From: a virus
Reading direction: 5' to 3' (one strand)
Virus record (IMG/VR): IMGVR_UViG_3300043425_001539
Coordinates: 174,476 to 238,475 of that record
Length of the DNA stretch: 64,000 bases
Shown: positions 1 through 64,000 of the stretch, piece by piece
Position numbering within the stretch: the stretch's first letter is position 1
Layout of the letters: every line of letters begins with the position of its first letter
Made by a program: the position numbers and the translations under genes
Notes under the pieces: model-generated
What the model was told of the DNA's origin: nothing
The model's database searches: none
What the model saw: the letters and a program-made list of their open reading frames with translations, nothing else

Positions 1-67
1 TAAATAATAAAATATGCCTCCCACTGTAATCTATCAAAGAATAATTTCATATATTTTTATATTTTTA

Positions 68-616
68 TTACCACAATCCATCAGAACTTTTAATATCCTT
101 GACTTTAGACAAATCCCAATCAAAATCTGAATGAACTTTAGATTTACTAAATATGCCTTTCATATATCTGACATTTCTAATATCCCAATTTCTTAGATTA
201 CCATCAAAAGGAGTATCATAAAACATAGATGCCATGTTGGTTACTTTACTAACATTCCACCCGCTAACGTCACCCTTAAAAGGTGTCCCTTCAAACATAC
301 CTTCCATGTTGGTTACATTGCTAACGTCCCATTCGCTAATGTCACCTTTAAAATCTGACCCATAAAACATGTAGGACATATTTTTTACATTACTAACATT
401 CCATTCGCTAATGTTGCCATTAAAAGGCATTTCTGCAAATAAGAATGACATGTCTTTAATTCGCGAAACATCAACATGACTTAAATCTGCATTAGGCCCA
501 AATTTAGCTATTTCATTTTCAATTATCGACTCTAAAGATTTCCGATCTATTGCATAAATAACTTTGTTTTGAGCAGCTTCGTTAAGAAACTGATCGAAAG
601 ATTTTAAATTTTTCAT
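68..616 (-). CDS. DUF285/BspA-like repeat protein 1 with capsid-targeting-like N-terminus
   Basis: The 182-residue protein starts MKNLKSFDQFLNEAA, resembling the T4 capsid-targeting sequence, with a possible protease cut after FLNE. From about residue 60 it has ~25-residue units of the form FNGNISEWNVSNVKNMSYMF, the DUF285 (BspA-like) repeat, predicted to fold as an elongated solenoid. It carries about four units, the fewest of the five paralogs here. It lies 4 bp from the next paralog, so the two are probably cotranscribed. Role unknown; packaging in the head is inferred from the N-terminus only. Confidence 0.85.
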   Translation of the reverse strand: MKNLKSFDQFLNEAAQNKVIYAIDRKSLESIIENEIAKFGPNADLSHVDVSRIKDMSFLFAEMPFNGNISEWNVSNVKNMSYMFYGSDFKGDISEWDVSNVTNMEGMFEGTPFKGDVSGWNVSKVTNMASMFYDTPFDGNLRNWDIRNVRYMKGIFSKSKVHSDFDWDLSKVKDIKSSDGLW

Positions 617-620
617 TTTT

Positions 621-1397
621 TTAAATTTTTATATGTTTCAGACCATACATTCTATCTACATTATCAGCCTTTGATAAATTCCATTGACTAATATCGCCTT
701 TAAACTTAGAGTCTAAGAACATTATAAATACATCTCTGACATTGCTAACGTCCCATTTGCTAATGTCGCCGTTAAATCGAGATTCTGCAAACATGTGCGT
801 CATATCTCTAACTTTGCTAACATTCCACTTGCTGATGTCACCGTTAAAAGTTGTCTTTTGAAACATGTGCGACATATCAATAACTTTGCTGACATCCCAC
901 TTGCTGATGTCGCCATTAAATTTAGACCCTTCAAACAATGATGACATCATTTCAACATTACTTACATCCCATTGACTAATGTCGCCGTTAAATTTAGAAT
1001 ATGCAAACATATCAGACATATCACGTACATTGCTTACATCCCACTTGCTAACATCGCCGTTAAACGAAGAATGACGAAACATTCCCCACACAGTGCGAGC
1101 ATTACTAACATTCCACTTGCTAACATCGCCGTTAAATTTTGAGAATGCAAATGTATCATTAAAATTAGTAACATTGCTTACATCCCACTTGCTAACGTCG
1201 CCGTTAAATTTTGTACCTGAAAAAGCGGCGCTTATATCGGTTAGACCTGAAACATCAATGTGATTTAAGTCAGCATTTGGTCCTAGCAATTGAATTTCTT
1301 TTAAAATAATTGGTTTTAATTCTTTTGCGTTCTTTGGGACAATAATTTCGCGTTCTGCTTCATTAAGAAACTGATCAAATGTTTTTAAATTTTTCAT
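621..1397 (-). CDS. DUF285/BspA-like repeat protein 2 with capsid-targeting-like N-terminus
   Basis: 258 residues. The N-terminus MKNLKTFDQFLNEAE is followed by a short helical linker, the shared phrase LGPNADLNHIDVSGLTD, and about seven 25-residue repeats with FNGDVSKWDVSNV cores and conserved MF and W positions. The units are nearly identical at DNA level (gctaacgtcgccgttaaatt recurs), so unit number could change by recombination. A possible late promoter (AATATATA, 1416-1423) lies just upstream. Confidence 0.87.
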   Translation of the reverse strand: MKNLKTFDQFLNEAEREIIVPKNAKELKPIILKEIQLLGPNADLNHIDVSGLTDISAAFSGTKFNGDVSKWDVSNVTNFNDTFAFSKFNGDVSKWNVSNARTVWGMFRHSSFNGDVSKWDVSNVRDMSDMFAYSKFNGDISQWDVSNVEMMSSLFEGSKFNGDISKWDVSKVIDMSHMFQKTTFNGDISKWNVSKVRDMTHMFAESRFNGDISKWDVSNVRDVFIMFLDSKFKGDISQWNLSKADNVDRMYGLKHIKI

Positions 1398-1422
1398 TTA
1401 CTATGTTTTTTTTTATATATAT

Positions 1423-2262
1423 TTAGTTAAACAAATCTTCTTTAGACGTTACGTCTCGCAGATTTGTCAAATTCCACATATGAACACTTCTTTTAAATTT
1501 AGATCCTTGGAAGATACTTTCAATGTATTGCACTTGTCTTACGTCCCACTTACTAATGTCTTGATTAAATGATGAGCCATTAAACATAAAACTCATATTT
1601 TCTACATTGCTAACGTTCCATTTGCCGATGTTTTGATTAAATCGAGAGTCAGCAAACATCCATTGCATATCGGTAACATTTAATACATTCCAATTGCCGA
1701 TGTCTTGATTAAATTTCGATAACCTAAACATATATGACATATCAGTTACTCGTCTTACGTTCCACTTGCTGATGTCACCGTTAAATTGTGATTCCGTAAA
1801 CATTCCACGCATCAGCTCTACATTACTCACGTTCCAACCACTGATATCTCCTTTAAATTTGGAATCTTTGAACATATTAGACATATCAATGACATTACCA
1901 ACATCCCATTTGCTGATATCTTTATTGAACTCTGATCCTTCAAACATACCTGACATATCTTTTACTTTGCCAACATTCCACTTGCTGATGTCACTATTAA
2001 AATGAGAATACAAAAACATATTTTTCATAGAAGTAACATTGCTAACATCCCACTTGCTGATATTGCCTTTAAATTGTGACCCTTCAAACAAGGATACCAT
2101 GTTGGTAACTTGCGAAACGTCAATATGATTCAGATCTGCTTTAGGTCCAAGTCTAGCAATTTCGCTTTCTACTATATCCTTTAAAGTTTGTCGATCTTTA
2201 GCAATAATAGTTTCTTGTGTAGCTTCATTAAGAAAATGTTCAAAAGTTTTTAAATTTTTCAT
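1423..2262 (-). CDS. DUF285/BspA-like repeat protein 3 with capsid-targeting-like N-terminus
   Basis: At 279 residues this is the longest of the five paralogs. It starts MKNLKTFEHFLNEATQ, then GPKADLNHIDVSQVTNM, then about eight repeats of the type FNGDISKWNVRRVTDMSYMF. Some units have FNQDIGNWNV instead of FNGDISKW, so two repeat subtypes are mixed within one protein. No signal peptide or membrane segment is visible, so secretion like bacterial BspA proteins is not suggested. Confidence 0.87.
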   Translation of the reverse strand: MKNLKTFEHFLNEATQETIIAKDRQTLKDIVESEIARLGPKADLNHIDVSQVTNMVSLFEGSQFKGNISKWDVSNVTSMKNMFLYSHFNSDISKWNVGKVKDMSGMFEGSEFNKDISKWDVGNVIDMSNMFKDSKFKGDISGWNVSNVELMRGMFTESQFNGDISKWNVRRVTDMSYMFRLSKFNQDIGNWNVLNVTDMQWMFADSRFNQNIGKWNVSNVENMSFMFNGSSFNQDISKWDVRQVQYIESIFQGSKFKRSVHMWNLTNLRDVTSKEDLFN

Positions 2263-2295
2263 TTACTATGTTTTTATTAATTTTAATATTGCACA

Positions 2296-2967
2296 TTATT
2301 TTTTTGCATATGAAGAGATTTTCCAATTTGAAGTATCCCCCTTGAAAGCTGAGTTATTAAACATGTCGGTCATATCCTCAACCTTACTAACATTCCACTT
2401 GCTGATATCTTGATTAAATTCTGAAGATTGAAACATTCCAGCCATATCATAAACATTACCTACATTCCATTTGCTGATGTCTTTGTTAAATCTTGAGTCT
2501 TGAAACATCCAAGACATATCAGTAACATTACTAACATTCCACTTGCTGATATCTTGATTAAATTCTGAATAAGCAAACATACCAGTCATAACTTTTACGT
2601 TGCTTACATTCCACCTGCTGATATCTTGATTAAATTCTGATGATGCAAACATATAGGCCATTAATCGAACATTCCGAACATTCCATCCTGAAATGTTACC
2701 ATTAAAGACTGACTCCTGAAACATATAGGACATGTTTTCAACTTGACTAACATCCCATTTACTTATGTTGCCGTTAAAATCTGAATTTTTAAACAACCCC
2801 GACATATCTTTAACTTTTGATACATCAATATGATTTAAATCCGCCGTAGAACCTTGTGTTTTGATTGCATCTTCAATTAGCTTTATTAAATCTGCTTTAT
2901 CTTTAGCAATAATTGTTGTGCCTGCTGCTTCATTAAGAAACTGCTCAAAGGTTTTAAAATTTTTCAT
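2296..2967 (-). CDS. DUF285/BspA-like repeat protein 4 with capsid-targeting-like N-terminus
   Basis: 223 residues starting MKNFKTFEQFLNEAAG. After the phrase STADLNHIDVSKVKDMSGLF it carries about six 25-residue repeats, mostly of the FNQDISKWNVSNV subtype. It ends with a short polar tail (NWKISSYAKK). It is first in transcription order of the four-gene array that runs down to position 68, and ~110 bp of AT-rich sequence separates it from the next upstream gene. Confidence 0.87.
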   Translation of the reverse strand: MKNFKTFEQFLNEAAGTTIIAKDKADLIKLIEDAIKTQGSTADLNHIDVSKVKDMSGLFKNSDFNGNISKWDVSQVENMSYMFQESVFNGNISGWNVRNVRLMAYMFASSEFNQDISRWNVSNVKVMTGMFAYSEFNQDISKWNVSNVTDMSWMFQDSRFNKDISKWNVGNVYDMAGMFQSSEFNQDISKWNVSKVEDMTDMFNNSAFKGDTSNWKISSYAKK

Positions 2968-3079
2968 TTACTTTGTTTTTTTATACTTCAATTCGGGTAT
3001 TTACAAATATTATATACTACTTTTTCCAAAAGTTCTTAAAATATAAATATTATTTTTACCGATAGTTTTATTTTTTAAA

Positions 3080-3376
3080 TTAATTTGAAGATTCTTCTGT
3101 CTCTTCAACAACTTGTTTTTTTTCTTTTTGGATTTGATTCACAATGTATCCCGCAACCGCAAATTCAGCCCCTGCCCATAGCACTGCATCAGATGCTGTT
3201 AATTTTTCTACATTTTCATAAAAAAACCAAACCATTCCTGATTGGCCAATTATAAATGCAATACTTGATTCTATTCTTTTTTTGGAAAAAAAGGATTCTT
3301 TTGATGTGTATATAAATCCTATTTCTTGTATAAACCATTTGATATTAGTCCAACCAAAAAACCATTTTTTGTTCAT
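3080..3376 (-). CDS. Small membrane protein with two predicted transmembrane segments
   Basis: 98 residues. A basic aromatic N-terminus (MNKKWFFGWTNIKWF) is followed by two hydrophobic stretches at about residues 37-53 and 62-82, then a charged tail (QKEKKQVVEETEESSN). The topology fits a small phage membrane protein; a holin role is possible but not shown. A GATATATA box (3405-3412) 29 bp upstream of the start suggests late expression. Confidence 0.7.
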   Translation of the reverse strand: MNKKWFFGWTNIKWFIQEIGFIYTSKESFFSKKRIESSIAFIIGQSGMVWFFYENVEKLTASDAVLWAGAEFAVAGYIVNQIQKEKKQVVEETEESSN

Positions 3377-3404
3377 TTTACATAGGCATATTTTTTAATT
3401 ACTT

Positions 3405-3412
3405 TATATATC
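3405..3412 (-). promoter_or_regulatory. Candidate late promoter box (GATATATA)
   Basis: GATATATA on the minus strand, 29 nt upstream of the membrane-protein start at 3376. The same octamer or AATATATA recurs 25-29 nt upstream of several late-type genes. It resembles the T4 late box TATAAATA in composition and position. Confidence 0.45.
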
Positions 3413-3438
3413 CATAAATGTATAATGAACAAAGCATA

Positions 3439-3720
3439 TTATGATTGATACACTTCTTTGTAAATTTCGGCTAATTTAGTATAATCAGCAACTCCATATA
3501 TACGAGTGGCAACGTCGCCGTTTTTAATAAAAACTGTATGTGGAACGCTTTTAATGTTATATTTACGCGCCAGCTCAAAATTTGCATCTTCATCAATATC
3601 CAAATCTTGAATCTCTACAGTATTTTGGTATTCTTCAGAAAATTTTTGAAATGAAGGTGCCATTGCTTTACAAGGTCCGCACCAGCTGGCAGAAAATTTA
3701 ATAATCTTATTCATATTCAT
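3439..3720 (-). CDS. Thioredoxin
   Basis: The 93-residue protein is a minimal thioredoxin fold: active site SWCGPCKAM (Cys14, Cys17) near the N-terminus and the cis-Pro loop SVPHTVFI. It is a thiol-disulfide oxidoreductase, probably cytoplasmic since no signal peptide is seen. Phage thioredoxins or glutaredoxins commonly serve ribonucleotide reduction or redox control; no reductase gene is present here to link it to. Its start overlaps the upstream gene (3707-3916) by 14 bp, which implies translational coupling. Confidence 0.93.
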   Translation of the reverse strand: MNMNKIIKFSASWCGPCKAMAPSFQKFSEEYQNTVEIQDLDIDEDANFELARKYNIKSVPHTVFIKNGDVATRIYGVADYTKLAEIYKEVYQS

Positions 3721-3916
3721 TCTTTAAATTTATATAAATCTTAACTTTTTCGTTTTCTTTTGCCGTCATAAACTCGTTATAAATCATTAATGAAAACTCA
3801 TCTTTAAAAATTAATGAATCCGGGTTGACTATGTAATTTTTAAAAAAATTATACTCGCTGTTCTTTGCGCATTGAATAATTTTCTCAGTATCTAAAATTC
3901 TTTTATTAAATCCCAT
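3707..3916 (-). CDS. Hypothetical protein overlapping thioredoxin
   Basis: 69 residues with Lys/Asn/Phe-rich composition and no recognised domain (MGFNKRILDTEKIIQCAKN...). The gene ends 14 bp inside the thioredoxin gene, so the two form one transcription unit. Function unknown. Confidence 0.6.
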   Translation of the reverse strand: MGFNKRILDTEKIIQCAKNSEYNFFKNYIVNPDSLIFKDEFSLMIYNEFMTAKENEKVKIYINLKNEYE

Positions 3917-3923
3917 AATCTTG

Positions 3924-4016
3924 TTAGTTAAAAATCTGTTTGTGTGCTTTGTAGACGTTTATCCCAAAAAAAGTTAGCATTCTGTATTTCATAATATATA
4001 GCTTTATTTTAGGCAT
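3924..4016 (-). CDS. Possible 30-residue basic peptide
   Basis: A short ORF (MPKIKLYIMKYRMLTFFGIN...) fills the gap between a GATATATA box at 4062-4069 and the gene starting at 3916. It is basic with a hydrophobic centre. Its position makes a real small gene possible, but nothing else supports it. Confidence 0.25.
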   Translation of the reverse strand: MPKIKLYIMKYRMLTFFGINVYKAHKQIFN

Positions 4017-4072
4017 TAATCTCTGATATACACCAATCCTCAAACAGATTTTTAATTTGTTTATATATCATA

Positions 4073-4342
4073 CTATTCTTGATTCAATTCTTTCATTCCA
4101 CGGTGAATATCCTTGATAGTGTAAATACCTTGTGGACTATTGTCAACAGGATAGACTTTTGTTTTTGGCGGCAAAAATTTTGCGATTGGTGATTTCCAAT
4201 AAAAATTTTTATAGCCTCGGAAAGCAACCTCAACTATTTCCACATCATCATCGTCCAAAATATCTGAAATGTCCGTATCTTCATCAATTTTAATATCTAA
4301 CAATGAATTATCTTTAATAATAACTGCGAATAGTGTACTCAT
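4073..4342 (-). CDS. Hypothetical acidic protein
   Basis: 89 residues. The N-terminal half is strongly acidic (DEDTDISDILDDDDVEIVEV) and the C-terminal half carries aromatic and basic residues (RGYKNFYWKSPIAKF). No domain recognised. It is separated by 22 bp from the upstream gene at 4365, so probably cotranscribed. Confidence 0.6.
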   Translation of the reverse strand: MSTLFAVIIKDNSLLDIKIDEDTDISDILDDDDVEIVEVAFRGYKNFYWKSPIAKFLPPKTKVYPVDNSPQGIYTIKDIHRGMKELNQE

Positions 4343-4364
4343 ATTTATGTTTTTTAAATGTTAA

Positions 4365-5036
4365 TTAATGTTTTTTAACCGCATCTTTAACTCTGTTAAT
4401 TAAGCTAGAAATTTCTTCGACATTATCCACCGACCAAGCTTCTGTTTTTAGGATAACAAAACCTCCATCAGTACGGTCAAGACCTAAGTCTGAAACAACT
4501 TCTATGGTTAAAGTTTGATCTTCTCCATTAACGCAGTCGCCTTCCTGCCAAAATTCAAATTTTGCTGACATAAGTACTGCTTCTTGTGAATCTAAATCTT
4601 TTTTATTTTCTAAAGTATTATCCATAATTTCTTCAGGTTTCTTTTTCATAATTAAACTATTCTGCCAGCTGCTTGTATCAAATCCTTCACCTAAATAAAT
4701 AAAATGCTTGTCTTTTGATGACCAGTGTCCACACTGAGACTTTGATCTTATTAAAACAGGTTCATTTGCATAAGCAAAAGCTAATCCGTTTTCATTAACC
4801 GCAACATAATTGTATTGGTCAGGTATGTCTTTTTCGGATAGCTGTTTAATCTTTCTTATGACAGAATGTTCCCAATTACTAGAGTCAAAGCCATAATCAA
4901 TAAATTCCATTCCTTCTCCATACCAAATATCTGAAAAATGTCGTGGCACATCTTTAAATCCTTTAGCAAGACCGTCAGGATCAACAGCAGCCCATTCACA
5001 ATTTTCAGGTATGTCCTGTTGTGATAATTTTTTCAT
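4365..5036 (-). CDS. Protein with two tandem AVDxxGxAxAY repeats
   Basis: 223 residues with a duplicated module: KLSQQDIPENCEWAAVDPDG (residues ~2-21) and QLSEKDIPDQYNYVAVNENG (~67-86), each followed by an aromatic segment ending in a WxxSxI motif. The same module occurs once in the proteins at 35450, 55615 and 57300. The C-terminal ~90 residues are unrelated and mixed alpha/beta. The module looks like a small beta domain of unknown function; the family is expanded in this phage. Confidence 0.7.
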   Translation of the reverse strand: MKKLSQQDIPENCEWAAVDPDGLAKGFKDVPRHFSDIWYGEGMEFIDYGFDSSNWEHSVIRKIKQLSEKDIPDQYNYVAVNENGLAFAYANEPVLIRSKSQCGHWSSKDKHFIYLGEGFDTSSWQNSLIMKKKPEEIMDNTLENKKDLDSQEAVLMSAKFEFWQEGDCVNGEDQTLTIEVVSDLGLDRTDGGFVILKTEAWSVDNVEEISSLINRVKDAVKKH

Positions 5037-5056
5037 ATAAATAATTATTTAATTTG

Positions 5057-5350
5057 TTAAAGATCCCAACTCAAGATTAAAGTGTGTACAATTTCACCTT
5101 TATTGTTGCGCTCTTCTTTTTCATTTACCGTTATTCCATTATCTTTCAACTTTTGTATCAAAGAATTTTGAAAGCGCTTTTTGTCTGTGATCTGCAAAGA
5201 AGATGCATTCTTTTTAACAGCACTTAAACACAATTCAGCAATCTTTTCATAATTGATATTATTAAAAGATGGATTAGTGCCTTCTTCATTTTGCTTTTTA
5301 ACAAGTTCAGTGCGCGCTTCTTTTAGTTGTTCAAACAGAGTTTTTTCCAT
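5057..5350 (-). CDS. Hypothetical protein
   Basis: 97 residues: a charged helical N-terminal half (LFEQLKEARTELVKKQNEEG) and a C-terminal part that looks like a helix followed by a two-strand hairpin (NGITVNEKEERNNKGEIVHTLILSWDL). It is 3 bp from the upstream gene at 5354. No function assigned. Confidence 0.6.
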   Translation of the reverse strand: MEKTLFEQLKEARTELVKKQNEEGTNPSFNNINYEKIAELCLSAVKKNASSLQITDKKRFQNSLIQKLKDNGITVNEKEERNNKGEIVHTLILSWDL

Positions 5351-5353
5351 AAT

Positions 5354-5707
5354 TTATATTTTGTTATTTTTTATAAAATCTTCTAGAATTTCATTTATGC
5401 AAGTACCGCCATCATAATAAACAGCAGTATAAGAAATGCTGCCATCTGCATTGGTGTGAAATACTTGTATGTCTTCATATGCAGCTTTAGAGATTTCTTT
5501 CTCAATCATCCAAATGGTATTATCTGAAAAATTAAAAATATAGTCTTCAAAATCTTCACACTCACTTGAATAATAATCATAATAAGTCACACCAGGAGGC
5601 AACCCTTCAGTTAACGGTCCAATCTGTTCTTTGCACCATTCTTCGATTGTCTTACCTTGTAAATTAATTTGTTTTAATTTTCCAATGTCTAATCTAGTTT
5701 CACTCAT
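5354..5707 (-). CDS. Hypothetical protein rich in Tyr, Asp and Glu
   Basis: 117 residues, acidic, with a YYDYYSSECEDFEDYIFNF cluster. It is likely a small soluble cytoplasmic protein. It starts the run of closely spaced genes that continues to 4073. A terminator hairpin at 5765-5796 separates it from the upstream internal-protein genes. Confidence 0.6.
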   Translation of the reverse strand: MSETRLDIGKLKQINLQGKTIEEWCKEQIGPLTEGLPPGVTYYDYYSSECEDFEDYIFNFSDNTIWMIEKEISKAAYEDIQVFHTNADGSISYTAVYYDGGTCINEILEDFIKNNKI

Positions 5708-5764
5708 ATTATTTAAAATTATAAATTCTTCATTGTTTTGTCGATTAATTTTTTACTTATTAAA

Positions 5765-5796
5765 TAAAAAAATCTTGAATTTTACAACTCAAGATT
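5765..5796 (-). terminator. Rho-independent terminator after the 5847-7840 gene block
   Basis: On the minus strand the stem AATCTTGA/TCAAGATT with a 10-nt loop is followed directly by six or more T residues. It lies about 50 bp after the stop of the 5847-6218 gene. Confidence 0.75.
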
Positions 5797-5846
5797 ATTT
5801 AACTCCTTATTAAGGATATTTGGTATTTTAGGGGTAGGCGTGTTTT

Positions 5847-6218
5847 TTAGTCTTGAGTAAAATCTTCAATCTTGTCATTGAAAGAAGATTGTTGATATGA
5901 AGATAAATTCTTAATTTCATCGCGTTTTCTTGGAGTTAACTCAATTACAGTGTACCCCATTCGGTAATACTTCTTTTCTGCTGCTGTCAAATTTTTATTA
6001 CGGCGTTTTGCAACTTCTTTTAAAGCTTCTTTGTCATTACCTGTTTCCATAACATCGCCCCAAGTTCCTTTAACAAAAATTGGGTATGTTCTTTTAGTGC
6101 CAATTGAACCTCCGTAATAAACCAAAGCAAATTGGTCAGATAAATTTACTTCATTACCTTCGTTGAGAAATTCTTCCGATTCGTTGATAAAATTATCAAA
6201 GTTTTGAATATGTTTCAT
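5847..6218 (-). CDS. Putative internal protein with capsid-targeting-like N-terminus
   Basis: 123 residues, starting MKHIQNFDNFINESEEFLNEG. The first 13 residues are identical to the next gene upstream (6231-6845), although the bodies differ, which suggests an exchangeable leader. Two LxE/IxE-type sites (FINE, FLNE) could both be protease cuts. The body (ALVYYGGSIGTKRTYPIFVKGTW...) has no recognised domain and is basic toward the C-terminus. Confidence 0.75.
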   Translation of the reverse strand: MKHIQNFDNFINESEEFLNEGNEVNLSDQFALVYYGGSIGTKRTYPIFVKGTWGDVMETGNDKEALKEVAKRRNKNLTAAEKKYYRMGYTVIELTPRKRDEIKNLSSYQQSSFNDKIEDFTQD

Positions 6219-6230
6219 ATTTGTGTTTTT

Positions 6231-6845
6231 TTATCCTACAATTGAAAAACTTAATTGATTTTCAGAAACTACCAAATTATAAACTTTATTAAATAGAGTC
6301 TCAACCTCACGTTTAATATCTGATTCAAGCTGTGCCCTACTTTTTTGTGCAAAGTATTGTTTTAGAGATGCTTGTTTAAAAATATTTGCAGTACTCCGGT
6401 AATTGCGTGCGCTTCCTACAAATGAAACATTGACAGTTCTAGTTTTTGCCGAAGGTATATTACTGATTTGCATGTCTTTTCCCAACTTAGATTTCACCAA
6501 ATCATTGTTTGCATTTTGCATCACTGCATCAACAAATAGTTTCAATCCAGCTAAAAAATCGCCCATTTCGTTTGCATTAAAATACGGTCCGCTACCTTGA
6601 GAAACAATTGTGTATTTATCTCCCCAACCGCTTTCTGCTATGTCACTTGTTACTGCATCATACCTACCTGTGCTTATTTTGCTTGGAACGGCCATAACAG
6701 GTACTTTGCCTCCAGCATATTGGATGGTAGCAGAATACCTTAAATCGCCGTATTCACCTACTCTCCATTGTGGCTTTCCTCCTGTCAAAGAAGCCTCGTT
6801 AAGATTTTCATTGATAAAATTATCAAAATTTTGAATGTGTTTCAT
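6231..6845 (-). CDS. Putative internal protein with capsid-targeting-like N-terminus
   Basis: 204 residues starting MKHIQNFDNFINENLNEASL, with cleavage-like FINE and NLNE sites. The rest is mixed alpha/beta with several basic clusters and no recognised domain. It lies between another leader-bearing gene and a DUF285 paralog. Function unknown; virion location inferred from the leader. Confidence 0.75.
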   Translation of the reverse strand: MKHIQNFDNFINENLNEASLTGGKPQWRVGEYGDLRYSATIQYAGGKVPVMAVPSKISTGRYDAVTSDIAESGWGDKYTIVSQGSGPYFNANEMGDFLAGLKLFVDAVMQNANNDLVKSKLGKDMQISNIPSAKTRTVNVSFVGSARNYRSTANIFKQASLKQYFAQKSRAQLESDIKREVETLFNKVYNLVVSENQLSFSIVG

Positions 6846-6859
6846 ACTTGTGTTTTTTT

Positions 6860-7474
6860 TTAATTATAAATTTTTGATTTATCAACAACTGTTGAAATTT
6901 GCCAATCCGATATATCTCCATTAAACTTTGAGTTCTTAAATATACCATTCATAGTCAAAACTCTTCCAACATCCCACTTGCTAACATCGCCATTAAACTT
7001 TGAATCCGCAAACAGCAATCTCATATCTTCAACATTTTTAGTATTCCATTTACTAACATCGCCATTAAACTCAGATCCTTCAAACATACTCTGCATATTT
7101 GCAACATTGCTTACATCCCATTTGCTAATGTCGCCATTAAACTTGGATCCTTCAAACATGCTTTTCATATTAGCAACATTGCCTACATTCCACTTGCTAA
7201 TGTCACCATTAAATTTCGAGAATGCAAACATGCCTTTCATATTGGCTACCTTTCCCACATTCCACTTGCTAATGTCACCATTAAAAGGTGAGTACATAAA
7301 CAAGTCAGACATATCAGTTATTTTGGATACATCTATGTGATTCAAATCAGCATTTGGTCCTTGCTCTGCTATTTCGGTTTTAACCAATTTTAAAAGCTCG
7401 GTTCGATTTGCAGGAACAACAGTTTCTTGTGTTGCTTCATTTATAAACTGTTCAAATGTTTTAACTGTTTTCAT
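6860..7474 (-). CDS. DUF285/BspA-like repeat protein 5 with capsid-targeting-like N-terminus
   Basis: 204 residues starting MKTVKTFEQFINEATQ, followed by GPNADLNHIDVSKITDM and about five FNGDISKWNVGNVANMKSMF repeats. It is the only DUF285 paralog outside the 68-2967 array, lying 3.9 kb away among other leader-bearing genes. Its repeats contain VGNV and NTKNV variants not seen in paralog 1. Confidence 0.87.
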   Translation of the reverse strand: MKTVKTFEQFINEATQETVVPANRTELLKLVKTEIAEQGPNADLNHIDVSKITDMSDLFMYSPFNGDISKWNVGKVANMKGMFAFSKFNGDISKWNVGNVANMKSMFEGSKFNGDISKWDVSNVANMQSMFEGSEFNGDVSKWNTKNVEDMRLLFADSKFNGDVSKWDVGRVLTMNGIFKNSKFNGDISDWQISTVVDKSKIYN

Positions 7475-7477
7475 TGG

Positions 7478-7840
7478 TTATTTATATTTTAAATTTGAAA
7501 TTTCGTCAATTAAACCTCCTAAGTTATAGTCGCTTTGTCTTGAACCGCTAAAAAAATGATCTTGAATTTTTTTATTAGTCGCGGAAGAATATATGTTTTT
7601 GTCCCAATCAATTCGGTCTATTGTCATATAATATCCCACATCTTCACCGCTGCTAAATCCTTTTGCTGTATATTTTTTATTTGAATTAGGCCTATCATCT
7701 GTGATAGCATAAGTTACTTTCAAGTCAAGATTAAGTGGAACAGAAATACCATCAATTGTGTAATTATCCAATTTAATATTTATGGTATTTAATTCTTCAC
7801 TTTCATTTAAAAAAGTTTCAAACGTTTTAATTTTTTTCAT
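7478..7840 (-). CDS. Putative internal protein with capsid-targeting-like N-terminus
   Basis: 120 residues starting MKKIKTFETFLNESEE, then a beta-rich body (NIKLDNYTIDGISVPLNLDLKVTY...) without a recognised domain. A TATAAATA sequence, identical to the T4 late promoter box, lies 32 nt upstream (7872-7879), so late expression of this gene and the genes below it is likely. Confidence 0.75.
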   Translation of the reverse strand: MKKIKTFETFLNESEELNTINIKLDNYTIDGISVPLNLDLKVTYAITDDRPNSNKKYTAKGFSSGEDVGYYMTIDRIDWDKNIYSSATNKKIQDHFFSGSRQSDYNLGGLIDEISNLKYK

Positions 7841-7871
7841 GTCTTTTTTATTTTTCTTTTAAACCTTGCAG

Positions 7872-7879
7872 TATTTATA
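7872..7879 (-). promoter_or_regulatory. Candidate late promoter box (TATAAATA)
   Basis: The minus strand reads TATAAATA 32 nt upstream of the start at 7840. This is the exact T4 late promoter octamer; other late genes here have the variant GATATATA or AATATATA. Confidence 0.4.
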
Positions 7880-7914
7880 TTCAAATTCTGCAAATAGTTT
7901 TAATAATTGCAATT

Positions 7915-8154
7915 TTATTTTTGTAAAGTTAGCACTTTAACAACATTCATTTGCGCATTTAATACTTCGCCAATTGCGTGTTGGTAAAAGTCAAACGGCT
8001 GTCTTTCTTGATCTTTTGCATTATTTCTTGCTTCATTTAACAGATCAATAAGTTCAGCACAAAGTTGCTTTGCTCTTGCCACTTTGTCATCACCTGATGG
8101 ATTAAAATTTATGCCAACTATGTTTTGTCCTAATGTTTTTTCTTTGTTTTCCAT
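7915..8154 (-). CDS. Acb2/Tad1-type hairpin-domain protein (possible cyclic-nucleotide sponge)
   Basis: 79 residues. The pattern INFNPSGDDKVARAKQLCAE, then LIDLLNEARNN and a second helix AIGEVLNAQMNVVKVLTLQK, matches my recollection of the phage family now named the Acb2/Tad1 hairpin domain. Characterised members oligomerise and bind CBASS or Thoeris signal molecules. The NPSGxxxVxxxK start and the AxxxxxxAQMxxVKxLT end are the diagnostic parts. The assignment is from memory without a search. Placement beside late structural genes would fit early delivery or late accumulation. Confidence 0.6.
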   Translation of the reverse strand: MENKEKTLGQNIVGINFNPSGDDKVARAKQLCAELIDLLNEARNNAKDQERQPFDFYQHAIGEVLNAQMNVVKVLTLQK

Positions 8155-8156
8155 GT

Positions 8157-8534
8157 TTAATCTTTATTTCCGATAAAATAACTGATAGATGCTGTTGATA
8201 CCAAAGTATAGGCAACTAAGTTATCAGTTACAACTTCGCCACCTACAGGTAAAAATGCAACATCACCAGGAGAAAGTTTAACAAACGGATCTCCGGTTGT
8301 ACCAAATCCAACAAACACAGGAACCGCGTTTGATGTTGGAGTTGAAAAATAGCAATATGCTGATGAACCGTCAATATCATGAACATTTAATAATTGAGCA
8401 TCGGTACCAACAGTAACAGTGCTAAAAGATGAATAATCTCCATTGATTGGGTTATTATTAATTACGGTAAAAGAAACGGGAGATGGGAATAAATCCGTTG
8501 ACTCCAATTTGATTGTACTTTTGAGTGTAGACAT
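8157..8534 (-). CDS. Putative virion structural protein (beta-rich)
   Basis: 125 residues, rich in Ser, Thr, Val and Gly, low in charge, and predicted almost entirely beta. The composition is typical of head decoration or fibre-associated phage proteins. It starts MSTLKSTIKLESTDLF. A late-type AATATATA box (8563-8570) lies 29 nt upstream of its start. No homolog recognised. Confidence 0.6.
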   Translation of the reverse strand: MSTLKSTIKLESTDLFPSPVSFTVINNNPINGDYSSFSTVTVGTDAQLLNVHDIDGSSAYCYFSTPTSNAVPVFVGFGTTGDPFVKLSPGDVAFLPVGGEVVTDNLVAYTLVSTASISYFIGNKD

Positions 8535-8562
8535 TTTATTTTGGTATTTTTTTATTCTTTAG

Positions 8563-8570
8563 TATATATT
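8563..8570 (-). promoter_or_regulatory. Candidate late promoter box (AATATATA)
   Basis: AATATATA on the minus strand, 29 nt upstream of the start at 8534. Confidence 0.4.
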
Positions 8571-8591
8571 CATGTCTTTGAACACTTAAAA

Positions 8592-9005
8592 TTAAGAATT
8601 TTTAAGTACAATTTTTTCCGCAATAACAACAGCTTCTTCAATAGTAATAGACGGTAAATCTTTTATTACACCAAATGCGGTATAAACCAATTCATTTTCA
8701 AGATTTTGCCTTTTGGCATTTCTTAATCCTTCTTTAATCCTTTGTAAATGTAATTCTTTTGTATCATGTTCATACTGTATCTTAAAAGGACCAGTAAGTG
8801 TAACAATTTCCTCTAAATCATCTTGTGCATCTTTAATTATAAAATATGTATTTGAGTCAAGAGATACACGCAGAGGGTCATCTACATCATTGATATTGTT
8901 GGAAAATTTAACGGGAGGCGTAGATAAGTTGCCTAATTCCAATTCTTTAACCCATTTAAAAAAAGTATCAAAATCTTTTTGATTAATATAAATAGTCACT
9001 TTCAT
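8592..9005 (-). CDS. Hypothetical protein
   Basis: 137 residues, alternating beta-like segments (MKVTIYINQKDFDTFFKWVK, NTYFIIKDAQDDL) and a C-terminal helix-rich part ending in AVVIAEKIVLKNS. No domain recognised. It is preceded by a strong terminator at 9014-9044, so it must have its own start signal or rely on readthrough. Confidence 0.6.
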   Translation of the reverse strand: MKVTIYINQKDFDTFFKWVKELELGNLSTPPVKFSNNINDVDDPLRVSLDSNTYFIIKDAQDDLEEIVTLTGPFKIQYEHDTKELHLQRIKEGLRNAKRQNLENELVYTAFGVIKDLPSITIEEAVVIAEKIVLKNS

Positions 9006-9013
9006 AGATTAAT

Positions 9014-9044
9014 AAAAAATGAGGGTTAAGTATATTAACCCTCA
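9014..9044 (-). terminator. Rho-independent terminator after the histone-like gene
   Basis: The inverted repeat TGAGGGTTAA/TTAACCCTCA (10 bp, 5-nt loop) is followed on the minus strand by a T run. It starts 10 bp after the stop of the 9054-9233 gene. Confidence 0.85.
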
Positions 9045-9053
9045 ATGAAAAAA

Positions 9054-9233
9054 TTATTCTTCAGGCTTTTTAGAATTTTGTATTTCTATTCGCAAATCTT
9101 GAGCAAGAACTTTTAAATCCTGCATATACTTACGTGCCCGTGTGCCTGCTGCTTTGTTTCCTGACGCATAAAACTTTTCAATGTCGGATTTTGCCGCAGT
9201 AACTACTTCTAAAATTTGATTGTAAATTTCCAT
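9054..9233 (-). CDS. Hc1-like histone H1 family DNA-binding protein
   Basis: 59 residues from the ATG at 9233. MEIYNQILEVVTAAKSDIEK is followed by FYASGNKAAGTRARKYMQDL and KVLAQDLRIEIQNSKK. The KFYxxGNKAAGTRxRKxxQDLKxLAQxxR pattern is that of the Hc1-like proteins common in Bacteroidota, small basic chromosome-binding proteins. The upstream reading frame can be extended to 9365, but that part overlaps the LamG gene and is not homologous to the family. A GATATATA box lies 25 nt upstream. It may condense phage or host DNA. Confidence 0.8.
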   Translation of the reverse strand: MEIYNQILEVVTAAKSDIEKFYASGNKAAGTRARKYMQDLKVLAQDLRIEIQNSKKPEE

Positions 9234-9257
9234 AAATCTGTTTAATTGTTTAAAAAT

Positions 9258-9265
9258 TATATATC
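9258..9265 (-). promoter_or_regulatory. Candidate late promoter box (GATATATA)
   Basis: GATATATA on the minus strand 25 nt upstream of the histone-like gene start (9233); it overlaps the region just before the stop of the LamG gene. Confidence 0.4.
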
Positions 9266-9267
9266 TC

Positions 9268-10338
9268 TTATAATCCGTACCTGGATTTAGTGCTATTAAA
9301 TTCTTGTAAAATTGAAGATGTGTCAAGATTACTTGTCCAAATTTTAAAGGCACCCATATACGCATTCATATAGTAAGAATTTCCTCCTATTGCTCCAATC
9401 CACCAGTTTGGGTTATTAACACCTATATTTGCTACAGGTGTTCCTCCACCCGTAGTTGCAATTTCAACTCCATTTTTATAAAATTTAATTGTTTGATTGG
9501 TCCTGTTAAATACATAAGTTATCATTTGCCATGTATTTTCAGTTACGGTATCATTTGCTGTAAATTGTGTTCCGCCAGCCAAACCATTCCCAGCTTCAAA
9601 ATTAAGATTTCTGTTTTGTGTTTGCCACCCATTCCATGATGCTTTAAAACCGTTTGTGTTGGTGTTTGCTGCAGCATTTGACATCAAGCAATTAATGCTA
9701 AACTCTGACCTTGGATATACCCACCCATTAATTGTTATAGTATTTCCAAAATTATATTGACCAAATGATATTTTATCCGCGCCTCCATCAAAATCAAAAA
9801 CGCCGCTTGCAATTCCTGCATTATAAGCTGCGCCTGATATAGTACCGACGGCTCCTGTTACATTTCCTAAAGAACCTATATTATTTAAAACGGTGCCTGA
9901 TCCTGAATATGAAGAAGAAATTCCTGCATCATAATAAAATTGTGCAGTAATTCCTACAGTAGGTGACCAAGATGTCCAAAAATTGTTTAATGTCATCCAA
10001 TCTTTTGCGTCACTTGCAGACGCAAAGGGGCCTGTGCCTGATACTTCGCGAGATAACACATTTGCTAATCCCAAAAAAGAATTATCGGTTTTTTCTACAG
10101 ATCTCCAAAATTGAACATTACCATCGTTACTTCCATCAGCTGTAGGAAAATTTGCGCCTGTGACAGCCAAAGCAACTATATATCCCAAATCTTCATCAGG
10201 ACCAGCAAACCACTTAATACCTCCTGGATTTTTTGAATAATCCACGGTATTATTGCCAATCGCTAAATTTCCTGATTGCGTTGCACCTGTAATTGCAGAC
10301 ATTGAAGGATTATATGAAAAAGGTCTAACTGTTGCCAT
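9268..10338 (-). CDS. LamG-like (concanavalin A fold) structural protein
   Basis: 356 residues. The N-terminal ~125 residues (MATVRPFSYNPSMSAITGAT, GNLAIGNNTVDYSKNPGG...) look like a virion attachment domain. Residues ~130-350 form a LamG-type lectin domain: DFDGGADKISFGQYNFGNTI, WQMITYVFNRTNQTIKFYKN and the C-terminal AFKIWTSNLDTSSILQEFN are typical. LamG domains bind glycans, so it may decorate the capsid or a fibre and contact the host surface. It sits in the head-gene region rather than near tail genes. Confidence 0.8.
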   Translation of the reverse strand: MATVRPFSYNPSMSAITGATQSGNLAIGNNTVDYSKNPGGIKWFAGPDEDLGYIVALAVTGANFPTADGSNDGNVQFWRSVEKTDNSFLGLANVLSREVSGTGPFASASDAKDWMTLNNFWTSWSPTVGITAQFYYDAGISSSYSGSGTVLNNIGSLGNVTGAVGTISGAAYNAGIASGVFDFDGGADKISFGQYNFGNTITINGWVYPRSEFSINCLMSNAAANTNTNGFKASWNGWQTQNRNLNFEAGNGLAGGTQFTANDTVTENTWQMITYVFNRTNQTIKFYKNGVEIATTGGGTPVANIGVNNPNWWIGAIGGNSYYMNAYMGAFKIWTSNLDTSSILQEFNSTKSRYGL

Positions 10339-10344
10339 ACAATA

Positions 10345-10827
10345 TTATCTTGTTAATGATGTATTTGTTAAATTTAATTCTCCTTTCATACCCACGTCGC
10401 GAGATTTCCAGTAATCTTTACCGTATGATATGAATATTTCTTCTCCTGCTTTAATAATTCTTGAAGCTCTGAAAACAATTCTTTCCTTGTTTTCATCGTA
10501 ATGCCATCTAGCGTTAGGCTGGTTTCTGTGATTATATAATGATCCGTTTCCTAGTGCTAGTGCATACTTGTTATCTTCAAGTTTAAACGCATAATCAATT
10601 AGTGAAGTATTAACAATTTCTTCTTTGGCAACAATTAAAACTGGGCATTCTTCAATTACTTCATTATCGGTAATTGGTTCAATAGCCCAAATACCTAATC
10701 CATCTACTTGTGAATTACCAACGGCTACTTTATCCCATTTTTTTACGGTTGGTGTTTTTCTTAAAAGTCCACCTCCATGTACAAAAATATCAGACTCTAA
10801 TATTTCTTCAAAAGATTTAAAATCCAT
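10345..10827 (-). CDS. SET-domain protein (putative lysine methyltransferase) with capsid-targeting-like N-terminus
   Basis: 160 residues from the ATG at 10827; a longer reading would overlap the upstream gene's end. Residues 43-48 GLGIWA, 98-106 YNHRNQPNA and 128-136 GEEIFISYG are the three hallmark SET motifs (SAM binding, NHxxxPN, GEExxxxYG). The core is compact and lacks a visible post-SET Cys cluster. The N-terminus MDFKSFEEILES resembles the internal-protein leader with an ILE cut site, so this enzyme may enter the head. Target unknown. Confidence 0.8.
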   Translation of the reverse strand: MDFKSFEEILESDIFVHGGGLLRKTPTVKKWDKVAVGNSQVDGLGIWAIEPITDNEVIEECPVLIVAKEEIVNTSLIDYAFKLEDNKYALALGNGSLYNHRNQPNARWHYDENKERIVFRASRIIKAGEEIFISYGKDYWKSRDVGMKGELNLTNTSLTR

Positions 10828-10837
10828 TTTATCTGAT

Positions 10838-12670
10838 TTATTTTTTAAATGCCATATATTCCTCAAATTTCATAAATCTTTTTGGAACATTTTTATTTTC
10901 CTTTTTAATATCATCTTCATCATCTTTCTTTTCTTCCTCAGGCGCTTTTTCGTCATCTTTCTTTTCCTCCTCAGGTTTCTTTTCCTCAGGCGCTTTTTCG
11001 TCATCTTTCTTTTCCTCCTCGGGTTTCTTTTTATCTTCTTTATCTTCCTCGGGTTTTTTAACATCTGAAGTTTTTTCCTCAGGCTCTTTTTCTTCGCCAC
11101 CTAAATCTTTCAATTCTTGTATTGCATTTGTGATAGCTTCAGTGTCTTTTTCAGGCTCCAATTTAGGAAATTCTTTAAATGCTTTTGCTTCGTCGGGCAT
11201 TTCTTCATCCTCGCTTTCTATTCCTTTGTTAACCAATTCAACCATACGGTTGCGCAAATTAATTTGGTTTATCTTTGCTTGTTTAATTTTTTGTAAATCA
11301 GTGATTCCTTCGGTTGCAATTTTCTTTTTATCTTCGCCATCATAAGAATTAATACTTTTAAGTATAACACTTTTGATAGTACCTAAAGGGTCTTTTGATT
11401 CAGTTTCTTCGATAATTAAATTAATTGCCTCACTTAATTTAAAATTAATCATTCTGAATGAAGCAAAAGAAATTGATTCACTCATATTTTTTAATTCTTC
11501 TTTATAACCGTCAACCGTTTGTTTTGCTTTTTCTAAAGCATCACTAATTAATTTAGCTTTTTCTTCGTCGCCTGCTTCTTCAGCAGATTTTAACTCTTCT
11601 TCAGCTTTTTTAATTTTTTCTTCAGCTGACTCAATTCTATCTTTAAGTTCTTTGGTTTTTGAATCTTCAGTTTTTTCATCAGAAGATTTGTCAGATGTTT
11701 TATTTTGCTTGTCTTGAATAGCTTTTTCTATATCGACCCACTTTTTGTAAACTTCATTTGCTTTATTTGTGTACTCTGTGTATGCATCTTGCCATTGAGT
11801 AATTCCATACTTATTTAGAGATTCAATTTGTTTATTTGCTTTTTCAAATTGTTCATCAACATTTTCATCAACATTTTCATCATCTTTAACATCAGACAGC
11901 TTATTTTTTAATTCTTCAGATGTTTTTTTATCTCCCGTATCAGTTGCTATTTGAATTGCTTCTTCAAGAACCTCAATGTCAGCATTTCTTTTTGCTTCAG
12001 CAAATTCAAGATCCCATTTTTTCTTAAATGAACTTCCCAATATGTTGGATTGAAGTTCAATAAATTTTTCTTGTTTTTTTTCTATTTTTTCTTTTTCGGT
12101 TGTGTAATTATTTTCTGCCTTTTTCCACGCAACCTCTTTCATGTTTTCAGCTTTTTCCAATTCCTTTTTAGCATTTTCGGTATTACCTTTTGCCGCTGCT
12201 AATTTTTGATCTCGCTGTTTTCTTAACTGCTCTTGTTTTGCTGAGTTCCCTTCAGCTCGTTTAATCATTTCACGGTACTCGTCTTCAATTTGTGTTACAG
12301 CTGATTTATCTTCATCATCAGACGATGATTTGGTTTTTGCTTTAAGCGGCTCAATAACTTCAGTTTTATATTTATGATCAAATACATATTTTGATCTATC
12401 AGCGCTGGAATTTTTATAAGCTTCAATATATGGTTTTAATGAACTTTTTAATGACGTATAAATTGTTCTATTATACACAGACTTTGCAGCCAATAAAGCA
12501 ATGGATAACGTTCCTGCTGCTACTACATTTGCAACCGATTCCAATTCATTTCCTCCACCCCACGAAAATGGACCAATATCTAATCGAGTTGCCTCATCAC
12601 CTGAAAATTCATAAAGATGTTCATTGCTTTCAACAACAGTCTTTCTTTCAAGATAATCTTTAAACTTCAT
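10838..12670 (-). CDS. Long charged coiled-coil protein, possible prohead core/internal protein
   Basis: 610 residues. After a leader-like start (MKFKDYLERKTVVESNE) comes a short hydrophobic segment (residues ~47-66, VANVVAAGTLSIALLAAKSV). The bulk is Lys/Glu-rich coiled coil (~110-450), followed by a Pro/Glu/Lys repeat tail with units such as EEEKKDDEKAPEEKKPEE. It ends RFMKFEEYMAFKK, which again resembles the leader motif. It is directly downstream of the capsid gene and has a GATATATA box 26 nt upstream. Scaffold or core function is inferred from position and composition. Confidence 0.65.
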   Translation of the reverse strand: MKFKDYLERKTVVESNEHLYEFSGDEATRLDIGPFSWGGGNELESVANVVAAGTLSIALLAAKSVYNRTIYTSLKSSLKPYIEAYKNSSADRSKYVFDHKYKTEVIEPLKAKTKSSSDDEDKSAVTQIEDEYREMIKRAEGNSAKQEQLRKQRDQKLAAAKGNTENAKKELEKAENMKEVAWKKAENNYTTEKEKIEKKQEKFIELQSNILGSSFKKKWDLEFAEAKRNADIEVLEEAIQIATDTGDKKTSEELKNKLSDVKDDENVDENVDEQFEKANKQIESLNKYGITQWQDAYTEYTNKANEVYKKWVDIEKAIQDKQNKTSDKSSDEKTEDSKTKELKDRIESAEEKIKKAEEELKSAEEAGDEEKAKLISDALEKAKQTVDGYKEELKNMSESISFASFRMINFKLSEAINLIIEETESKDPLGTIKSVILKSINSYDGEDKKKIATEGITDLQKIKQAKINQINLRNRMVELVNKGIESEDEEMPDEAKAFKEFPKLEPEKDTEAITNAIQELKDLGGEEKEPEEKTSDVKKPEEDKEDKKKPEEEKKDDEKAPEEKKPEEEKKDDEKAPEEEKKDDEDDIKKENKNVPKRFMKFEEYMAFKK

Positions 12671-12695
12671 AAACTAAAAAGATTTTTTGTTTATC

Positions 12696-12703
12696 TATAT
12701 ATC
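12696..12703 (-). promoter_or_regulatory. Candidate late promoter box (GATATATA)
   Basis: GATATATA on the minus strand 26 nt upstream of the coiled-coil gene start (12670), just after the capsid-gene terminator. Confidence 0.5.
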
Positions 12704-12799
12704 TTTATAGTTAATGAGAATAATGTTCTTAGAATCTTTTTTTCTTTAGGACCAATATGCATATTTGTTTTATACACATTTTAAAAAAAGTTTTATAAG

Positions 12800-12831
12800 T
12801 AAAAAAAGAGGGTGGCCATTGGCCACCCTCT
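12800..12831 (-). terminator. Strong rho-independent terminator after the major capsid gene
   Basis: The stem AGAGGGTGGCC/GGCCACCCTCT (11 bp, 3-nt loop) is followed by seven T residues on the minus strand. It is 22 bp after the capsid stop and separates the capsid gene from the coiled-coil gene. Confidence 0.92.
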
Positions 12832-12852
12832 AAGCGTATCTTCTTATAATGC

Positions 12853-14724
12853 TTAAGCAATAGTTGAAGAAGTAGATACTTGATCCCAGAAAGTACCGTT
12901 AAGATCTTTCAAGTTAATCAAGAATGTGAAGTATTGCGTTTGTGGGTGGAAACCAGCCTCAACAAGTGCATAACGAGATTTAACAGCAATTTTTGGTGCC
13001 ATTGTACCTTCTGCAATTGTTTGGATAGATTCAGCCATCAAGTATGGCATGAACTTAAGACCTGGCTCTTCATCAGCGCCTTTTCTACCAACAAGAATAC
13101 GAGTATCTTCGTACTTCATATTTGGATCAACATAAATCGTCATACCAGCGATCGTTCCCAATGGGTAAAGAGCGCCGTTATTTTGATTTACTGTGTTAGC
13201 CAATGGGTAGAAAGTAAACTGTGCAGAATCCTGAAGTGCTGTTGCAATTTGCAAGTTAGTCACTACAAAGTTACCTGGTCCACGACGGCCGCGTTGTGCA
13301 ACAACGTTTGCCGCAGCAAGAACTTTGGATTGGATTCTTCTTTGGAAAGTACCTTGGTTTTCAAAAGTAGTTGCAGAAGAAGTTCCGTATACTTGAACAT
13401 CTGGGCAAGGAATTGAAACCAATGAGTTTTCTTTACCAATGAAACGAGCATTACCAGTTGATGTTTGGTCAACAAGGGTAAGGTTAAGGTTAACACCGTC
13501 TACATTGTAGAAATCATAGTGGTTCTGCCAGCCAAGTGCAAATGCGCGAGACAAGATGTGTTTGTTGATTGACTGAGAAATCTCATTAACCAACGCATTT
13601 TCCATCATAGAAACAACATCGATACCGTACTGACGGTTAAGATCTTGAATTTGCTCAGTTGTTACAGTTGCAGCAACTTGGTAAGTTTCAGCTTCAACAA
13701 ATTTGGTGAAAGCTTGCAAGCCCATTGTTCTGTACTGAGTAGTTTCACCAACACCACGGCGCATTGGCTCGTAAGGAGTCAAACCGTTGGTTGCATCACC
13801 TGCAAAAGCATCGTTATCAAGAGGACCTGATCCAGCAAATCCTGCAATGTGATCTTCAAGAGCGCGAACCAATTCAGCAGAACCAGTGATATCTCCAGCA
13901 GCACCTACAATTGTCATTCCAGTTGTTGTGTAAGTGGAAGGATTAGTAAGAGCATTTCCAGAGTATGAAGTTGCAGAATACAATGTTGCAGCACCGTCCA
14001 ATACATCAGCAAGAGTAATACCTTGTGTATTTGCAGGAAGAGCATTGAATGTTTGAGCGCCTGTGCTTGTTACAGCAGTTGATTCGCCAAGAATACGGAA
14101 GATTTGCCCGCCGTCGATTCTTGATTTACCTACATAAGCAACAAGAAGTCCGTCGATGCCAGCACCTGCAGCAGCAGCGGTAAATACATAACCGTCACCA
14201 GCATTCGCAGTTGCAAGATCAGCAAGTGCAGTTGCGCCCAAGCCAGAACGAGAAATCTTGAATACCAAGAATTTATCAGTAAATCCTGTGTTGCCAGTCA
14301 AACCGTTTTGACCTTTGATACCAGGAGCATTTACATCACGTCCGCCAGCATATACATAATCAAGATATGTAAGAACACCCGCAGGGCCATTCATAGGAAT
14401 TACAGGAACGATATCGAAGCCAACTGTTCTAGCAGCAACCTGAATTGCCAACGGAAGTAAAGATGGGAATTTATCGCCAGATCCCAATGCATTTGCGCTG
14501 TAGAAGGCACCCGCACCGCCAGCAACTGTAGAAGCTGGAGCAACGTTACCCATACCTGGTGTATTTAAAAGTGATGCTTGTGGGTAAGCAAAACCTTCAT
14601 TGAGTGAATGGTAATGAGCATACTTACTCATCCATGTTAGTTTGTTTGATTCTTTAATACCCGTCTTTTCCTCAAGAATAGGGGCCCAAGTCTCAAACAC
14701 TTGTGATTCATTTAACAAGTTCAT
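12853..14724 (-). CDS. Major capsid protein, T4 gp23-like
   Basis: 623 residues. The segment DIVPVIPMNGPAGVLTYLDY (residues ~100-120) matches the gp23 region ICGVQPMNSPTG; AETYQVAATVTTEQIQDLNR and GPGNFVVTNLQIATALQDS match conserved gp23 core segments. The N-terminal arm has LLNE (residues 3-6) and SLNE|G (41-44), both matching the prohead protease consensus, so maturation probably removes about 43 residues, comparable with the ~65 removed from T4 gp23. It is about 100 residues longer than T4 gp23, mainly in an insertion around residues 130-260. It lies 21 bp after the protease gene and ends at a strong terminator. Confidence 0.95.
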   Translation of the reverse strand: MNLLNESQVFETWAPILEEKTGIKESNKLTWMSKYAHYHSLNEGFAYPQASLLNTPGMGNVAPASTVAGGAGAFYSANALGSGDKFPSLLPLAIQVAARTVGFDIVPVIPMNGPAGVLTYLDYVYAGGRDVNAPGIKGQNGLTGNTGFTDKFLVFKISRSGLGATALADLATANAGDGYVFTAAAAGAGIDGLLVAYVGKSRIDGGQIFRILGESTAVTSTGAQTFNALPANTQGITLADVLDGAATLYSATSYSGNALTNPSTYTTTGMTIVGAAGDITGSAELVRALEDHIAGFAGSGPLDNDAFAGDATNGLTPYEPMRRGVGETTQYRTMGLQAFTKFVEAETYQVAATVTTEQIQDLNRQYGIDVVSMMENALVNEISQSINKHILSRAFALGWQNHYDFYNVDGVNLNLTLVDQTSTGNARFIGKENSLVSIPCPDVQVYGTSSATTFENQGTFQRRIQSKVLAAANVVAQRGRRGPGNFVVTNLQIATALQDSAQFTFYPLANTVNQNNGALYPLGTIAGMTIYVDPNMKYEDTRILVGRKGADEEPGLKFMPYLMAESIQTIAEGTMAPKIAVKSRYALVEAGFHPQTQYFTFLINLKDLNGTFWDQVSTSSTIA

Positions 14725-14745
14725 GTTTTTAGAGATTTGTTTTTT

Positions 14746-16590
14746 TTAACGTTTTACGAATCTGTTCAATCCGTTTGCTACATTCTTAACATAATCATTT
14801 GAGTAGCCAAGAGGATTAATGTCATTCTTAGCAGTCTCAATTCTTTTTGATTCATTAAGACTTTCAACAATGGCTTGATCAGTTTTGCCAAGTCCTCTTG
14901 TCTGCCAGAAGTTATTGATTTGGTATTGAGTTTCCAATCTGTAAAGGTTGGCTTGACGTGTGATGCGGTCTTTAACTTCCGTTGATGCTGCTTCCCAAAC
15001 AGGAAGGTATTCAACAGGCATGTTAGTCAACCACTTTTCGTTAGTTTCAACATTTGCAAGTGCAGATTCCCAAACTTTAACAATTCTTTCTTCGCTGAAA
15101 GAAGGATTAGCGTTGAGAGCGTTGGTGACCCTTTGCTTTTCGGTCTCGTTCAAAGAAAAGAATTCATTTCTTTTGTTCTCTCCTAAGAATTTTACGAATG
15201 GATAACGAGCATCATTAGATTTTTCATCTACCTTTTGTTTTTTGATAGAATCCAATACTGCTTCAATTTTATTATCAAGACTAGCGTATCTGTTTACAAT
15301 ATTTTCTTTGATTGAAGAAGATACCATGTCTCTTTCTTTGTTTTCTGATACATCAAATGATTTTCCATCAGCTGAAGGCATCATATTTTCAAACATATGT
15401 TCTGCATATTCAGTAAGATTTTTAAAGTCTTGTTTGGATGCAACATTTTCAGTTATATATTCTGTGTAACGAATTGCATTATCGGTATGTTCAGCAATAT
15501 ATTCTGCATATGAAAGAGTTTGATTCATTTTCTCTGCAAGATAATTGCCATACTTGATGCTCTCTTCCAATTTTTCAGCTACATATTCATTATAGTTGAT
15601 AGAGCTATTTAATTTTTCTGCAAGATAATTGCTATATTCAAATCCTTTGTCCATTTTTTCAGCAATCATTTCTGAGTACTGAATACCACGATCAGATTTT
15701 TCTGCAACATATTCAGAATATTTAATATTTTGGTCCAGTTTTTCACCAAGATATTCTGAATAAGCTAATGCCTGATTTTGTGTTTCAGACAAATAGTTTG
15801 CGTATTTACGGAGATTATGAATTTCTTCTTGAAGCTTGTCAATTTTTTCATCTTTTTCCGTAATGGTGGAAATAGAGTTTAATCTTTCGTTAATCTTAGC
15901 AATTTCGTCTTTAATAATCAACGAATATTTGTTCATTTCCTCAATGGATACAAATTCATTTTGTGACATATTTTCTTTTATTTTTTCCTTTTGAGTATAT
16001 ATCTCATTAGAATCCATGCTTTCAAAAAAAGCTGGGAACTCATTGGTTACATCATAAATTGCAACTTGATCATTATTGTCAAAACCAAGGCTTTCATTAA
16101 TTTTACTTAAGCGTGCATTTTCAAATCCAGGATCAGCAACAAGATCATACGTAAAAATTCTTTTGATCTGAACTTTTTTGTTTTCACCAACCACACCTGC
16201 TGCTCTTGACGAAATGCTAATAGGAACACCCGTGTCAACTAAATTTTTAGCAATTTGTCCACTTGGTGTATCAAGAAGCTTAATTCTTCCTACAATTTGT
16301 CTTTTCTTTGCATCATATTTAATATCTTCAATCAAGTGACTTACTTTTGATAAAGAAATATCAAATTTATCTGGGTGATCCAATTCTCCCAAAAGACGAT
16401 TTTCAGAAATCTTCTTTTTTAAATAATCCAGGTGAGGAAGATATTCTTTTTCTTCATATATACGATTATTATTATTCTCTACTCCAAATTGTGCAAAAAC
16501 ACCTTCAAGAACATAATCGTCATTTTTTTTACTTACTGAAAGATTTTCACCAGATCTTTCAAGTATCATTAAGTATTGCTTGTTACTCAT
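14746..16590 (-). CDS. Prohead protease (T4 gp21-like) fused to a repetitive scaffold-like coiled coil
   Basis: 614 residues from the ATG at 16590, chosen because gp21 homology begins there. Residues 1-170 are the protease: GVFAQFGVENNNNRIYEEKE, LLGELDHPD with His72, and VPISISSRAAG with Ser127/128, all aligned with gp21. Residues ~263-382 hold about eight 14-residue repeats of the form YSEYVAEKSDRGIQ, two heptads each, ideal for a coiled coil. Nearly every unit contains (L/V/I)AE, the protease's own consensus. The C-terminal ~200 residues are helical. T4 uses separate gp21 and gp22 genes; no separate gp22 gene is visible here. Confidence 0.9.
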   Translation of the reverse strand: MSNKQYLMILERSGENLSVSKKNDDYVLEGVFAQFGVENNNNRIYEEKEYLPHLDYLKKKISENRLLGELDHPDKFDISLSKVSHLIEDIKYDAKKRQIVGRIKLLDTPSGQIAKNLVDTGVPISISSRAAGVVGENKKVQIKRIFTYDLVADPGFENARLSKINESLGFDNNDQVAIYDVTNEFPAFFESMDSNEIYTQKEKIKENMSQNEFVSIEEMNKYSLIIKDEIAKINERLNSISTITEKDEKIDKLQEEIHNLRKYANYLSETQNQALAYSEYLGEKLDQNIKYSEYVAEKSDRGIQYSEMIAEKMDKGFEYSNYLAEKLNSSINYNEYVAEKLEESIKYGNYLAEKMNQTLSYAEYIAEHTDNAIRYTEYITENVASKQDFKNLTEYAEHMFENMMPSADGKSFDVSENKERDMVSSSIKENIVNRYASLDNKIEAVLDSIKKQKVDEKSNDARYPFVKFLGENKRNEFFSLNETEKQRVTNALNANPSFSEERIVKVWESALANVETNEKWLTNMPVEYLPVWEAASTEVKDRITRQANLYRLETQYQINNFWQTRGLGKTDQAIVESLNESKRIETAKNDINPLGYSNDYVKNVANGLNRFVKR

Positions 16591-16665
16591 TTCTTTTTTA
16601 TATTTTTGTCTTAACAAATGACGTAATTTTAAAAATTAAACAAATTGCTGAATGTTTAATTTATG

Positions 16666-16673
16666 TATATATC
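16666..16673 (-). promoter_or_regulatory. Candidate late promoter box upstream of protease-capsid operon
   Basis: GATATATA on the minus strand, 76 nt upstream of the protease start at 16590. The distance is longer than at other genes, leaving a leader of roughly 65 nt. Confidence 0.4.
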
Positions 16674-16701
16674 ATACACATTTTCATAAAAAAATAATTC
16701 T

Positions 16702-17346
16702 TTATTTTCTTAATATTACACGTATAACTACTGGGTTTCTATCCCCGAAAGGTGATAAATTGTTGGATTGTATTACATATTCTGGAACAAAACCTATTTC
16801 TTTAACTCTTCTTAAAAAATCTTCCAAAATATTAAATCTACGGTAATGTCCGTCAAATATCCACTCATTTTTACTTATCATTTGTCCTTGTCCACAAAGT
16901 TCATCATAATTTGATCTTGTCTCAACAAAAAATAACCCTCCATCCTCAATTAAATCGTATATGGATTTAATTGTCCTATATTCACTTACATCATCCACAC
17001 TATGTAAAGAAAATCTTGAATATGCAACATCAAATGTTTCTTTTATTTCAAGACGAGTAAAATCCGCAACAAAGTAATTAACCCGAGTATTTTTTTCTTT
17101 TAATTTATTAATTGAAACTTCTGAAAGATCACACGCGTAAACTTCATTTTTTAAAGCTAAATGTTCAGCGTCTCTGCCATTACCGCATCCAATTTCAAGA
17201 ATTTTGTATTTCTTGTCCTTATTTTCAGAATTTAATATTTGTTGTGTAAAAAGAGCAAAGTTTGATGGATTGGATATTTCAGGAGCGTTTTGCTTTTTTT
17301 CATAATATTCATTCCAATATTTATTATCTTTAATATGTGCTATCAT
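16702..17346 (-). CDS. Class I SAM-dependent methyltransferase
   Basis: 214 residues. ILEIGCGNGRDAEHL (about residues 49-63) is the SAM-binding motif I, followed by the acidic strand VYACDLSEVSI and the motif IV-like FDVAYSRFSLHS. It resembles TehB/UbiE-type small-molecule methyltransferases rather than DNA methylases (no DPPY/NPPY catalytic motif). Its start overlaps the LicD-like gene by 4 bp, so the two are coupled and may modify the same substrate, for example a surface sugar. Substrate unknown. Confidence 0.85.
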   Translation of the reverse strand: MIAHIKDNKYWNEYYEKKQNAPEISNPSNFALFTQQILNSENKDKKYKILEIGCGNGRDAEHLALKNEVYACDLSEVSINKLKEKNTRVNYFVADFTRLEIKETFDVAYSRFSLHSVDDVSEYRTIKSIYDLIEDGGLFFVETRSNYDELCGQGQMISKNEWIFDGHYRRFNILEDFLRRVKEIGFVPEYVIQSNNLSPFGDRNPVVIRVILRK

Positions 17347-18065
17347 TTTCTTATTTCCTTTTCTTTGTTTTTAAAATTATAATAATAATGCCCGTCCAAA
17401 TCTAGCAAACACCAGGGTTTATTTTTTCGATAGTCAAATGTAGGATCAGGAACATTCCACTCTTTTCCGTATAACTGTTCCAAATAACTTTCTACATCAG
17501 AAGGTATTTTAAATTTAACACCTTTGAATTGCATGGTATCAAGTTTTTGTATATACTTACTCTTTGTTCTGATGTACTGTTCGCGCCCGCCATATTTAAA
17601 CATATGATAATCTTCATGCGGAAAATATAAAAATATGTCACATGAAATTTCAATATCTTTAAATTTAACAACTTTATTGTTTTTCTTTAATACAAATTTA
17701 AGATTTCTTGATTTAACAAATTCATCATTTTCCAAATGATTTAATATATCTTCAGTATCATAAAACATTCTGTTTGGTACCGATAGTCTATCTTGTAAAT
17801 CTTGTATCAATTTAGGTGTTATGTCTTCAGCTAAAATACCAACATCACAATCACTGTCGCCGTCAATAAGAGCTTTATCTCGGTAAATACCAAGAAGAGT
17901 TCCACAATCAACCCAAAACTTGGCATTGTGTTTGTTAAAGATGGCAATTAAATCTTGTAAATTTTGAAATTGTAAATCCTTTAATTTTTGATAATCATCT
18001 TTGGACCAGCTATCTTTGCTGATATTTGCCTCGTTTAACCAATCTGTGTAATTTTTAATATTCAT
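17343..18065 (-). CDS. LicD/fukutin-like nucleotidyltransferase-fold protein with capsid-targeting-like N-terminus
   Basis: 240 residues. FWVDCGTLLGIYRDKALI (residues ~50-67) and GDSDCDVGILAED (69-81) are the signature of the LicD family, which transfers phosphocholine or related phospho-groups to glycans. The N-terminus MNIKNYTDWLNEANISK resembles the internal-protein leader (cut after WLNE). A GATATATA box lies 26 nt upstream. It is coupled to the downstream methyltransferase. Confidence 0.75.
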   Translation of the reverse strand: MNIKNYTDWLNEANISKDSWSKDDYQKLKDLQFQNLQDLIAIFNKHNAKFWVDCGTLLGIYRDKALIDGDSDCDVGILAEDITPKLIQDLQDRLSVPNRMFYDTEDILNHLENDEFVKSRNLKFVLKKNNKVVKFKDIEISCDIFLYFPHEDYHMFKYGGREQYIRTKSKYIQKLDTMQFKGVKFKIPSDVESYLEQLYGKEWNVPDPTFDYRKNKPWCLLDLDGHYYYNFKNKEKEIRK

Positions 18066-18090
18066 TTCATACTTAAATATTTGGGTAAAG

Positions 18091-18098
18091 TATATATC
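18091..18098 (-). promoter_or_regulatory. Candidate late promoter box (GATATATA)
   Basis: GATATATA on the minus strand 26 nt upstream of the LicD-like gene start (18065), directly downstream of the terminator at 18140-18170. Confidence 0.5.
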
Positions 18099-18139
18099 AT
18101 TGCAGAAAAGAACGTTTCTAAGTACTTAGAAAAACTTAC

Positions 18140-18170
18140 AAAAAAAGAGACGCCGTATAAGGCATCTCTT
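18140..18170 (-). terminator. Rho-independent terminator
   Basis: The stem AAGAGATGCC/GGCGTCTCTT with one mismatch and a 6-nt loop is followed by a T run on the minus strand; it lies 25 bp after the stop of the 18195-18509 gene. Confidence 0.85.
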
Positions 18171-18194
18171 AAGATTTATTATTCACTATCTATT

Positions 18195-18509
18195 TTACAA
18201 AGAAGTTGACACAACAGACTTCCTATCAGGCATTTGAAGGCTATCCTCGTTTGAATTTGAAAATGATACTTGTTTCAATCCATCCTCTGTGCTAAAATCC
18301 GCAATTTTTTTACCAGCGCTATTTTTAACAATCCCTGACATCATTTTTCCGTCAAAATAGCTAACTTCAATATTTTTCCCATTCTTAAGATAGCTTACAG
18401 TTGTTTTAAGCTTTTCCAATGCGCTTTGAATTTTTTGTACCAATACTGATTCTTGCATATTAGATTCATTTAAAAAGGATTCAAACGTTTGAATGTGCTT
18501 GTTTTTCAT
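18195..18509 (-). CDS. Putative internal protein with capsid-targeting-like N-terminus
   Basis: 104 residues, starting MKNKHIQTFESFLNESNM. After the leader there is a helix (VLVQKIQSALEKLKTTVSYL) and a beta-rich C-terminal half (KNIEVSYFDGKMMSGIVKNS). No recognised domain. An AATATATA box at 18550-18557 lies 41 nt upstream. Confidence 0.75.
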   Translation of the reverse strand: MKNKHIQTFESFLNESNMQESVLVQKIQSALEKLKTTVSYLKNGKNIEVSYFDGKMMSGIVKNSAGKKIADFSTEDGLKQVSFSNSNEDSLQMPDRKSVVSTSL

Positions 18510-18567
18510 AATTTATTTATTTATTTTTTTGTAAAAAAATTTCTTTTGTTATATATTCATTTTTAAA

Positions 18568-19098
18568 TTACTTTTTAATCCACTCAGGAGCTTTTCGATC
18601 TGTTGGATTTTTAAAATCCATGCCTAATGCTTCAAAAATGGATTCCTCGGTAGATCCTGCAACCTTGACATCTGTCTCACGTTGATATAAACCATATTCA
18701 TTTAGTTTAAATCCTTTTGTTTTTGCCACTTTTCTAATATGAATATTATACATGGCGGGTCCTGTACTTTGATATAAACAAGCACCGTATGATTCAGGTG
18801 TGGTGATAAAAATATTCACTGGGCGTCCTAAATACATTCCAAATAATTTTTTCATTCCGCCATATTCAAACTCAATCGTTTCTTTAATTTTGGCAATAAA
18901 TTCATGGACCGGTGTTTTTGGTATGATTACAATATCTATATCACCTACCATATCTTTGCCTTGACGAAGGGATCCAGCAATATCGTATTTTTCGCAAAAT
19001 TCATCAATGCGACAGCAAAGTTCATTTGCGATAAGTAGTGCTTCATGTGAAGAAGTTTTTTCAAAATTAGCTTTTGCCGTAGATTTAGTTTTGCTCAT
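18568..19098 (-). CDS. DNA polymerase X-like nucleotidyltransferase with altered catalytic residue
   Basis: 176 residues from the ATG at 19098; the frame extends further upstream only through promoter DNA. AGSLRQGKDMVGDIDIVI (residues 41-58) gives the GS motif and Asp53/Asp55. STGPAMYNIHIRKVAKTKGF and KLNEYGLY (131-138) plus EESIFEALGM correspond to the palm end and thumb of family X polymerases. The third metal-binding Asp expected in the VDxF strand is Asn95 here (RPVNIF), so polymerase activity is doubtful. Expressed from its own promoter cassette. Confidence 0.8.
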   Translation of the reverse strand: MSKTKSTAKANFEKTSSHEALLIANELCCRIDEFCEKYDIAGSLRQGKDMVGDIDIVIIPKTPVHEFIAKIKETIEFEYGGMKKLFGMYLGRPVNIFITTPESYGACLYQSTGPAMYNIHIRKVAKTKGFKLNEYGLYQRETDVKVAGSTEESIFEALGMDFKNPTDRKAPEWIKK

Positions 19099-19099
19099 A

Positions 19100-19195
19100 A
19101 TAGTTGTTTTTAATTTATATACAAATATACAACTATTTGTTGAATAAAAAAAATTTTTGGGCAACTTTTTTTCTCAAAAAAGTGTTAAAATTTTT
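19100..19195 (-). promoter_or_regulatory. Promoter cassette copy (-7 box 19122-19129)
   Basis: Minus-strand TATATTTG at 19122-19129 is the Bacteroidota -7 consensus; the conserved AAAAGTTGCCCAAAAATTT block lies upstream. It drives the PolX-like gene with a leader of about 20 nt. The -33 position is A/T-rich without a perfect TTTG. Confidence 0.75.
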
Positions 19196-19825
19196 CTAAT
19201 ATTGAATAAATCTTTTTATAGGAGCGTTATACCCTTGAATACCTAATTTGTCAACACCATGAACATATTTAACATTTAACCACTGCCGCATAACAATTTC
19301 AATACTATCTATCTTTTTGTTTGACATATGAAGCAATGATTTTTGCAAAGTTTCAACCCAAATATTTTTTAGGTTTCCTGGAAAAGAATAAAGAGTTGTT
19401 TCATATCCCCATTGTATATGATCATAAAAAGTAAATTTTTCCAGTGAAAAGTTATTAACATCAAAATTATCAGTTAAAGTGTATCTTCCTGACATTTTAA
19501 AAACAAGATCATATTCTTCAAGGGCTACGGCATTTGCCGTGTATATCATCATTACACACTCACCAGGTGATTTAGGCATACTATAAATTAATTTCTTTGC
19601 CTCAAAATCTTTTGCTGGCCTAATTAATTCATCATAATCAAAATTAAGTTCAGATATATCGGTTTCAGATCCTTCAACAAAAAATATTTTAGCCGAAGGA
19701 CATTTACTTCTAATTGATTTAAGCGTTTTATGCGTTTGTTCAATTCTTTCTTTAACACTGTATGCACTTGCTGAACCTCCTTGATAGGGTGTTATAAAAG
19801 ATCCTACAATAAAAGCTATTTTCAT
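19196..19825 (-). CDS. Putative glycosyltransferase-like protein
   Basis: 209 residues. It starts with a Rossmann-like strand (MKIAFIVGSFITPYQGG), then KIFFVEGSETDISELNFDY and YDLVFKMSGRYTLTDNFDV. The last phrase recalls glycan-processing enzymes in phage and lipopolysaccharide clusters where a nucleotide-sugar site follows a short acidic strand. No DxD motif is clear. It overlaps the helicase gene by 4 bp. Confidence 0.5.
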   Translation of the reverse strand: MKIAFIVGSFITPYQGGSASAYSVKERIEQTHKTLKSIRSKCPSAKIFFVEGSETDISELNFDYDELIRPAKDFEAKKLIYSMPKSPGECVMMIYTANAVALEEYDLVFKMSGRYTLTDNFDVNNFSLEKFTFYDHIQWGYETTLYSFPGNLKNIWVETLQKSLLHMSNKKIDSIEIVMRQWLNVKYVHGVDKLGIQGYNAPIKRFIQY

Positions 19826-21573
19826 ACTTTAATTATTCTATTTAAAAATTCTTCGGGAAATACACCTGTTTCTTTCATTATGTCTTCTAAACATGAATCC
19901 AAAAAATAAGTAACAGCCCAATCATTTTCGTTACGTATGCTTCGTCCAATTCCTTGCAAAATGTTAACTGATGTTTTCCAATTATACCATGAAGGATAAT
20001 GTTTTATTTTTTCTTTAACAAAGTTACTTGCAAGACTGGGATACGGTACCTTCAAGAAAATTTGCAATCTGCTAAAATCATCTTTAAGATCAAGACCTTC
20101 AAGTAATGAAGGTCCCATAACAATTTTATTTGATGTGTCATCGGCTAGACTACTTATTGCATTAATTTTTCCACCTGTGCCTTTATAAATTATAATTCTG
20201 TCTGTGTATTTTTTGTCCAGGTGATAGATAACCTTTTCAGTCAAAGAATATGAACCGCTATGAATAATTCCTGACATATTAGGATGTCTATCCAAAATTT
20301 TACCAATAAGATCGGCTAAATATGGTGCTTTGGCATCAACATTGTTATAACTTAAACGATTATTCTTAAGTAAATAAATAGGAGATTTTTCATAGTTAAA
20401 AGAATTCTTAAGCCTGTTATATCTTGCATTTTTGCCACCAATTGAATTTAAGAAAAAATCTGCTTTACCAAATGTTGCTGACATTAAAACTTTAAACCCA
20501 AATTTTTTGCTGAAATATCTATCAACCATAGATCCTTCGTCTACATAATTAAAAATTATTTCAGGTGTTCCTTTTAGTACAGGTATAACAGTTTTTACCA
20601 TTTTATCAACGCTTCCGTTTTCAAGAATTTTTAGGTAATCTTCTATCTTACAGCATATGTCAGCAATAAAATCAATTTGCTTAAGAGCTGACTTCCATTC
20701 GGGTGGCATTTTTTGCCATTCTTTAAATTTTTTACCCGCATCTTCAGAAACAATCCTATCTTTAAATCTTTGTTTAACAAGATATGAATATAATTTTTGT
20801 AAATGTGTTTTTAAGATTTTTTTGTCGGTTTCTTCCTCAATTAAAAATAGAAGAGACATTATGTTTGATGACAAAACTTCTCCGCCATATTTATTTCTTT
20901 TTTGGAAATTTTCTAAATTTTTAATTGCTGTCACAAATTCATGGTTTATTCTTGGCGAAAAGTGATCCTGCACAATATCAATAAGTCGATGTCCTTCGTC
21001 GCAAAACACAAAGTCTCTTGCAGGAAAAGGAACACCATATCCGTTTTTTTGTTGCTGTTCTTCAACATAATTGCGCTGAATTAAAGCATACGAATAATTT
21101 AATAAAGAAACTGGCGCTTCTATTGCTTTTTTGCGGTTAACAAGATATCCACAGCTTGACCAGCAAGGCAAAGATTCAGCATCTTCATAAGACATTTTTT
21201 GTAAACGGCATTCACCCATTGTAAACGGCATAGAATTTACCGAACATGTATATGTATCAGATCCTTTGATATTTCCCCAATTAAGTTTATATCTTTTAAA
21301 ATCTTTTACATACTGATCCTGTAAAGCAATTTCACTTGTAAGAATATATCCTCGTAAATTAATTGATTCAAAAAAAGCTGAACATATCATAGCAATATGA
21401 CTCTTTCCTGAACCTGTTGGCGCTTCACATATGTATGTAGTAATATCAGTGTTAAAATAAGTATCAATAATATCGACGACAGCTTCAAGCTGTCCTTTTC
21501 TAAACTTATAATCTTCACCAAACTTTTTATGTGTTATCTCAATGACACTTTTCTCAATTTCAGTACGATTCAT
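19822..21573 (-). CDS. DinG/XPD-type superfamily 2 DNA helicase
   Basis: 583 residues. Walker A APTGSGKSH (51-59), DEGH box (192-195) and the motif VI region GIGRSIRNENDWAVTYFLDS near the C-terminus define the Rad3/XPD/DinG family. Four cysteines (110, 122, 137, 141) between motifs I and II fit the iron-sulfur cluster of this family. Likely a 5'-3' DNA helicase for replication, recombination or defence evasion. Transcribed with the downstream glycosyltransferase-like gene (4-bp overlap). Confidence 0.92.
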   Translation of the reverse strand: MNRTEIEKSVIEITHKKFGEDYKFRKGQLEAVVDIIDTYFNTDITTYICEAPTGSGKSHIAMICSAFFESINLRGYILTSEIALQDQYVKDFKRYKLNWGNIKGSDTYTCSVNSMPFTMGECRLQKMSYEDAESLPCWSSCGYLVNRKKAIEAPVSLLNYSYALIQRNYVEEQQQKNGYGVPFPARDFVFCDEGHRLIDIVQDHFSPRINHEFVTAIKNLENFQKRNKYGGEVLSSNIMSLLFLIEEETDKKILKTHLQKLYSYLVKQRFKDRIVSEDAGKKFKEWQKMPPEWKSALKQIDFIADICCKIEDYLKILENGSVDKMVKTVIPVLKGTPEIIFNYVDEGSMVDRYFSKKFGFKVLMSATFGKADFFLNSIGGKNARYNRLKNSFNYEKSPIYLLKNNRLSYNNVDAKAPYLADLIGKILDRHPNMSGIIHSGSYSLTEKVIYHLDKKYTDRIIIYKGTGGKINAISSLADDTSNKIVMGPSLLEGLDLKDDFSRLQIFLKVPYPSLASNFVKEKIKHYPSWYNWKTSVNILQGIGRSIRNENDWAVTYFLDSCLEDIMKETGVFPEEFLNRIIKV

Positions 21574-21591
21574 AGTTATTGTGTTGATTAA

Positions 21592-22128
21592 TTACCACCA
21601 ATGTGGAGTGCGCCCTTCGGGCCATTTAGCAAAATTATGTTTGTATAGTTTATAATATTTTCGATATGCTTTGACGGCATCTTGATCTTTGCAATCTTCA
21701 GGCATTGCCTGTGCAAAAGGAGTTAAACCTAATTGTGGTAAATCAGGTATGTTTTTTGCGTACCATTCATTAATCTTTTCACACGCATGTTTTTTGCCAT
21801 ACCTCCTTGTGTATTCTTTACTCATTTCGCTGGTTAATTCAGTCAACCAATTATAGTTATCAAGAGATCTTGCAGCCCATTGAGTACAAGGATGATTGCG
21901 ATATCCTATACCATAAGGGTGTGGGTTTCCTTCTAGTGTTCTTGGAAACCCTTGAAAAGTTTTATTTACAAAATTTGCTGTAATATCGGACTTACGATTA
22001 ATGCCGCGTGCCGTATATGCTATTGATCCTAAAATTTGACAATGTTCAACCAACATCTTGACGAGGTGCTTGTTGCAGTGATATTGGGCGCAAAGCGCAG
22101 GATCGGTATCAAGAATAAATATGTTCAT
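21592..22128 (-). CDS. Conserved phage protein (family sometimes labelled pyrimidine dimer glycosylase)
   Basis: 178 residues with a recognisable phage-wide pattern: FILDTDPALCAQYHCNKHLV, NHPCTQWAARSLDNYNWL, EYTRRYGKKHACEK, TPFAQAMPEDCK and AYRKYYKLYKHNFAKWPEG. Conserved His, Cys and Trp residues suggest an enzyme. I recall homologs in many tailed phages with inconsistent annotation, so I do not assign a reaction. Confidence 0.65.
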   Translation of the reverse strand: MNIFILDTDPALCAQYHCNKHLVKMLVEHCQILGSIAYTARGINRKSDITANFVNKTFQGFPRTLEGNPHPYGIGYRNHPCTQWAARSLDNYNWLTELTSEMSKEYTRRYGKKHACEKINEWYAKNIPDLPQLGLTPFAQAMPEDCKDQDAVKAYRKYYKLYKHNFAKWPEGRTPHWW

Positions 22129-22164
22129 AAGAATAAATTATGACTGTTTAAATTATATTCTTAT

Positions 22165-22341
22165 TTAAAATAAAGTTTTGTCTTTTTTGGAATTTTCTAA
22201 ATATAATTCATATTCTTGATAACTCATCCAAGCAGTTTCTCCAGTTGGAGCAATAACCAAATATCCGTTTTCATATTCATCTATGACCGTTAATTCCCAA
22301 ACTTCACAAAAATGATTATTTTCACAATTAATATTTTCCAT
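22165..22341 (-). CDS. Small hypothetical acidic protein
   Basis: 58 residues (MENINCENNHFCEVWELTVI...), acidic and aromatic, with a YENGYLVIAPTGETAWMSYQ segment that looks like a beta hairpin. It fills the gap between the 22344 and 22128 genes, 2 bp from the former. Function unknown. Confidence 0.65.
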   Translation of the reverse strand: MENINCENNHFCEVWELTVIDEYENGYLVIAPTGETAWMSYQEYELYLENSKKDKTLF

Positions 22342-22343
22342 AA

Positions 22344-22895
22344 TTAATCCGCTTCTACTTTTGAACCGTCTGGTCTGCTATAAACAATTTTTTCCGTTGC
22401 GGGCTTGATATTTTTAAAATTTTCGAATTTTTTGATATATTTCTCACCCATCCCTTTTTTAAGATAAGCTATCGTTACATGTGGATGATATTCGTCAAAA
22501 TAATTTGTATTTGGAAATTTTGCCAACTTTTGATTTATTTCATCAAGCAACGTTCCTTTGACATCAAATTTAAGTACATCATAATTATCATTATTAAATG
22601 TGGAGATCTTTGTTAATGTTATATCATCACCCAATGCTTCTTTACTAATATTAAGAATTTTAGTTATTTCAGCTGATGATAACTCTTTGTGCTTATCACC
22701 GTCGTGAATCCCATATAGTAGTGTAATATGAGGTTCATTTTCTAAACCGTTTTCATCTAAATCAGCAGCATCAATTTGTGCTTGTATTTCTTTAATCTCA
22801 GGAAGATTTAAAAATAACATTGAGCACCCATATTCATATTTTTCAAATAGAGCAATAAATTCTTCAAATAGCTTAATAAATTTTTTCTGTTGCAT
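22344..22895 (-). CDS. 2H phosphoesterase with leader-like N-terminus
   Basis: 183 residues from the ATG at 22895, which lies just after the preceding stop. Two HxT motifs, EPHITLLYG (His56, Thr58) and YHPHVTIAY (His139, Thr141), define the 2H superfamily (LigT/cyclic phosphodiesterase). Members cleave 2',3'-cyclic phosphates or cyclic oligonucleotides; phage Acb1 anti-CBASS enzymes belong to the same superfamily. The start MQQKKFIKLFEEFIALFEKY matches the leader pattern of its two upstream neighbours, though without a clear cleavage Glu. Confidence 0.82.
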   Translation of the reverse strand: MQQKKFIKLFEEFIALFEKYEYGCSMLFLNLPEIKEIQAQIDAADLDENGLENEPHITLLYGIHDGDKHKELSSAEITKILNISKEALGDDITLTKISTFNNDNYDVLKFDVKGTLLDEINQKLAKFPNTNYFDEYHPHVTIAYLKKGMGEKYIKKFENFKNIKPATEKIVYSRPDGSKVEAD

Positions 22896-22896
22896 A

Positions 22897-23241
22897 CTAA
22901 ATAATTTTTTGTAAATGTTGTGGATGACATCTATATTCAATTGCATCAGTTCCTATACGCATATCAGAGTTTTCAATCTTCCAACGAATAGTTACGTCTT
23001 CAAATGCAACAATTGATCCTACTTGTCCATATGAACCTGAGTAAGGATCAACACACCTTACTTTATCTCCGATAGAAAAATTAGCCATTGACTGTGAATC
23101 ATCTAAATATTCATCATAACTATTATTAACAACGTTATGTCCTATGCTACCTACCTGTGCGTTTGGTTTTGCCCAAGCTGGCAAAACACCATTTCCTTGT
23201 ATTTGTTCAAACTCTTCAAAAAGTTTTATGTGTTGTTTCAT
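22897..23241 (-). CDS. Putative internal protein with SH3/KOW-like C-terminal domain
   Basis: 114 residues starting MKQHIKLFEEFEQIQGNG. The C-terminal ~60 residues (FSIGDKVRCVDPYSGSYGQV, GSIVAFEDVTIRWKIE) look like a small beta-barrel of the KOW/SH3 type, often a nucleic-acid or protein binding fold. It is followed by the 2H phosphoesterase gene 1 bp downstream, so the two may work together. Confidence 0.65.
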   Translation of the reverse strand: MKQHIKLFEEFEQIQGNGVLPAWAKPNAQVGSIGHNVVNNSYDEYLDDSQSMANFSIGDKVRCVDPYSGSYGQVGSIVAFEDVTIRWKIENSDMRIGTDAIEYRCHPQHLQKII

Positions 23242-23256
23242 TGGTATGTATTTATT

Positions 23257-23727
23257 TTATATCAATTTATTATTTGTATACGAATAGTCTAAATCATCTA
23301 TCTCATCTTTTAACTTTGCTATCTGATTTACTTTACTCGTATCTCCGTTTTCTTGATATTTAATTTGCAATGCCATTAAATCATTAAAGGCATTATGTAT
23401 TTTTACTCTATCTTTTGAGTTAACCGCAGCAATTATTTTATCACCCAATTTTTTGTCTATTTCTGGATGGTCATCAAGAATTTCTTCAATTGATGCTTTT
23501 CTCTTAGAAACTTTTTTATCAATTTTTTCTTCCTCCTCTTCCTTTTTCTTTTTTATTGCCTTCTTTTCCTTTTTAAAAGGATCTTCTTCATCGGATTTTG
23601 ATTTATCCTTTTTATCTGAATCATCAGATTTATCTTTGTTATCAGATTTTTCTTTATCTTTATTTAAAAAAGCCAACGGATCTTCTTCTGTAATAAAATC
23701 TTCAAACAATTTAATGTATTGTTTCAT
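23257..23727 (-). CDS. Charged putative internal protein with capsid-targeting-like N-terminus
   Basis: 156 residues starting MKQYIKLFEDFITEEDP. Residues ~20-75 are a run of Asp, Lys, Ser and Glu (KDKEKSDNKDKSDDSDKKDK), likely disordered. The rest is helical (RKASIEEILDDHPEIDKKLG...). Highly charged composition is typical of T4 internal and core proteins that contact packaged DNA. Confidence 0.65.
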   Translation of the reverse strand: MKQYIKLFEDFITEEDPLAFLNKDKEKSDNKDKSDDSDKKDKSKSDEEDPFKKEKKAIKKKKEEEEEKIDKKVSKRKASIEEILDDHPEIDKKLGDKIIAAVNSKDRVKIHNAFNDLMALQIKYQENGDTSKVNQIAKLKDEIDDLDYSYTNNKLI

Positions 23728-23739
23728 AGTTTATATATC

Positions 23740-24345
23740 TTATATTATATCGGTTGACTCAATTAACGTATAAGAAAAACTGTTGCCGTGAATCTTTGCA
23801 GCTTTTTTGCATATTCTCATAAATTCATCAAAATCTTTAACGCGTTTAAACACTTGGCATCCTTCTGACCAATTTTCAACCCACGTTGAATCTTGACCCG
23901 CTTTATGAATGTTTATGCCAAACATTCCCGTATCAGTAACCTGTTCAGAAAAATTCATGTTACGGTCAGCGTCTCGATAAACTGTCACATTGCCGTTTCT
24001 TTGACATAAAGCATCGTATTTGCCTTGATGTTTATCTATTCGCCAGACTCCTAAATATTGATTGGGAACCAATCGAGCAACTCCTCTACGATTTGAAAAC
24101 TCAATTACTCCTTTTTTTCCTGGGTCAGTAGTTGCATTCCAGCAGAAAAATTTCCAAACACCCAATTCATCTTTATAACTAATAGTTAAATAATCATCAA
24201 ATACATTTGTTACTTTGTCAGCAATTAAAGGAGCATTGTTTCTTACACCAACAATATTTACATTGTAAGATTCGTTGGCATCATCATTAAACCATCTGTA
24301 ACCTTTTTTGGTAACCGCCGCCTTGATTTGATTGAGTGTGTACAT
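23740..24345 (-). CDS. Possible L,D-transpeptidase/peptidoglycan-acting protein
   Basis: 201 residues. GMFGINIHKAG followed 14 residues later by WSEGCQVF gives a His...SxGCQ arrangement like the HG...SxGC(I/V) active site of YkuD-fold enzymes. QYLGVWRIDKHQGKYDALCQ precedes it. It could be a cell-wall hydrolase used in lysis or entry. No signal peptide is present. Confidence 0.5.
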   Translation of the reverse strand: MYTLNQIKAAVTKKGYRWFNDDANESYNVNIVGVRNNAPLIADKVTNVFDDYLTISYKDELGVWKFFCWNATTDPGKKGVIEFSNRRGVARLVPNQYLGVWRIDKHQGKYDALCQRNGNVTVYRDADRNMNFSEQVTDTGMFGINIHKAGQDSTWVENWSEGCQVFKRVKDFDEFMRICKKAAKIHGNSFSYTLIESTDII

Positions 24346-24360
24346 AATTCAAATATTTTT

Positions 24361-24639
24361 TTACTTAATATCAATCTTGATATTATTAAATTGAATACTC
24401 TGTAAACCTGAATATTCTTTCTTTAATTTTGTAATATTTGCCTGATCTTGCAAAAGACCAACAATTAAGGATGTATCAATACTTTTTAATGTTCCATCCG
24501 AAGAAATGGTTAAAACGCCATTTTTATATGATACATCCTTAATTATATTTGAATTTGATAATATTCCTCCAATTAATTTCTCAAACTTTTCCCCACTTTC
24601 CGATTGTGATTCATTAAGAAATTCCAAAAATGATAACAT
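24361..24639 (-). CDS. Putative internal protein with shortened capsid-targeting-like N-terminus
   Basis: 92 residues starting MLSFLEFLNESQSESGEK, a truncated version of the leader with an intact FLNE site. The remainder is beta-rich (YKNGVLTISSDGTLKSIDTS) and ends NNIKIDIK. No domain recognised. Confidence 0.7.
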   Translation of the reverse strand: MLSFLEFLNESQSESGEKFEKLIGGILSNSNIIKDVSYKNGVLTISSDGTLKSIDTSLIVGLLQDQANITKLKKEYSGLQSIQFNNIKIDIK

Positions 24640-24687
24640 TGTATAGATTTGTTTTATTTATTTATCCTTACACAATGTTTCATATTA

Positions 24688-27600
24688 TCATACTTTTAAG
24701 AATTTCTCAATTCCTTGAATAACCATATCGGGCGTAATTGATGTTGAGCATTCAAACATTCTTGAAGTATTTTTGTGATCAGGACACCAATTCCAATCTC
24801 CTGCATCAAGACGATATCTGTTAAAACAGCTGTTACATTTTTCAGGATTAAAAATTCTCACAACATCATCACCTATAAATTCGGTTTTAGGATCGCTGAA
24901 CCCAGATATTAAAACTACTGGTGTACCTGCAGCCCAAGCAAGCCAGCTTAATCCTGAACCCATACCTATATAAAATTCGGCATGTCTTAAATCATTAATC
25001 CTATCGGCAAAATCATAATCACCTGTTTTATCAATAATACCTGTAGGTGGAAGATTGCCCATAAATTCACCTGATTCTTTGGAGATCAAGACAACCTGAT
25101 AACCTAAGTTTTTGAGATAGTCAACTATTCTTTGCCAGCCCCCTGGGTAATTCCAATATTTTGCTTGGGCGGTTGAATGTATTCCTATACAAACGTATTT
25201 CCCTTGAATGCTTCTTTCTTGTTGCGGCGCATAAACTTTTGGTCTAACTTGTTTGTACTCCAGCCCTAAAATATCTGCGGCAGTTTTTTGCATTTCTTGA
25301 TCTCTAAAATCATTGGGATGTTTAATCTCACTAAATTTATCACTGTCGCCGTCATAGAACCATCCAATATTATATTGAGCAATAATGTTATGAACACTTA
25401 CACCTCGTTCAACAAATTCCAATTCTGGATATTGCCCAACAAATAGTTCGTTGTGAAAAGTCGAGACAATTACTTTGCAATCATGTTTTTTTCTAAATTC
25501 ATCAGCATATCCAATCCAAGCAAGAGTATCACCCAAAGAAGACGAATCAAAGCAAATAAATACTCTTTGATTTTTTAAGTTAATTCTTTGATCATATATT
25601 ACTTGTCCGTTTGATATGTCAGTGATCATAATTCTCCAATCCGTATACCACTCTCGGCTTGCTTTTGTCCAACAATTATTTTCAATCGTTGATGAATAAA
25701 TAACCTTTTCAGTTTTCTGATCAATAAATTTGACTAGGTATTTTCCAGGTATCTGATCTTTAATTTCAACAAACGGTCCATTAATATTATGTACTATAAT
25801 TTTTCGAGTAATGTTGGAAATATTTTGAAAATCATTAATATCCAACACTTGAATTACGTCCCAGTTCTTTACCACAATATCTCCCATTTTGGATAATTTG
25901 CCAATAAACCTTGATTGTTCAAAAGAAGGTAATTGTATTTCAATTCCAATGTAAGGAAAATTCAAAAACCGGCCAATTGCAAAGTGTTTAACTTCTTTTC
26001 CTATATTAAACGAAAAGAATTTATTTCCTGCTTTAAGCCTAACTTTAATTTCATAATCAGTTGTTCCAAAAAACGATAAAATAAATTTCTGAGTTGACTT
26101 TTCTTGTGTTATCGCATAATGCAATTTGTCTTTACCTAAATTAAAAAAAGAATGCGTTTGCAAGGATTCAGTATCTTTGATTATTTCTGCAGTATCAAGA
26201 GGAGGTAACACACATAAATCAACATTTTCTTTTTGCATAAGATTACTCATAAACTCTTCAAATAAAACTCCGTAATTATAGTAATCATTAATCGAATTAA
26301 TTTTATTAAACACTTTTTTAAGTTTGCGAGTTTTCACACTAAAAAAGCCCCAATCGTTTCCCTTTGCCGATTCTGCTTGATATGTTATACAACCTATGCC
26401 ATCCATTGTTCTTAACGCTTTAGAATGACTCTGTATGACTTCCATATTTTGGATGTAATAATCATAATTCATAAAATGAACAACATCGTGCCCTTTAGAG
26501 AGTGCAAAGTCCAAACCGTTTTTAACCAAAGAAAAAATTGCTGGCCCGTAATTGACTTGATATGGCATTATAATACTCACCAAATCATCAGAGTACTTAT
26601 ACACAGGAACGGGATAATTTAACGTTGCAGCGGTTTCTTGTGTTATTACAAAATTATTTGAATCAATAATTGTAAAGTTAGCAGGCGATTCTTCGTTAAT
26701 GTGAGTTGACAAAACAGTTGTGTAACCTTCCTTTTTAAGATGATTGACAAGGTCAACCATTTTCATCTTTTTCACAAGTGTATCTGCGTGCGACAGGACG
26801 ACCACACATTCACCTAGTTGCTTAATATTAACAGGTGATAATTTTTCATTTATAAATGATAAACCTTGCTTAACTGCGTTTTCCCAGGTAAATTGCTCTC
26901 TTAAGGCATATGAATCTTGAACTGCTTTTGCTTTTAGAACTGAATAATTTTCATATGCATAACGCATTTTCCGGGCAAAGTCTCTATAATTAGGTTGTGC
27001 ATAATATCCTGGAATTTCAGTTCCCGCTCTTGCCTGAACATTATATGTGTCACCGCTTAAACATTCAACTAGTCCCACAGTTTCAACAGGAATACCTCTC
27101 CCCGCAGCAAATTCCAATTGAGCGCCGTAATCAGTATATAAAGCGGGAGTGCCTGCAGCCATTGCTTCAATCAAAGGAATATTCCAACCTTCCGATCTTG
27201 CACATGTTAACATTACATGTCCATTCTTGATATACTTGATGTAGTCTTGTCGGCTGACAAAATGTTTAACCTTGATCCTTTCGTCAATAAATCCATAATG
27301 TTCCAGTCTTTCTTCGGTACTATTCATCCCATCAACTGAATATGGATTATCCACGCTAATAATCAGGTCAACTGGCTCGTCTTTGTTAAATTCTTTTAAA
27401 AATGCCGCAATCATTTCAGGAATAGATTTTCTAAAATCCCATCGTCCAAAAATATTAAACTTGAAACGCCCATATTGATATTCGTCAAAATCAGGATCAA
27501 ACGAATCGGGAAAAAAATCTGCGTCCACTGCTTCATTGACCACATGAATACGTGAAATAGGATATCCTTGTTCAGATAAAACTTGTTTATGCCATTCCGT

Positions 27601-28044
27601 AACAACCCAAACAAAATCAAAGTTATTGATTAGTTGTTCTACAAAATAATCAGGCAATCTTGTGCTTTCCCAAACCGTATATGCAATCTTGAGGCGCGAA
27701 TCAAACTTTTCATAAAAGTAATGGTGATTCATATCCATCAAGACAATGTCCACGTCGGGTTGAAACTTGTCTTTAGGTGTAGTAAATTGGAAATCTTTAA
27801 AATGCGAATGTTCATCAATTGGAAAATCCGCATACTTATCTGGGCCAGTTGTAAGCGTGATTGTTTCCAGGATACTTAAATCGGTTTCATTGAGATAACT
27901 GGGGTTTTCGTCCCAAGTGTAATTCCTAACTCGTAAATTTACATGTTTTGAGAGTTCTCTGAAAAATCCACGGGCATGTGCATTATAGCCTGTCTTGCCT
28001 AAATAACAAGTGTGTGCTCTTACATTAATTGCGTTCTTATTCAT
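24688..28044 (-). CDS. Giant two-domain glycosyltransferase (GT4-like plus GT9/O-heptosyltransferase-like)
   Basis: 1118 residues. Residues ~1-400 are a GT-B GT4 enzyme: HTCYLGKTGYNAHARGFFRE, FNIFGRWDFRKSIPEMIAAF and EAMAAGTPALYTDYGAQLEF. The middle ~400 residues have mixed features. From ~790, RVFICFDSSSLGDTLAWIGY and DCKVIVSTFHNELF match GT9 enzymes, especially those that glycosylate autotransporter strand-loop-strand proteins, and MGSGLSWLAWAAGTPVVLIS gives the C-terminal nucleotide-sugar site. A CxxC-type cluster (EKCNSCFNRY) lies near the end. It may modify virion or host surface proteins. Confidence 0.88.
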   Translation of the reverse strand: MNKNAINVRAHTCYLGKTGYNAHARGFFRELSKHVNLRVRNYTWDENPSYLNETDLSILETITLTTGPDKYADFPIDEHSHFKDFQFTTPKDKFQPDVDIVLMDMNHHYFYEKFDSRLKIAYTVWESTRLPDYFVEQLINNFDFVWVVTEWHKQVLSEQGYPISRIHVVNEAVDADFFPDSFDPDFDEYQYGRFKFNIFGRWDFRKSIPEMIAAFLKEFNKDEPVDLIISVDNPYSVDGMNSTEERLEHYGFIDERIKVKHFVSRQDYIKYIKNGHVMLTCARSEGWNIPLIEAMAAGTPALYTDYGAQLEFAAGRGIPVETVGLVECLSGDTYNVQARAGTEIPGYYAQPNYRDFARKMRYAYENYSVLKAKAVQDSYALREQFTWENAVKQGLSFINEKLSPVNIKQLGECVVVLSHADTLVKKMKMVDLVNHLKKEGYTTVLSTHINEESPANFTIIDSNNFVITQETAATLNYPVPVYKYSDDLVSIIMPYQVNYGPAIFSLVKNGLDFALSKGHDVVHFMNYDYYIQNMEVIQSHSKALRTMDGIGCITYQAESAKGNDWGFFSVKTRKLKKVFNKINSINDYYNYGVLFEEFMSNLMQKENVDLCVLPPLDTAEIIKDTESLQTHSFFNLGKDKLHYAITQEKSTQKFILSFFGTTDYEIKVRLKAGNKFFSFNIGKEVKHFAIGRFLNFPYIGIEIQLPSFEQSRFIGKLSKMGDIVVKNWDVIQVLDINDFQNISNITRKIIVHNINGPFVEIKDQIPGKYLVKFIDQKTEKVIYSSTIENNCWTKASREWYTDWRIMITDISNGQVIYDQRINLKNQRVFICFDSSSLGDTLAWIGYADEFRKKHDCKVIVSTFHNELFVGQYPELEFVERGVSVHNIIAQYNIGWFYDGDSDKFSEIKHPNDFRDQEMQKTAADILGLEYKQVRPKVYAPQQERSIQGKYVCIGIHSTAQAKYWNYPGGWQRIVDYLKNLGYQVVLISKESGEFMGNLPPTGIIDKTGDYDFADRINDLRHAEFYIGMGSGLSWLAWAAGTPVVLISGFSDPKTEFIGDDVVRIFNPEKCNSCFNRYRLDAGDWNWCPDHKNTSRMFECSTSITPDMVIQGIEKFLKV

Positions 28045-28096
28045 TGTGAAGTTAACTGTTCTAAAATAGTTTTATTCAAATTATATATTGTAGTTC

Positions 28097-28447
28097 TTAA
28101 ACTTCACCAAATTCTTTAATCTTTTCAAACAATTCATCAAGAGTGTGATCACACTTAGCGTTTTTAAGTTTGTTTTGTTTGGCCTTTAACATTTGCAAGT
28201 TGCAAGGATGCGCAATATAAAACGGATTTATCTTGTCTTTAAATCCTTGTGAAATACTATACTTGTGATCCACATGATTAGCCTTCCAACCGCGCTTAAG
28301 ATTTTTGGGATTAATCTCGTTTTTAAATAATTCGTAATTTCTTTCGGTTAATGCTCTCACAAAAATCTGATAATCTTCACGGCTTTCAAACAATTCCTCG
28401 TAATTTTCGCGGTATGTTTCAAAATTTATCAAATTGGCATTTAACAT
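28097..28447 (-). CDS. HNH endonuclease-like protein
   Basis: 116 residues from the ATG at 28447. The C-terminal half holds the HNH motif: WKANHVDHKYSISQGF, then AHPCNLQMLKAKQNKLKNAK with Asn and His/Asn metal ligands. It is a small single-domain nuclease, possibly homing or involved in DNA packaging. It has no zinc-finger Cys pairs. Confidence 0.82.
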   Translation of the reverse strand: MLNANLINFETYRENYEELFESREDYQIFVRALTERNYELFKNEINPKNLKRGWKANHVDHKYSISQGFKDKINPFYIAHPCNLQMLKAKQNKLKNAKCDHTLDELFEKIKEFGEV

Positions 28448-28488
28448 GTTCAAAATGTATCTGTTATAAGCTATGCAATAACAGATGA

Positions 28489-29565
28489 TTATTTTAAGAG
28501 AGATTTGGCTAAAGCAACATACTCTTGAATGACTTTTCTCACCTTTTCAATGGTTTTAATTGCTTCGGGTGATTCAGCTTTATTAAACTTGGATGCATTA
28601 AACATCTTCATCATTTTTTCTTCGTATCTTGCAACAACTGCGCGATAAAATTCATCAGCTGATTTGTATTTAATGGTTGTTCCAAATTCGCCCAACTGTT
28701 CAAGTGTTTCACCTAAACCACGAATACCTTCACAAAGATCTTCAAACTTAGGACTGTTGGCATTCATACCTCGCCAATTTGCTAAGCGGGATGCAGGCTC
28801 ATATTTTTGTGATGTTCCTGATTGTTCCCAAAAGAATTTGCCAATATCACGGATAAAGTTTTGTGCATCCGCAGTTATAAGAATATCATCAACACCCGCT
28901 CTTTTGCTATACGGCGCCATCACTTGTCCGTTAAATTTGGCACGTACACCTCTTGCTTGAATTGAAATGTCAAGAACCTCACCTAATGATGAATAGAGAT
29001 TACCCAAGACAAATCCTTTAACATTTCGTATAGGTGTCATTCGGAAAAGTGTCCATTGAGTGTATTCTTGAGGTGTAACTACCAAATCCACTTGTACGTA
29101 TCCCACACCGCCGTTGCGCATTGCAACCTCCAATATCAATTTAAGTGACGCATCACTTGATACTGCTTGACTTTCCTCCAGGTCAACCTCTGGAATCTTA
29201 GCAGACTTCAACCAATCCATAAATTCAGAATTATACAATTTGGTAGAAGAGATTTCGTTGTTGCGTTCGTTGGCGTCCAATGCAAGAGTGGGATAACCTA
29301 CCAAATAGTCAACATCACCATATGTCTTGTCGGGTTGATTCTCTAAATCTTCGGTCCACCAAGTTCCACTTCCAATCGGGCGAACAAAATCCAGCGGCGG
29401 CAGACCAATACTGGCCAAATGCTGATTGAATCCTTTGGAGATTTTTTCCATAAGTTTAACCACTTCACCAATTACATCAGGTGTAATACTGGTGCCTTGC
29501 GTTTTGGTAGTGGCCCATCCGCCTTCAGCGATAAATTCTTCAAATAGTTTTATGTATAGTTTCAT
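28489..29565 (-). CDS. Nucleotidyltransferase with capsid-targeting-like N-terminus
   Basis: 358 residues. The leader MKLYIKLFEEFIAEGGW (FIAE, as in T4 IPIII) precedes a Pol beta-type fold: VRPIGSGTWW (~61-70), GDVDYLVG (83-90) and YVQVDLVVT (157-164) give the GS and three catalytic Asp residues. It could add nucleotides to RNA, protein or a small molecule. The gene is less AT-rich than its neighbours. It is coupled to the phosphatase gene upstream (4-bp overlap). Confidence 0.8.
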   Translation of the reverse strand: MKLYIKLFEEFIAEGGWATTKTQGTSITPDVIGEVVKLMEKISKGFNQHLASIGLPPLDFVRPIGSGTWWTEDLENQPDKTYGDVDYLVGYPTLALDANERNNEISSTKLYNSEFMDWLKSAKIPEVDLEESQAVSSDASLKLILEVAMRNGGVGYVQVDLVVTPQEYTQWTLFRMTPIRNVKGFVLGNLYSSLGEVLDISIQARGVRAKFNGQVMAPYSKRAGVDDILITADAQNFIRDIGKFFWEQSGTSQKYEPASRLANWRGMNANSPKFEDLCEGIRGLGETLEQLGEFGTTIKYKSADEFYRAVVARYEEKMMKMFNASKFNKAESPEAIKTIEKVRKVIQEYVALAKSLLK

Positions 29566-30506
29566 TGTATTAAATTGTTTTCAAATATAATATCCGCAAT
29601 CTTTCTTGACGCTCGTGTATCACTGGGATAATGAATTGCCGTTATCTCGCGACTGCGTGCAATCTTTTCCCCCAAGGCCTTGAGTTCATCCTGAAGCGCA
29701 GGATATTTTTGCGCATAATATCGACTCATAACCAATCCTGTAAGTGCATGTCCACTGGGATATGAAGCCGTCATTGCATCAGTTTGAATCAAGGGATAAA
29801 TAGGCATGTTATAGCATTTTGCCAATTGGTAAGGACGAGGACGATTAATCACGTCTTTCAGAAAGAACAGCAGACTATCGGTTTGACTGTCAATTCTAAA
29901 AAAGTCTCCCATACTCTCATCATACCCACCGGCTTTCAATAAGTCAATAAATGTTTGTGCCAAATTGCTTACATCATCAACGTAGCGCGCAAAAGTAATC
30001 TCATCAGCCGTCACTTCACTACAGAATTGTAACAATTCTTCCAAATCCGCGCGTGTTTCTCCGCTTGAATTGCGAGGCGCCTCGGCCCGCAACTTGTCAA
30101 CCCAACCCTGCGCAATAAACCAGTTTTTAATCCGGTCGTGGGTATGTTCTGCAATCTCTTGAAACTCTTGAGTCTGATTCCCGTAAACTACTCGATCCAC
30201 ATCCCAATTGTCAACATCAGTCAACTCCGCTTCGGCCAACAAGTCTTTCCGTCCCAATTGCCGATAAACCTCTTTCCGTGTCTTTTCCATTTTTTCTGCG
30301 TATTCCGGGTCTTCATTCCTGTTAAAAACAATTTGTTGCGTTAGACTTCCGCTGATCTTTTTGAGATCACTCTTGCGTGTTTTGATTAGCCAGGCAGCCA
30401 AATCCCGGATACTCAAATCCCGAAATCTTCCCTCTGCCTCAGGCGCATCACTGTCTCTCCATTTGGGACGTTTGGCTTCAGACAACCATTCTTGAAAACT
30501 TTTCAT
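29562..30506 (-). CDS. PAP2-family phosphatase with capsid-targeting-like N-terminus
   Basis: 314 residues from the ATG at 30506. The start MKSFQEWLSEAKRP is close to T4 MKTYQEFIAEA. The C-terminal third has the complete PAP2 triad of motifs: KDVINRPRP (217-225), PSGH (250-253) and SREITAIHYPSD (285-296). No transmembrane segments are visible, so it resembles soluble class A acid phosphatases rather than membrane lipid phosphatases. The N-terminal 200 residues are charged and helical. Substrate unknown. Confidence 0.85.
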   Translation of the reverse strand: MKSFQEWLSEAKRPKWRDSDAPEAEGRFRDLSIRDLAAWLIKTRKSDLKKISGSLTQQIVFNRNEDPEYAEKMEKTRKEVYRQLGRKDLLAEAELTDVDNWDVDRVVYGNQTQEFQEIAEHTHDRIKNWFIAQGWVDKLRAEAPRNSSGETRADLEELLQFCSEVTADEITFARYVDDVSNLAQTFIDLLKAGGYDESMGDFFRIDSQTDSLLFFLKDVINRPRPYQLAKCYNMPIYPLIQTDAMTASYPSGHALTGLVMSRYYAQKYPALQDELKALGEKIARSREITAIHYPSDTRASRKIADIIFENNLIQ

Positions 30507-30507
30507 A

Positions 30508-31302
30508 TCAATCAATTTTTGTAATTGTGGTAATCACGCTGGGCACAGCTGGTCTAACCGGACCTGTCCGACTGGCAATGGCTTCCAATTTAACATTACT
30601 GGTATCAGGTGACCAAACCAAGCTAACTGTGTCCCCTGCATTAAGAGCCACTTGATAGTTAATAACAAACAAATCACGAGTGCCGTTGCCATTAAGTGAA
30701 AGATCAGTTGACGAATAAGCCACATCCAAACCATTGATTCGCAACCAAAAAGTTGCCGCCGCGCTTCCTCCCGCAGTATGAACCACCTGTATACTACTCA
30801 AAATAAGATATATGCCATCAACCCCAATCTCAATCTCTTGTCCATCCAGGCTGAGACTTACGCCAGTTGCCTGATCAACAAGATCATGACTAATCACCTG
30901 TGCCACATCTTCAACGCCCAATTGTTGAACCGTTGACAAGAAAGACCCATACGCAGCAATTCCACTACTACCACTTGAACCACTACTACCACTTGAACCA
31001 CTACTACCACTTGAGGGAAAAGTCTCAACCACTTCAGTAATTGCATGTATAGGAACAACATGAGCAGAGCCCAATACCTGAATCCAACCCTCAGAAGACC
31101 TCGTTGCCCGATTACATAAATAGGCACTAGCAGCAAAAAAACTAGTAGCGTCCGTAGAGAATTGTTGATCCTGTCCAGTTAATAATAGATCAGTACGAAA
31201 AGGAACTTGTGTTTCATCAAGAATCCAATAATACTCTTGATCCTGATAATAACCACTGGTAGGATCATATCCATAACCGCGAATGATTTTGGGTAACAAC
31301 AT
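30508..31302 (-). CDS. Virion structural/fibre-like protein with Ser-Gly linker
   Basis: 264 residues. The N-terminal domain (MLLPKIIRGYGYDPTSGYYQ, to about residue 92) is joined by a SSG-repeat linker of about five units to a C-terminal jelly-roll-like domain (IEIGVDGIYLILSSIQVVHT, DTVSLVWSPDTSNVKLEA) similar to C1q/TNF-type phage fibre tips. The repeat tract (tactaccacttgaaccac in DNA) could vary in length. Lies 1 bp from the phosphatase gene. Confidence 0.7.
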   Translation of the reverse strand: MLLPKIIRGYGYDPTSGYYQDQEYYWILDETQVPFRTDLLLTGQDQQFSTDATSFFAASAYLCNRATRSSEGWIQVLGSAHVVPIHAITEVVETFPSSGSSGSSGSSGSSGSSGIAAYGSFLSTVQQLGVEDVAQVISHDLVDQATGVSLSLDGQEIEIGVDGIYLILSSIQVVHTAGGSAAATFWLRINGLDVAYSSTDLSLNGNGTRDLFVINYQVALNAGDTVSLVWSPDTSNVKLEAIASRTGPVRPAVPSVITTITKID

Positions 31303-31653
31303 AACAAACTATATATCAACAATGGAAACAATATAACAGTAGAACCAACACTCCCAGTGCTGGCGGAAGGCCTGATCATGGGAATTGACCAGTGGATAAA
31401 TGTACTCGTTTTAATAAGTACAAATCACTCTAAAGAGTCTTGAAGACAACCAAAAAATTAAAAATGTACTCTAAATGATTGCCATTGATTGGACTATGAA
31501 AAGCGTGTAGTGGGAAGATTTTAGACGTTAGAAGTGAAATACGGCAAGGCTCTTTGTGTGTGATTTCTTCCGTGTTGGAAAGTATATTTTTCGCAGAGAT
31601 TTCTGCCCATTCTACCCAAATTACGTCTATTGGAGATATCGGAAGTGATTTTG
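31303..31653. other. Non-coding stretch downstream of tRNA-Phe
   Basis: No convincing ORF on either strand. It holds a stem CCAGCACT/AGTGTTGG with a GGG loop (31353-31371, minus-strand reading) and a GATATATA sequence at 31310-31317 just before the next gene. It may contain the tRNA transcript's 3' end and the promoter of the 30508 gene. Confidence 0.4.
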
Positions 31654-31725
31654 TGGTACTGACTGGAATCGAACCAGTGCTACTGGTTCTTCAGACCAGC
31701 GCTCTACCAACTGAGCTACAATACC
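31654..31725 (-). tRNA. tRNA-Phe(GAA)
   Basis: Cloverleaf with acceptor GGTATTG/CAGTACC, D-arm GCTCAGTTGGTAGAGC, anticodon stem CTGGT/ACCAG with loop CTGAAGA (anticodon GAA), and T-arm loop TTCGATT. Discriminator A; CCA is not encoded. Confidence 0.95.
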
Positions 31726-31734
31726 AAATAATTG

Positions 31735-31819
31735 CGGATGGGGAGAGATTCGAACTCTCGGTACCTTTCAGTACGACGGTTTTCAAGACCGCTCCATTAA
31801 ACCACTCTGGCACCCATCC
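31735..31819 (-). tRNA. tRNA-Ser(TGA)
   Basis: Class II tRNA of 85 nt: acceptor GGATGGG/CCCATCC, anticodon loop CTTGAAA (TGA) on a CGGT/ACCG stem, long variable arm, T-arm loop TTCGAAT. It is 9 bp upstream of tRNA-Phe, so probably cotranscribed. Discriminator G; CCA is not encoded. Confidence 0.95.
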
Positions 31820-31934
31820 GTATAGACTATATATTCCTTATTCAAGGGCAAGCATTACGGCCACTTGCCCTGATGGGTCTGGCCTAACCCAATAACTCTT
31901 CGCCACTGTATGGCGGTTTTCTTAACAACTTAAA

Positions 31935-32300
31935 CTAACGAGACAACCATTTTTCCCGATGTACCGCCTTCCAAGCGCGTAGTGCCCGCGACACATACCT
32001 GGATTCTGAGAGACCGTTTTCTTCACGCTCTCGACGGGTCTGGCGGTAGAAAGAAATTCGGGCGGATTCCATCACGTCTTCCTTGGCTTTAAGATAGTCA
32101 GGATAACGACGTTCCAATTCGAGTTCTTCCAACTCTTCTTCGCGATTTTGGGAAGATTTCAGTTGTGCTTCAAATGAATGGTCGGGTTTAACCCGCATGG
32201 TACCTGTTACCCCGGTACCTCCACGTTCAATTAGACGGATCATTTTGTCCATTGCTCTATCAGATTTTGAGCTGCCAACAATACCTTTACCTTTTCCCAT
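31935..32300 (-). CDS. Hypothetical basic protein
   Basis: 121 residues, Arg/Lys/Glu-rich, with a Gly/Lys-rich start (MGKGKGIVGSSKSDRAMDKM) and a long charged helix (NREEELEELELERRYPDYLK). No domain recognised; composition suggests nucleic-acid or protein binding. Confidence 0.65.
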   Translation of the reverse strand: MGKGKGIVGSSKSDRAMDKMIRLIERGGTGVTGTMRVKPDHSFEAQLKSSQNREEELEELELERRYPDYLKAKEDVMESARISFYRQTRREREENGLSESRYVSRALRAWKAVHREKWLSR

Positions 32301-32357
32301 GGTTGTTAATGTTTAAGAAGTTAAGAAGTTAAAAAAATCAAGAATAGTTATAAACTG

Positions 32358-32645
32358 TTACTCTGGATAGAGGTTTTCAAATTCAGCCACAATCTTGTAA
32401 GAAGGAATGCCTACGGCATACAGTTGGTTGATGTATGTGCGTTTTGCCTCGCGTAGATCTCGTGTTTCAAAGCAGTTGTCATCGTGACGGTTGATTACCC
32501 GGAACACTCCATTTAGATTAGCCTCTAGATTGATTCTGTCTTGAGCACAGATGGTTACCCATGTGTTGGCAAGCAGTTCAGAGATTTCAGCGTCAAGCAG
32601 TTCACAGATTGCAGCGTCAGTCAGTTTAATTGTTGTGGTTGTCAT
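32358..32645 (-). CDS. Hypothetical protein with own promoter cassette
   Basis: 95 residues (MTTTTIKLTDAAICELLDAE...), helical N-terminus, then VFRVINRHDDNCFETRDLRE and a helical end. Function unknown. A promoter cassette lies directly upstream. Confidence 0.65.
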   Translation of the reverse strand: MTTTTIKLTDAAICELLDAEISELLANTWVTICAQDRINLEANLNGVFRVINRHDDNCFETRDLREAKRTYINQLYAVGIPSYKIVAEFENLYPE

Positions 32646-32650
32646 AATTG

Positions 32651-32740
32651 TTGTTTTTTAATTATATACAAATATACATACTTTTTGCGACCTGGCAAAA
32701 TTTTTTCACAACTTTTTTTGTTAATGAATTGTTAACAGAG
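32651..32740 (-). promoter_or_regulatory. Promoter cassette copy (-7 box 32669-32676)
   Basis: TATATTTG at 32669-32676 with TTTG at 32696-32699, spacer exactly 19 nt, an excellent Bacteroidota-type promoter. The TTAACA-N7-TTAACA element lies further upstream. It drives the gene at 32358-32645. Confidence 0.85.
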
Positions 32741-32767
32741 CGCGCTGCGGAAAATTTAAACTGGCTG

Positions 32768-32930
32768 CTTTCTGACCGATTATTCCCTGTTTCTTTCAAC
32801 TGAATCTGCAAACCCTTCGATTGCAATAGCAAATCGTTCAGCGCCATTTCTTTCTGACCGATTATTCCCTGTTTCTTTCAACCGAATCCACAAAATCTTC
32901 AATTGCAAGGGCAAGCCGTTCAACCCGCGC
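32768..32930 (-). repeat. Diverged ~80-bp tandem duplication of a gene 3' end
   Basis: The segments starting tttctgaccgattattccct at about 32768 and 32848 are direct repeats. The right copy is the real 3' end of the gene 32862-33125. The left copy still encodes a similar C-terminus ending SVERNRE and a stop but has no start. It is a gene relic. Confidence 0.7.
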
Positions 32931-33125
32931 TCTCTCAATTTGACCTTCATTGAGAAGTGCTTGAAGCTGATGAATCAGAGTAAGCGACTCTCGAGTCATA
33001 GTGCAAACAAAGGACTCTCGAGTAGGATCAACTGGTTGATGCTCAACATTGCAAAATTCCTTGTCATTTTCAAAGACACCTGAAACCTCTGTTAGTTTGT
33101 AGCCAAAAGTAAGAGCTCTTATCAT
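32862..33125 (-). CDS. Hypothetical protein, paralog of 41966-42223
   Basis: 87 residues. The pattern with C-terminal LIHQLQALLNEGQI and ERLALAIEDFVDSVE parallels LIMQFKQLHADGKI and ERLADTLDKYVDLLK in the 41966 protein. Two helices at the C-terminus follow a beta-like N-terminal half. Its 3' end has been duplicated downstream. Confidence 0.65.
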   Translation of the reverse strand: MIRALTFGYKLTEVSGVFENDKEFCNVEHQPVDPTRESFVCTMTRESLTLIHQLQALLNEGQIERARVERLALAIEDFVDSVERNRE

Positions 33126-33185
33126 TGCTTTATTATTTAATTTATATTACTGATATGAAATTAGTTTTCGGGAATCCCCAACTTT

Positions 33186-33665
33186 TTATCGGGCATCAGC
33201 GCCTGTCAAACGGCACACTGCATAATCAACATAATCACCCGGATTAGCTCCTTGTGCCTGACAAAACTCAACCAAGTTGTCAATGTGGTTTTTAATGGCC
33301 CGGTCAAGTCGGTCTTCAGATTCATAAAATCCACGCAGGCGGAACAAGAAAGAATCAAGATATTCAAGGGCATCATCCCGGGTTGGGTCATATGCAATTG
33401 TATGGCTGGTAATATTGCCTGAATCAGCATCGGGTTTTATCAAGCAGCGCATATAAATTTCATCCCGGTCAAACTCCTTGTTCTTAAAGAGACCAATGTG
33501 TATTACCGCGTACAGCGGACTCTCAATCTGAATTTCTTTCCTGTTAAAAGTTTTCTCGTTTTCTTCAAGAACCCGATATTTTTCTTTGCGGTTATTGAGA
33601 AAATCTGTCGTCAGATTAAACAGTTGTTTGATACCTGGGTTGTGTGACAAAGATTTTGCTGGCAT
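33186..33665 (-). CDS. Expanded-family protein (beta domain plus C-terminal helices)
   Basis: 159 residues. Shares with the genes at 33681, 34502, 42275, 52683 and 53670 a layout of an N-terminal helix, a central strand-rich part (IESPLYAVIHIGLF followed by a DEIYM phrase), a YLDSFLFRLRGFYESED helix, and a final helix ending in a GANPGDYVDY-type phrase. No known domain name. Likely a phage-specific regulator or binder. Confidence 0.7.
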   Translation of the reverse strand: MPAKSLSHNPGIKQLFNLTTDFLNNRKEKYRVLEENEKTFNRKEIQIESPLYAVIHIGLFKNKEFDRDEIYMRCLIKPDADSGNITSHTIAYDPTRDDALEYLDSFLFRLRGFYESEDRLDRAIKNHIDNLVEFCQAQGANPGDYVDYAVCRLTGADAR

Positions 33666-33680
33666 AAGACAGTAATAGGT

Positions 33681-34148
33681 TTAGGGCTTTGGGTTAACGG
33701 GTGCAGTGGGATTTGACATTCTTGAGACCACATAGTCAACATAGCGGTTGGGATGAATCCCCAGATGGAGGCAATATCCAATTACATCCTCAATCTTTTC
33801 CCGAATTGTCTGGTCAAGCTGAATCTCTTTTTCCAGGATTTCTCTTGTTTGATACAGGAACCAATCCAATCCATCGGCCACTTGTTGTACCTCGGGATTG
33901 TAAGAGATAGACGAATATTTCAGCGCCTGCGTTTCCGGATGGTTTTTGACCGTGTACTTAACGTAGATTTCATCCATACCTGTGTCTTCATCTTCATTAC
34001 GTCCCAGAGTAACCACCACATGCAGGGGGCTTTCCACCAGAAATTCCACTCGACCGTTTAGAGGTGTCATGGTATAAGTCAAATGGTTTTTCTTGAGCCT
34101 GTCAACGATAACGTTGTGAAGAAACCGAAGTTTAATTGCTGAGTCCAT
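33681..34148 (-). CDS. Expanded-family protein (beta domain plus C-terminal helices)
   Basis: 155 residues from the ATG at 34148; the open frame upstream would overlap the next gene. Core phrases VESPLHVVVTLGRNEDED, DEIYVKYTVKNH and YCLHLGIHPNRYVDYVVSRM match the neighbouring paralog at 33186, so the two arose by duplication. Pro-rich C-terminal tail. Confidence 0.7.
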   Translation of the reverse strand: MDSAIKLRFLHNVIVDRLKKNHLTYTMTPLNGRVEFLVESPLHVVVTLGRNEDEDTGMDEIYVKYTVKNHPETQALKYSSISYNPEVQQVADGLDWFLYQTREILEKEIQLDQTIREKIEDVIGYCLHLGIHPNRYVDYVVSRMSNPTAPVNPKP

Positions 34149-34197
34149 ATGAATGAGAATTGCTGGTGAATAGGTTTTCTGGGGTTGGCTTTTGGAA

Positions 34198-34404
34198 TTA
34201 CAATTTATCGTTTTCCCGATCACAGAATATCCTACATTGGTCGTAGGTACCGCGGTAAATGATTTCGTCGTCTTCAGCTAATTCGTAGTTGATAGCCGAC
34301 TCAACGAAATTGCTGGTGCCGTCAAAGATGACGATCGAATCCCGTTCTTGAGAGCGATTAGAACGATTGGCGGTGGCAGTGGAAATGGAGCGGAGAGTGC
34401 GCAT
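34198..34404 (-). CDS. Small hypothetical protein with own promoter cassette
   Basis: 68 residues from the ATG at 34404: a basic Ser/Arg-rich start (MRTLRSISTATANRSNRSQE) and an acidic second half (YELAEDDEIIYRGTYDQCRI). The longer frame upstream is only the promoter read through. Confidence 0.6.
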   Translation of the reverse strand: MRTLRSISTATANRSNRSQERDSIVIFDGTSNFVESAINYELAEDDEIIYRGTYDQCRIFCDRENDKL

Positions 34405-34430
34405 AGGATGGTGATTGGTGAACGTGATTG

Positions 34431-34514
34431 GTTGTTTATTAATTATATACAAATATACAAACTTTTCGCGACCTGGCAAAACTATTTCACAACTTTTTTT
34501 GTTAACAAAGTGTT
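34431..34514 (-). promoter_or_regulatory. Promoter cassette copy (-7 box 34450-34457)
   Basis: TATATTTG with TTTG 19 nt upstream (in TTTTGCCAGGTCGCG). The stop codon of the preceding gene (34502-34504) lies inside the cassette's TTAACA element. Confidence 0.85.
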
Positions 34515-34975
34515 AATCCCGTATCGCGTTTAATTCTGCCAGCCAAATAAGAGACAAAAACTTCTGGGTTGATGTCATGTTGCAAACAAAAGGTAATTAC
34601 TTCATAAACCTGGCTTCGAAGAATTTCCTCCAGTGCTGCTTCTTGCAGTTCCTCTTGTTGTACGCGGTTCAAAAAAGCTGTTATTTCATGAGCAGTCTCT
34701 TCGGGAGTGGGGTTAAATGAAGTGGAAGAATACAGCTTTTGCTCAATATCAGAATAAGGCAACCGGGTTGTGATGCTATACTTAGTGTAGAACTCATAGA
34801 GTTCATCAGTGTCTTTACTGTCGTTTGTGAAACGGCCAAGTTCAATAACAACATGTAGACGGCTGTGAACAGTAAATTCTTTGTGGTCAAAGCAATGGTC
34901 AAAGCTGTATTCTGTTCCGTTTGCTTCAAGCTGGTTAACGATTGCGTTGTAGAGTGATTGGAATTTGTCGGTCAT
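34502..34975 (-). CDS. Expanded-family protein (beta domain plus C-terminal helices)
   Basis: 157 residues from the ATG at 34975. RLHVVIELGRFTND, DELYEFYTKYSI and FCLQHDINPEVFVSYLAGRI follow the family layout seen at 33186 and 33681. Preceded by its own promoter cassette, unlike those two. Confidence 0.7.
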   Translation of the reverse strand: MTDKFQSLYNAIVNQLEANGTEYSFDHCFDHKEFTVHSRLHVVIELGRFTNDSKDTDELYEFYTKYSITTRLPYSDIEQKLYSSTSFNPTPEETAHEITAFLNRVQQEELQEAALEEILRSQVYEVITFCLQHDINPEVFVSYLAGRIKRDTGLTLC

Positions 34976-34983
34976 GTTGTTGC

Positions 34984-35072
34984 GTTGTTTTAATTTATAT
35001 ACAAATATACATACTTTTTGCGAACTGGCAAAATTTTTGGGCAACTTTTTTTGTTAATGAATTGTTAACAAG
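34984..35072 (-). promoter_or_regulatory. Promoter cassette copy (-7 box 35002-35009)
   Basis: TATATTTG with TTTG at 35029-35032 (19-nt spacer); the double TTAACA element overlaps the stop codon of the upstream gene (35065-35067). Confidence 0.85.
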
Positions 35073-35346
35073 GAGCGCCCACAATGTTGATTTCTCTGAC
35101 CTGTGCAACCTCCATAAAACCGTTGTTGATGTCAACATACCAGGTCCAAGTATTTTTAGTAGGCAAGTGTTCCTGGAACATACCTGCAGGCTCATCAGTT
35201 TCTGCAGCCATTTCGGCACATTCACGGGCATATTCCTTGGCCCGATTAAACGCTGCTTCCTGGTCTACATAAGTATTCAAGAGAGAGTAAGAGGTACCAG
35301 CGGTATACTCCTCGCACATAAAAACCTGGTATGCTTTAAATTCCAT
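35065..35346 (-). CDS. Hypothetical protein with own promoter cassette
   Basis: 93 residues from the ATG at 35346. MEFKAYQVFMCEEYTAGTSY is followed by an Ala/Glu-rich helix and a beta segment (TKNTWTWYVDINNGFMEVAQ). No domain recognised. Confidence 0.65.
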   Translation of the reverse strand: MEFKAYQVFMCEEYTAGTSYSLLNTYVDQEAAFNRAKEYARECAEMAAETDEPAGMFQEHLPTKNTWTWYVDINNGFMEVAQVREINIVGAPC

Positions 35347-35349
35347 GAT

Positions 35350-35443
35350 CGGTTGTTTTTTAATTATATACAAATATACATACTTTTTGCAACCTGGCAA
35401 AATTTTTGGGCAACTTTTTTTCTCAAAAAGTGTTAAAATTTTC
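35350..35443 (-). promoter_or_regulatory. Promoter cassette copy (-7 box 35371-35378)
   Basis: TATATTTG with a TTTG in TTTTGCCAGGTTGC 19 nt upstream, followed by the AAAAAGTTGCCC block and a TTAACACTTTTTGAG edge. Confidence 0.85.
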
Positions 35444-35449
35444 GCCTTA

Positions 35450-35907
35450 TCATCTTTGCAATTCAAGAATTATTGCTTCGCGGGCCCTCTCTATTTCCTC
35501 AATTTTTTCGTTCAGCTTGGCTAATTCTTTTAATAGTAAAGTTTTGGCGTAATTAACTCCTCCTTCAGCGGCGGGATTCAGTATGACATATTCATTTCCG
35601 GGTTGTATGATGTCCAAGAAATCCGTCTCGCGGCTAAGATGTTGCAGGTGTTCATCGAAAATGAGGTGGTCTCCCATAAAAGGAGTGCGCTCTATAAGAG
35701 AGTTTTGCCAACCGTTGTGATCAAACGGATGTCCCAAATGATAGGCGGTAGGTTTACCCAAATGATAGGCGGCTGAGCTTGACTGCCAGGCACCTGCGCG
35801 TAAACGGGGTTTGGTAATAAAGGCATACGCATGCCCATTTGAGTCAATGGCGGCATAATTGTAACCCACGGGTATCATTTCAATTTCCAGAGTTTTCATA
35901 GAGGACA
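35450..35907 (-). CDS. AVDxNG-module protein
   Basis: 152 residues from the ATG at 35907. The N-terminal IEMIPVGYNYAAIDSNGHAYAF matches the module found twice in 4365-5036 and once at 55615. The C-terminus is a coiled-coil helix (ELAKLNEKIEEIERAREAII), similar to the end of the 55615 protein. An HLGxP-type phrase is repeated (AYHLGKPTAYHLGHP). Confidence 0.7.
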
Positions 35908-35993
35908 TAATAAATAAATTGTTGGTTGATATACAAATAAAAAAACAAACGCTTGAGAAAGTGAAATATAAGGACATCTTTGCCGCCAAAGTT

Positions 35994-36185
35994 TTAAATT
36001 TCCTGGTAATCTTCCCGAATTATGCGTTCAAGACGAGCAACTCGCTCTTTAAGAAATTCACGCCGCCTGTGCATTTCATGCCGGGCATCAATGTCATCGG
36101 TTTCAAGCATTTGTTCGGCAATGTAGTCAATGTTTTCCTGTAGTTGCCTCCGGGTTAATTGTAGCTGTTCAAGAGTTTGATTCAT
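35994..36185 (-). CDS. Small coiled-coil protein, paralog of 36413-36715
   Basis: 63 residues from the ATG at 36185 (MNQTLEQLQLTRRQLQENID). Almost entirely helical with a charged heptad pattern. The layout matches the last 67 residues of the 36413 protein, so the two probably descend from one duplicated gene. Confidence 0.65.
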   Translation of the reverse strand: MNQTLEQLQLTRRQLQENIDYIAEQMLETDDIDARHEMHRRREFLKERVARLERIIREDYQEI

Positions 36186-36190
36186 AGTTT

Positions 36191-36406
36191 TTATTGTGCA
36201 AATGTGAGTTGACGTAAATTGTGAAAATGGTATTCCTCGATTTGTTTGGTAAAATAATTCCTGAGGGCTGATGTTAGTCTTGCCCATTTGACTGTCTCTT
36301 GATTCTTAAATACTCCTGCTAAATAATCAGCGGTGTGTACATAGTCCTCAGCCCGAAAATAATCAAGTAAGTCTTGAACCCGGATATAAGTAATAGAATC
36401 CTTCAT
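36191..36406 (-). CDS. Small hypothetical protein
   Basis: 71 residues, helix-rich (YIRVQDLLDYFRAEDYVHTA, then KWARLTSALRNYFTKQIEEY). Sits between the two coiled-coil paralogs with gaps of 5-6 bp, so the three form one small operon. Confidence 0.6.
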   Translation of the reverse strand: MKDSITYIRVQDLLDYFRAEDYVHTADYLAGVFKNQETVKWARLTSALRNYFTKQIEEYHFHNLRQLTFAQ

Positions 36407-36412
36407 ATAAAA

Positions 36413-36715
36413 TTATTGTTTGACTTGTGGAAACAACTCAGCCTTGACCGTGTCTTCAATCTCTGCAATCCGCGTAAGCAAATCATTTTGCTGTTTACGG
36501 ATGTCATTGATTCGTTCGTCTGATTGGGTAAAGTGAAGTTGTTCCTCCAAATAGCCAACCATAAACAAGAGTGACTGTTTTTCAATTGTCAATTGCTTGA
36601 GAGTGGTGTCTTCCATAAATTTTTGTTCTGCTCTCGCTCCATAAACCGAATTTTCTAAAATTCGGTATAAAGTTTGATGGGATTTTTCTTTTGATGCCGG
36701 GCTTAATTTTGACAT
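36413..36715 (-). CDS. Small coiled-coil protein
   Basis: 100 residues; an internal Met (position 34, start 36616) would give a 67-residue form aligned end to end with the 35994 paralog. Helical and charged (QSDERINDIRKQQNDLLTRI). First gene downstream of the structured RNA region. Confidence 0.6.
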   Translation of the reverse strand: MSKLSPASKEKSHQTLYRILENSVYGARAEQKFMEDTTLKQLTIEKQSLLFMVGYLEEQLHFTQSDERINDIRKQQNDLLTRIAEIEDTVKAELFPQVKQ

Positions 36716-36829
36716 AGTTAAAGTTTTTTTAAAATTAAGAAGCTTATACTACATTCGAAGGATACGAGACTTAGCTTCTTTCTTTGCTTTGGGCTTTCGG
36801 CCGACTTGCAATTCAAGTTTTTATCCACT

Positions 36830-36962
36830 GGCGGTCAGGACAGGAGTCGAACCTGTATGAAGATAAGTAACTTCTTCAATCCCGTGCTTTATTCTCCGCT
36901 CAACTACCTCGCGGGTTAGATTCACTTACACGTTATTTTCGGATGCCAATTCCGTCACCTGA
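36830..36962 (-). tRNA. Oversized tRNA-like gene A (133 nt), CCA encoded
   Basis: The acceptor GGTCAGG/CCTGACC, discriminator G and an encoded CCA (to 36827) are intact, as is the T-arm ACAGG-TTCGACT-CCTGT. A D-arm-like CGGAATTGGCATCCG follows the acceptor. The anticodon and variable region is ~80 nt instead of ~20-35 and includes hairpin GAAGA/TCTTC (36857-36875). I cannot identify an anticodon. It may be an intron-bearing or degenerate tRNA, or a tRNA-mimicking RNA. Confidence 0.6.
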
Positions 36963-36969
36963 CCTTGAT

Positions 36970-37065
36970 TGTGGAACACTGGGATTCGAACCCACACGGT
37001 ACCTGTATAAATTTGCCGGCAATTCATACAGGCCAACCCAGTTGTTTTAAACCACACTGTGTCCC
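36970..37065 (-). tRNA. Aberrant tRNA-like gene C (96 nt)
   Basis: Acceptor GGGACAC/GTGTTCC and a T-loop GGTTCGAATCC are present. The middle holds TTTAAAA, which could be a UAA anticodon loop, and a 12-bp hairpin CCTGTATGAATT/AATTTATACAGG in place of a normal variable arm. A canonical D-arm is not visible. 8 bp upstream of gene A. Confidence 0.5.
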
Positions 37066-37078
37066 GTTTTTTAATTGT

Positions 37079-37211
37079 GATCAGGCCAGGGTCAAACTGT
37101 ATGTGACGCTCTTAGGGCTTAAGCGAGTCCCAGCCATAGGGTTAACACATGCCTCGGTCAATTCCGATTTTTGTATCTTCACTAGCAGTTGAATCAACCC
37201 TGGTCCTGATC
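37079..37211 (-). ncRNA. Candidate structured RNA closed by a long helix
   Basis: The ends pair as GATCAGG/CCTGATC plus CCAGGGT/ACCCTGG plus AACTG/CAGTT with one bulge and one internal loop. Inside is a hairpin GACTCGCTT/AAGAGCGTC. No ORF. Length equals tRNA-like gene A (133 nt) and the closing sequence is similar (GATCAGG versus GGTCAGG), but no T-loop is seen. Confidence 0.5.
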
Positions 37212-37220
37212 GGTGGTTAA

Positions 37221-37302
37221 CAACGGTACGCGCGCCGTTGATTTTCAAAAACTCCGTGCGCCGTGGGAAATCCTTGTGTATCCTGATCCAGGAGGATTTC
37301 CC
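37221..37302 (-). other. Two strong hairpins in non-coding region
   Basis: CAACGG/CCGTTG with an 8-nt loop (37221-37240) and GGGAAATCCT/AGGATTTCCC (10 bp, 37265-37302) enclosing TCCTG/CAGGA. They lie between the 54-residue ORF and the 37079-37211 RNA candidate and have no coding explanation. They may belong to the same processed transcript. Confidence 0.45.
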
Positions 37303-37381
37303 AGCGGTACTCGGGAAAGCAAGATTTATGTCGAGTCAACATTTCATCAGCGGATTCTTTGGTTAAACCAGCTGTGTGGAT

Positions 37382-37546
37382 TTACCCATTCTTAATTAGG
37401 GAATAAGATGGCGCTTTTTCTAAAGTAGCTTCCTGTCCTGGACCTTGAAACCAAGCCTGGCTTGTCAACCAAGCTTGGTATGATTTAGGTGTGGACAAGA
37501 ATGACTGCCCGCGGAATTTGCCAAATTTGAGAATGAAATCTTGCAT
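37382..37546 (-). CDS. Small DUF3820-like protein
   Basis: 54 residues (MQDFILKFGKFRGQSFLSTP KSYQAW...). The FGKFRGQxxxxxPxSYxxWL pattern matches the short DUF3820 motif (FGKYKG..PxSYLxWL) found in small bacterial and phage proteins, sometimes attached to exonucleases. Not long enough for most gene callers. It has no promoter cassette of its own and is followed by ~315 bp of structured non-coding sequence. Confidence 0.7.
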   Translation of the reverse strand: MQDFILKFGKFRGQSFLSTPKSYQAWLTSQAWFQGPGQEATLEKAPSYSLIKNG

Positions 37547-37561
37547 AGTATAAATTATTTA

Positions 37562-37837
37562 TTAATATTGACACTCAACCTGGTACAAACGTTGTCCGTC
37601 AACCTTGACCAAGCGCCATGGGTTTTGCTTTGTAAACTTGTAAAAGTAGCCAGTTAAATCAGTAATGGAACCTACGTAATAGCCACGGTGCTTGCGCCAG
37701 TCATATTCACTCAAGTCCTTGATTTCTCCGTTAACCAAGAGTACTTCCTTCACAATGTCAGTGTAAGTAAATTCTTGATTGCCAAAGCGCAACATAAGTC
37801 CTTGCATTACCCGGGATTTAACGTTTTTGTTTTTCAT
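37562..37837 (-). CDS. EYDWRxHRGYY-family protein 1
   Basis: 91 residues. FTYTDIVKEVLLVNGEIKDL, EYDWRKHRGYYVGSI and FTKQNPWRLVKVDG are shared with the proteins at 41122 and 54176. N-terminal helices followed by a beta part resemble a winged-helix layout, so DNA binding is possible. Own promoter cassette. Confidence 0.72.
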   Translation of the reverse strand: MKNKNVKSRVMQGLMLRFGNQEFTYTDIVKEVLLVNGEIKDLSEYDWRKHRGYYVGSITDLTGYFYKFTKQNPWRLVKVDGQRLYQVECQY

Positions 37838-37844
37838 AATTGTT

Positions 37845-37922
37845 GTTGTTTTTAATTTATATACAAATATACAACTATTAGTTGACTAAAAAAAATTTTT
37901 GGGCAACTTTTTTTTATTTTTT
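37845..37922 (-). promoter_or_regulatory. Promoter cassette copy (-7 box 37864-37871)
   Basis: TATATTTG plus the AAAGTTGCCCAAAAATTTT block. The upstream edge merges with the end of the next gene and lacks a TTAACA element. Confidence 0.75.
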
Positions 37923-38192
37923 TTAAAAAAAGTCTATCGGGTCACAGCCAGGAATAAATTGGTCAATGAAAATAGCAAAGTTGTTGTTGTAGCCTTCAGC
38001 AAATGACATGTCACTTTTGGCAACACCCATTTTAACTAGTTTGGCAATTGCCGCTTGGCGCTTCTTGTCGGTGTCAAACATAAAAACCATTTGCTCGATA
38101 GCGTCAATGTAGTCGGTGTCCACGCGTTTTTCTATGCAGTTAAAATGGCTGGCAGGAAGTTGGGCAAGTGTTTTAAAAAGCTTGGTTGTCAT
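37923..38192 (-). CDS. Hypothetical protein with own promoter cassette
   Basis: 89 residues: MTTKLFKTLAQLPASHFNCI, then YIDAIEQMVFMFDTDKKRQA and a C-terminal FAIFIDQFIPGCDPIDFF. Mixed alpha/beta, no domain recognised. Confidence 0.65.
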   Translation of the reverse strand: MTTKLFKTLAQLPASHFNCIEKRVDTDYIDAIEQMVFMFDTDKKRQAAIAKLVKMGVAKSDMSFAEGYNNNFAIFIDQFIPGCDPIDFF

Positions 38193-38199
38193 AATTGTT

Positions 38200-38290
38200 G
38201 TTGTTTTTTAATTATATACAAATATACATACTTTTTACAAGCTGGCAAAATTTTTTCACAACTTTTTTTCTCCAAAAGTGTTAAAATTTT
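38200..38290 (-). promoter_or_regulatory. Promoter cassette copy (-7 box 38219-38226)
   Basis: TATATTTG with TTTG in TTTTGCCAGCTTG at the 19-nt spacing; TTAACACTTTTGGAG edge at 38270-38285. Confidence 0.85.
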
Positions 38291-38444
38291 CTGAGACAAG
38301 AGATAAGAGATAAAAGAGATAATTAAAAGGGTCCTTCGTTGGTACTCATCGTTATCGGCCGATTCGAGTTTTCCCCATTCTTGTTTTATTAAAGTGTACT
38401 TCCCTACTGGACATTTGAAGTCAACACATTTTAATTTATTATTG

Positions 38445-38516
38445 CGGACTATGTAGGATTTGAACCTACGACCTCTGAATTAAAAGTTCAGGCTCTACCT
38501 GCTGAGCTAATAGTCC
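38445..38516 (-). tRNA. tRNA-Lys(TTT)
   Basis: Acceptor GGACTAT/ATAGTCC, D-arm GCTCAGCAGGTAGAGC, anticodon stem CTGAA/TTCAG with loop CTTTTAA (TTT), T-loop TTCAAAT. Discriminator G; CCA is not encoded. Confidence 0.95.
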
Positions 38517-38526
38517 TGTTTTATTT

Positions 38527-38775
38527 TTAAGAAAATTCAGCAATGTCAACAAAAATAGAATTGCCAAAACTATTAGGACAAATGGTACAAATAAAAGAGT
38601 CCGTTGAGTTTGACACTTGCAACACTTCACATGCTGAATCGTATGATGTCATATTAAAAATTGAAAAACCAGCTGATTTAAGTTTATTAAAATCCAAACT
38701 TGATGAATCTCCTGCTGTGTTAATAAATTGAGACTCAAACTTCATAATCTTTTCGACTTTTTCTAAATGCTTCAT
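38527..38775 (-). CDS. Hypothetical protein
   Basis: 82 residues: helical start MKHLEKVEKIMKFESQFINT, then a Ser/Cys-containing second half (SACEVLQVSNSTDSFICTIC). The start is vaguely like the internal-protein leader but without an LxE site. Upstream of tRNA-Lys. Confidence 0.55.
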   Translation of the reverse strand: MKHLEKVEKIMKFESQFINTAGDSSSLDFNKLKSAGFSIFNMTSYDSACEVLQVSNSTDSFICTICPNSFGNSIFVDIAEFS

Positions 38776-38799
38776 ATTATAAATTATTTAATTTGTGAA

Positions 38800-39075
38800 T
38801 TAGTTTTTTAAATAAATGTTATTAATTAATACGTTCCAAAAAATAATCATTTGTGAAAAAGCAATACATCCATATATGTATGCAACAAAATATTCATTCT
38901 TGTCTATTGCTTTAATTGTTAAAAAAATAAAAGCGCCTGTTAAAAAAAGAGTAAATATTGCTAATGCAATGTTAATACATAAAGATTGTAAAGCTTCGTC
39001 AAGATTAAATGTAACCAAAATGCTGGGTATTAAAATGATAGCTATAATAGACAAGGTCTTAATAATTGCCTTCAT
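38800..39075 (-). CDS. Small membrane protein with about three transmembrane segments
   Basis: 91 residues: hydrophobic stretches at about 6-22, 31-55 and 66-86. Few charges apart from the IKAIDKNEY loop. It is expressed from its own promoter cassette in a region of presumed early genes, so it may modify the host membrane. Confidence 0.7.
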   Translation of the reverse strand: MKAIIKTLSIIAIILIPSILVTFNLDEALQSLCINIALAIFTLFLTGAFIFLTIKAIDKNEYFVAYIYGCIAFSQMIIFWNVLINNIYLKN

Positions 39076-39104
39076 ATTTTAAATATTTAATTTGTGAATT
39101 AGTT

Positions 39105-39198
39105 TTTTAAATTAATTGATATACAAATATACAACTAATAGTTGACACTGCAAAATTTTTGGGTAACTTTTTTTCTCAAAAAGTGTTAAAATTTTTGG
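39105..39198 (-). promoter_or_regulatory. Promoter cassette copy (-7 box 39124-39131)
   Basis: TATATTTG, AAAAGTTACCC block and TTAACACTTTTTGAG edge; the -33 position is TTTTG(C) within CAAAATTTTTGCAGTG, slightly shifted. Confidence 0.75.
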
Positions 39199-39216
39199 GA
39201 AGATATTGCCGGCCTA

Positions 39217-39474
39217 TTACAAGTAAACGCACCTGTTTACAAGCATAGTTGCTAATTCTTCAGCACTGCCGAAAGCATCCTGTTCATATACCTCAGCTGT
39301 TCCATCCGCGGTTTTAATATTGTAGCAAATGGTTATATTGTTTTGCCCTTCGTCGTTGATGCGGATTCTTGTTATCAACCCTTCATAAATTTTACCTTCA
39401 TTAAGAATGGCGAAAATAAAGTCCCCAACATTTCGTGGAAGCTCAATGGTTCTGGTGCTTTTAACGTTTTCCAT
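39217..39474 (-). CDS. LPRNVGDFIF-family protein, copy 1
   Basis: 85 residues. IELPRNVGDFIFAILNEGKI, GLITRIRINDEGQNNITICY and KTADGTAEVYEQDAFGSAEE are almost the same as in the next gene (39603). Predicted beta-rich. A recent tandem duplication including the promoter cassette. Confidence 0.72.
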   Translation of the reverse strand: MENVKSTRTIELPRNVGDFIFAILNEGKIYEGLITRIRINDEGQNNITICYNIKTADGTAEVYEQDAFGSAEELATMLVNRCVYL

Positions 39475-39483
39475 AAATAAGTT

Positions 39484-39572
39484 GTTTAAAAATTATTGAT
39501 ATACAAATATACAACTAATAGTCGAGAGTAACAAACTTTTGGGCAACTTTTTTTGTTAATAAATTGTTAAAA
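39484..39572 (-). promoter_or_regulatory. Promoter cassette copy (-7 box 39504-39511)
   Basis: TATATTTG with the AAAAGTTGCCC block and a TTAACAATTTATTAACA edge; drives the 39217 gene. The -33 region reads TTTGTTACTC. Confidence 0.78.
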
Positions 39573-39602
39573 TTTCTGAGAAGTTATTGCTGATTGTTTA
39601 CT

Positions 39603-39833
39603 TTAAGTAAACACAAGCGTAGCCGCTAATTCTACAATACTGCCAAAGGCATCCTGTTCATATACCTCAGCTGTTCCATCCGCGGTTTTAATATCATAGC
39701 AAATGGTTATATTGTTTTGGTCTTCATTGTTGACACGGATTCTTGTTATCAAACCCTCGCAAATTTTGCCGTCATTGAGGACGGTGAAAATAAAGTCCCC
39801 AACATTGCGCGGAAGCTTAGTGGTATTTTCCAT
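39603..39833 (-). CDS. LPRNVGDFIF-family protein, copy 2
   Basis: 76 residues, roughly 75-80% identical by eye to the 39217 protein, with a shorter N-terminus (MENTTKLPRNVGDFIF) and a different C-terminal tail. No cassette upstream; only 4 bp separate it from the 39838 gene, so it relies on upstream transcription. Confidence 0.72.
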   Translation of the reverse strand: MENTTKLPRNVGDFIFTVLNDGKICEGLITRIRVNNEDQNNITICYDIKTADGTAEVYEQDAFGSIVELAATLVFT

Positions 39834-39837
39834 TTTA

Positions 39838-40038
39838 TTATTCTTTTAAATTAGTTAAGTAAATTGCTTTTGGGTTATATGTTGATTCAATAATTTCTGA
39901 ATTGCAATGTCCAAGTTTGGTGCTCATCACTTGCCGATAATGCATTGCTTCATCAAGGCTTGAAAATATCCTGACCGAATTGTGGTCGATATCAGCGCTA
40001 TCGCTGAAATAGGGTATGTAAATATAAACTTGTTCCAC
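39838..40038 (-). CDS. Small hypothetical protein with GTG start
   Basis: 66 residues. VYIYIPYFSDSADIDHNSVR and FSSLDEAMHYRQVMS parallel the 57-residue protein at 40398 (TIFTYIPFMYGGDIDPNRV, FFTRAEAEAYQEVTN). No upstream ATG exists in frame; GTG at 40036-40038 is the apparent start. Confidence 0.6.
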   Translation of the reverse strand: MEQVYIYIPYFSDSADIDHNSVRIFSSLDEAMHYRQVMSTKLGHCNSEIIESTYNPKAIYLTNLKE

Positions 40039-40057
40039 TTATAAAGAGTTTAAGAGT

Positions 40058-40291
40058 TTAAGAGTAATTGTTTTTAATTTTTAGGTAAGCATCAATCTTA
40101 TTTACAAGATTGTGTGCATCCTCTTCAGTAAGAGAACCTATTGCTTTAAGTTGTTTGATAACACAAAGCAAATCATATTCAGATTTTTGCAATGTGATTT
40201 CTTGTGAATTGTCATCAATTGTTACAGTTAAAAGTCCTTTCTCTTGATCTTCATCAACGAGCCTTATTTTACTATTAAAATTTTTCAACAT
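40058..40291 (-). CDS. Small hypothetical protein
   Basis: 77 residues (MLKNFNSKIRLVDEDQEKGL, LTVTIDDNSQEITLQKSEYD, then helices). A strand-rich N-terminal half and two C-terminal helices. Downstream spacer contains the purine-rich tandem aagagtttaagagttt. Confidence 0.6.
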   Translation of the reverse strand: MLKNFNSKIRLVDEDQEKGLLTVTIDDNSQEITLQKSEYDLLCVIKQLKAIGSLTEEDAHNLVNKIDAYLKIKNNYS

Positions 40292-40397
40292 AAATAATAT
40301 ATTATTTTGTTTAAGACTAATTAGTTTAACCTCCTATTCTAGATGTGCCTCTAACGGACTTTTATTTTTAGGCAAATAATATTACAATGAATAATCT

Positions 40398-40571
40398 TTA
40401 GTAATCAATTAATGTATTCTCGATGATTTCCCATTTTTGATATCCATACTTGCGGTTTGTCACCTCCTGATATGCTTCAGCTTCAGCCCGAGTAAAAAAA
40501 CTACAAACGCGGTTGGGGTCAATGTCACCGCCATACATAAACGGAATGTAAGTAAAGATGGTCTTAATCAT
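40398..40571 (-). CDS. Small hypothetical protein, paralog of 39838-40038
   Basis: 57 residues: MIKTIFTYIPFMYGGDIDPN, RVCSFFTRAEAEAYQEVTNR, KYGYQKWEIIENTLIDY. The YIPxxxxxDIDxNxVxxF and AxxYxxV pattern matches the 39838 protein. Function unknown. Confidence 0.65.
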   Translation of the reverse strand: MIKTIFTYIPFMYGGDIDPNRVCSFFTRAEAEAYQEVTNRKYGYQKWEIIENTLIDY

Positions 40572-40583
40572 GGTTAGAGAGAT

Positions 40584-40661
40584 TTAGCGGTTACGAGCAA
40601 GTAGGCCCAATAGAAGGGCGGCACAAAAACCACCCAAGAAACAGAGTATTGCGGTTGTCAT
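40584..40661 (-). CDS. 25-residue single-span membrane peptide
   Basis: MTTAILCFLGGFCAALLLGL followed by LARNR: one hydrophobic helix with a basic end, and an A-rich leader. It sits 3 bp after the stop of 40665-41102. It resembles small phage membrane peptides. Confidence 0.5.
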   Translation of the reverse strand: MTTAILCFLGGFCAALLLGLLARNR

Positions 40662-40664
40662 AAT

Positions 40665-41102
40665 TTACTTAGTAAGTGAGTTACAAAAATCATACAGGGA
40701 CCGGGATTGGCTGACCTGGTTTTCATAATCATAATATTCCACTTGGTCACGGCTGGCTTTAACTCCATAGTAGCTGTCGTCATTTGCCTTAACTCTCTCA
40801 ATCATTTCTTCAACTGAGCAAATGAGAGTTTCAGCGTCTTCAATGGGTTCAGCATTGGGATTATTGGTTAGCAAAAGAATAGTGGACTCCAACTGATAAT
40901 CAGACAAAAACTTTTGACAGTTGACTTCATTTCTCAACCTAACCACAGTTCCGCTGTGCCTTCCCACAAAGTGGTCACGGTCATTGAGAATGAGTACATA
41001 AACAAAGCCATCCTGAAAAGCGTGAATCTGTTTATCCAATTCAGTTGCTTGTCTTCTTAGGTGGGTTTGCAAATCAAGCATTGCTTTAAGAGTATCGTTC
41101 AT
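40665..41102 (-). CDS. FVYVLxLxDxxD-family protein 1
   Basis: 145 residues from the ATG at 41102. A helical start (LDLQTHLRRQATELDKQIHA), then FQDGFVYVLILNDRDHF, a central NCQKF and LLLTNNPNAEPIED, then EMIERVKANDD. The layout is shared with 41433-41864, and each copy sits next to an EYDWRxHRGYY gene or a cassette. Confidence 0.68.
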   Translation of the reverse strand: MNDTLKAMLDLQTHLRRQATELDKQIHAFQDGFVYVLILNDRDHFVGRHSGTVVRLRNEVNCQKFLSDYQLESTILLLTNNPNAEPIEDAETLICSVEEMIERVKANDDSYYGVKASRDQVEYYDYENQVSQSRSLYDFCNSLTK

Positions 41103-41121
41103 TATTGAAAGCGGTGAATGG

Positions 41122-41415
41122 TTAAGAAAAAATTGGATTAGGACCTTCAACCCGATACCGGGGTTTGTCATCAACGTAAACCACTACCAGGCGCCATGGG
41201 TTTTGTGGAGTTGACTTGTAAAAGTATCCCCACCATTTGCTGATGGTGCCAGCATAATACCCACGGTGCTTGCGCCAGTCATATTCACTCAAGTCAGTGA
41301 TTTCTCCGTTGACCAAGAGCACTTCTTTGACAATATCAGTATATGAAAATTCCCCGTCACCAAACCTATTTTTAAGGGCGCGCATTACTCGGGATTTAAC
41401 ATTTTTGTTTCTCAT
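41122..41415 (-). CDS. EYDWRxHRGYY-family protein 2
   Basis: 97 residues from the ATG at 41415 (MRNKNVKSRVMRALKNRFGD). EYDWRKHRGYYAGTISKWWG and STPQNPWRLVVVYVDD align with the proteins at 37562 and 54176. The C-terminus diverges (RYRVEGPNPIFS). Confidence 0.72.
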   Translation of the reverse strand: MRNKNVKSRVMRALKNRFGDGEFSYTDIVKEVLLVNGEITDLSEYDWRKHRGYYAGTISKWWGYFYKSTPQNPWRLVVVYVDDKPRYRVEGPNPIFS

Positions 41416-41432
41416 AAACAAGCTGTTTAAGA

Positions 41433-41864
41433 TTAAGCTAAGATAATTTCACTAATTTTTTCCAGGGATGTTGAAGAAGAAGCAGCATAATTTTTGTACC
41501 ATACCGTTCTTACATTGACGTCATCTTCAAAAACGGCAACGTCCTCTTCTTCCATTTTTTGTATGATTTCTTCGGCAGTGCAAAATACCGCATCAATCTT
41601 GCCTATTTTTTGGCAGTTGGGATTGTTGGTCATTAACACTTTTGTATAATCCCATGTATTAACCATGGATTTTTTGCAATTGTATTCATTTTTCGTCACC
41701 ACCCAAAAACTTTCGATTCGGTTGTCTTGGTGGTCCGTTAGCAACAAAACATAAACAAAACCATCTTCATACTCGTTGATCTTCCGATCAATCTCATTAA
41801 TCTTGTTTTGGTGTTTTTCTTTTTCAGCAATCAGTTTCAGAATATCAGTGCTAACGTTTTTCAT
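41433..41864 (-). CDS. FVYVLxLxDxxD-family protein 2
   Basis: 143 residues. KINEYEDGFVYVLLLTDHQD, EYNCKKSMVNTWDYTKVLMT and TNNPNCQKIGKIDAVFCTAE match the 40665 protein. Own promoter cassette. Confidence 0.7.
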   Translation of the reverse strand: MKNVSTDILKLIAEKEKHQNKINEIDRKINEYEDGFVYVLLLTDHQDNRIESFWVVTKNEYNCKKSMVNTWDYTKVLMTNNPNCQKIGKIDAVFCTAEEIIQKMEEEDVAVFEDDVNVRTVWYKNYAASSSTSLEKISEIILA

Positions 41865-41866
41865 AA

Positions 41867-41955
41867 TTGTTGTTTTTTAATTATATACAAATATACAACC
41901 ATTTCGCGAACTAAAAAAATTTTTGGGCAACTTTTTTGTTAATGAAATGTTAACA
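41867..41955 (-). promoter_or_regulatory. Promoter cassette copy (-7 box 41888-41895)
   Basis: TATATTTG, TTTAGTTCGCGAAAT in the -33 to -15 region (imperfect TTTG), AAAAGTTGCCC block and the double TTAACA edge. Confidence 0.8.
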
Positions 41956-41965
41956 ACTCTGTGGT

Positions 41966-42223
41966 TTATTGGCCTTTCAACAAGTCAACATATTTATCAA
42001 GAGTATCCGCAAGCCGCTCAAGTTCAGCTGTTCCAATTTTCCCATCGGCATGCAATTGCTTAAATTGCATAATAAGAGAGTACTTGGCGCCAAACATGGT
42101 CATTTCAGTTGAACGGTCAGCAGGGTTATTGGGAGTAAGCTGAACAACAACCGGCATTCCTTTAGCGCCATGAAACCTGTCAACCTCCTTCATCTGATAA
42201 TCAAAAATTATTTTCTTGAACAT
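41966..42223 (-). CDS. Hypothetical protein, paralog of 32862-33125
   Basis: 85 residues from the ATG at 42223 (MFKKIIFDYQMKEVDRFHGA). The C-terminal two helices (LIMQFKQLHADGKIGTAELE, RLADTLDKYVDLLKGQ) parallel the 32862 protein. Confidence 0.65.
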   Translation of the reverse strand: MFKKIIFDYQMKEVDRFHGAKGMPVVVQLTPNNPADRSTEMTMFGAKYSLIMQFKQLHADGKIGTAELERLADTLDKYVDLLKGQ

Positions 42224-42274
42224 AACTAATTTTTTTAATTTGTTGATAAATGTAAAGACCAAGATTATTACCGA

Positions 42275-42685
42275 TTAATACCGGCCCAACACATCCTCAA
42301 TTTCTAAGCCATGTTTATCACACAGTTTTTCAATTGCTGCAATGCGGCGGGCAATTTTAGCCTCAACTTCAACAATCTGTTTTTCGTGGTTTTCTAATGC
42401 CGTCAAGAACGTCATATAATTCATAGCCACTTGGTCCATTGTAGGGAATGGCAAAGTAAGAATTAACAGGGTTTCAGTTTGGTTGGGATTCATAATTTCA
42501 AAAGTAACAGGTGGCGCATCAACTCCCATTGTCTCGCAAGCATCAATATGAAATGTGATGGTCGCTTTACAGCGAGTTTCAAGCAAGAAGGTGACATTAA
42601 AATCCCGCGTAATGATGTAGGGAAATTTTTCGCGAGACAATCCTTCAACGATAATACGTTCAGCTAAAGCGAGATCAAAGTTCAT
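42275..42685 (-). CDS. Divergent member of the beta-domain/C-terminal-helix family
   Basis: 136 residues from the ATG at 42685. The layout (N-terminal helix, strands around TFLLETRCKATITFHIDACE, a helix with NYMTFLTALENHEKQIVEVE, final LCDKHGLEIEDVLGRY) follows the 33186/34502 family, with low sequence identity. Own promoter cassette. Confidence 0.62.
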   Translation of the reverse strand: MNFDLALAERIIVEGLSREKFPYIITRDFNVTFLLETRCKATITFHIDACETMGVDAPPVTFEIMNPNQTETLLILTLPFPTMDQVAMNYMTFLTALENHEKQIVEVEAKIARRIAAIEKLCDKHGLEIEDVLGRY

Positions 42686-42701
42686 AATGAATTTTGTTTT
42701 T

Positions 42702-42795
42702 GTTGTTTTTAATTTATATACAAATATACAACCATTTCGCGAACTAAAAAAATTTTTGGGCAACTTTTTTTCTCAAAAAAGTGTTAAAATTTTCT
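42702..42795 (-). promoter_or_regulatory. Promoter cassette copy (-7 box 42721-42728)
   Basis: TATATTTG, TTTAGTTCGCGAAAT and the AAAAGTTGCCC block. The TTAACA edge includes the stop codon of the upstream gene (42784-42786), whose last residues KF are encoded by cassette sequence. Confidence 0.8.
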
Positions 42796-43155
42796 GGGAT
42801 TTAGATACCTTAAATGGGCCCAAAATCTGCGGGTTTTCAGGTAATCAGGATTAGCCTCATTCCGGTATGCCTCCCGCTCAAAACTGATAGAATAATATGG
42901 ATTAGCGCCTGTCAAGGCACGGTATATCCATTCCATAAAATACCATAGATAAAAGCCCACTACCAATAGCTCTATCTGTTGCCTGATATGGATTCTCTCG
43001 TGGTTAATGGTTAATTCAATACCCTTCTGGGTTGTCCTGTTGTACCAACTGTCTCTCAGTATAATAAACGGATAGAGGGTAATACCTATTGAACCTGGAC
43101 TAACCATATCCAATAGTTTAAATAGTTTCTCAGATCTAAGTATTCTAGTTGCCAT
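42784..43155 (-). CDS. Membrane protein with HExxH-type motif
   Basis: 123 residues from the ATG at 43155. LTINHERIHIRQQIELLVVG (about residues 48-67) contains HERIH, a zinc-peptidase-like HExxH, directly before a hydrophobic helix FYLWYFMEWIYR. A second hydrophobic segment precedes it (SIGITLYPFIIL). Similar small proteins occur in Bacteroidota genomes, as far as I recall. Protease activity is unproven; the rest of a peptidase fold is short. Confidence 0.55.
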   Translation of the reverse strand: MATRILRSEKLFKLLDMVSPGSIGITLYPFIILRDSWYNRTTQKGIELTINHERIHIRQQIELLVVGFYLWYFMEWIYRALTGANPYYSISFEREAYRNEANPDYLKTRRFWAHLRYLNPRKF

Positions 43156-43695
43156 AAGTAAGATATTATTTATATACCATCCGGGAAAATAGTTTGCCCG
43201 CAATGGGAGATCTTGTTGTTAATGAGATGTTAACAGGTAGTTGGGACAAAGGTAATAGGACTCAGACTGAGATAAAACGCAACACACATTTCTGTGCAAA
43301 AAGGTATGCAGGTTTTCATAGACTTTCTAAGAGCTATTTAAAACAAACTTTTCTTGACCCAGAAGGCGGGCATGGTCAAGTCTTCACATAAAGAGACCAA
43401 TTTTATGAGTATCTCTGAGTATCTTATGTTACTCAGAGATCTCAGATTTTGCACACAGGTTTACAGGTTTCATAGTTTTGCCCGCAACCATTTTTTGCAA
43501 TCTCCAGTATATGTCCTGGTCAAAAAAAATTTCCAGGAAAAAAATTTCCAAATTTGTTGAACTTGAGAATGCACCTTGTTATTGAGAATAATATTCTTGA
43601 TAAAAACAATAGGGAATGTCAATTAATTGACATTCCCTTGGTTGACAGTCGAGACATACTGCAAGTCGCTCAAACGATTAATGTTAACTATTCTA
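43156..43695. other. 540-bp region without a convincing protein gene
   Basis: Plus-strand frames here have no leader, cassette or recognisable content. The region has a degenerate cassette (TTAACATCTCATTAACAACA near 43215-43240), an 11-bp hairpin ATCTCTGAGTA/TACTCAGAGAT at 43411-43440 and the terminator at 43604-43638. It could encode a non-coding RNA or be a decayed gene. Confidence 0.5.
43604..43638 (-). terminator. Terminator with 28-bp perfect palindrome
   Basis: AGGGAATGTCAATT followed by its exact reverse complement (43611-43638), then ATTGTTTTTATC on the minus strand. It ends the lysis-region transcript 57 bp after the 43696 stop. A perfect 28-bp palindrome could also be a protein binding site. 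Confidence 0.75.
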
Positions 43696-43974
43696 TTAAC
43701 TATTAAGTGGCAACATCTCATCATCTGAGTCATTATGAGATTCACTTTGGATAAACTTTTGATCTAATAGATAATTGATTAACAATCCAGTCAACAATAA
43801 GTCAACCACAATAAATTCCAGGGTGTATTTTTTTATCACAGCCCCCAATGCGCTTGCGATATACGCCAACATGGCTCCTGTGACGATCAAGTTAAACACC
43901 AATACAATTAAAAATACAATCAGTGCTCGTTTTGATCCTGTGAGAGTAATGCGATAGTTTTGTTCTGCTTTCAT
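43696..43974 (-). CDS. Two-span membrane protein next to glucosaminidase (holin candidate)
   Basis: 92 residues from the ATG at 43974, two long hydrophobic segments (about 17-43 and 52-68) and an acidic tail (HNDSDDEMLPLNS). It starts 2 nt before the stop of the glucosaminidase gene. The pairing fits a holin/endolysin unit but is not proven. Confidence 0.6.
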   Translation of the reverse strand: MKAEQNYRITLTGSKRALIVFLIVLVFNLIVTGAMLAYIASALGAVIKKYTLEFIVVDLLLTGLLINYLLDQKFIQSESHNDSDDEMLPLNS

Positions 43975-43975
43975 G

Positions 43976-44818
43976 CTAATCAAATTTATCTAACTCATAA
44001 TATTCAACCGTTCGAATCAATGCCTTGGCATAAGTGCGACTGGTTGCGTATCCGCATTGCTTTAAACCTTTGGCCCAATCCCGATAGTTTTTGTTGCGAT
44101 ACAATCGGGCGTACCTGGGTTGTTGCAGAAAATGCGAATGGTCGCGGAATGATTGCCATACGGATTTGTATTTTCTAAATCGTTCGCGAGGTGCATCATC
44201 GTCTGCACGAATGAAACCTGCTGGGCCCACTCCTTTGATTCCAAAAGCGTTATTGGCTTTTTTATAGAGTCGACTTTTGCCTGCGTTGGTTTCCACAATT
44301 GCTTGTGCCAATTTAATACTTGCAGGAATGCCAAACTTAGCTTGTTCCTGTTGTGCCACTTGATAGTATTTCAAGATAAACAACTGTTGTTCACTCATTG
44401 CCGATTTGGGAAGTTTAGTTACCCAATCCGGAGTTCGTTTGGATTTGGTGCGTTCTCTCTTTGCCTGTTTTTCTCGCTTCTTTTTAGCGGGAGATTTTTT
44501 TTCTGCGGATTGCTTCTCGTCTAAAATGCTGTGAGCGGAGACGTGTGTCTCCACTCTTACAGGCAATAAACTCATTTCTTCAGCATTTGCCATCAGCGGT
44601 GTTTCGATGGTTTCTCGAGATTCCCGTGGACCAATATCATTGAGTTTGATATTAATCTCTATCGAGGAATTGGGCAACCAAATGACCACCAAGATAAACA
44701 TAGTTGTCAAAAAAATCAGTCTCAACAACAAGAGATTAGGTCCTTTGTTGAGTTCGGTTTGAATCCATTCTTTTGCGCCTTGCAGAGTTAGACCGGGTTT
44801 GTCTGGTAAATTATTCAT
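43976..44818 (-). CDS. Membrane-anchored glucosaminidase-type lysozyme (endolysin candidate)
   Basis: 280 residues. One membrane segment at ~34-52 (LLLRLIFLTTMFILVVIWLP), a basic linker (KKSPAKKKREKQAKRERTKS), then a GH73/glucosaminidase domain: GIPASIKLAQAIVETNAGKS with the catalytic Glu, YKKANNAFGIKGV and FRKYKSVWQSFRDHSHFL. It cleaves glycan strands of peptidoglycan. The N-terminal anchor suggests signal-anchor export. Confidence 0.88.
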   Translation of the reverse strand: MNNLPDKPGLTLQGAKEWIQTELNKGPNLLLLRLIFLTTMFILVVIWLPNSSIEINIKLNDIGPRESRETIETPLMANAEEMSLLPVRVETHVSAHSILDEKQSAEKKSPAKKKREKQAKRERTKSKRTPDWVTKLPKSAMSEQQLFILKYYQVAQQEQAKFGIPASIKLAQAIVETNAGKSRLYKKANNAFGIKGVGPAGFIRADDDAPRERFRKYKSVWQSFRDHSHFLQQPRYARLYRNKNYRDWAKGLKQCGYATSRTYAKALIRTVEYYELDKFD

Positions 44819-45015
44819 ATAATAAGGATTAAGATAATCAGATTAAAACGTTCTCTATATGTTGACGTGCTGATTGAGCAGATATAGTTTTTCACGCCTT
44901 GAGTCATCGAGAAGTCAAGGGAAATCTATAAGCATAACACGGAGTACAGCTGGTATATGAATTATTAATAGTAGTTATATACTTAAGATATGGAATAGTT
45001 TTGGACAAGATTATT

Positions 45016-45849
45016 CTATTCCTTAATCCTACCTATAACATCACGCATTCGAGTAAAGGTTTCTACACCAATAGGTATTGACAACAGAGAAGCCAAGAAT
45101 TGGTTGATATATGAAAACATTGAGACAGCTTCTCCTTGTGAAATGGTTTGGTTGCCTTGTGTAAGAACAACCAAACCCAGGATTAAAAATAGGTTTTTCG
45201 TTGAGTTGAGAGATGTCCAATTTCTTCCTTGCAATGTTGATCCCAAGATCAAGATTTTTCTGCGACGTTGAAAAAATGTCTGTACGCGTTCGGGTAAATT
45301 TTCTGTAAGGATTTGCGCACGCTTTTCAAACTGTGTGTTTTGCAACCTGGTACTCTGTTCAATCTTTTGATAGAAAAAATAAACAATTGCCACAATTGGA
45401 CCTATACACGATAAGACAATAAATGCGGTAAGTGGGTCACGCCAAAAAATAAACAGGAAAGATCCCAGGACAGCCAAGACCGCAGAAATATAATAGTGGA
45501 TGTGGTTTTCCAAAAAGTCAATTATATCATATGACATGGATGTACGTGCAATTCGAGTTGACGGGTCCAAATCTTTGCCTCTCTCTAAATATTTAAAAAC
45601 AATTTGATTGTAAATATTGGTATAGACTTTGGTGTCAAAAACCATTCTGCGATAGACAAAGAAATTTTCAAACACCGCAATTCCAATAAACAGATACAAC
45701 CAAAAATAGTCATGTGCAATTAAGCCGTCGATCATTTTGCCAATAACATAAGGCTCAGTCAAAAACAGCAGTTGCGCCACAAACATATAAAAATAGATCA
45801 AGAGCAATTCATACTTGTGCTCTTTAAATATTGTGATAATGTATTTCAT
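45016..45849 (-). CDS. ABC-transporter-type transmembrane domain without ATPase
   Basis: 277 residues with about six membrane helices. YLERGKDLDPSTRIARTSMS and RDPLTAFIVLSCIGPIVAIV correspond to the intracellular loops of type I ABC exporters, and QTISQGEAVSMFSYINQFLA is typical of their last helices. It ends before any nucleotide-binding domain, and no ATPase gene is adjacent. It may pair with or poison a host transporter. Confidence 0.72.
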   Translation of the reverse strand: MKYIITIFKEHKYELLLIYFYMFVAQLLFLTEPYVIGKMIDGLIAHDYFWLYLFIGIAVFENFFVYRRMVFDTKVYTNIYNQIVFKYLERGKDLDPSTRIARTSMSYDIIDFLENHIHYYISAVLAVLGSFLFIFWRDPLTAFIVLSCIGPIVAIVYFFYQKIEQSTRLQNTQFEKRAQILTENLPERVQTFFQRRRKILILGSTLQGRNWTSLNSTKNLFLILGLVVLTQGNQTISQGEAVSMFSYINQFLASLLSIPIGVETFTRMRDVIGRIKE

Positions 45850-45851
45850 AA

Positions 45852-46166
45852 TTAGAGAGATGATAACAAATAGTAAGAAAGTTTATAACCCACAAATGCA
45901 CCCAATGCTGATGGAACAGGAAAGACAATTAATTGTCCTAGGTCAGTTACATATTTAGGCCGATTAACAATTTTACCCATAAAGAAATAATAAGTAAGAT
46001 ACCCAAGTAATACTGCAATATCAGTTTGTGTTGCAATAAAGACCACCAAAGTTGCGCCCAAAAAACCAAAAATAAAATTGTCTCTTACGCCTTCCCAAAT
46101 TTCAAGCATGGTGGCGCTTTTCCATTCACGGTAAATTTTTTGTGTTTTGTTTTTTACTTTTTTCAT
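45852..46166 (-). CDS. Small membrane protein
   Basis: 104 residues from the ATG at 46166. A basic N-terminus (MKKVKNKTQKIYREWKSATM) and about three hydrophobic segments (FIFGFLGATLVVFIATQ, IAVLLGYLTYYFFMG, IVFPVPSALGAFVGYKLSYY). 2 bp from the ABC-type protein and overlapping the upstream gene by 4 bp; the three form an operon. Confidence 0.7.
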   Translation of the reverse strand: MKKVKNKTQKIYREWKSATMLEIWEGVRDNFIFGFLGATLVVFIATQTDIAVLLGYLTYYFFMGKIVNRPKYVTDLGQLIVFPVPSALGAFVGYKLSYYLLSSL

Positions 46167-46606
46167 GAGTACTTCTTCATATAAGTAATTGGGTGATCTG
46201 CGCAAACTCCTGATTCAGATACAATTTTTTTGTTTTCGGATTCAACAAATGTTATACAGTCTTTAATAAAGAGATTGTCATTAAACAACAAAACAGTACC
46301 ACCTGACGAAATAGTCAATTCATCGGTTTCATGCCAAAACCAATTGAGATTTAAAGAGTTTAAAAATTTAACCGCATCAACATTCCTTGCTTGAATCAGC
46401 AAATCCGCTTCACGATAAATCAACCAATGCGGATCAATTAAATAAGTGGGTTCTTCATTACCCAAATAAAATTTATTATCAACCACCCAAACGTCGATCT
46501 TGACAAATAAGCCGTGATTAACAATTGCTTCATCAACATATTGAGGTTGGTTTTCAAATTCAGATATTCTTCCGTTGAGATTGCCTCGATTTGATATAAT
46601 ATACAT
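46163..46606 (-). CDS. GDPD/PLC-like conserved phage protein
   Basis: 147 residues. ISNRGNLNGRISEFENQPQY, VKIDVWVVDNKFYLGNEEPT, and later NWFWHETDELTISSGGTVLL match a widespread short family resembling glycerophosphodiester phosphodiesterases (NRG and ExD-like DVW motifs). It lacks the second half of the full TIM barrel. Often seen near sugar metabolism genes. Confidence 0.6.
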   Translation of the reverse strand: MYIISNRGNLNGRISEFENQPQYVDEAIVNHGLFVKIDVWVVDNKFYLGNEEPTYLIDPHWLIYREADLLIQARNVDAVKFLNSLNLNWFWHETDELTISSGGTVLLFNDNLFIKDCITFVESENKKIVSESGVCADHPITYMKKYS

Positions 46607-46611
46607 AAGAA

Positions 46612-47700
46612 TTAATTTGAGAGAGGAAACTGAATTGTGGGATGAGGTTTATAATTTTCCAGAGTAAAATCAGAGATTTGACAACTGTTTAAAAAATCAT
46701 CAATGTTGCCGTTAAAATTAACAGACTCAGAAATTTTTAAGTTGGGCAATTCACGAGATTCTCTGGTCAACTGTTCATTAACGCCTTCAGCCTGGTTTAA
46801 ATAAATATGTGTATCACCCAGATTGCCAATTAATTCTTCAGGAACCATGTTGACAATTTTTCCAATAATTGTTAATAGCAAAGCGTATGAAGCAATATTA
46901 AAAGGAAGTCCTAAAGGTGTATCTACTGAACGCTGATTCCACATTAAAGAGATTGCTCTTCTTGGGACATCAAAACTGTCTAAGTATTTATGATTTTTAT
47001 TATCATAATCAATCACGCCGTTTTTGGTTTCTTTTTTCCTGATGTCAAGTCTTTCTTCCAAACTTAATTCTCTTGTATAAACTTGAAACCCATAATGACA
47101 CGGCGGCAAAACCATACTTTCAATTTCATCAACATGCCAGCTATTAACCATCAACCTTCTGCTATCTGGGTTTGCTCTTAATGAATGAATTAATTGCGCT
47201 ATTTGGTCATACCAAACCGAAAAGCCCTTGCCAGTCTTAGCCTGCAAGTCCCGCCAACCTTGCCATTGCCGCCATTGCTTACCATAAATTGGTCCTAAAT
47301 CTCCAAGTTTATAACCTGTATGATCTGGCATAAAATGTGGCTTTTTATTGTTGCCGTTTTTAATAGCCGAAATAAATTCCTCTCTCGTCATAGGATCTGT
47401 CATGTGAATGAAGCATTCTCGTTCATATCCTTTGTAAGCATCGCCATCCCAAATATGGCAATTATTATCTACCAAATATTTAATATTGGTTTCTCCTTTT
47501 AAGAACCACAAAAGTTCAGCAACCACTAAACGAAATGGAATTTTCTTGGTTGTTAAAACAGGAAAGCCTTCGGACATTTGATGACGGATTTGTTTACCAA
47601 ATACAGATAATGTTCCTGTTCCAGTTCGGTCGTCTTTCTTAATACCCGAATTTAAAATTTCCTGTAAAAGATTTTGATAATCTCTGTCTAGTTTATTCAT
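46612..47700 (-). CDS. thyA: Thymidylate synthase
   Basis: 362 residues, ThyA type. DDRTGTGTLSVFGKQIRHQM (folate/dUMP region), GPIYGKQWRQW, SRRLMVNSWH, catalytic LPPCHYGFQVY (Cys201) and LGLPFNIASYALLLTIIGKI are all intact. It converts dUMP to dTMP using methylene-THF. It is ~100 residues longer than E. coli ThyA, with insertions around 95-130 and 210-245 as in other large phage and eukaryotic forms. It pairs functionally with the DHFR-like gene at 49955. Confidence 0.97.
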   Translation of the reverse strand: MNKLDRDYQNLLQEILNSGIKKDDRTGTGTLSVFGKQIRHQMSEGFPVLTTKKIPFRLVVAELLWFLKGETNIKYLVDNNCHIWDGDAYKGYERECFIHMTDPMTREEFISAIKNGNNKKPHFMPDHTGYKLGDLGPIYGKQWRQWQGWRDLQAKTGKGFSVWYDQIAQLIHSLRANPDSRRLMVNSWHVDEIESMVLPPCHYGFQVYTRELSLEERLDIRKKETKNGVIDYDNKNHKYLDSFDVPRRAISLMWNQRSVDTPLGLPFNIASYALLLTIIGKIVNMVPEELIGNLGDTHIYLNQAEGVNEQLTRESRELPNLKISESVNFNGNIDDFLNSCQISDFTLENYKPHPTIQFPLSN

Positions 47701-47710
47701 AATTTATAAA

Positions 47711-48229
47711 TTATCCAAGTAAAAATAAAACATTATCTTTGATACCAGGAGTAATTATCCCCAATGAATCGTTATCAATTGGAATAAATTTAGCTTCTTT
47801 GAGTCGATCGGAAATTACTCCGTCAATTGCAACCCATTGAATCACTTCCTTTTGTTGTTTAACCCAATTTAAAATTTCAGATTGTCTTTGCTCAGGCGAG
47901 CAAGCAAATTCATAATCGCCAACGGTCATTGCTATGGGTTGTTTGTTTACACCTTGCTCTTTGTAAAAACTGGCAAATTCTTCAAGAGATGCGTGGTTTT
48001 TCCATTCCGAAGTAATCACAAGTTCAGCATCAGTTTTTTCCAAAATTTCATTTAGGATATTTACTGCTTCTTTGTCAAAATCATCAAACCTATAAGCAAT
48101 AGGAATGTCTTTAAAAGACATTCCAGGTTTTTTACCTGCCCATGTATTTTGCTTCTGTTTCCTTGAACCCCAATTTTGGGGTAAACATAATACGCCGTCG
48201 TGGTCTAAAAAAATTATTTTCTTTGTCAT
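47711..48229 (-). CDS. HAD-family phosphatase-like protein (HAD_SAK type)
   Basis: 172 residues. IIFLDHDGVLCLP (HAD motif I, DxDGV), LVITSEWKNHASLEEFASFY (motif II region, TSxWK) and a C-terminal DRLKEAKFIPIDNDSLGIIT with Asp-containing motif IV. This matches the HAD variant found in predicted RNA-repair and phage neighbourhoods. May remove phosphates from nucleic-acid ends or nucleotides. Confidence 0.78.
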   Translation of the reverse strand: MTKKIIFLDHDGVLCLPQNWGSRKQKQNTWAGKKPGMSFKDIPIAYRFDDFDKEAVNILNEILEKTDAELVITSEWKNHASLEEFASFYKEQGVNKQPIAMTVGDYEFACSPEQRQSEILNWVKQQKEVIQWVAIDGVISDRLKEAKFIPIDNDSLGIITPGIKDNVLFLLG

Positions 48230-48235
48230 ATTTTA

Positions 48236-48475
48236 TTATTTGTTTCTTGCTCTATATCTAGCAAAATCTAATTTGATTTGATTTATAGTTTTTTCCAAAA
48301 TAGCAATCTTTTCTTCAAGAAGCTGTATTCGTTTTTCCTTTTCTTGTTGTTCAACAAGCAAGCGTTGTTTGTCTCTTTTCTCTTGACTCTCTAAGAGTCT
48401 TTGCTTTTTTGCCAAGACAATTTTTTCAATTCTTTCACGCCGTTGTTTTTGCGCTTCTTTAATAGTTTGCTTCAT
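48236..48475 (-). CDS. Small basic coiled-coil protein
   Basis: 79 residues, almost entirely Lys/Arg/Glu/Gln helix (KQRRERIEKIVLAKKQRLLE, QEKEKRIQLLEEKIAILEKT). Probably an oligomerising or nucleic-acid binding small protein. Confidence 0.65.
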   Translation of the reverse strand: MKQTIKEAQKQRRERIEKIVLAKKQRLLESQEKRDKQRLLVEQQEKEKRIQLLEEKIAILEKTINQIKLDFARYRARNK

Positions 48476-48478
48476 ATA

Positions 48479-48964
48479 TTAATAATCATATTCATCTGTG
48501 ATGTCTTCTTGTAATGCTTTAACCAAAGGATCAACAATTTCATCTTCATCTTCATTGCTTGTTTCATCATCAATCCTTGTCCATACGCCTGATTCTTCAA
48601 TTTCTTCGGATTCATTTTCATCAGAAGAAATATCCATAGGTGTTAGATTCTTGGATGTAAATACCCAATCCTTATGTTCTTGGCCCGTTACAAGATTTCT
48701 CATATTATAAATTCCCATACCTTGACATACAATTTTGCTGTCTTCAAAAGCATAAGTTCCATTTTCAGAACGCAACAAAATTTGTCTGCGGATTCCTTCA
48801 ATATCCCATAATCCAACAATTGTCCAATTTACACCATTAATTACTGAAGTTTTTCCCAAGTCTTCCTTAAGAAGCCAAGATGTGTGAATAAATTTGCTGT
48901 GGTCATTTAAATATTCTTTCCTGAATTTTTCTTCAGACGATGGTGATAGACTTAAAAGCTTCAT
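48479..48964 (-). CDS. Hypothetical protein with acidic tail
   Basis: 161 residues from the ATG at 48964. A globular N-terminal part (MKLLSLSPSSEEKFRKEYLN, WTIVGLWDIEGIRRQILLRS) and a very acidic C-terminal third (DISSDENESEEIEESG, DDETSNEDEDEIVDP). The tail may mimic DNA charge, but this is speculative. Confidence 0.6.
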   Translation of the reverse strand: MKLLSLSPSSEEKFRKEYLNDHSKFIHTSWLLKEDLGKTSVINGVNWTIVGLWDIEGIRRQILLRSENGTYAFEDSKIVCQGMGIYNMRNLVTGQEHKDWVFTSKNLTPMDISSDENESEEIEESGVWTRIDDETSNEDEDEIVDPLVKALQEDITDEYDY

Positions 48965-48965
48965 A

Positions 48966-49247
48966 TTAATTAATTTTGTTTTTGATAAGTTTACACAAGT
49001 TTGCAATTTGTGGATTATATGTCATCATATGTTTAATACTTTGACATGCATTAATAACGGTTGCATGATTATTTTTTCCATGCTGTTCGGATATTTTTTG
49101 CAGAGAATATTCTGTGAAATATCTACAAGCCCACATGGACAAATGACGAGCGGTTACAACCGATTCTTTGCGAGAATTTCCTGTAATGTCTTTAACAGGT
49201 ATGTGAGTTTCCTCGGATACAATTTGAATAATTTCTTGTATTGACAT
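48966..49247 (-). CDS. Stand-alone DnaA C-terminal (domain IV) DNA-binding protein
   Basis: 93 residues. SRKESVVTARHLSMWACRYF (RxxxxVxARxxxM), YSLQKISEQHGKNNHATVIN and ACQSIKHMM reproduce the DnaA domain IV signature, including the NNHATV form of the DHSTV DnaA-box-binding motif. There is no AAA+ domain. It could occupy DnaA boxes in the host or mark a phage origin. Confidence 0.85.
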   Translation of the reverse strand: MSIQEIIQIVSEETHIPVKDITGNSRKESVVTARHLSMWACRYFTEYSLQKISEQHGKNNHATVINACQSIKHMMTYNPQIANLCKLIKNKIN

Positions 49248-49301
49248 ATAACAATTATATTGGTTTAATCCAAAAAAGTTTTAAAAAAAGCAAATTATTT
49301 T

Positions 49302-49694
49302 TTAAAAAATTAAAGCCAAAAGAGCACCTATACTTCCAATTGCCACAGTTGCAGCAGTATAAAAACGACGCTTATAAATTTTATTCTCGTGTGCTAATAC
49401 ACCGTTTTTTGCAAGTAGAATTTCTTCGTCGTGGAAATTTTTAACTCGCTCGCGGTATAATTCATTTTCAATTTTTTTCTGATTGAGTTCCAACAAAGTT
49501 ATTCGATATTCTTCAGACAAGCTGTCAATCGTATGTGCTTGCATTACTCGGTCATAATTAATATTGTCTATGACACGCACAAGTTCATGGAGTTTTGTTT
49601 CGTCTTCTTCACATTGTGGGTGCAAAGGATTTTCAGTTTGTGCATAAACACTTGAAAAGCTAAAAAGCAAAGAAATTAAAAGTAAGTCTTTCAT
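49302..49694 (-). CDS. Signal-peptide protein with coiled coil and C-terminal membrane helix
   Basis: 130 residues from the ATG at 49694. MKDLLLISLLFSFSSVYAQT is a clear signal peptide (cut after VYA); residues ~30-105 are helical coiled coil; the C-terminus has a membrane span (FYTAATVAIGSIGALLALIF). The layout recalls spanins or periplasmic tethers; no lipobox. Confidence 0.65.
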   Translation of the reverse strand: MKDLLLISLLFSFSSVYAQTENPLHPQCEEDETKLHELVRVIDNINYDRVMQAHTIDSLSEEYRITLLELNQKKIENELYRERVKNFHDEEILLAKNGVLAHENKIYKRRFYTAATVAIGSIGALLALIF

Positions 49695-49705
49695 ATGTAT
49701 AAATT

Positions 49706-49954
49706 TTATTTTTTCCATCTGGGCAATCTTTTTTCGAGAAAAGCATCGTTTGCTTCAACCAAAGTTGCGTCTTTGTTAACTTTTATAAAAGATGCGGATT
49801 CTGAAACGTCATCAAGCTTTCCTATTGTAGGATCAAGCGAATATCTTCCATCTTTTCCTTCAAATAAAATGGCGGTGTCATCATCCAATATATTAATAGC
49901 TGCGTATTTGGGATCTCTATATATTTTATAAAATCCGCGTAATTTTGTTTCCAT
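49706..49954 (-). CDS. Hypothetical protein
   Basis: 82 residues (METKLRGFYKIYRDPKYAAI, NILDDDTAILFEGKDGRYSL), beta-rich start and helical end. It ends 12 bp before the signal-peptide gene and starts directly after the DHFR-like stop. Confidence 0.6.
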   Translation of the reverse strand: METKLRGFYKIYRDPKYAAINILDDDTAILFEGKDGRYSLDPTIGKLDDVSESASFIKVNKDATLVEANDAFLEKRLPRWKK

Positions 49955-50323
49955 TTAAAAATAATAATTAAAAATATCACATTCAGGATTTAGGTTATGC
50001 AGGTCAGGAAATTTAGTGTCTCCTGGTGTTGAATCATCAATGTATGATATATGCAATTCAGTAAAATAAGGAGCATACTTTTCATATGTTTTTTTGCCTC
50101 CTATACACCAATCAACGTCAAGATTAATTTCTCCTTTAATATCCATAATTAAAATTCTATCTTTTAATATAGGCAATTCTAAGAGAGTATTATGACCTAC
50201 TAATAAAGTCTGTCCGTATGTTAATTTTTTAAAATGTTTAAGATCTTCAGAATTTTTTCCCCAAGGCAATTTTCCTTTTAATCCAATGTACCCTTCTTTA
50301 TTTACTGCAATTATTGCCTTCAT
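49955..50323 (-). CDS. Miniature dihydrofolate reductase-like protein
   Basis: 122 residues, while bacterial DHFR has ~160. MKAIIAVNKEGYIGLKGKLP matches the DHFR start with WG in place of PWN; SEDLKHFKKLTYGQTLLVGH matches DLxxFKxxTxxxxxxMGRxT; CIGGKKTYEKYAPYFTELHI matches the IGGxxxY NADPH-binding end. The region between is shortened. Likely recycles folate for the phage thymidylate synthase, if active. Confidence 0.8.
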   Translation of the reverse strand: MKAIIAVNKEGYIGLKGKLPWGKNSEDLKHFKKLTYGQTLLVGHNTLLELPILKDRILIMDIKGEINLDVDWCIGGKKTYEKYAPYFTELHISYIDDSTPGDTKFPDLHNLNPECDIFNYYF

Positions 50324-50458
50324 TTATTTTTGTTTGTTGTTTGTCGCTTGTTTAATTTTGTTAAAAATAGAATCTGTTTTTTCAAAGAAAGAAAGAAAGA
50401 AAATTATTCTTAAATAAAGTGCTGCTGCTATAAAAGCAAAGATAAAAAAATATGACAT
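50324..50458 (-). CDS. 44-residue membrane peptide
   Basis: MSYFFIFAFIAAALYLRIIF FLSFFEK... One hydrophobic helix followed by a basic tail (FNKIKQATNNKQK). It abuts the DHFR-like gene start and the upstream stop at 50460, so it is part of the same unit. Confidence 0.6.
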   Translation of the reverse strand: MSYFFIFAFIAAALYLRIIFFLSFFEKTDSIFNKIKQATNNKQK

Positions 50459-50459
50459 A

Positions 50460-50780
50460 CTAAAGTTGGTTTATAAATTCTTGAGGGTAAAGTGACCTTG
50501 TGTATGGGTTATCTATTTCATCCCATAAAATAATATTATATTGCCCTCTCTTAAATAGAAAATCTGTTAAATCTTTTTTATGAACAAAGAAAAATATGTC
50601 TGTCCATTTTTTATGCTTGTCGTAAATTACTTTGGGCTTATCATATGTTTCAACTTCGCAGAAAAATTTAACATTGCAATCAAAAGTTTTTAGAAACCAC
50701 TCATTAAACATATCTTGTGTATCTTCACCTAATGTGGTAAACTTCATTAAGGCTAATGTATATTCTTTATCTGTCTTCAT
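50460..50780 (-). CDS. Hypothetical protein
   Basis: 106 residues (MKTDKEYTLALMKFTTLGED, WTDIFFFVHKKDLTDFLFKR). Overlaps the upstream zinc-ribbon gene by 4 bp. Soluble alpha/beta; no domain recognised. Confidence 0.6.
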   Translation of the reverse strand: MKTDKEYTLALMKFTTLGEDTQDMFNEWFLKTFDCNVKFFCEVETYDKPKVIYDKHKKWTDIFFFVHKKDLTDFLFKRGQYNIILWDEIDNPYTRSLYPQEFINQL

Positions 50781-51103
50781 ACAAATTGATTAATATAAAA
50801 ATAAGCAACTTCATCAGGAGAAGTGCAAGAACCATTAAATGATTCTATCTTTCTATTTACTTTTTTATTTAGATTTTGATAGCAGTCATATATAACCGTT
50901 TCATATTGCCTAACTACATATTTAATAGTATCTTCATTCAAGGTAGCCTTCTTTCCATTATTTAATCGAATAACTTCTGAGTCCAATCGGTATCTTACAT
51001 ATTTATGAAATGATATTGTGCCAGTGTCATAACACAAAGGACATAATTTATTTTTGTAAAAGTCTCTTGTCTCTTTATTAAAGTTGCAAATTATACAGTT
51101 CAT
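50777..51103 (-). CDS. Small zinc-ribbon protein
   Basis: 108 residues. Two Cys pairs, MNCIICNFN and KLCPLCYDT, form a likely four-Cys zinc ribbon at the N-terminus; the rest is helical with a basic central part. Could bind RNA, DNA or RNA polymerase. Confidence 0.65.
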   Translation of the reverse strand: MNCIICNFNKETRDFYKNKLCPLCYDTGTISFHKYVRYRLDSEVIRLNNGKKATLNEDTIKYVVRQYETVIYDCYQNLNKKVNRKIESFNGSCTSPDEVAYFYINQFV

Positions 51104-51120
51104 ATGAAAGACATTTTAAG

Positions 51121-51279
51121 TTAAGCCCAATAAAAATTAAAATACTTCGGGTTATCCAAATCCATTTTACGCAAACGTTTATGCAGTAACCGCTTCATCC
51201 TTTTTTTAACATTTTTGTTTACGTTTCTTTTTTGTTCTTTGCAATGTTTACAAGTACAAGATTTGATATAATTACTCAT
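51121..51279 (-). CDS. 52-residue very basic protein with Cys cluster
   Basis: MSNYIKSCTCKHCKEQKRNV followed by a Lys/Arg stretch (KKRMKRLLHKRLRKMDLD). CTCKHC could bind metal. It overlaps the upstream gene by 4 bp. Nucleic-acid binding is likely from charge. Confidence 0.6.
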   Translation of the reverse strand: MSNYIKSCTCKHCKEQKRNVNKNVKKRMKRLLHKRLRKMDLDNPKYFNFYWA

Positions 51280-51458
51280 TTTTTGCTTATAATTTTGGTT
51301 GAAAATAATAATGCTATCAGCAAAGAAAAGAAAAAAATTTTTATCTCTTGAATAGGAGAAAAGCCCATATCAGCAAATAAACCGCTCAATGCTAATGTTA
51401 CAATTGAACCAAATAAAAGTGCAATTACCAAATAGCATTTCCTGATATACAGCTTCAT
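51276..51458 (-). CDS. Two-span membrane peptide
   Basis: 60 residues with hydrophobic helices at about 8-28 and 40-55 and basic ends. Its stop overlaps the next start. An AATATATA sequence lies 16 nt upstream of its start. Confidence 0.6.
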   Translation of the reverse strand: MKLYIRKCYLVIALLFGSIVTLALSGLFADMGFSPIQEIKIFFFSLLIALLFSTKIISKK

Positions 51459-51490
51459 GGGCTTTCTTTTGATTATATATTTTTCACCGT

Positions 51491-51709
51491 CTATACAAGT
51501 TCTACCAACCCTTCAAAAGAATCGCGAAATACTTCCAACAAATGGTCATAATCACCAGACATCATCTTTTCTTGAATTTCTTTAACTTGTTCAGGCGAGT
51601 AGCCAAAGCTACGACCAAGACTTTTAACTCGTCCTAAGATATAAAAGGCATTGCCCATTGGACCATTTAGATCGATCATTTCGTCACGGATAATAAGTGT
51701 TGAGTACAT
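51491..51709 (-). CDS. Small hypothetical protein
   Basis: 72 residues: MYSTLIIRDEMIDLNGPMGN, then GYSPEQVKEIQEKMMSGDYD and an acidic helix. The phrase GPMGNAFYILG and the helical end are notable, but no family is recognised. Confidence 0.6.
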   Translation of the reverse strand: MYSTLIIRDEMIDLNGPMGNAFYILGRVKSLGRSFGYSPEQVKEIQEKMMSGDYDHLLEVFRDSFEGLVELV

Positions 51710-51723
51710 AATGAATAAATTTT

Positions 51724-51948
51724 TTAAAGTGATGTATTAAGTTTTGCGTTTGCTAATTGAATATTTTTTTGATCCCAACCGTTCATCCAGGCTTTACATG
51801 CTGCAACAAATTCAACGCCTTCGGAAAATACGGCTTCTTTGAATTTTGCATTTAGAATAGGCACTCGTGGCTCATCAGCTAATTTAGCGTCTTCGCCCAT
51901 TTTCTGAAATCGAAGAAGAGGAATAGACTTTTTATTTTTCTGAGACAT
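51724..51948 (-). CDS. Small hypothetical protein
   Basis: 74 residues: a basic start (MSQKNKKSIPLLRFQKMGED), then EGVEFVAACKAWMNGWDQKN. No domain recognised; 17 bp downstream of the secreted 51966 gene. Confidence 0.58.
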   Translation of the reverse strand: MSQKNKKSIPLLRFQKMGEDAKLADEPRVPILNAKFKEAVFSEGVEFVAACKAWMNGWDQKNIQLANAKLNTSL

Positions 51949-51965
51949 AAGAAACAGTTTAGATA

Positions 51966-52223
51966 TTAATTATCTGATTCAGTTTTAATAAGTGCACGTT
52001 GGCGCTTGTATTCTTGAATTTTGATATCTATGCTGTCAATTGTGTTTTCAGCCAATGTATCATTGATTGCAATTTTATAACCGTAATTGTTTGGTTCTGC
52101 AATTATAGCTGGCGCAGCAATTACCGGTGGTTTTTTTGTTTTTGCAGATTGTGCTGTTTGTGCAGTTTGTGCAGTTAAGGCAATCGGAGAAAAGGCAAGA
52201 ACAGCAATGGCGAATAATTTCAT
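51966..52223 (-). CDS. Small secreted protein with own promoter cassette
   Basis: 85 residues from the ATG at 52223. MKLFAIAVLAFSPIALTAQT is a signal peptide, followed by a TAQTAQTAQSA repeat (ttgtgcagtttgtgcagtt in DNA). The mature part is polar and ends in a basic helix (IKIQEYKRQRALIKTESDN). Probably periplasmic. Confidence 0.68.
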   Translation of the reverse strand: MKLFAIAVLAFSPIALTAQTAQTAQSAKTKKPPVIAAPAIIAEPNNYGYKIAINDTLAENTIDSIDIKIQEYKRQRALIKTESDN

Positions 52224-52234
52224 GATTGTATTGT

Positions 52235-52327
52235 TTAGTTGTTTATTAATTATATACAAATATACAAACTTTTTGCGAACTAAAAAAATTTTTGGGTAAC
52301 TTTTTTTCTTAAAAAGTGTTAAAATTT
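52235..52327 (-). promoter_or_regulatory. Promoter cassette copy (-7 box 52257-52264)
   Basis: TATATTTG, TTTAGTTCGCAAAAA, AAAAGTTACCC block and TTAACACTTTTTAAG edge. The edge contains the stop of the upstream gene (52319-52321). Confidence 0.8.
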
Positions 52328-52642
52328 TAAAGTCTTGGACCACTTCTGCTCGCGTTCTTCAAGTTTACTTAAACATTCTTCAATGTCTTCAAGTAAAATT
52401 TCGCCGTATTCTGTTTCCCGAAATATTTTATGTGATTTGGCCATATCGGTTAGGTCTTCTAGATTATTAAGCAAATCATAAGCAACCGACATTGTTGCTA
52501 ACAGCTTTGGCAAATTTACGCCAGCTGTAAAGCGGATAGTCATAGACTCTTCATTATCAAGAGACATTAAATATGGGTGTCCGTCATCTTCGGGATAAAA
52601 GATTTGCAAATTAAGATCTGCTGGGCGTTTATCTTCTGTCAT
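52319..52642 (-). CDS. Hypothetical protein
   Basis: 107 residues. DLNLQIFYPEDDGHPYLMSL and MTIRFTAGVNLPKLLATMSV precede a helical, acidic second half. It ends in KTLKF, whose last residues are encoded in the promoter cassette. Confidence 0.62.
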   Translation of the reverse strand: MTEDKRPADLNLQIFYPEDDGHPYLMSLDNEESMTIRFTAGVNLPKLLATMSVAYDLLNNLEDLTDMAKSHKIFRETEYGEILLEDIEECLSKLEEREQKWSKTLKF

Positions 52643-52682
52643 CGTATTAAATTTTAATTGTTAAATAAATGAATAATTTGCA

Positions 52683-53123
52683 TTACTTAATTAGTTGTGG
52701 GTGTAAATATTTTTCAGGTGGGATTCCAATTTCTTGACAAAGACTGATAAATTCCTTAAGTTTTACATTTAACTGCTCTACTTCTTTTTCTTTAATCCTG
52801 ATCTTTTCAAGAAATGCTTGCAGTTCATTGGTTAATCCTTCATCGGAATTGTAAACCATAATTCCAGAGAATACGCCTTCAGACCTCCACCATTTTCCAT
52901 TCGGCTTGTTTATCTTAACGTTTGCTTGATAATGAACACTTACATCATCATCGCCCCAGCTTTTAATTAAAAGACGGGCATCAAGAGATGTAGAAAATTC
53001 GATCTCTTTATTTATTTCATCACCGTCAAAAATGGTATAAAAATCATATTTTATTTGTTGGCTATCAAGAAACTTGGTTATTTTTTCATAAGTGGAAATA
53101 ACCTTAAGATTTTTATGCAGCAT
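52683..53123 (-). CDS. Divergent member of the beta-domain/C-terminal-helix family
   Basis: 146 residues. The layout is the same as in the 33186/53670 proteins: N-terminal helix, strands (IEFSTSLDARLLIKSW, VSVHYQANVKINK), a helix LTNELQAFLEKIRIKEKEVE, and the end FISLCQEIGIPPEKYLHPQL, which parallels CLQHDINPEVFVSYL. Confidence 0.62.
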   Translation of the reverse strand: MLHKNLKVISTYEKITKFLDSQQIKYDFYTIFDGDEINKEIEFSTSLDARLLIKSWGDDDVSVHYQANVKINKPNGKWWRSEGVFSGIMVYNSDEGLTNELQAFLEKIRIKEKEVEQLNVKLKEFISLCQEIGIPPEKYLHPQLIK

Positions 53124-53150
53124 AATAATTTTAATTAAAGAGTTGAATAA

Positions 53151-53663
53151 TTACTTCCGAATTGAAAAAATTTCAGGAACCCACTTAATTACAGGAGGAG
53201 TAAACGACTCCCAGACTTCTTCACGTTTAACAGAAGTCCAATAATCTTGATGAGGTTTCCAAATCGGGTCATCGTCAGGAAAATATGGCGCACCGGGGTT
53301 TTCTTCAAAAAACTCTTTTTCAATTTCCTTTCGGGCAATGTCATCACGTCTCTTAACTTCTTCGTATGGAATTTCAACCATTTCTGACCAATCTTCAAAA
53401 TACTGAATAGTTGATCTTGTGCCATACATCATTATTGTATTTGGTCTACATGTCCGTCTGACCTCTTTAATATAAAAATCCTTATGTTCTTGTGCCCAAG
53501 TACGCTTAATTTTGCCATCACATTCAAGCTTCCATCCTATCAACCACTTTGGAGGAATCACAAGAATTTCTTTATCGTAATACGGAACGTCGATGATAAA
53601 AGGCACATTAACAGGTGCTTTAAATTCACCGAGGATGGGCAAAGAATTTTTTGAATTTTCCAT
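53151..53663 (-). CDS. Hypothetical protein
   Basis: 170 residues, Pro- and Trp-rich (VPFIIDVPYYDKEILVIPPK, APYFPDDDPIWKPHQDYWTS). Likely an all-beta or mixed soluble fold. Lies between two members of the beta-domain family in one transcription unit. Confidence 0.6.
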   Translation of the reverse strand: MENSKNSLPILGEFKAPVNVPFIIDVPYYDKEILVIPPKWLIGWKLECDGKIKRTWAQEHKDFYIKEVRRTCRPNTIMMYGTRSTIQYFEDWSEMVEIPYEEVKRRDDIARKEIEKEFFEENPGAPYFPDDDPIWKPHQDYWTSVKREEVWESFTPPVIKWVPEIFSIRK

Positions 53664-53669
53664 GGAAAA

Positions 53670-54131
53670 TTAATTGTTTGGTGTTAAATATTTTTTAATG
53701 TCAATGTTATGCACTTTACAAAATTCACGCAACTCTTTAATCTTGGTTTTTAATTCCTGATTAATTTTTGCTTGTTCCTGCTCAGCATTCTTGACATGCA
53801 ACAAAAAATTGCGTGTCATATCCAATATTTTTTCTATTGGCTGATTGTATACTGCATTAAACCATGACAGGTTTTCACGTATGTACAAGTCACTTATCAT
53901 AAATTTAACATAAAATTCATCGGCATCCGTTACAGGATCAACGAATCTTCCTACCTTTATATAAGGCCACTTGCCGCTTTCTTTTAATTCGTCTTGCCCT
54001 TTTAGGATAACTTCTATGCATTGAAATTCGTCTCGCATAATATATTTAATACCTTCACTCTCCAATAAATCCAAAATAGAATGACAGGTTGAAACAACTT
54101 GTTTGTCAAGTACTGATTTATCTTTTGACAT
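53670..54131 (-). CDS. Member of the beta-domain/C-terminal-helix family
   Basis: 153 residues from the ATG at 54131 (MSKDKSVLDKQVVSTCHSIL). KWPYIKVGRFVDP, DADEFYVKFMISD and FCKVHNIDIKKYLTPNN correspond to the motifs in the 33186, 33681 and 34502 proteins. Confidence 0.68.
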   Translation of the reverse strand: MSKDKSVLDKQVVSTCHSILDLLESEGIKYIMRDEFQCIEVILKGQDELKESGKWPYIKVGRFVDPVTDADEFYVKFMISDLYIRENLSWFNAVYNQPIEKILDMTRNFLLHVKNAEQEQAKINQELKTKIKELREFCKVHNIDIKKYLTPNN

Positions 54132-54175
54132 ATGTGATAATTTTTGGTATAATGATAATAAATTGTTAATACAAA

Positions 54176-54460
54176 TTATAGGCAACACTCAACCTGATAA
54201 CAGGTTTTTCCTTCAAAAGAAAATTTAACCAGGCGCCATGGATTTTGCGCCGTAAACTTGTACCAATATTTTCCACCGTGACCTGTAATTGCTGATGCAT
54301 AATAGCCGCGGTGCTGTGGATTACGCCAATCATATTCAGAAAAATCGTTAATCTTTTGATTAAATAAAAGAACCTCTTTTAATATGTCGGTATATCCAAA
54401 AGACTTGTTACCGAAACGCATTTGAAGAGCTTGAAGAACATGCATTTTAACGTTTTTCAT
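54176..54460 (-). CDS. EYDWRxHRGYY-family protein 3
   Basis: 94 residues. FGYTDILKEVLLFNQKINDF, EYDWRNPQHRGYYASAITGH and FTAQNPWRLVKFSFEG align with the 37562 and 41122 proteins; a two-residue insertion splits the WR..HRGYY motif. Own cassette. Confidence 0.72.
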   Translation of the reverse strand: MKNVKMHVLQALQMRFGNKSFGYTDILKEVLLFNQKINDFSEYDWRNPQHRGYYASAITGHGGKYWYKFTAQNPWRLVKFSFEGKTCYQVECCL

Positions 54461-54462
54461 AA

Positions 54463-54550
54463 TTGTTGTTTATTAATTATATACAAATATACATACTTTT
54501 TACAACCTGGCAAAATATTTTTACCAAAAAAATGTTAATGAAATGTTAAC
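54463..54550 (-). promoter_or_regulatory. Promoter cassette copy (-7 box 54484-54491)
   Basis: TATATTTG with TTTG in TTTTGCCAGGTTG 19 nt upstream; the AAAGTTG block is shortened here; double TTAACA edge. Confidence 0.82.
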
Positions 54551-54929
54551 GAAAATTTTGGTATTTGAAATAATCATTTAAGGTATTCATAATTCCAATT
54601 GCTCCTACAGTATTAGCGCTGTGAACAAAGCATTTGGGAAAACTGATGTTATTGTCTATGCAGAAAGCAACAAGCCATTTTGCACAATCTTTTCCCGTAT
54701 ATTCAACATTATCTTGAAAGTCTGCTAAGTCATGGTCAAAAGATACGGTTTCAATAGTTTTTCCTGCGGCATAATATTCTTTGATAACATCAACAAATTC
54801 GTTATAGCTGCGAACAATCACCCAATCTTCTTTATAAATATCCTGAGTTTTTGGCATGTTAGGGGTATTGTATTTTGTGCAGTCAAGTGGCACCCGGATA
54901 TCGTCAAGAAATAATTTGTAGTTTTGCAT
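54546..54929 (-). CDS. Cyclic-phosphate processing receiver (cREC) domain protein
   Basis: 127 residues. FLDDIRVPLDCTKY, WVIVRSYNEFVDVI, TVSFDHDLADFQDNVEYTGK and CAKWL...FPKCFVHSANTVG are the hallmark segments of the cREC family, a receiver-like fold with conserved Asp, Arg, FDHDL and HSxN residues predicted to act on cyclic phosphates. It could handle cyclic-phosphate RNA ends or cyclic nucleotides. Own cassette. Confidence 0.82.
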   Translation of the reverse strand: MQNYKLFLDDIRVPLDCTKYNTPNMPKTQDIYKEDWVIVRSYNEFVDVIKEYYAAGKTIETVSFDHDLADFQDNVEYTGKDCAKWLVAFCIDNNISFPKCFVHSANTVGAIGIMNTLNDYFKYQNFR

Positions 54930-54935
54930 ATCAGC

Positions 54936-55028
54936 GGTTGTTTTTAATTTATATACAAATATACAAACTTTTCGCGACCTGGCAAAATTTTTTCACAACT
55001 TTTTTTCTAAAAAAGTGTTAAAATTTTC
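54936..55028 (-). promoter_or_regulatory. Promoter cassette copy (-7 box 54956-54963)
   Basis: TATATTTG with TTTG in TTTTGCCAGGTCGCG at 19 nt, AAAAGTTGTG block, TTAACACTTTTTTAG edge. A gacaagagataagagataaa element follows at 55033, also present at 38297. Confidence 0.85.
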
Positions 55029-55060
55029 TGAGACAAGAGATAAGAGATAAAAGAGATAAA

Positions 55061-55579
55061 TTATATTTTAGAATCAAAAAATACTTCACAATGGTCTCGT
55101 GAATACCAACCAGTAATACTCATACCAATACCGGGCTTATTAATACCAGATTCAAGTAAATCTTTATCTCGGCCATATCTGTAACGAGTAGACATTTTAG
55201 AAAAAGCTGCAACCCAAACCTTTATACTGGTTTTTACCCAAGTACCATGTTTTTGTATTACATCAGCCTCACTTACATATTCTTCAAGGTGATGCCAAAT
55301 TACTCCATTAGTCTTGCGGAACTCTTTTCTGATTTGACGTAATTTAGTTCTCCAGTGCAGTGTGCCATCATTGGACTTAGGAAAAACTCCAGGCTGGGTT
55401 TTATCAAGAGCACCCAATAGAAAAAACTCCTGTGCTATTTTAGGCATAGCATAAAAGCCTCTTTTTGCTGGTGGACTGTGGTAAGAATATTTTGAATCGT
55501 CTTTCTTAAAAGCTTTTTGTTTTTTAAGATTAAGACCGCCAAATCTTACAAATATGTATGGATCTTTTCCTTTTAACAT
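55061..55579 (-). CDS. Hypothetical basic protein
   Basis: 172 residues, Lys/Arg/aromatic-rich. FVRFGGLNLKKQKAF, SPPAKRGFYAMPKIAQEFFL and WRTKLRQIRKEFRKTNGVIW are prominent. No domain recognised; basic charge suggests nucleic-acid binding. Confidence 0.62.
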   Translation of the reverse strand: MLKGKDPYIFVRFGGLNLKKQKAFKKDDSKYSYHSPPAKRGFYAMPKIAQEFFLLGALDKTQPGVFPKSNDGTLHWRTKLRQIRKEFRKTNGVIWHHLEEYVSEADVIQKHGTWVKTSIKVWVAAFSKMSTRYRYGRDKDLLESGINKPGIGMSITGWYSRDHCEVFFDSKI

Positions 55580-55614
55580 AAGTCTTTAATTATAAATTTT
55601 TAGTATTTGGATAA

Positions 55615-56058
55615 TTAACTCATTAGCGCATTAATTAGTTTTTTTCTAAGTTTGTTAACGTGGGCCAGTTCCGCAAGCAATTCTGTTTTCTTAACATTCT
55701 TTATTGCTTTTCCATTCACTCTATTTATTACAATGTAATGTTCATCTTTACTTGGCGAAAATTCGGATAATAAATTATAACATTTTTCAAAATCACACAT
55801 CGTGCCTTCTTCTAAAGTACGCTCTTTTATAGAGGATTCTACTGAAGTATTTGCTCTACTCACTAAACTATTTTCCCAATTTTTGGGATTAAATCCTTCT
55901 CCAATTTGGAAAGGATTTTCATTTTCATTTTCCAATTCAATCCATTCATCGCAGCCGTCAGAAATTGGTTTAGATTTATACGCATAAGCATAACCGTTTT
56001 GGTCAACCGCCGCCCAGCTAAAACCCTCAGGTATCAGATCAGGTGTTAAAGTTTTCAT
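55615..56058 (-). CDS. AVDxNG-module protein
   Basis: 147 residues. LTPDLIPEGFSWAAVDQNGY followed by AYAYKSKPISDGCDEWIELE is the same module as in 4365-5036 and 35450. The C-terminal helix (KTELLAELAHVNKLRKKLIN) parallels the 35450 protein. Confidence 0.7.
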   Translation of the reverse strand: MKTLTPDLIPEGFSWAAVDQNGYAYAYKSKPISDGCDEWIELENENENPFQIGEGFNPKNWENSLVSRANTSVESSIKERTLEEGTMCDFEKCYNLLSEFSPSKDEHYIVINRVNGKAIKNVKKTELLAELAHVNKLRKKLINALMS

Positions 56059-56082
56059 ATTCTGTTGTTATATTATTTGTTT

Positions 56083-56307
56083 TTAACTGTATGTTTCTGA
56101 CAAATATTCCCAAGCAACAACCTTATGTTCTAAAACTTTGGCTGTGAAATTATCCTTCCATTCGCCGTATTCATTAAAATACGCAATGCAACTTTTGAAA
56201 GGGAGTGGGATATCAATATCAATAGGTTTAGCATTGTCTGTTTGCATAATAACAATGCATGTACAATAAACCATTGGTTTTTCGTCTGCAAATTTTTTAA
56301 ATTTCAT
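56083..56307 (-). CDS. Small hypothetical protein
   Basis: 74 residues with a beta-rich centre (MVYCTCIVIMQTDNAKPIDI, DIPLPFKSCIAYFNEYGEWK). Overlaps the upstream gene by 4 bp, so cotranslated. Confidence 0.6.
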   Translation of the reverse strand: MKFKKFADEKPMVYCTCIVIMQTDNAKPIDIDIPLPFKSCIAYFNEYGEWKDNFTAKVLEHKVVAWEYLSETYS

Positions 56308-57173
56308 AGCTTTTGCAATTCTTTTGATATTTCATTAAAAAATATTTTGCTGTCTTTTTCGCTAATGATAAGATATTCAAATGTATACCCTTCCCAATCT
56401 TCATTATCCACAATGGTATAACTAGCCTCATTTAATATCTTGTTTAAACGTTCTACTAAATCAGTTTTATATTCTAAATGATTGATGATTGATTTAGGAA
56501 TAATTATTTTTTTCCCATAAGTGTCTGATGAATATCTGCTATTAAAAAAATTTGCAAAATCAATCATCGAAATATTGTGAATTTCTAAACCTGTTCTGCC
56601 TGACTGACTATAACTAACATACAAATGTGAACCACTGCGCAAGTCCAACGAATTAGGTTTTAATTGTTTAATGTCATTTATTGAAGGCGAAACATTAACC
56701 GCATGTTTAATACTAAAAACATTTGATTTGTTTTTTCCGTTAACACTAAACCATCCATTATTATGTTGCATTAATGTTGCCATATACCAGCCGTCATTAA
56801 CTTGCGTTTTTCCACAATAGTTGGAATGCGAAGATGAAGGAGCAGGCACCCAAAACACACCTTTATCAAAAACTAATCCATCTTTGACTTCAATTAATTT
56901 AGTATTACCTTTACTAATACAACCAACCGAAATATAAAAAGACCACTCTTTAAAAGAGTTATAATATTTAATAACCTCTTCTTTGTTTGCCCAATCAATT
57001 GGTATATCCAAATTTTTTTGAGAGATAATTTCGCTATCATTAAAGTTTGTAAATAATCGGTTTATAGAGTTCCAACTGTGGCGCTTGCCATTCAGCCAAC
57101 AACTTTTCTCATTCATCTTAGTCACCACCGAATCCATTATGGTATCTCCAATGTTTAAATTAAAATTTTCCAT
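56304..57173 (-). CDS. Hypothetical protein
   Basis: 289 residues from the ATG at 57173. MENFNLNIGDTIMDSVVTKM, NEKSCWLNGKRHSWNSINRL and VFWVPAPSSSHSNYCGKTQV are recognisable segments without a known domain; Asn/Ser-rich. One of the few larger genes in this part; role unknown. Confidence 0.62.
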   Translation of the reverse strand: MENFNLNIGDTIMDSVVTKMNEKSCWLNGKRHSWNSINRLFTNFNDSEIISQKNLDIPIDWANKEEVIKYYNSFKEWSFYISVGCISKGNTKLIEVKDGLVFDKGVFWVPAPSSSHSNYCGKTQVNDGWYMATLMQHNNGWFSVNGKNKSNVFSIKHAVNVSPSINDIKQLKPNSLDLRSGSHLYVSYSQSGRTGLEIHNISMIDFANFFNSRYSSDTYGKKIIIPKSIINHLEYKTDLVERLNKILNEASYTIVDNEDWEGYTFEYLIISEKDSKIFFNEISKELQKL

Positions 57174-57299
57174 ATTTTGATTGTAGTTTTGGGTAAAAAA
57201 TATTGTTTGATGAAATATTATTAAAGCCAGGTCAGAACTCAATTCTATAAACTTTTTGTTTCCAAACCGATGTATCGTCTACCAAATTCCGCTGCTTGA

Positions 57300-57521
57300 C
57301 TAAATTCGTCTAATTGATGTTAAAGGTTTATACCCGCTATTCTCAACTTCTTCGCCAATCGGTTCATATCCTCTCCAGCTTTCTGATGCCCAAGTGTATC
57401 TTGGATTAATTGCTCTTCCAAATTTTAATAAACCATCATAATCAACGCCAGCCCAATTTACTTCTGATGGTTGATTATTAAAAACTTCTTGAGTTAATTC
57501 TTTTTGCCCTTGATATGCCAT
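57300..57521 (-). CDS. Short AVDxNG-module protein
   Basis: 73 residues. SEVNWAGVDYDGLLKFGRAI is a divergent copy of the AAVDxNG module; there is no C-terminal helix. Probably the minimal form of the family. Confidence 0.6.
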   Translation of the reverse strand: MAYQGQKELTQEVFNNQPSEVNWAGVDYDGLLKFGRAINPRYTWASESWRGYEPIGEEVENSGYKPLTSIRRI

Positions 57522-57568
57522 GAACTTATTTTTTATACATGTCTTTTAATTGTGGATGATTTTACCAC

Positions 57569-57796
57569 TTAATATCCGTAATTTACTTTTATTGATAAGG
57601 ACTCATTCTTTGCAATTTCTCCAAAGCTTTTGGATAATTTATCAAATACTTGAATAGCTACATCAGTATCAAACTGACACATAATTTGTGAGCAAATATT
57701 TAAAAATTCCTCGGGTGTTAAAGTTTTTCCGTATGCAACCCAAGAATCTTCTATCGTAGAAGATATGAAATTTACTATTGAATCTTTATTTTCCAT
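57569..57796 (-). CDS. Small hypothetical helical protein
   Basis: 75 residues: IVNFISSTIEDSWVAYGKTL, TPEEFLNICSQIMCQFDTDV, AIQVFDKLSKSFGEIA. All-helical prediction; no domain recognised. Confidence 0.58.
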   Translation of the reverse strand: MENKDSIVNFISSTIEDSWVAYGKTLTPEEFLNICSQIMCQFDTDVAIQVFDKLSKSFGEIAKNESLSIKVNYGY

Positions 57797-57816
57797 ATTA
57801 AATTTTTTAATTAGTG

Positions 57817-57981
57817 TTATTCGATTGGATTAATGATATCTGCAATTTCGCACATAATTTCAATTGCTCTAATTTGTGCTTCGTCTCCTTGCGCAATACA
57901 TTCACTGTTACCGTATTCATCCAAATATTCTGATATCATTTTTAATATAGTTTCTTTTTGTTCTTTATTAAAAGTTATCAT
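57817..57981 (-). CDS. 54-residue acidic helical protein
   Basis: MITFNKEQKETILKMISEYL followed by DEYGNSECIAQGDEAQIRAI and EIMCEIADIINPIE. Helical and acidic; 6 bp from the upstream small gene. Confidence 0.6.
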   Translation of the reverse strand: MITFNKEQKETILKMISEYLDEYGNSECIAQGDEAQIRAIEIMCEIADIINPIE

Positions 57982-57987
57982 TGCATT

Positions 57988-58158
57988 TTATATTTCTTCG
58001 CTATAATGTTGAATAAATTTAACAATCCAAACATTTTCCAATTCGTAAATGCCACAAGTATTTAATGCATCATCCTTGGTGTCAAAATATTTTATTTCAT
58101 TGGATTCAGTTAAAAAAGGTTTTAAATCTGGAGTAACTATTATATACTTATTTTTCAT
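57988..58158 (-). CDS. 56-residue hypothetical protein
   Basis: MKNKYIIVTPDLKPFLTESN, EIKYFDTKDDALNTCGIYEL, ENVWIVKFIQHYSEEI. A ferredoxin-like beta-alpha-beta pattern, similar in outline to the 39838 and 40398 proteins. Overlaps the upstream gene by 11 bp. Confidence 0.62.
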   Translation of the reverse strand: MKNKYIIVTPDLKPFLTESNEIKYFDTKDDALNTCGIYELENVWIVKFIQHYSEEI

Positions 58159-58444
58159 CTTTTATTGTGGTCACTTTAGCATTGTTTGCAATTTGTATGG
58201 CGCAAGCAATTTCACAACGGTTGTGATGTTTGATATACTTATATTGGCCATCATGGTCATCAGCCATATCTTTAATATCTTTTGATACAGCATAAACTGC
58301 TGCATTATTAAGACACTTTTCTATAGTCTGAATATAGTAATATTCATCAAGGCAATCTTTCTCTTTTTCAAAGATATCATCTGGAACTTCGAAAATTATA
58401 TGATCAAAATTAACGTCTAATTCTATCTCTATTTTGAATTTCAT
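58148..58444 (-). CDS. Hypothetical protein
   Basis: 98 residues. KFKIEIELDVNFDHIIFEVP is a clear strand pair, then acidic helices (FEKEKDCLDEYYYIQTIEKC). Soluble; no domain recognised. Confidence 0.6.
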   Translation of the reverse strand: MKFKIEIELDVNFDHIIFEVPDDIFEKEKDCLDEYYYIQTIEKCLNNAAVYAVSKDIKDMADDHDGQYKYIKHHNRCEIACAIQIANNAKVTTIKDEK

Positions 58445-58493
58445 ATGAATAAATATTTATGATAAATAATTGATTTTGATTATTTTATAAGAA

Positions 58494-59171
58494 TTAAATT
58501 TCAAAATAATTTCCGTGGGATGTAAGTCCCAAATCAAAGCGTCCATCAGTTACACAAGATGCATTTGAAAAAATTGTTCTTAGTCCTGATGTTTTAAAAG
58601 TTCCAGCATTTAAAACATTTTTGCAATTATGTACATGCCCAAACATCATATATCTAGGAGCAATTTCAAATACACGTTTCCTAAGATGAGGGCAACCGCA
58701 TTGCTCAAATTTATTTTGACGATTCAGTGTTAAATCCAATATTTCCTTTGGAGGTCCGTGTGTAATTAAAATGTCTGTGTCATCAGGAATATGTTTCCAA
58801 TAATTAAAAATTGTGCTTCCTTTATTAAAGGCCCATCCATGCCCAAAAGAAGGGGTTATAGGGCTTCCAAATATTTTCAATCCTTCAAGTAAAACCCAAT
58901 CATTTTCAAGATATATTATACCTTTATCAATATATGGTTTTAAAAAAAGACTGTCTCTTTCAATTATTACGTCGTGGTTTCCCGCAACAAGAATTTTATA
59001 TTTAACGTTGAGGTCAACATACCAATTAAGAAAATCTTCGGCTTCCATTTTGCTTTCTAGAGTTTCTCTTGAATTTGTAAAGTCTCCAGAATGGATAATC
59101 ATATCCGTGTCATTTGCAATTGACAAATTCTTATGAAAGCCGTGGGTGTCGCTTATGTGCAATATTTTCAT
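58494..59171 (-). CDS. Calcineurin-like metallophosphoesterase
   Basis: 225 residues. All metal-binding motifs are present: ISDTHGF (7-13), IIHSGDFTN, VAGNHDVII, ILITHGPP and MFGHVHN. Close in outline to the small cytoplasmic YfcE/Rv0805-like enzymes, which cleave phosphodiesters including cyclic nucleotides. The region CGCPHLRKRV may add metal ligands. Confidence 0.9.
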   Translation of the reverse strand: MKILHISDTHGFHKNLSIANDTDMIIHSGDFTNSRETLESKMEAEDFLNWYVDLNVKYKILVAGNHDVIIERDSLFLKPYIDKGIIYLENDWVLLEGLKIFGSPITPSFGHGWAFNKGSTIFNYWKHIPDDTDILITHGPPKEILDLTLNRQNKFEQCGCPHLRKRVFEIAPRYMMFGHVHNCKNVLNAGTFKTSGLRTIFSNASCVTDGRFDLGLTSHGNYFEI

Positions 59172-59177
59172 TTTTAA

Positions 59178-59450
59178 TTATGCATTATTTTCGTTATACA
59201 CCTTAACAAAAGATTTGGCGTCGAAAACTTCGTCTCCATATAGTTTTACTACTTCATCTTCCAGATTAATACGTATTTCTCCGCCTTGGTAAGTCAAATC
59301 AAGAATGAGCGTATCATAATATTTACCAATAGCAGTTCCACCTACAATTTGTTTATCAACTTTTTTTGCCCATCTTGCTATTTGTTTAACTAAAGATTCA
59401 GCTCCTTTTTCTTTGGCAAATTTCAAAATGTTTGAAGGTACAGTACTCAT
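59178..59450 (-). CDS. Hypothetical protein
   Basis: 90 residues: helical start (SNILKFAKEKGAESLVKQIA) and a beta half (YDTLILDLTYQGGEIRINLE). Cotranscribed with the metallophosphoesterase, 6 bp apart. Confidence 0.62.
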   Translation of the reverse strand: MSTVPSNILKFAKEKGAESLVKQIARWAKKVDKQIVGGTAIGKYYDTLILDLTYQGGEIRINLEDEVVKLYGDEVFDAKSFVKVYNENNA

Positions 59451-59501
59451 AATGTTTAAAAAATTTAAGGTGAATAAAAAAATGAATAATTTATTTTTTT
59501 G

Positions 59502-59696
59502 TTATTTCTTGTTACAAGGGGTAACCAATTCAAAACCTACGCGTATTGCTTCAGATTCAGCCGCATCTAATGTTTTTAGTAGATCCTTCCAAATTTTAGA
59601 TCTTTGAGGATAGCGCATTAGACGAGGTTTTCCTATCAAAGTTTTAGAATTTTCCACATCAAGATTTTCTGTAAAGAATTGGTAATACCTTTTCAT
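59502..59696 (-). CDS. Small hypothetical basic protein
   Basis: 64 residues from the ATG at 59696 (MKRYYQFFTENLDVENSKTL). The start resembles a shortened internal-protein leader (YYQFFTEN). Its first codons and its promoter have been duplicated upstream. Confidence 0.6.
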   Translation of the reverse strand: MKRYYQFFTENLDVENSKTLIGKPRLMRYPQRSKIWKDLLKTLDAAESEAIRVGFELVTPCNKK

Positions 59697-59937
59697 AATT
59701 AGTTGTTTAATCAATTATAATACAAATATACAACCATTTCGCGAACTAAAAAAATTTTTGGGCAACTTTTTTTCTCAAAAAAGTGTTAAAATTTTCGAGG
59801 AAGGATTAAATCTTGTAAGAATTGGTAATACCTTTTCATAATTAGTTGTTTAATCAATTATAATACAAATATACAAACTTTTTGCGAACTAAAAAAATTT
59901 TTGGGTAACTTTTTTCTCTAAAAAGTGTTAAAATTTT
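59671..59937 (-). repeat. ~125-bp tandem duplication of gene start plus promoter cassette
   Basis: 59671-59796 and 59815-59937 are direct repeats differing at a few positions. The upstream (right) copy encodes a start MKRYYQFL that runs into a 17-codon remnant ending KF and a stop. So the gene now has two tandem promoters and a stub peptide. Confidence 0.8.
59702..59795 (-). promoter_or_regulatory. Promoter cassette copy (-7 box 59723-59730)
   Basis: TATATTTG, TTTAGTTCGCGAAAT, AAAAGTTGCCC and TTAACACTTTTTTGAG edge; proximal of two tandem copies. Confidence 0.8.
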
Positions 59938-59940
59938 CTA
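59844..59940 (-). promoter_or_regulatory. Promoter cassette copy (-7 box 59866-59873)
   Basis: Distal duplicate of the previous cassette: TATATTTG, TTTAGTTCGCAAAAA and TTAACACTTTTTAGAG edge. Confidence 0.8.
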
Positions 59941-59987
59941 GCCCAAGAGAAAAAAGATAAGAGATAAGAGATAAGAGTTAAAAAACA

Positions 59988-60311
59988 TTAATTTGTAACA
60001 GGTTCCCAATAGCGTTCTTTTATTATTCTGATTTTTGGGATAACTCGTTCAAGATTTGTTATATCTCTGCTATCATAACCATATTCTGTATCAAAAATAA
60101 AATTATTGGTTTGCCAAAAACCATAAAATTTGGAATCAAACTCTGGAAAGTATTTCTCATTAATCTCAATTACATATATTTGAAAAAAATTACTTCCTCT
60201 GCGGTGTTCATCATAAATACATTCAAATTCTCTTACTGATTCCGCAACTTTGTCAAAGTCAAATCCTATTTCTTTAGCTGTATCTCTGGATATCAAATTT
60301 ATTTTTTCCAT
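59988..60311 (-). CDS. Hypothetical protein
   Basis: 107 residues, Phe/Tyr/Asp-rich (SNFFQIYVIEINEKYFPEFD, SKFYGFWQTNNFIFDTEYGY). The stop is followed by purine-rich repeats (gagataagagataagag). Function unknown. Confidence 0.6.
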   Translation of the reverse strand: MEKINLISRDTAKEIGFDFDKVAESVREFECIYDEHRRGSNFFQIYVIEINEKYFPEFDSKFYGFWQTNNFIFDTEYGYDSRDITNLERVIPKIRIIKERYWEPVTN

Positions 60312-60334
60312 ATTTATATTTTAATAATAGTTAA

Positions 60335-60359
60335 GGGCCTCCTTGTATCAAAGAGGCCC
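60335..60359 (-). terminator. Hairpin terminator candidate
   Basis: GGGCCTC/GAGGCCC stem with an 11-nt loop, 7 bp after the stop of 60367-60603. The following T tract is interrupted (TTAACTATTATT), so efficiency is uncertain. Confidence 0.6.
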
Positions 60360-60366
60360 TGTAATT

Positions 60367-60603
60367 TTACTTTTCTTCTGCTGAAATTTCTTCAAAATCA
60401 AGGTCTATAACAGTTTCACAAAAAACAAAATGTGTAGTTGTCTTAAACACATGGTCAGCTTCAAGCCATTGTTTCCAAGCATTATATTTTTCTGCTATGA
60501 TTGTTCCATCTTTACGTAAAAATTGGTGAAGTGGCATTGTCCTTAATACTTGATATGCTTTTCCTCCATGTTTGACCAATTTAAAAAGTGTAATTTCTTC
60601 CAT
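60367..60603 (-). CDS. Hypothetical protein
   Basis: 78 residues (MEEITLFKLVKHGGKAYQVL, RTMPLHQFLRKDGTIIAEKY), probably a small beta barrel with an acidic tail. 1 bp from the upstream gene. Confidence 0.6.
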   Translation of the reverse strand: MEEITLFKLVKHGGKAYQVLRTMPLHQFLRKDGTIIAEKYNAWKQWLEADHVFKTTTHFVFCETVIDLDFEEISAEEK

Positions 60604-60604
60604 T

Positions 60605-60835
60605 TTAATGCGCTCGCATACCTTTTAACAAATCTTGCATTTCCATAAATTCTGAAACTGTTAATTCATATCTTTTAAACCACTCAATAACCTTTGATTC
60701 CAAAATTGTTCCAGAATTTGAAAAATCTTCAATCCATTTTTTGCTTAAAGTAGAATAACCAACCCAATTTAAAAAGTGAGCAATCTGATCAACCTGATAA
60801 GTTACTTCTTCATTAACTTCGTTGTACATGTTCAT
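60605..60835 (-). CDS. Small hypothetical helical protein
   Basis: 76 residues: YQVDQIAHFLNWVGYSTLSK, KWIEDFSNSGTILESKVIEW, ELTVSEFMEMQDLLKGMRAH. First protein gene downstream of tRNA-Leu. Confidence 0.6.
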   Translation of the reverse strand: MNMYNEVNEEVTYQVDQIAHFLNWVGYSTLSKKWIEDFSNSGTILESKVIEWFKRYELTVSEFMEMQDLLKGMRAH

Positions 60836-60883
60836 GGCATTTTAATTTTTAAATTTTATAATAGCATTTATTAAATTGTTTAG

Positions 60884-60965
60884 TACTCCGAACAGGACTT
60901 GAACCTGCACAGCTTAAAGCCAAGGGATTTTAAGTCCCTCATGTCTACCATTCCATCATCGGAGC
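60884..60965 (-). tRNA. tRNA-Leu(TAA)
   Basis: Class II tRNA of 82 nt: acceptor GCTCCGA/TCGGAGT, anticodon stem GGGA/TCCC with loop CTTAAAA (TAA), variable arm, T-loop TTCAAGT. Discriminator A; CCA is not encoded. A tRNA for the UUA codon fits the AT-rich genome. Confidence 0.95.
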
Positions 60966-60980
60966 ATTTTGACCGTATTT

Positions 60981-61184
60981 TTATCTATATCGCCATTCGT
61001 AATTCCTTTCATTCCAAAAAGGAATTGGTGTAATAAAACCCGATTTGCCCTTAAACCAATTATAAATCATAGGATCAGATGTTCTAACTAACTCATCATT
61101 TAAAATATCCCATAAGACCATTAATTCACCGCTTGAATCAAATGACACAACAATTTTTTTATTTTTTGAAATTTTATATCTCAT
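60981..61184 (-). CDS. Small hypothetical protein
   Basis: 67 residues from the ATG at 61184 (MRYKISKNKKIVVSFDSSGE); a GTG further upstream would overlap the next gene. WDILNDELVRTSDPMIYNWF precedes an aromatic basic end (WNERNYEWRYR). Confidence 0.58.
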   Translation of the reverse strand: MRYKISKNKKIVVSFDSSGELMVLWDILNDELVRTSDPMIYNWFKGKSGFITPIPFWNERNYEWRYR

Positions 61185-61191
61185 AAAAAAA

Positions 61192-61380
61192 TTATGTATT
61201 TTCTGTTTCACTCCCTAAATCATCAGGATAAAAAGATACTGTTTCACAATTTTCTTTTACCACGCCTTCACTGCTGCCATAAGCCAATGTAAATCCAATA
61301 TCTCTATAATTAGAAATTACAAATACATCAGCATCCTGATTATATTGCTTAAGCTCTTCTATTAAATCTCTTACTTTCAT
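61192..61380 (-). CDS. Small conserved phage-type protein
   Basis: 62 residues. MKVRDLIEELKQYNQDADVF followed by a strand and acidic end is a pattern I recall from many phage small ORFs. Function unknown. Confidence 0.6.
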   Translation of the reverse strand: MKVRDLIEELKQYNQDADVFVISNYRDIGFTLAYGSSEGVVKENCETVSFYPDDLGSETENT

Positions 61381-61399
61381 ATTTTATTTTTTTATTTTG

Positions 61400-61521
61400 T
61401 AGCCAGGACAGGATTCGAACCTGCACGACGATTGAGAACTGATTAACCCTGCTAATAGTTAAGGAGATTCACCTTCCAGCAAAATCATCACAGCTGCGTC
61501 TACCAATTCCGCCACCTGACT
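61400..61521 (-). tRNA. Oversized tRNA-like gene B (122 nt)
   Basis: Acceptor AGTCAGG/CCTGGCT, D-arm GGCGGAATTGGTAGACGC and T-arm GCAGG-TTCGAAT-CCTGT look like tRNA-Leu. Between D- and T-arm, GTGATGATT pairs with AATCGTCGT over 9 bp (61425-61433 with 61483-61491), enclosing ~50 nt with the hairpin AAGG-TGAATCT-CCTT and CTTAACT, which would give a TAA anticodon. It shares GTGAATCT with gene A. Confidence 0.6.
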
Positions 61522-61558
61522 ATTTTGATTAAAAAATACTTAAGTTCATTAACTATGA

Positions 61559-61747
61559 TTAAGGTTTTTCCTTGATTGAAAGTTTAATCATATTTGACTT
61601 AAATTTTAACTTTAGGATTTCATCTTCTTTACTTTGAATATAAGAATCAAATTTACGAACCTCGTCTACAGCATTTTCTTTGTTGCCTTCATAAAGAACT
61701 TTGCCGTTTTCGTAACGAATGTTTTTTAATAAATGATCAACCTTCAT
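61559..61747 (-). CDS. Small hypothetical protein
   Basis: 62 residues: MKVDHLLKNIRYENGKVLYE, then a helix with charges (VRKFDSYIQSKEDEILKLKF). Lys/Glu-rich; no domain recognised. Confidence 0.58.
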   Translation of the reverse strand: MKVDHLLKNIRYENGKVLYEGNKENAVDEVRKFDSYIQSKEDEILKLKFKSNMIKLSIKEKP

Positions 61748-61760
61748 AGCTTTAAAAAAT

Positions 61761-62111
61761 TTATTTAGCCCATTTACCTCGGCTAACTATTTGAGATATA
61801 ATGCCATAAACTGACAAGTCTTGAAATGTATCTTGAATGGATTCACCAACCTCATCTCGATAACTTAAAACCACCAATTGTTTGAGACGTTGCACCTTAT
61901 CATTAATTCTAAACCAAATTCCTGTTAATGAAAGTTTAACGTCATCATCTGTTTGAAGATTTGTCCCTACAGAAATATTAGTAGGTCCATAATTCATTTG
62001 TTTTTTACAAAACGTTTCATACATTTCCTCCTGAATTTTTTTAAATTCTTGAGTCATTTGTGGAAACTTTTCTTCACAATATTCAATTGCGGATTTATTA
62101 TTTTGCTCCAT
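61761..62111 (-). CDS. DUF1599/nucleotide-modification-associated-like protein
   Basis: 116 residues. KQMNYGPTNISVGTNLQTDD, VKLSLTGIWFRINDKVQRLK and ESIQDTFQDLSVYGIISQIV match the DUF1599 (Nmad1-type) family associated with modified-nucleotide and thymidylate-related phage functions. It could support dNTP metabolism together with ThyA and DHFR. Assignment by memory of the family pattern. Confidence 0.72.
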   Translation of the reverse strand: MEQNNKSAIEYCEEKFPQMTQEFKKIQEEMYETFCKKQMNYGPTNISVGTNLQTDDDVKLSLTGIWFRINDKVQRLKQLVVLSYRDEVGESIQDTFQDLSVYGIISQIVSRGKWAK

Positions 62112-62128
62112 AGTATGTTTTTAAATTG

Positions 62129-62201
62129 TGGACTTGACAGGAATCGAACCTGTGACCGTCCGCTTAGAAGGCGGATGCTCTATCCCCTGAGCTACAAGTC
62201 C
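62129..62201 (-). tRNA. tRNA-Arg(TCT)
   Basis: Acceptor GGACTTG/CAAGTCC, D-arm GCTCAGGGGATAGAGC, anticodon stem TCCGC/GCGGA with loop CTTCTAA (TCT), T-loop TTCGATT. Discriminator A; CCA is not encoded. It decodes AGA, a common codon in AT-rich genomes. Confidence 0.95.
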
Positions 62202-62209
62202 AATGGAAA

Positions 62210-62425
62210 TTATATTAAATTGAAATTTTTTATTGCATCATTAATATTAAAATGAACTCCTACTGTATCACCTAAATGTATCACTTTATAATAAACCATC
62301 TGATTGCCTAAGCCATCATTTTCTATAATCTCTACAACACAGTTTAATTTTTTCTGATTAGCTGTCATTAGATTAATTTCATGTTTGCCTGATATTTTTT
62401 CGACATTGAGTAAATATGTATTCAT
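62210..62425 (-). CDS. Small hypothetical protein
   Basis: 71 residues, beta-rich (KKLNCVVEIIENDGLGNQMV, YYKVIHLGDTVGVHFNINDA). Preceded by AT-rich sequence with a single TTAATGAAATGTTAA element like the cassette edge but without a clear TATATTTG. Confidence 0.6.
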   Translation of the reverse strand: MNTYLLNVEKISGKHEINLMTANQKKLNCVVEIIENDGLGNQMVYYKVIHLGDTVGVHFNINDAIKNFNLI

Positions 62426-62493
62426 AACGTATATTATATACAGTTGGTTGTTAAAAATTTTTGTTAGAATATTAAATATTTGTTAATGAAATG

Positions 62494-62814
62494 TTAATTT
62501 TTAAAAAATTTTCTGCCAGCATCAGTTAGCCAAAAAATTTCTTCATCTTCTTCTTTTTTGTATGAATTAACAAGTCCTGTGTCTTTCATAGATAAGAGAT
62601 GACTATATATAATAATTTTTTGGAGTAATTCTGGCGCAGCATCTTCTTCTATAAAAGCTTCGCCTGTGTTAACCCATTGGTCCAATAATATTGGACCAAT
62701 GATAGTCTCAACAGCATTTCTTTGGTGGTTGATATTGTCGGTTAATTCTGTTTCATCTTCAAAAATAATTTGGCGCCAATCTTCTATTACTTCTTGTATT
62801 TTATTTGGGTACAT
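62494..62814 (-). CDS. Hypothetical protein with winged-helix-like C-terminus
   Basis: 106 residues. Helical N-terminal part (KIQEVIEDWRQIIFEDETEL) and a C-terminal SMKDTGLVNSYKKEEDEEIF followed by WLTDAGRKFFKN, which looks like the wing of a DNA-binding domain. Acidic overall. Confidence 0.6.
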   Translation of the reverse strand: MYPNKIQEVIEDWRQIIFEDETELTDNINHQRNAVETIIGPILLDQWVNTGEAFIEEDAAPELLQKIIIYSHLLSMKDTGLVNSYKKEEDEEIFWLTDAGRKFFKN

Positions 62815-62867
62815 TAAAAAAATTATTTTACCTGATTTATATAATTTATTTAAGAATTATAAAAATA

Positions 62868-63482
62868 TTACTTAATTTCAATTGTATAAATTTCACCTAC
62901 ATATCTACCAATCAACATAAACTTAATACCTGATGGCAGATACATTTTTCGCAATCTCCTAATAATACTCTTAATTGTTTTGCCATTCATTGTATTTGTG
63001 TCAGATGGGAATGATTCGGGCACAGTCCAAGCATCTAATTTAGAAGAGTAAGATAGGTCATTGCCGTCTTCTGTTTGCACCCACCAATAATGGTGTCGGT
63101 TTGATATTCCTTTATTTTTTAAAGGCCATTTTGTAAGTTTATCTTTAACTACTCGAATTTTTCTGTTGGTCTTGAAATTATCCGGAATTTTATTAAGATC
63201 AACTGTTTCCAAATAATTTCCACCGTAAACCTGTCGTAACCTATCAATAACAAACTGACAAGGACAAGTATCCCAAAGAAACCTGTCTTCCCAAGTAGCT
63301 GTATTAAGAACAGGCAATTCACTTACAAAATCCTGCTCATCCCATTCATAAATCGAATTAGCAACAGGAATCTTTAAAGTTTTTTTACCGTATTTAAACT
63401 CTATCGCTTTTCCTCTTGACCATTCTACTAACTCTTGATATTCTTTGTAATTAGAAGTGTATGTTTTGTCAATTCCAGCCAT
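62868..63482 (-). CDS. Conserved hypothetical protein
   Basis: 204 residues, Trp/Lys-rich. TYTSNYKEYQELVEWSRGKA, DRFLWDTCPCQFVIDRLRQV, NRHHYWWVQTEDGNDLSYSS are distinctive. The CPCQF motif and clustered Trp suggest metal or ligand binding. I cannot assign a family. Confidence 0.62.
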   Translation of the reverse strand: MAGIDKTYTSNYKEYQELVEWSRGKAIEFKYGKKTLKIPVANSIYEWDEQDFVSELPVLNTATWEDRFLWDTCPCQFVIDRLRQVYGGNYLETVDLNKIPDNFKTNRKIRVVKDKLTKWPLKNKGISNRHHYWWVQTEDGNDLSYSSKLDAWTVPESFPSDTNTMNGKTIKSIIRRLRKMYLPSGIKFMLIGRYVGEIYTIEIK

Positions 63483-63517
63483 AATTATTGTTTTAAAAGT
63501 TAGTTTATAGTTTATAC

Positions 63518-63706
63518 TTAATCACGTTGATCTCCTCTAGGATCACGTTGACCTTCTGTCCCAAAAAAATCATTTGACAATTGATTATCTAACATTTCAT
63601 TTAAATCATCACACATAGTCTGTTTATCATCAGAATCGCTATGTTCAAATAATTTTTTCATATTTTCTAATACTGTAATATAATTTTTAATAGTTACTAT
63701 TTTCAT
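63518..63706 (-). CDS. Small hypothetical acidic protein
   Basis: 62 residues: a helix (MKIVTIKNYITVLENMKKLF) and a Asp-rich second half ending RDPRGDQRD, produced by a short direct repeat (gatcctctaggatcacg region). Confidence 0.58.
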   Translation of the reverse strand: MKIVTIKNYITVLENMKKLFEHSDSDDKQTMCDDLNEMLDNQLSNDFFGTEGQRDPRGDQRD

Positions 63707-63708
63707 AG

Positions 63709-63999
63709 TTATTTATTTTTATTTTTGTTATACCAGTTAAGGAACAGCCAGATAGCTTGTACTACTGCTGCTTTCCTTCCTTTATTTTTAAAGTCAAAGT
63801 CTTGTACAATATGATGTTTATACATTGGATGTTTGTAATCATCCATTGGATTTGAAGTTAATTTTAAATGAAGTAGTGAATTATTGCTAGGGTTAAAATA
63901 AAATTCAACTATGGTTCTACTTATTGTAAAATCTCCTTTTAAAGTTATATTAAAAATAGTATTTGAGCTTAGCTCTTCCATTTTTTCTATCACCTTCAT
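63709..63999 (-). CDS. Hypothetical protein at window edge
   Basis: 96 residues from the ATG at 63999, one base from the window end, so an earlier start cannot be excluded. NTIFNITLKGDFTISRTIVE and FYFNPSNNSLLHLKLTSNPM are beta-rich, then a helix KAAVVQAIWLFLNWYNKNKN. Confidence 0.58.
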   Translation of the reverse strand: MKVIEKMEELSSNTIFNITLKGDFTISRTIVEFYFNPSNNSLLHLKLTSNPMDDYKHPMYKHHIVQDFDFKNKGRKAAVVQAIWLFLNWYNKNKNK

Positions 64000-64000
64000 A

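Follow-up and report, generated by a model that had tools for sequence, protein, structure and literature searches.

A phage prohead protease fused to a scaffold-position region of tag-like repeats, and related motifs at the N-termini of other proteins

Described prohead proteases, scaffolds and targeting sequences

In bacteriophage T4 the prohead protease gp21 and the scaffold gp22 are encoded separately, within the gene order gp20-67-68-21-22-23, and their copy numbers differ widely (72 gp21 vs 576 gp22; PMC9026906). The scaffold is cut into fragments (PMC9026906) and contains 20 [LIV]xE motifs in 269 aa. The T4 internal proteins IPII and IPIII both start with MKTYQEFIAE, followed by Ala after the cut site. 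According to a review of mutant work on this tag, residues 4 and 7 are the main determinants of targeting and residues 8 and 10 those of processing; with Asp at residue 10 processing stops while targeting still works (PMC9026906).

The locus described here lies in a 64,000-nt window, the whole stretch of DNA analysed, to which all coordinates refer. It resembles T4 in the family and fold of the protease, in its place before a gp23-type gene, in its [LI]xE sites, in N-terminal tags comparable to YQEFIAE/A (a slash marks the putative cut) and in a scaffold part rich in such sites. T4 differs in having separate genes, as had been pointed out in the original prediction, a gp22 without a repeat array and few tagged proteins, whereas the phage studied here has one gene, about ten tag-like units and dozens of tagged ORFs.

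Related phages are either fused (PTm1, TM30 and Lak) or split (T4) at this locus. In the Tenacibaculum phages PTm1 and pT24 the protease is fused to a scaffold-position region between the portal and capsid genes, and the PTm1 product carries the annotation 'prohead core scaffolding protein and protease'. The cultured PTm1, however, has no YxxYLAE array but ∼15-residue repeats with LSE/ITE sites (L264:6007-7701, + strand); it was considered as a cultured test case and set aside, its N-termini showing no clear tag of this type. Rhizobium phage TM30 encodes a 503-aa protease fused to a scaffold-position region, with no gene between protease and capsid gene, and it also differs in lacking the YxxYLAE array. 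Fusion alone is therefore not new, as PTm1 and TM30 have it. The Prevotella Lak megaphages share the fused protease, a related C-terminal domain and a methionine (Met212) before the scaffold part, but carry an acidic linker and lack both the array and tags of the type aromatic-x-x-aromatic-[LIV]-x-Glu (2 counted, 1.4 expected). In lambda (C/Nu3) and in herpesviruses (UL26/UL26.5) a protease is likewise fused to the scaffold and an internal start yields free scaffold; these sequences are unrelated or distant and are not known to have a cargo-tag array. Every element of the present arrangement thus has a precedent, namely the T4 tag, the fused protease-scaffold and the overlapping scaffold gene of lambda and herpesviruses. 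Giant phages of the SPN3US/phiKZ type have a gp21-related prohead protease and N-terminal propeptides on several head proteins, with AXE specificity and long propeptides; no such array is described in these two papers (PMC10052503, PMC5694885). A literature search that covered few subscription journals found no scaffold made of targeting units, no large tagged megaphage proteome, and nothing on capsid-targeting sequences in megaphages or on fused protease-scaffold repeats.

The fused gene and its 14-residue repeat array

The gene is a single ORF running from an ATG at 16590 to a stop at 14746-14748 on the minus strand (Table 1). Its product consists of the protease domain, a variable linker, nine in-register units with an offset tenth, and a helical C-terminal domain. 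The protease domain matched PF03420 (peptidase S77; E 2.7e-12, 47 bits against a cut-off of 27, Pfam) and phrog_207 (E 7.4e-42), and its structural model matched the T4 gp21 structure 5jbl (E 1.6e-9, Foldseek), showing the gp21 fold. His72, Ser127 and Ser128 were invariant across 22 relatives, and the His72 and Ser127-128 regions align with the GELNHP and VSSRG (SSR) motifs of T4 gp21. The first 166 residues form a prohead protease of the T4 gp21 type (S77 family), and the gp21-like protease with His72 and Ser127/128 that the original prediction placed in one polypeptide with the repeats is borne out. A second S77 protease gene was ruled out, as there is one per genome.

Table 1. Positions of the fused gene, its parts and the tagged ORFs in the 64,000-nt window.
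Feature	Position	Strand	Basis or remark
Fused prohead protease-scaffold gene, 614 aa	14746..16590	-	ORF and profile matches
Protease domain, aa 1-166; His72 and Ser127 at gp21 active-site positions; end at invariant INE166/S	16093..16590	-	
Conserved internal ATG (Met208), A-tract upstream; proposed start of free scaffold, aa 208-614	15967..15969	-	
Nine 14-residue units in register, resembling the T4 capsid-targeting sequence, aa 263-388	15427..15804	-	
Tenth, offset unit YAEHMFE, aa 395-408	15367..15408	-	
Helical domain of the C-terminal part, aa 460-563, also identifiable in Lak phages, pLDDT ∼78	14902..15213	-	Prediction and alignment
Glu580 of C-terminal site LNE/[SN], kept in 21/22 relatives	14851..14853	-	
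gp23-type major capsid protein; conserved N-terminal site HYHSLNE/G	12853..14724	-	PF07068, E 3e-38
Four similar DUF285-type ORFs, tag K[TS]F[DE]xFLNE/A	68..2967	-	DUF285 shown for 68-616
Four tagged ORFs: 5847-6218, 6231-6845, 6860-7474, 7478-7840	5847..7840	-	
Tagged LicD-family protein, YTDWLNE/A	17343..18065	-	
Tagged ORF, FESFLNE/S	18195..18509	-	
Tagged ORF, FEDFITE/E	23257..23727	-	
Tagged ORF, FLEFLNE/S	24361..24639	-	
Tagged ORF, FEEFIAE/G	28489..29565	-	
Tagged PAP2-family protein, FQEWLSE/A	29562..30515	-	

The in-register units start at residues 263, 277, 291, 305, 319, 333, 347, 361 and 375, and the tenth, at residue 395, is shifted by six residues from this register. About eight units, each with (L/V/I)AE, had originally been predicted; the 14-residue repeats stand, as do the gp21-type sites, since all ten units contain [LIVM]xE, while the count rises to nine plus the offset tenth and the strict (L/V/I)AE form is limited to six units (the others have LSE, LGE, ITE or MFE). 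The repeat array is beyond chance: eight motif pairs were spaced in the 14-residue register, as against at most one when the same 200 residues were shuffled 20,000 times, and the region held 15 [LIV]xE compared with 5.4 ± 1.9 in shuffles. At the DNA level the units have a mean identity of 50% with each other, and this divergence indicates that the array is not a recent repeat expansion.

The units of relatives were aligned by register alone, leaving out the end units and without selecting for Glu. Glu7 was found in 144/152 units and had the highest information of all positions (3.91 bits), and Tyr1 (3.55 bits), Tyr4 (3.12), Ala6 (2.96) and [LIVM]5 (149/152) were also strongly kept, as was the pair Leu5/Ile13. 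The unit consensus is Y-x-x-Y-[LIV]-A-E, in its general form aromatic-x-x-aromatic-[LIV]-x-Glu. It is rather doubtful that this array is a structural coiled coil only, with [LIV]xE arising from helix composition and processing restricted to INE166 and LNE580. Fourteen residues do correspond to two heptads, and a profile of the array shows similarity to coiled coils of chemoreceptors (E 1e-4). The two flanking sites, INE166 and LNE580, vary least of all and carry residues like those of the tags; L030-type relatives keep a 14-residue repeat largely without LxE, and many units of LR756500 no longer have the Glu. Against this, Glu7 is the most conserved residue although a helical-wheel calculation places it 180 degrees away from the hydrophobic face, other exposed positions vary far more, and LxE is in excess over shuffles (15 vs 5.4). 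In AlphaFold runs with two family alignments, which bear on the two-heptad coiled coil suggested originally, the array was predicted as helical only at low confidence (pLDDT 35-40) and was not resolved.

A profile search of IMG/VR returned at least 588 relatives (matching stretches); the nearest 80 of these all had arrays, of 4-15 units and mostly 9 or 13, and the array of the 735-kb phage LR756501 had 12. Apart from the protease gene, no array-bearing protein was found in ten phages. Two groups are array-less, the Lak phages, with the acidic linker instead, and L030/L034, whose 14-residue repeat is mostly without LxE. In the protease-domain tree the Lak phages are outermost and the L030 group branches off next, leaving the array phages in a single clade of modest support.

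Tag-like N-termini and candidate cleavage sites

As a tag we counted aromatic-x-x-aromatic-[LIVM]-x-Glu lying no more than a few residues from a start, and the expected number was derived from the rate in protein interiors. In this contig 28 of 324 ORFs carried it, against 0.9 expected, or ∼27 once the ORF at 8592-9005 (FDTFFKWVKELE) is removed as a chance match; a few more such matches are possible, and the DUF285 paralogues among these ORFs are related to each other. Relatives gave 27 tags vs 2.3 expected and 20 vs 0.7, LR756501 gave 36 vs 1.6 in 400 kb, and LR756500, despite its many degenerate units, still gave 21 vs 2.2. Among the flanking ORFs of relatives 59/1008 were tagged (1.8 expected), two of the 59 being pieces of the array. 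Alongside the value for Lak given above, the array-less G005 had one tag (0.8 expected) and G009 none (0.7 expected). The pieces read of G002, G011 and G012, with 13-14 units, contained few or no tags, and no clear trend of unit number with genome size or tag number was seen by eye.

N-terminal aromatic motifs were also gathered without requiring Glu. In array phages 140/267 of them run on to Glu, compared with 9.6% inside proteins (Fisher p 3e-52), and in array-less phages 4/54, compared with 8.8% inside proteins (Fisher p 1.0). The array phages are a single clade with two array-less clades beside it, so this co-occurrence of array and tag may reflect one event.

The tag consensus is roughly M-K-x-[IV]-K-x-[FY]-E-x-F-[LI]-N-E/[ASG]. 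The tagged ORFs show what is expected of a T4-type targeting sequence, i.e., an N-terminal position, aromatic residues where targeting is determined and [LI]xE where processing is. Residues 4, 7, 8 and 10 of the T4 tag (Y, F, I and E) correspond to unit positions 1, 4, 5 and 7, and at these four residues, on which targeting and processing reportedly depend, the array units match YQEFIAE. This match of the repeat to N-terminal tags on many proteins of the same phage was missed in the original prediction, as was the conserved internal start described below. Tags and units have the key residues in common, with Phe and Asn (P2) in tags and Tyr and Ala in units; the units are internal and share with the tags the motif but not the terminal position. 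The tags are probably removable address sequences and may direct proteins into the head.

Several ORFs with known domains carry such N-termini. Five BspA/DUF285-like ORFs (those at 68-2967 and 6860-7474, minus strand; Pfam match on one) are tagged KTFDQFLNE/A or similarly and are possibly a packaged cargo family. A tagged cytidylyltransferase-like protein of a relative (L038:13495-14076, minus strand; E 1.9e-7) is predicted to be a packaged enzyme. A 2'-5' RNA ligase superfamily protein at 22344-22946 (minus strand), with a weak match to the anti-CBASS protein Acb1, starts with the degenerate tag-like KFIKLFEEFIALFE. The array-less L067/L071 (G005) and L075 (G009) have another repeated N-terminus, MKAKF[IV]YES[LM][ND]FERGxDPKxxMGI, probably the targeting tag of that group, by which the address would differ by clade.

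Outside the array, the strongest sites across the 22 relatives were INE166/S, with which the protease domain ends (22/22), E429 (21/22) and LNE580, and in most relatives the capsid protein carries HYHSLNE/[GS] or a similar sequence. INE166, LNE580 and HYHSLNE are candidate cuts that would free the protease and mature the shell, and conservation of these sites suggests cleavage after [LI]xE as the candidate specificity of the enzyme. The array sites have Ala at P2 and usually Asn or Lys at P1', whereas the tags and the capsid site have Asn at P2 and mostly Ala, Ser or Gly at P1', and hence the array may be cut poorly. By analogy with T4 gp22, it is nevertheless plausible that the array is shredded by the activated protease, as had been proposed at the outset. 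The units could instead form a multivalent platform on which the protease or a tag-binding receptor docks, and be bound and not cut. Conservation of the aromatic targeting positions 1 and 4 and the P2/P1' difference from the likely cut sites agree with docking, but we consider it unlikely, since in T4 residue 10 governs processing and Asp there still targets (PMC9026906), and strict conservation of the equivalent Glu7 points to cutting.

Scaffold position, internal start and proposed scheme

The capsid gene begins 21 bases past the stop of the fused gene, and LR756501, LR756500 and G006 have a 550-610-aa gene in the portal position upstream of it. Given the T4 gene order, the second half of the fused gene takes the place of gp22; the fusion of protease and scaffold-position region claimed in the original prediction is thus confirmed as a single 614-aa frame in the place of gp21 and gp22. 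A separate gp22-like gene was not found with profile phrog_237 in the contig or in ten related records, while the T4 positive control was detected; in the contig alone, a 238-kb fragment, this absence is weak, and it gains weight from related GenBank records of 462-735 kb. The C-terminal part showed no homology to gp22 (two sequences, T4/S-SM1; hhalign probability below 1%), and the C-terminal half was rejected as a gp22 homologue against PA5oct/Kaldavass proteins as well (hhalign). The C-terminal part is in scaffold position, yet by sequence it is no member of the gp22 family. It shares with gp22 the site between protease and capsid gene, a helical character (at low confidence in the array) and many cleavage-type sites, which suggest a scaffold role.

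Other ORFs lie near the head genes. Just downstream of the capsid gene, at 10838-12670 (minus strand), an E/K-rich protein of 610 aa (44% charged, no family) is encoded, which may be a further core protein. A Histone Hc1-like protein (9054-9365, minus strand; E 5.5e-20) and a SET-domain protein (10345-10866, minus strand; E 2.4e-15) were also found.

Fusion poses a problem of stoichiometry, considering the T4 numbers given above, which a second, free scaffold product would solve. All 96 of 96 distinct relatives have a methionine shortly before the scaffold start, recognised by pattern in 89 and by eye in 7; it follows a hypervariable linker and precedes the conserved [FY]V[TS]xxxxNxYS by a few residues. 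The true starts of 186 tagged ORFs and 46 capsid genes, 232 in all, served to train a start model. The mean score was 3.56 for the internal ATG, 2.52 for true starts and -1.91 for other in-frame ATGs (AUC 0.943), and the internal ATG was the best-scoring ATG in 78/89 genes. Met212 of the Lak phages is at the equivalent place, and in Rhizobium phage TM30 Met207, with GGAG upstream, is at the equivalent boundary. Owing to the ATG in all 96 relatives and its true-start-like score, a free scaffold is probably also made from Met208. This evidence is good but not conclusive, as the relatives are not independent and a Lys/Asn-rich linker would itself raise the A content; a conserved in-frame start with an initiation signal at the scaffold boundary, as in lambda C/Nu3, supports its use without proving it. 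That the C-terminal part merely carries the protease into the head, and that an unrecognised protein such as the 10838-12670 product is the scaffold, is quite improbable: that product is 44% charged and adjoins the capsid gene, the C-terminal part has no gp22 homology and a one-to-one fusion without internal start gives a poor stoichiometry, but the fused part sits in the gp22 position, its homologues in PTm1 and pT24 bear a scaffold annotation, the internal start could give the excess, and G001, G003 and G005 have no similar large charged gene beside the capsid gene.

The explanation that we favour, and hold to be fairly probable, is the head-maturation protease of a T4-related giant phage fused to a scaffold with about ten copies of a targeting and cleavage motif, with tagged proteins joining the core and one cut pattern dismantling it. 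Its basis at the sequence level is the fusion, the array, the conservation, the tag census, the co-occurrence, and the conserved ATG with start-like upstream sequence; from these we infer the scaffold role, the contact of tag and scaffold, cleavage of the array, packaging of cargo and use of the internal start. The middle of the scaffold would be a long amphipathic helix of about ten copies of the phage's own targeting and cleavage motif; the full-length protein would bring the protease into the core, and the Met208 product would add free scaffold. Dozens of cargo proteins, each with one N-terminal copy of the motif, would join the core because the tag resembles a scaffold unit or binds one. 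Once active, the protease would cut after Glu at INE166 (freeing itself), LNE580, the capsid HYHxLNE and the cargo tags, and probably at many scaffold units, so that the core becomes short peptides, cargo is freed inside the head and DNA can enter. The array would then be the unit of both assembly and dismantling of the scaffold, copied by the cargo tags. A stronger form, in which polymerised cargo address tags make up the scaffold, with entry by mimicry, one cut pattern and the internal start, is put forward tentatively. Against it speak the P2/P1' residues of the units, the single clade of array phages, T4, whose gp22 lacks an array although the phage has the tag, the 21 tags of LR756500 beside many degenerate units, and the scarcity of tags in the pieces read of G002, G011 and G012.

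The arrangement suggests how very large phages load their heads with proteins and then clear the scaffold. The family is common, as IMG/VR contains at least 588 matching stretches. Should the tag prove to copy the scaffold repeat, short peptides would allow a direct test of what its receptor is. The tag could also serve to load foreign proteins into very large capsids. If the scheme is true, sequence alone would reveal dozens of packaged, probably injected proteins in phages of up to 735 kb.
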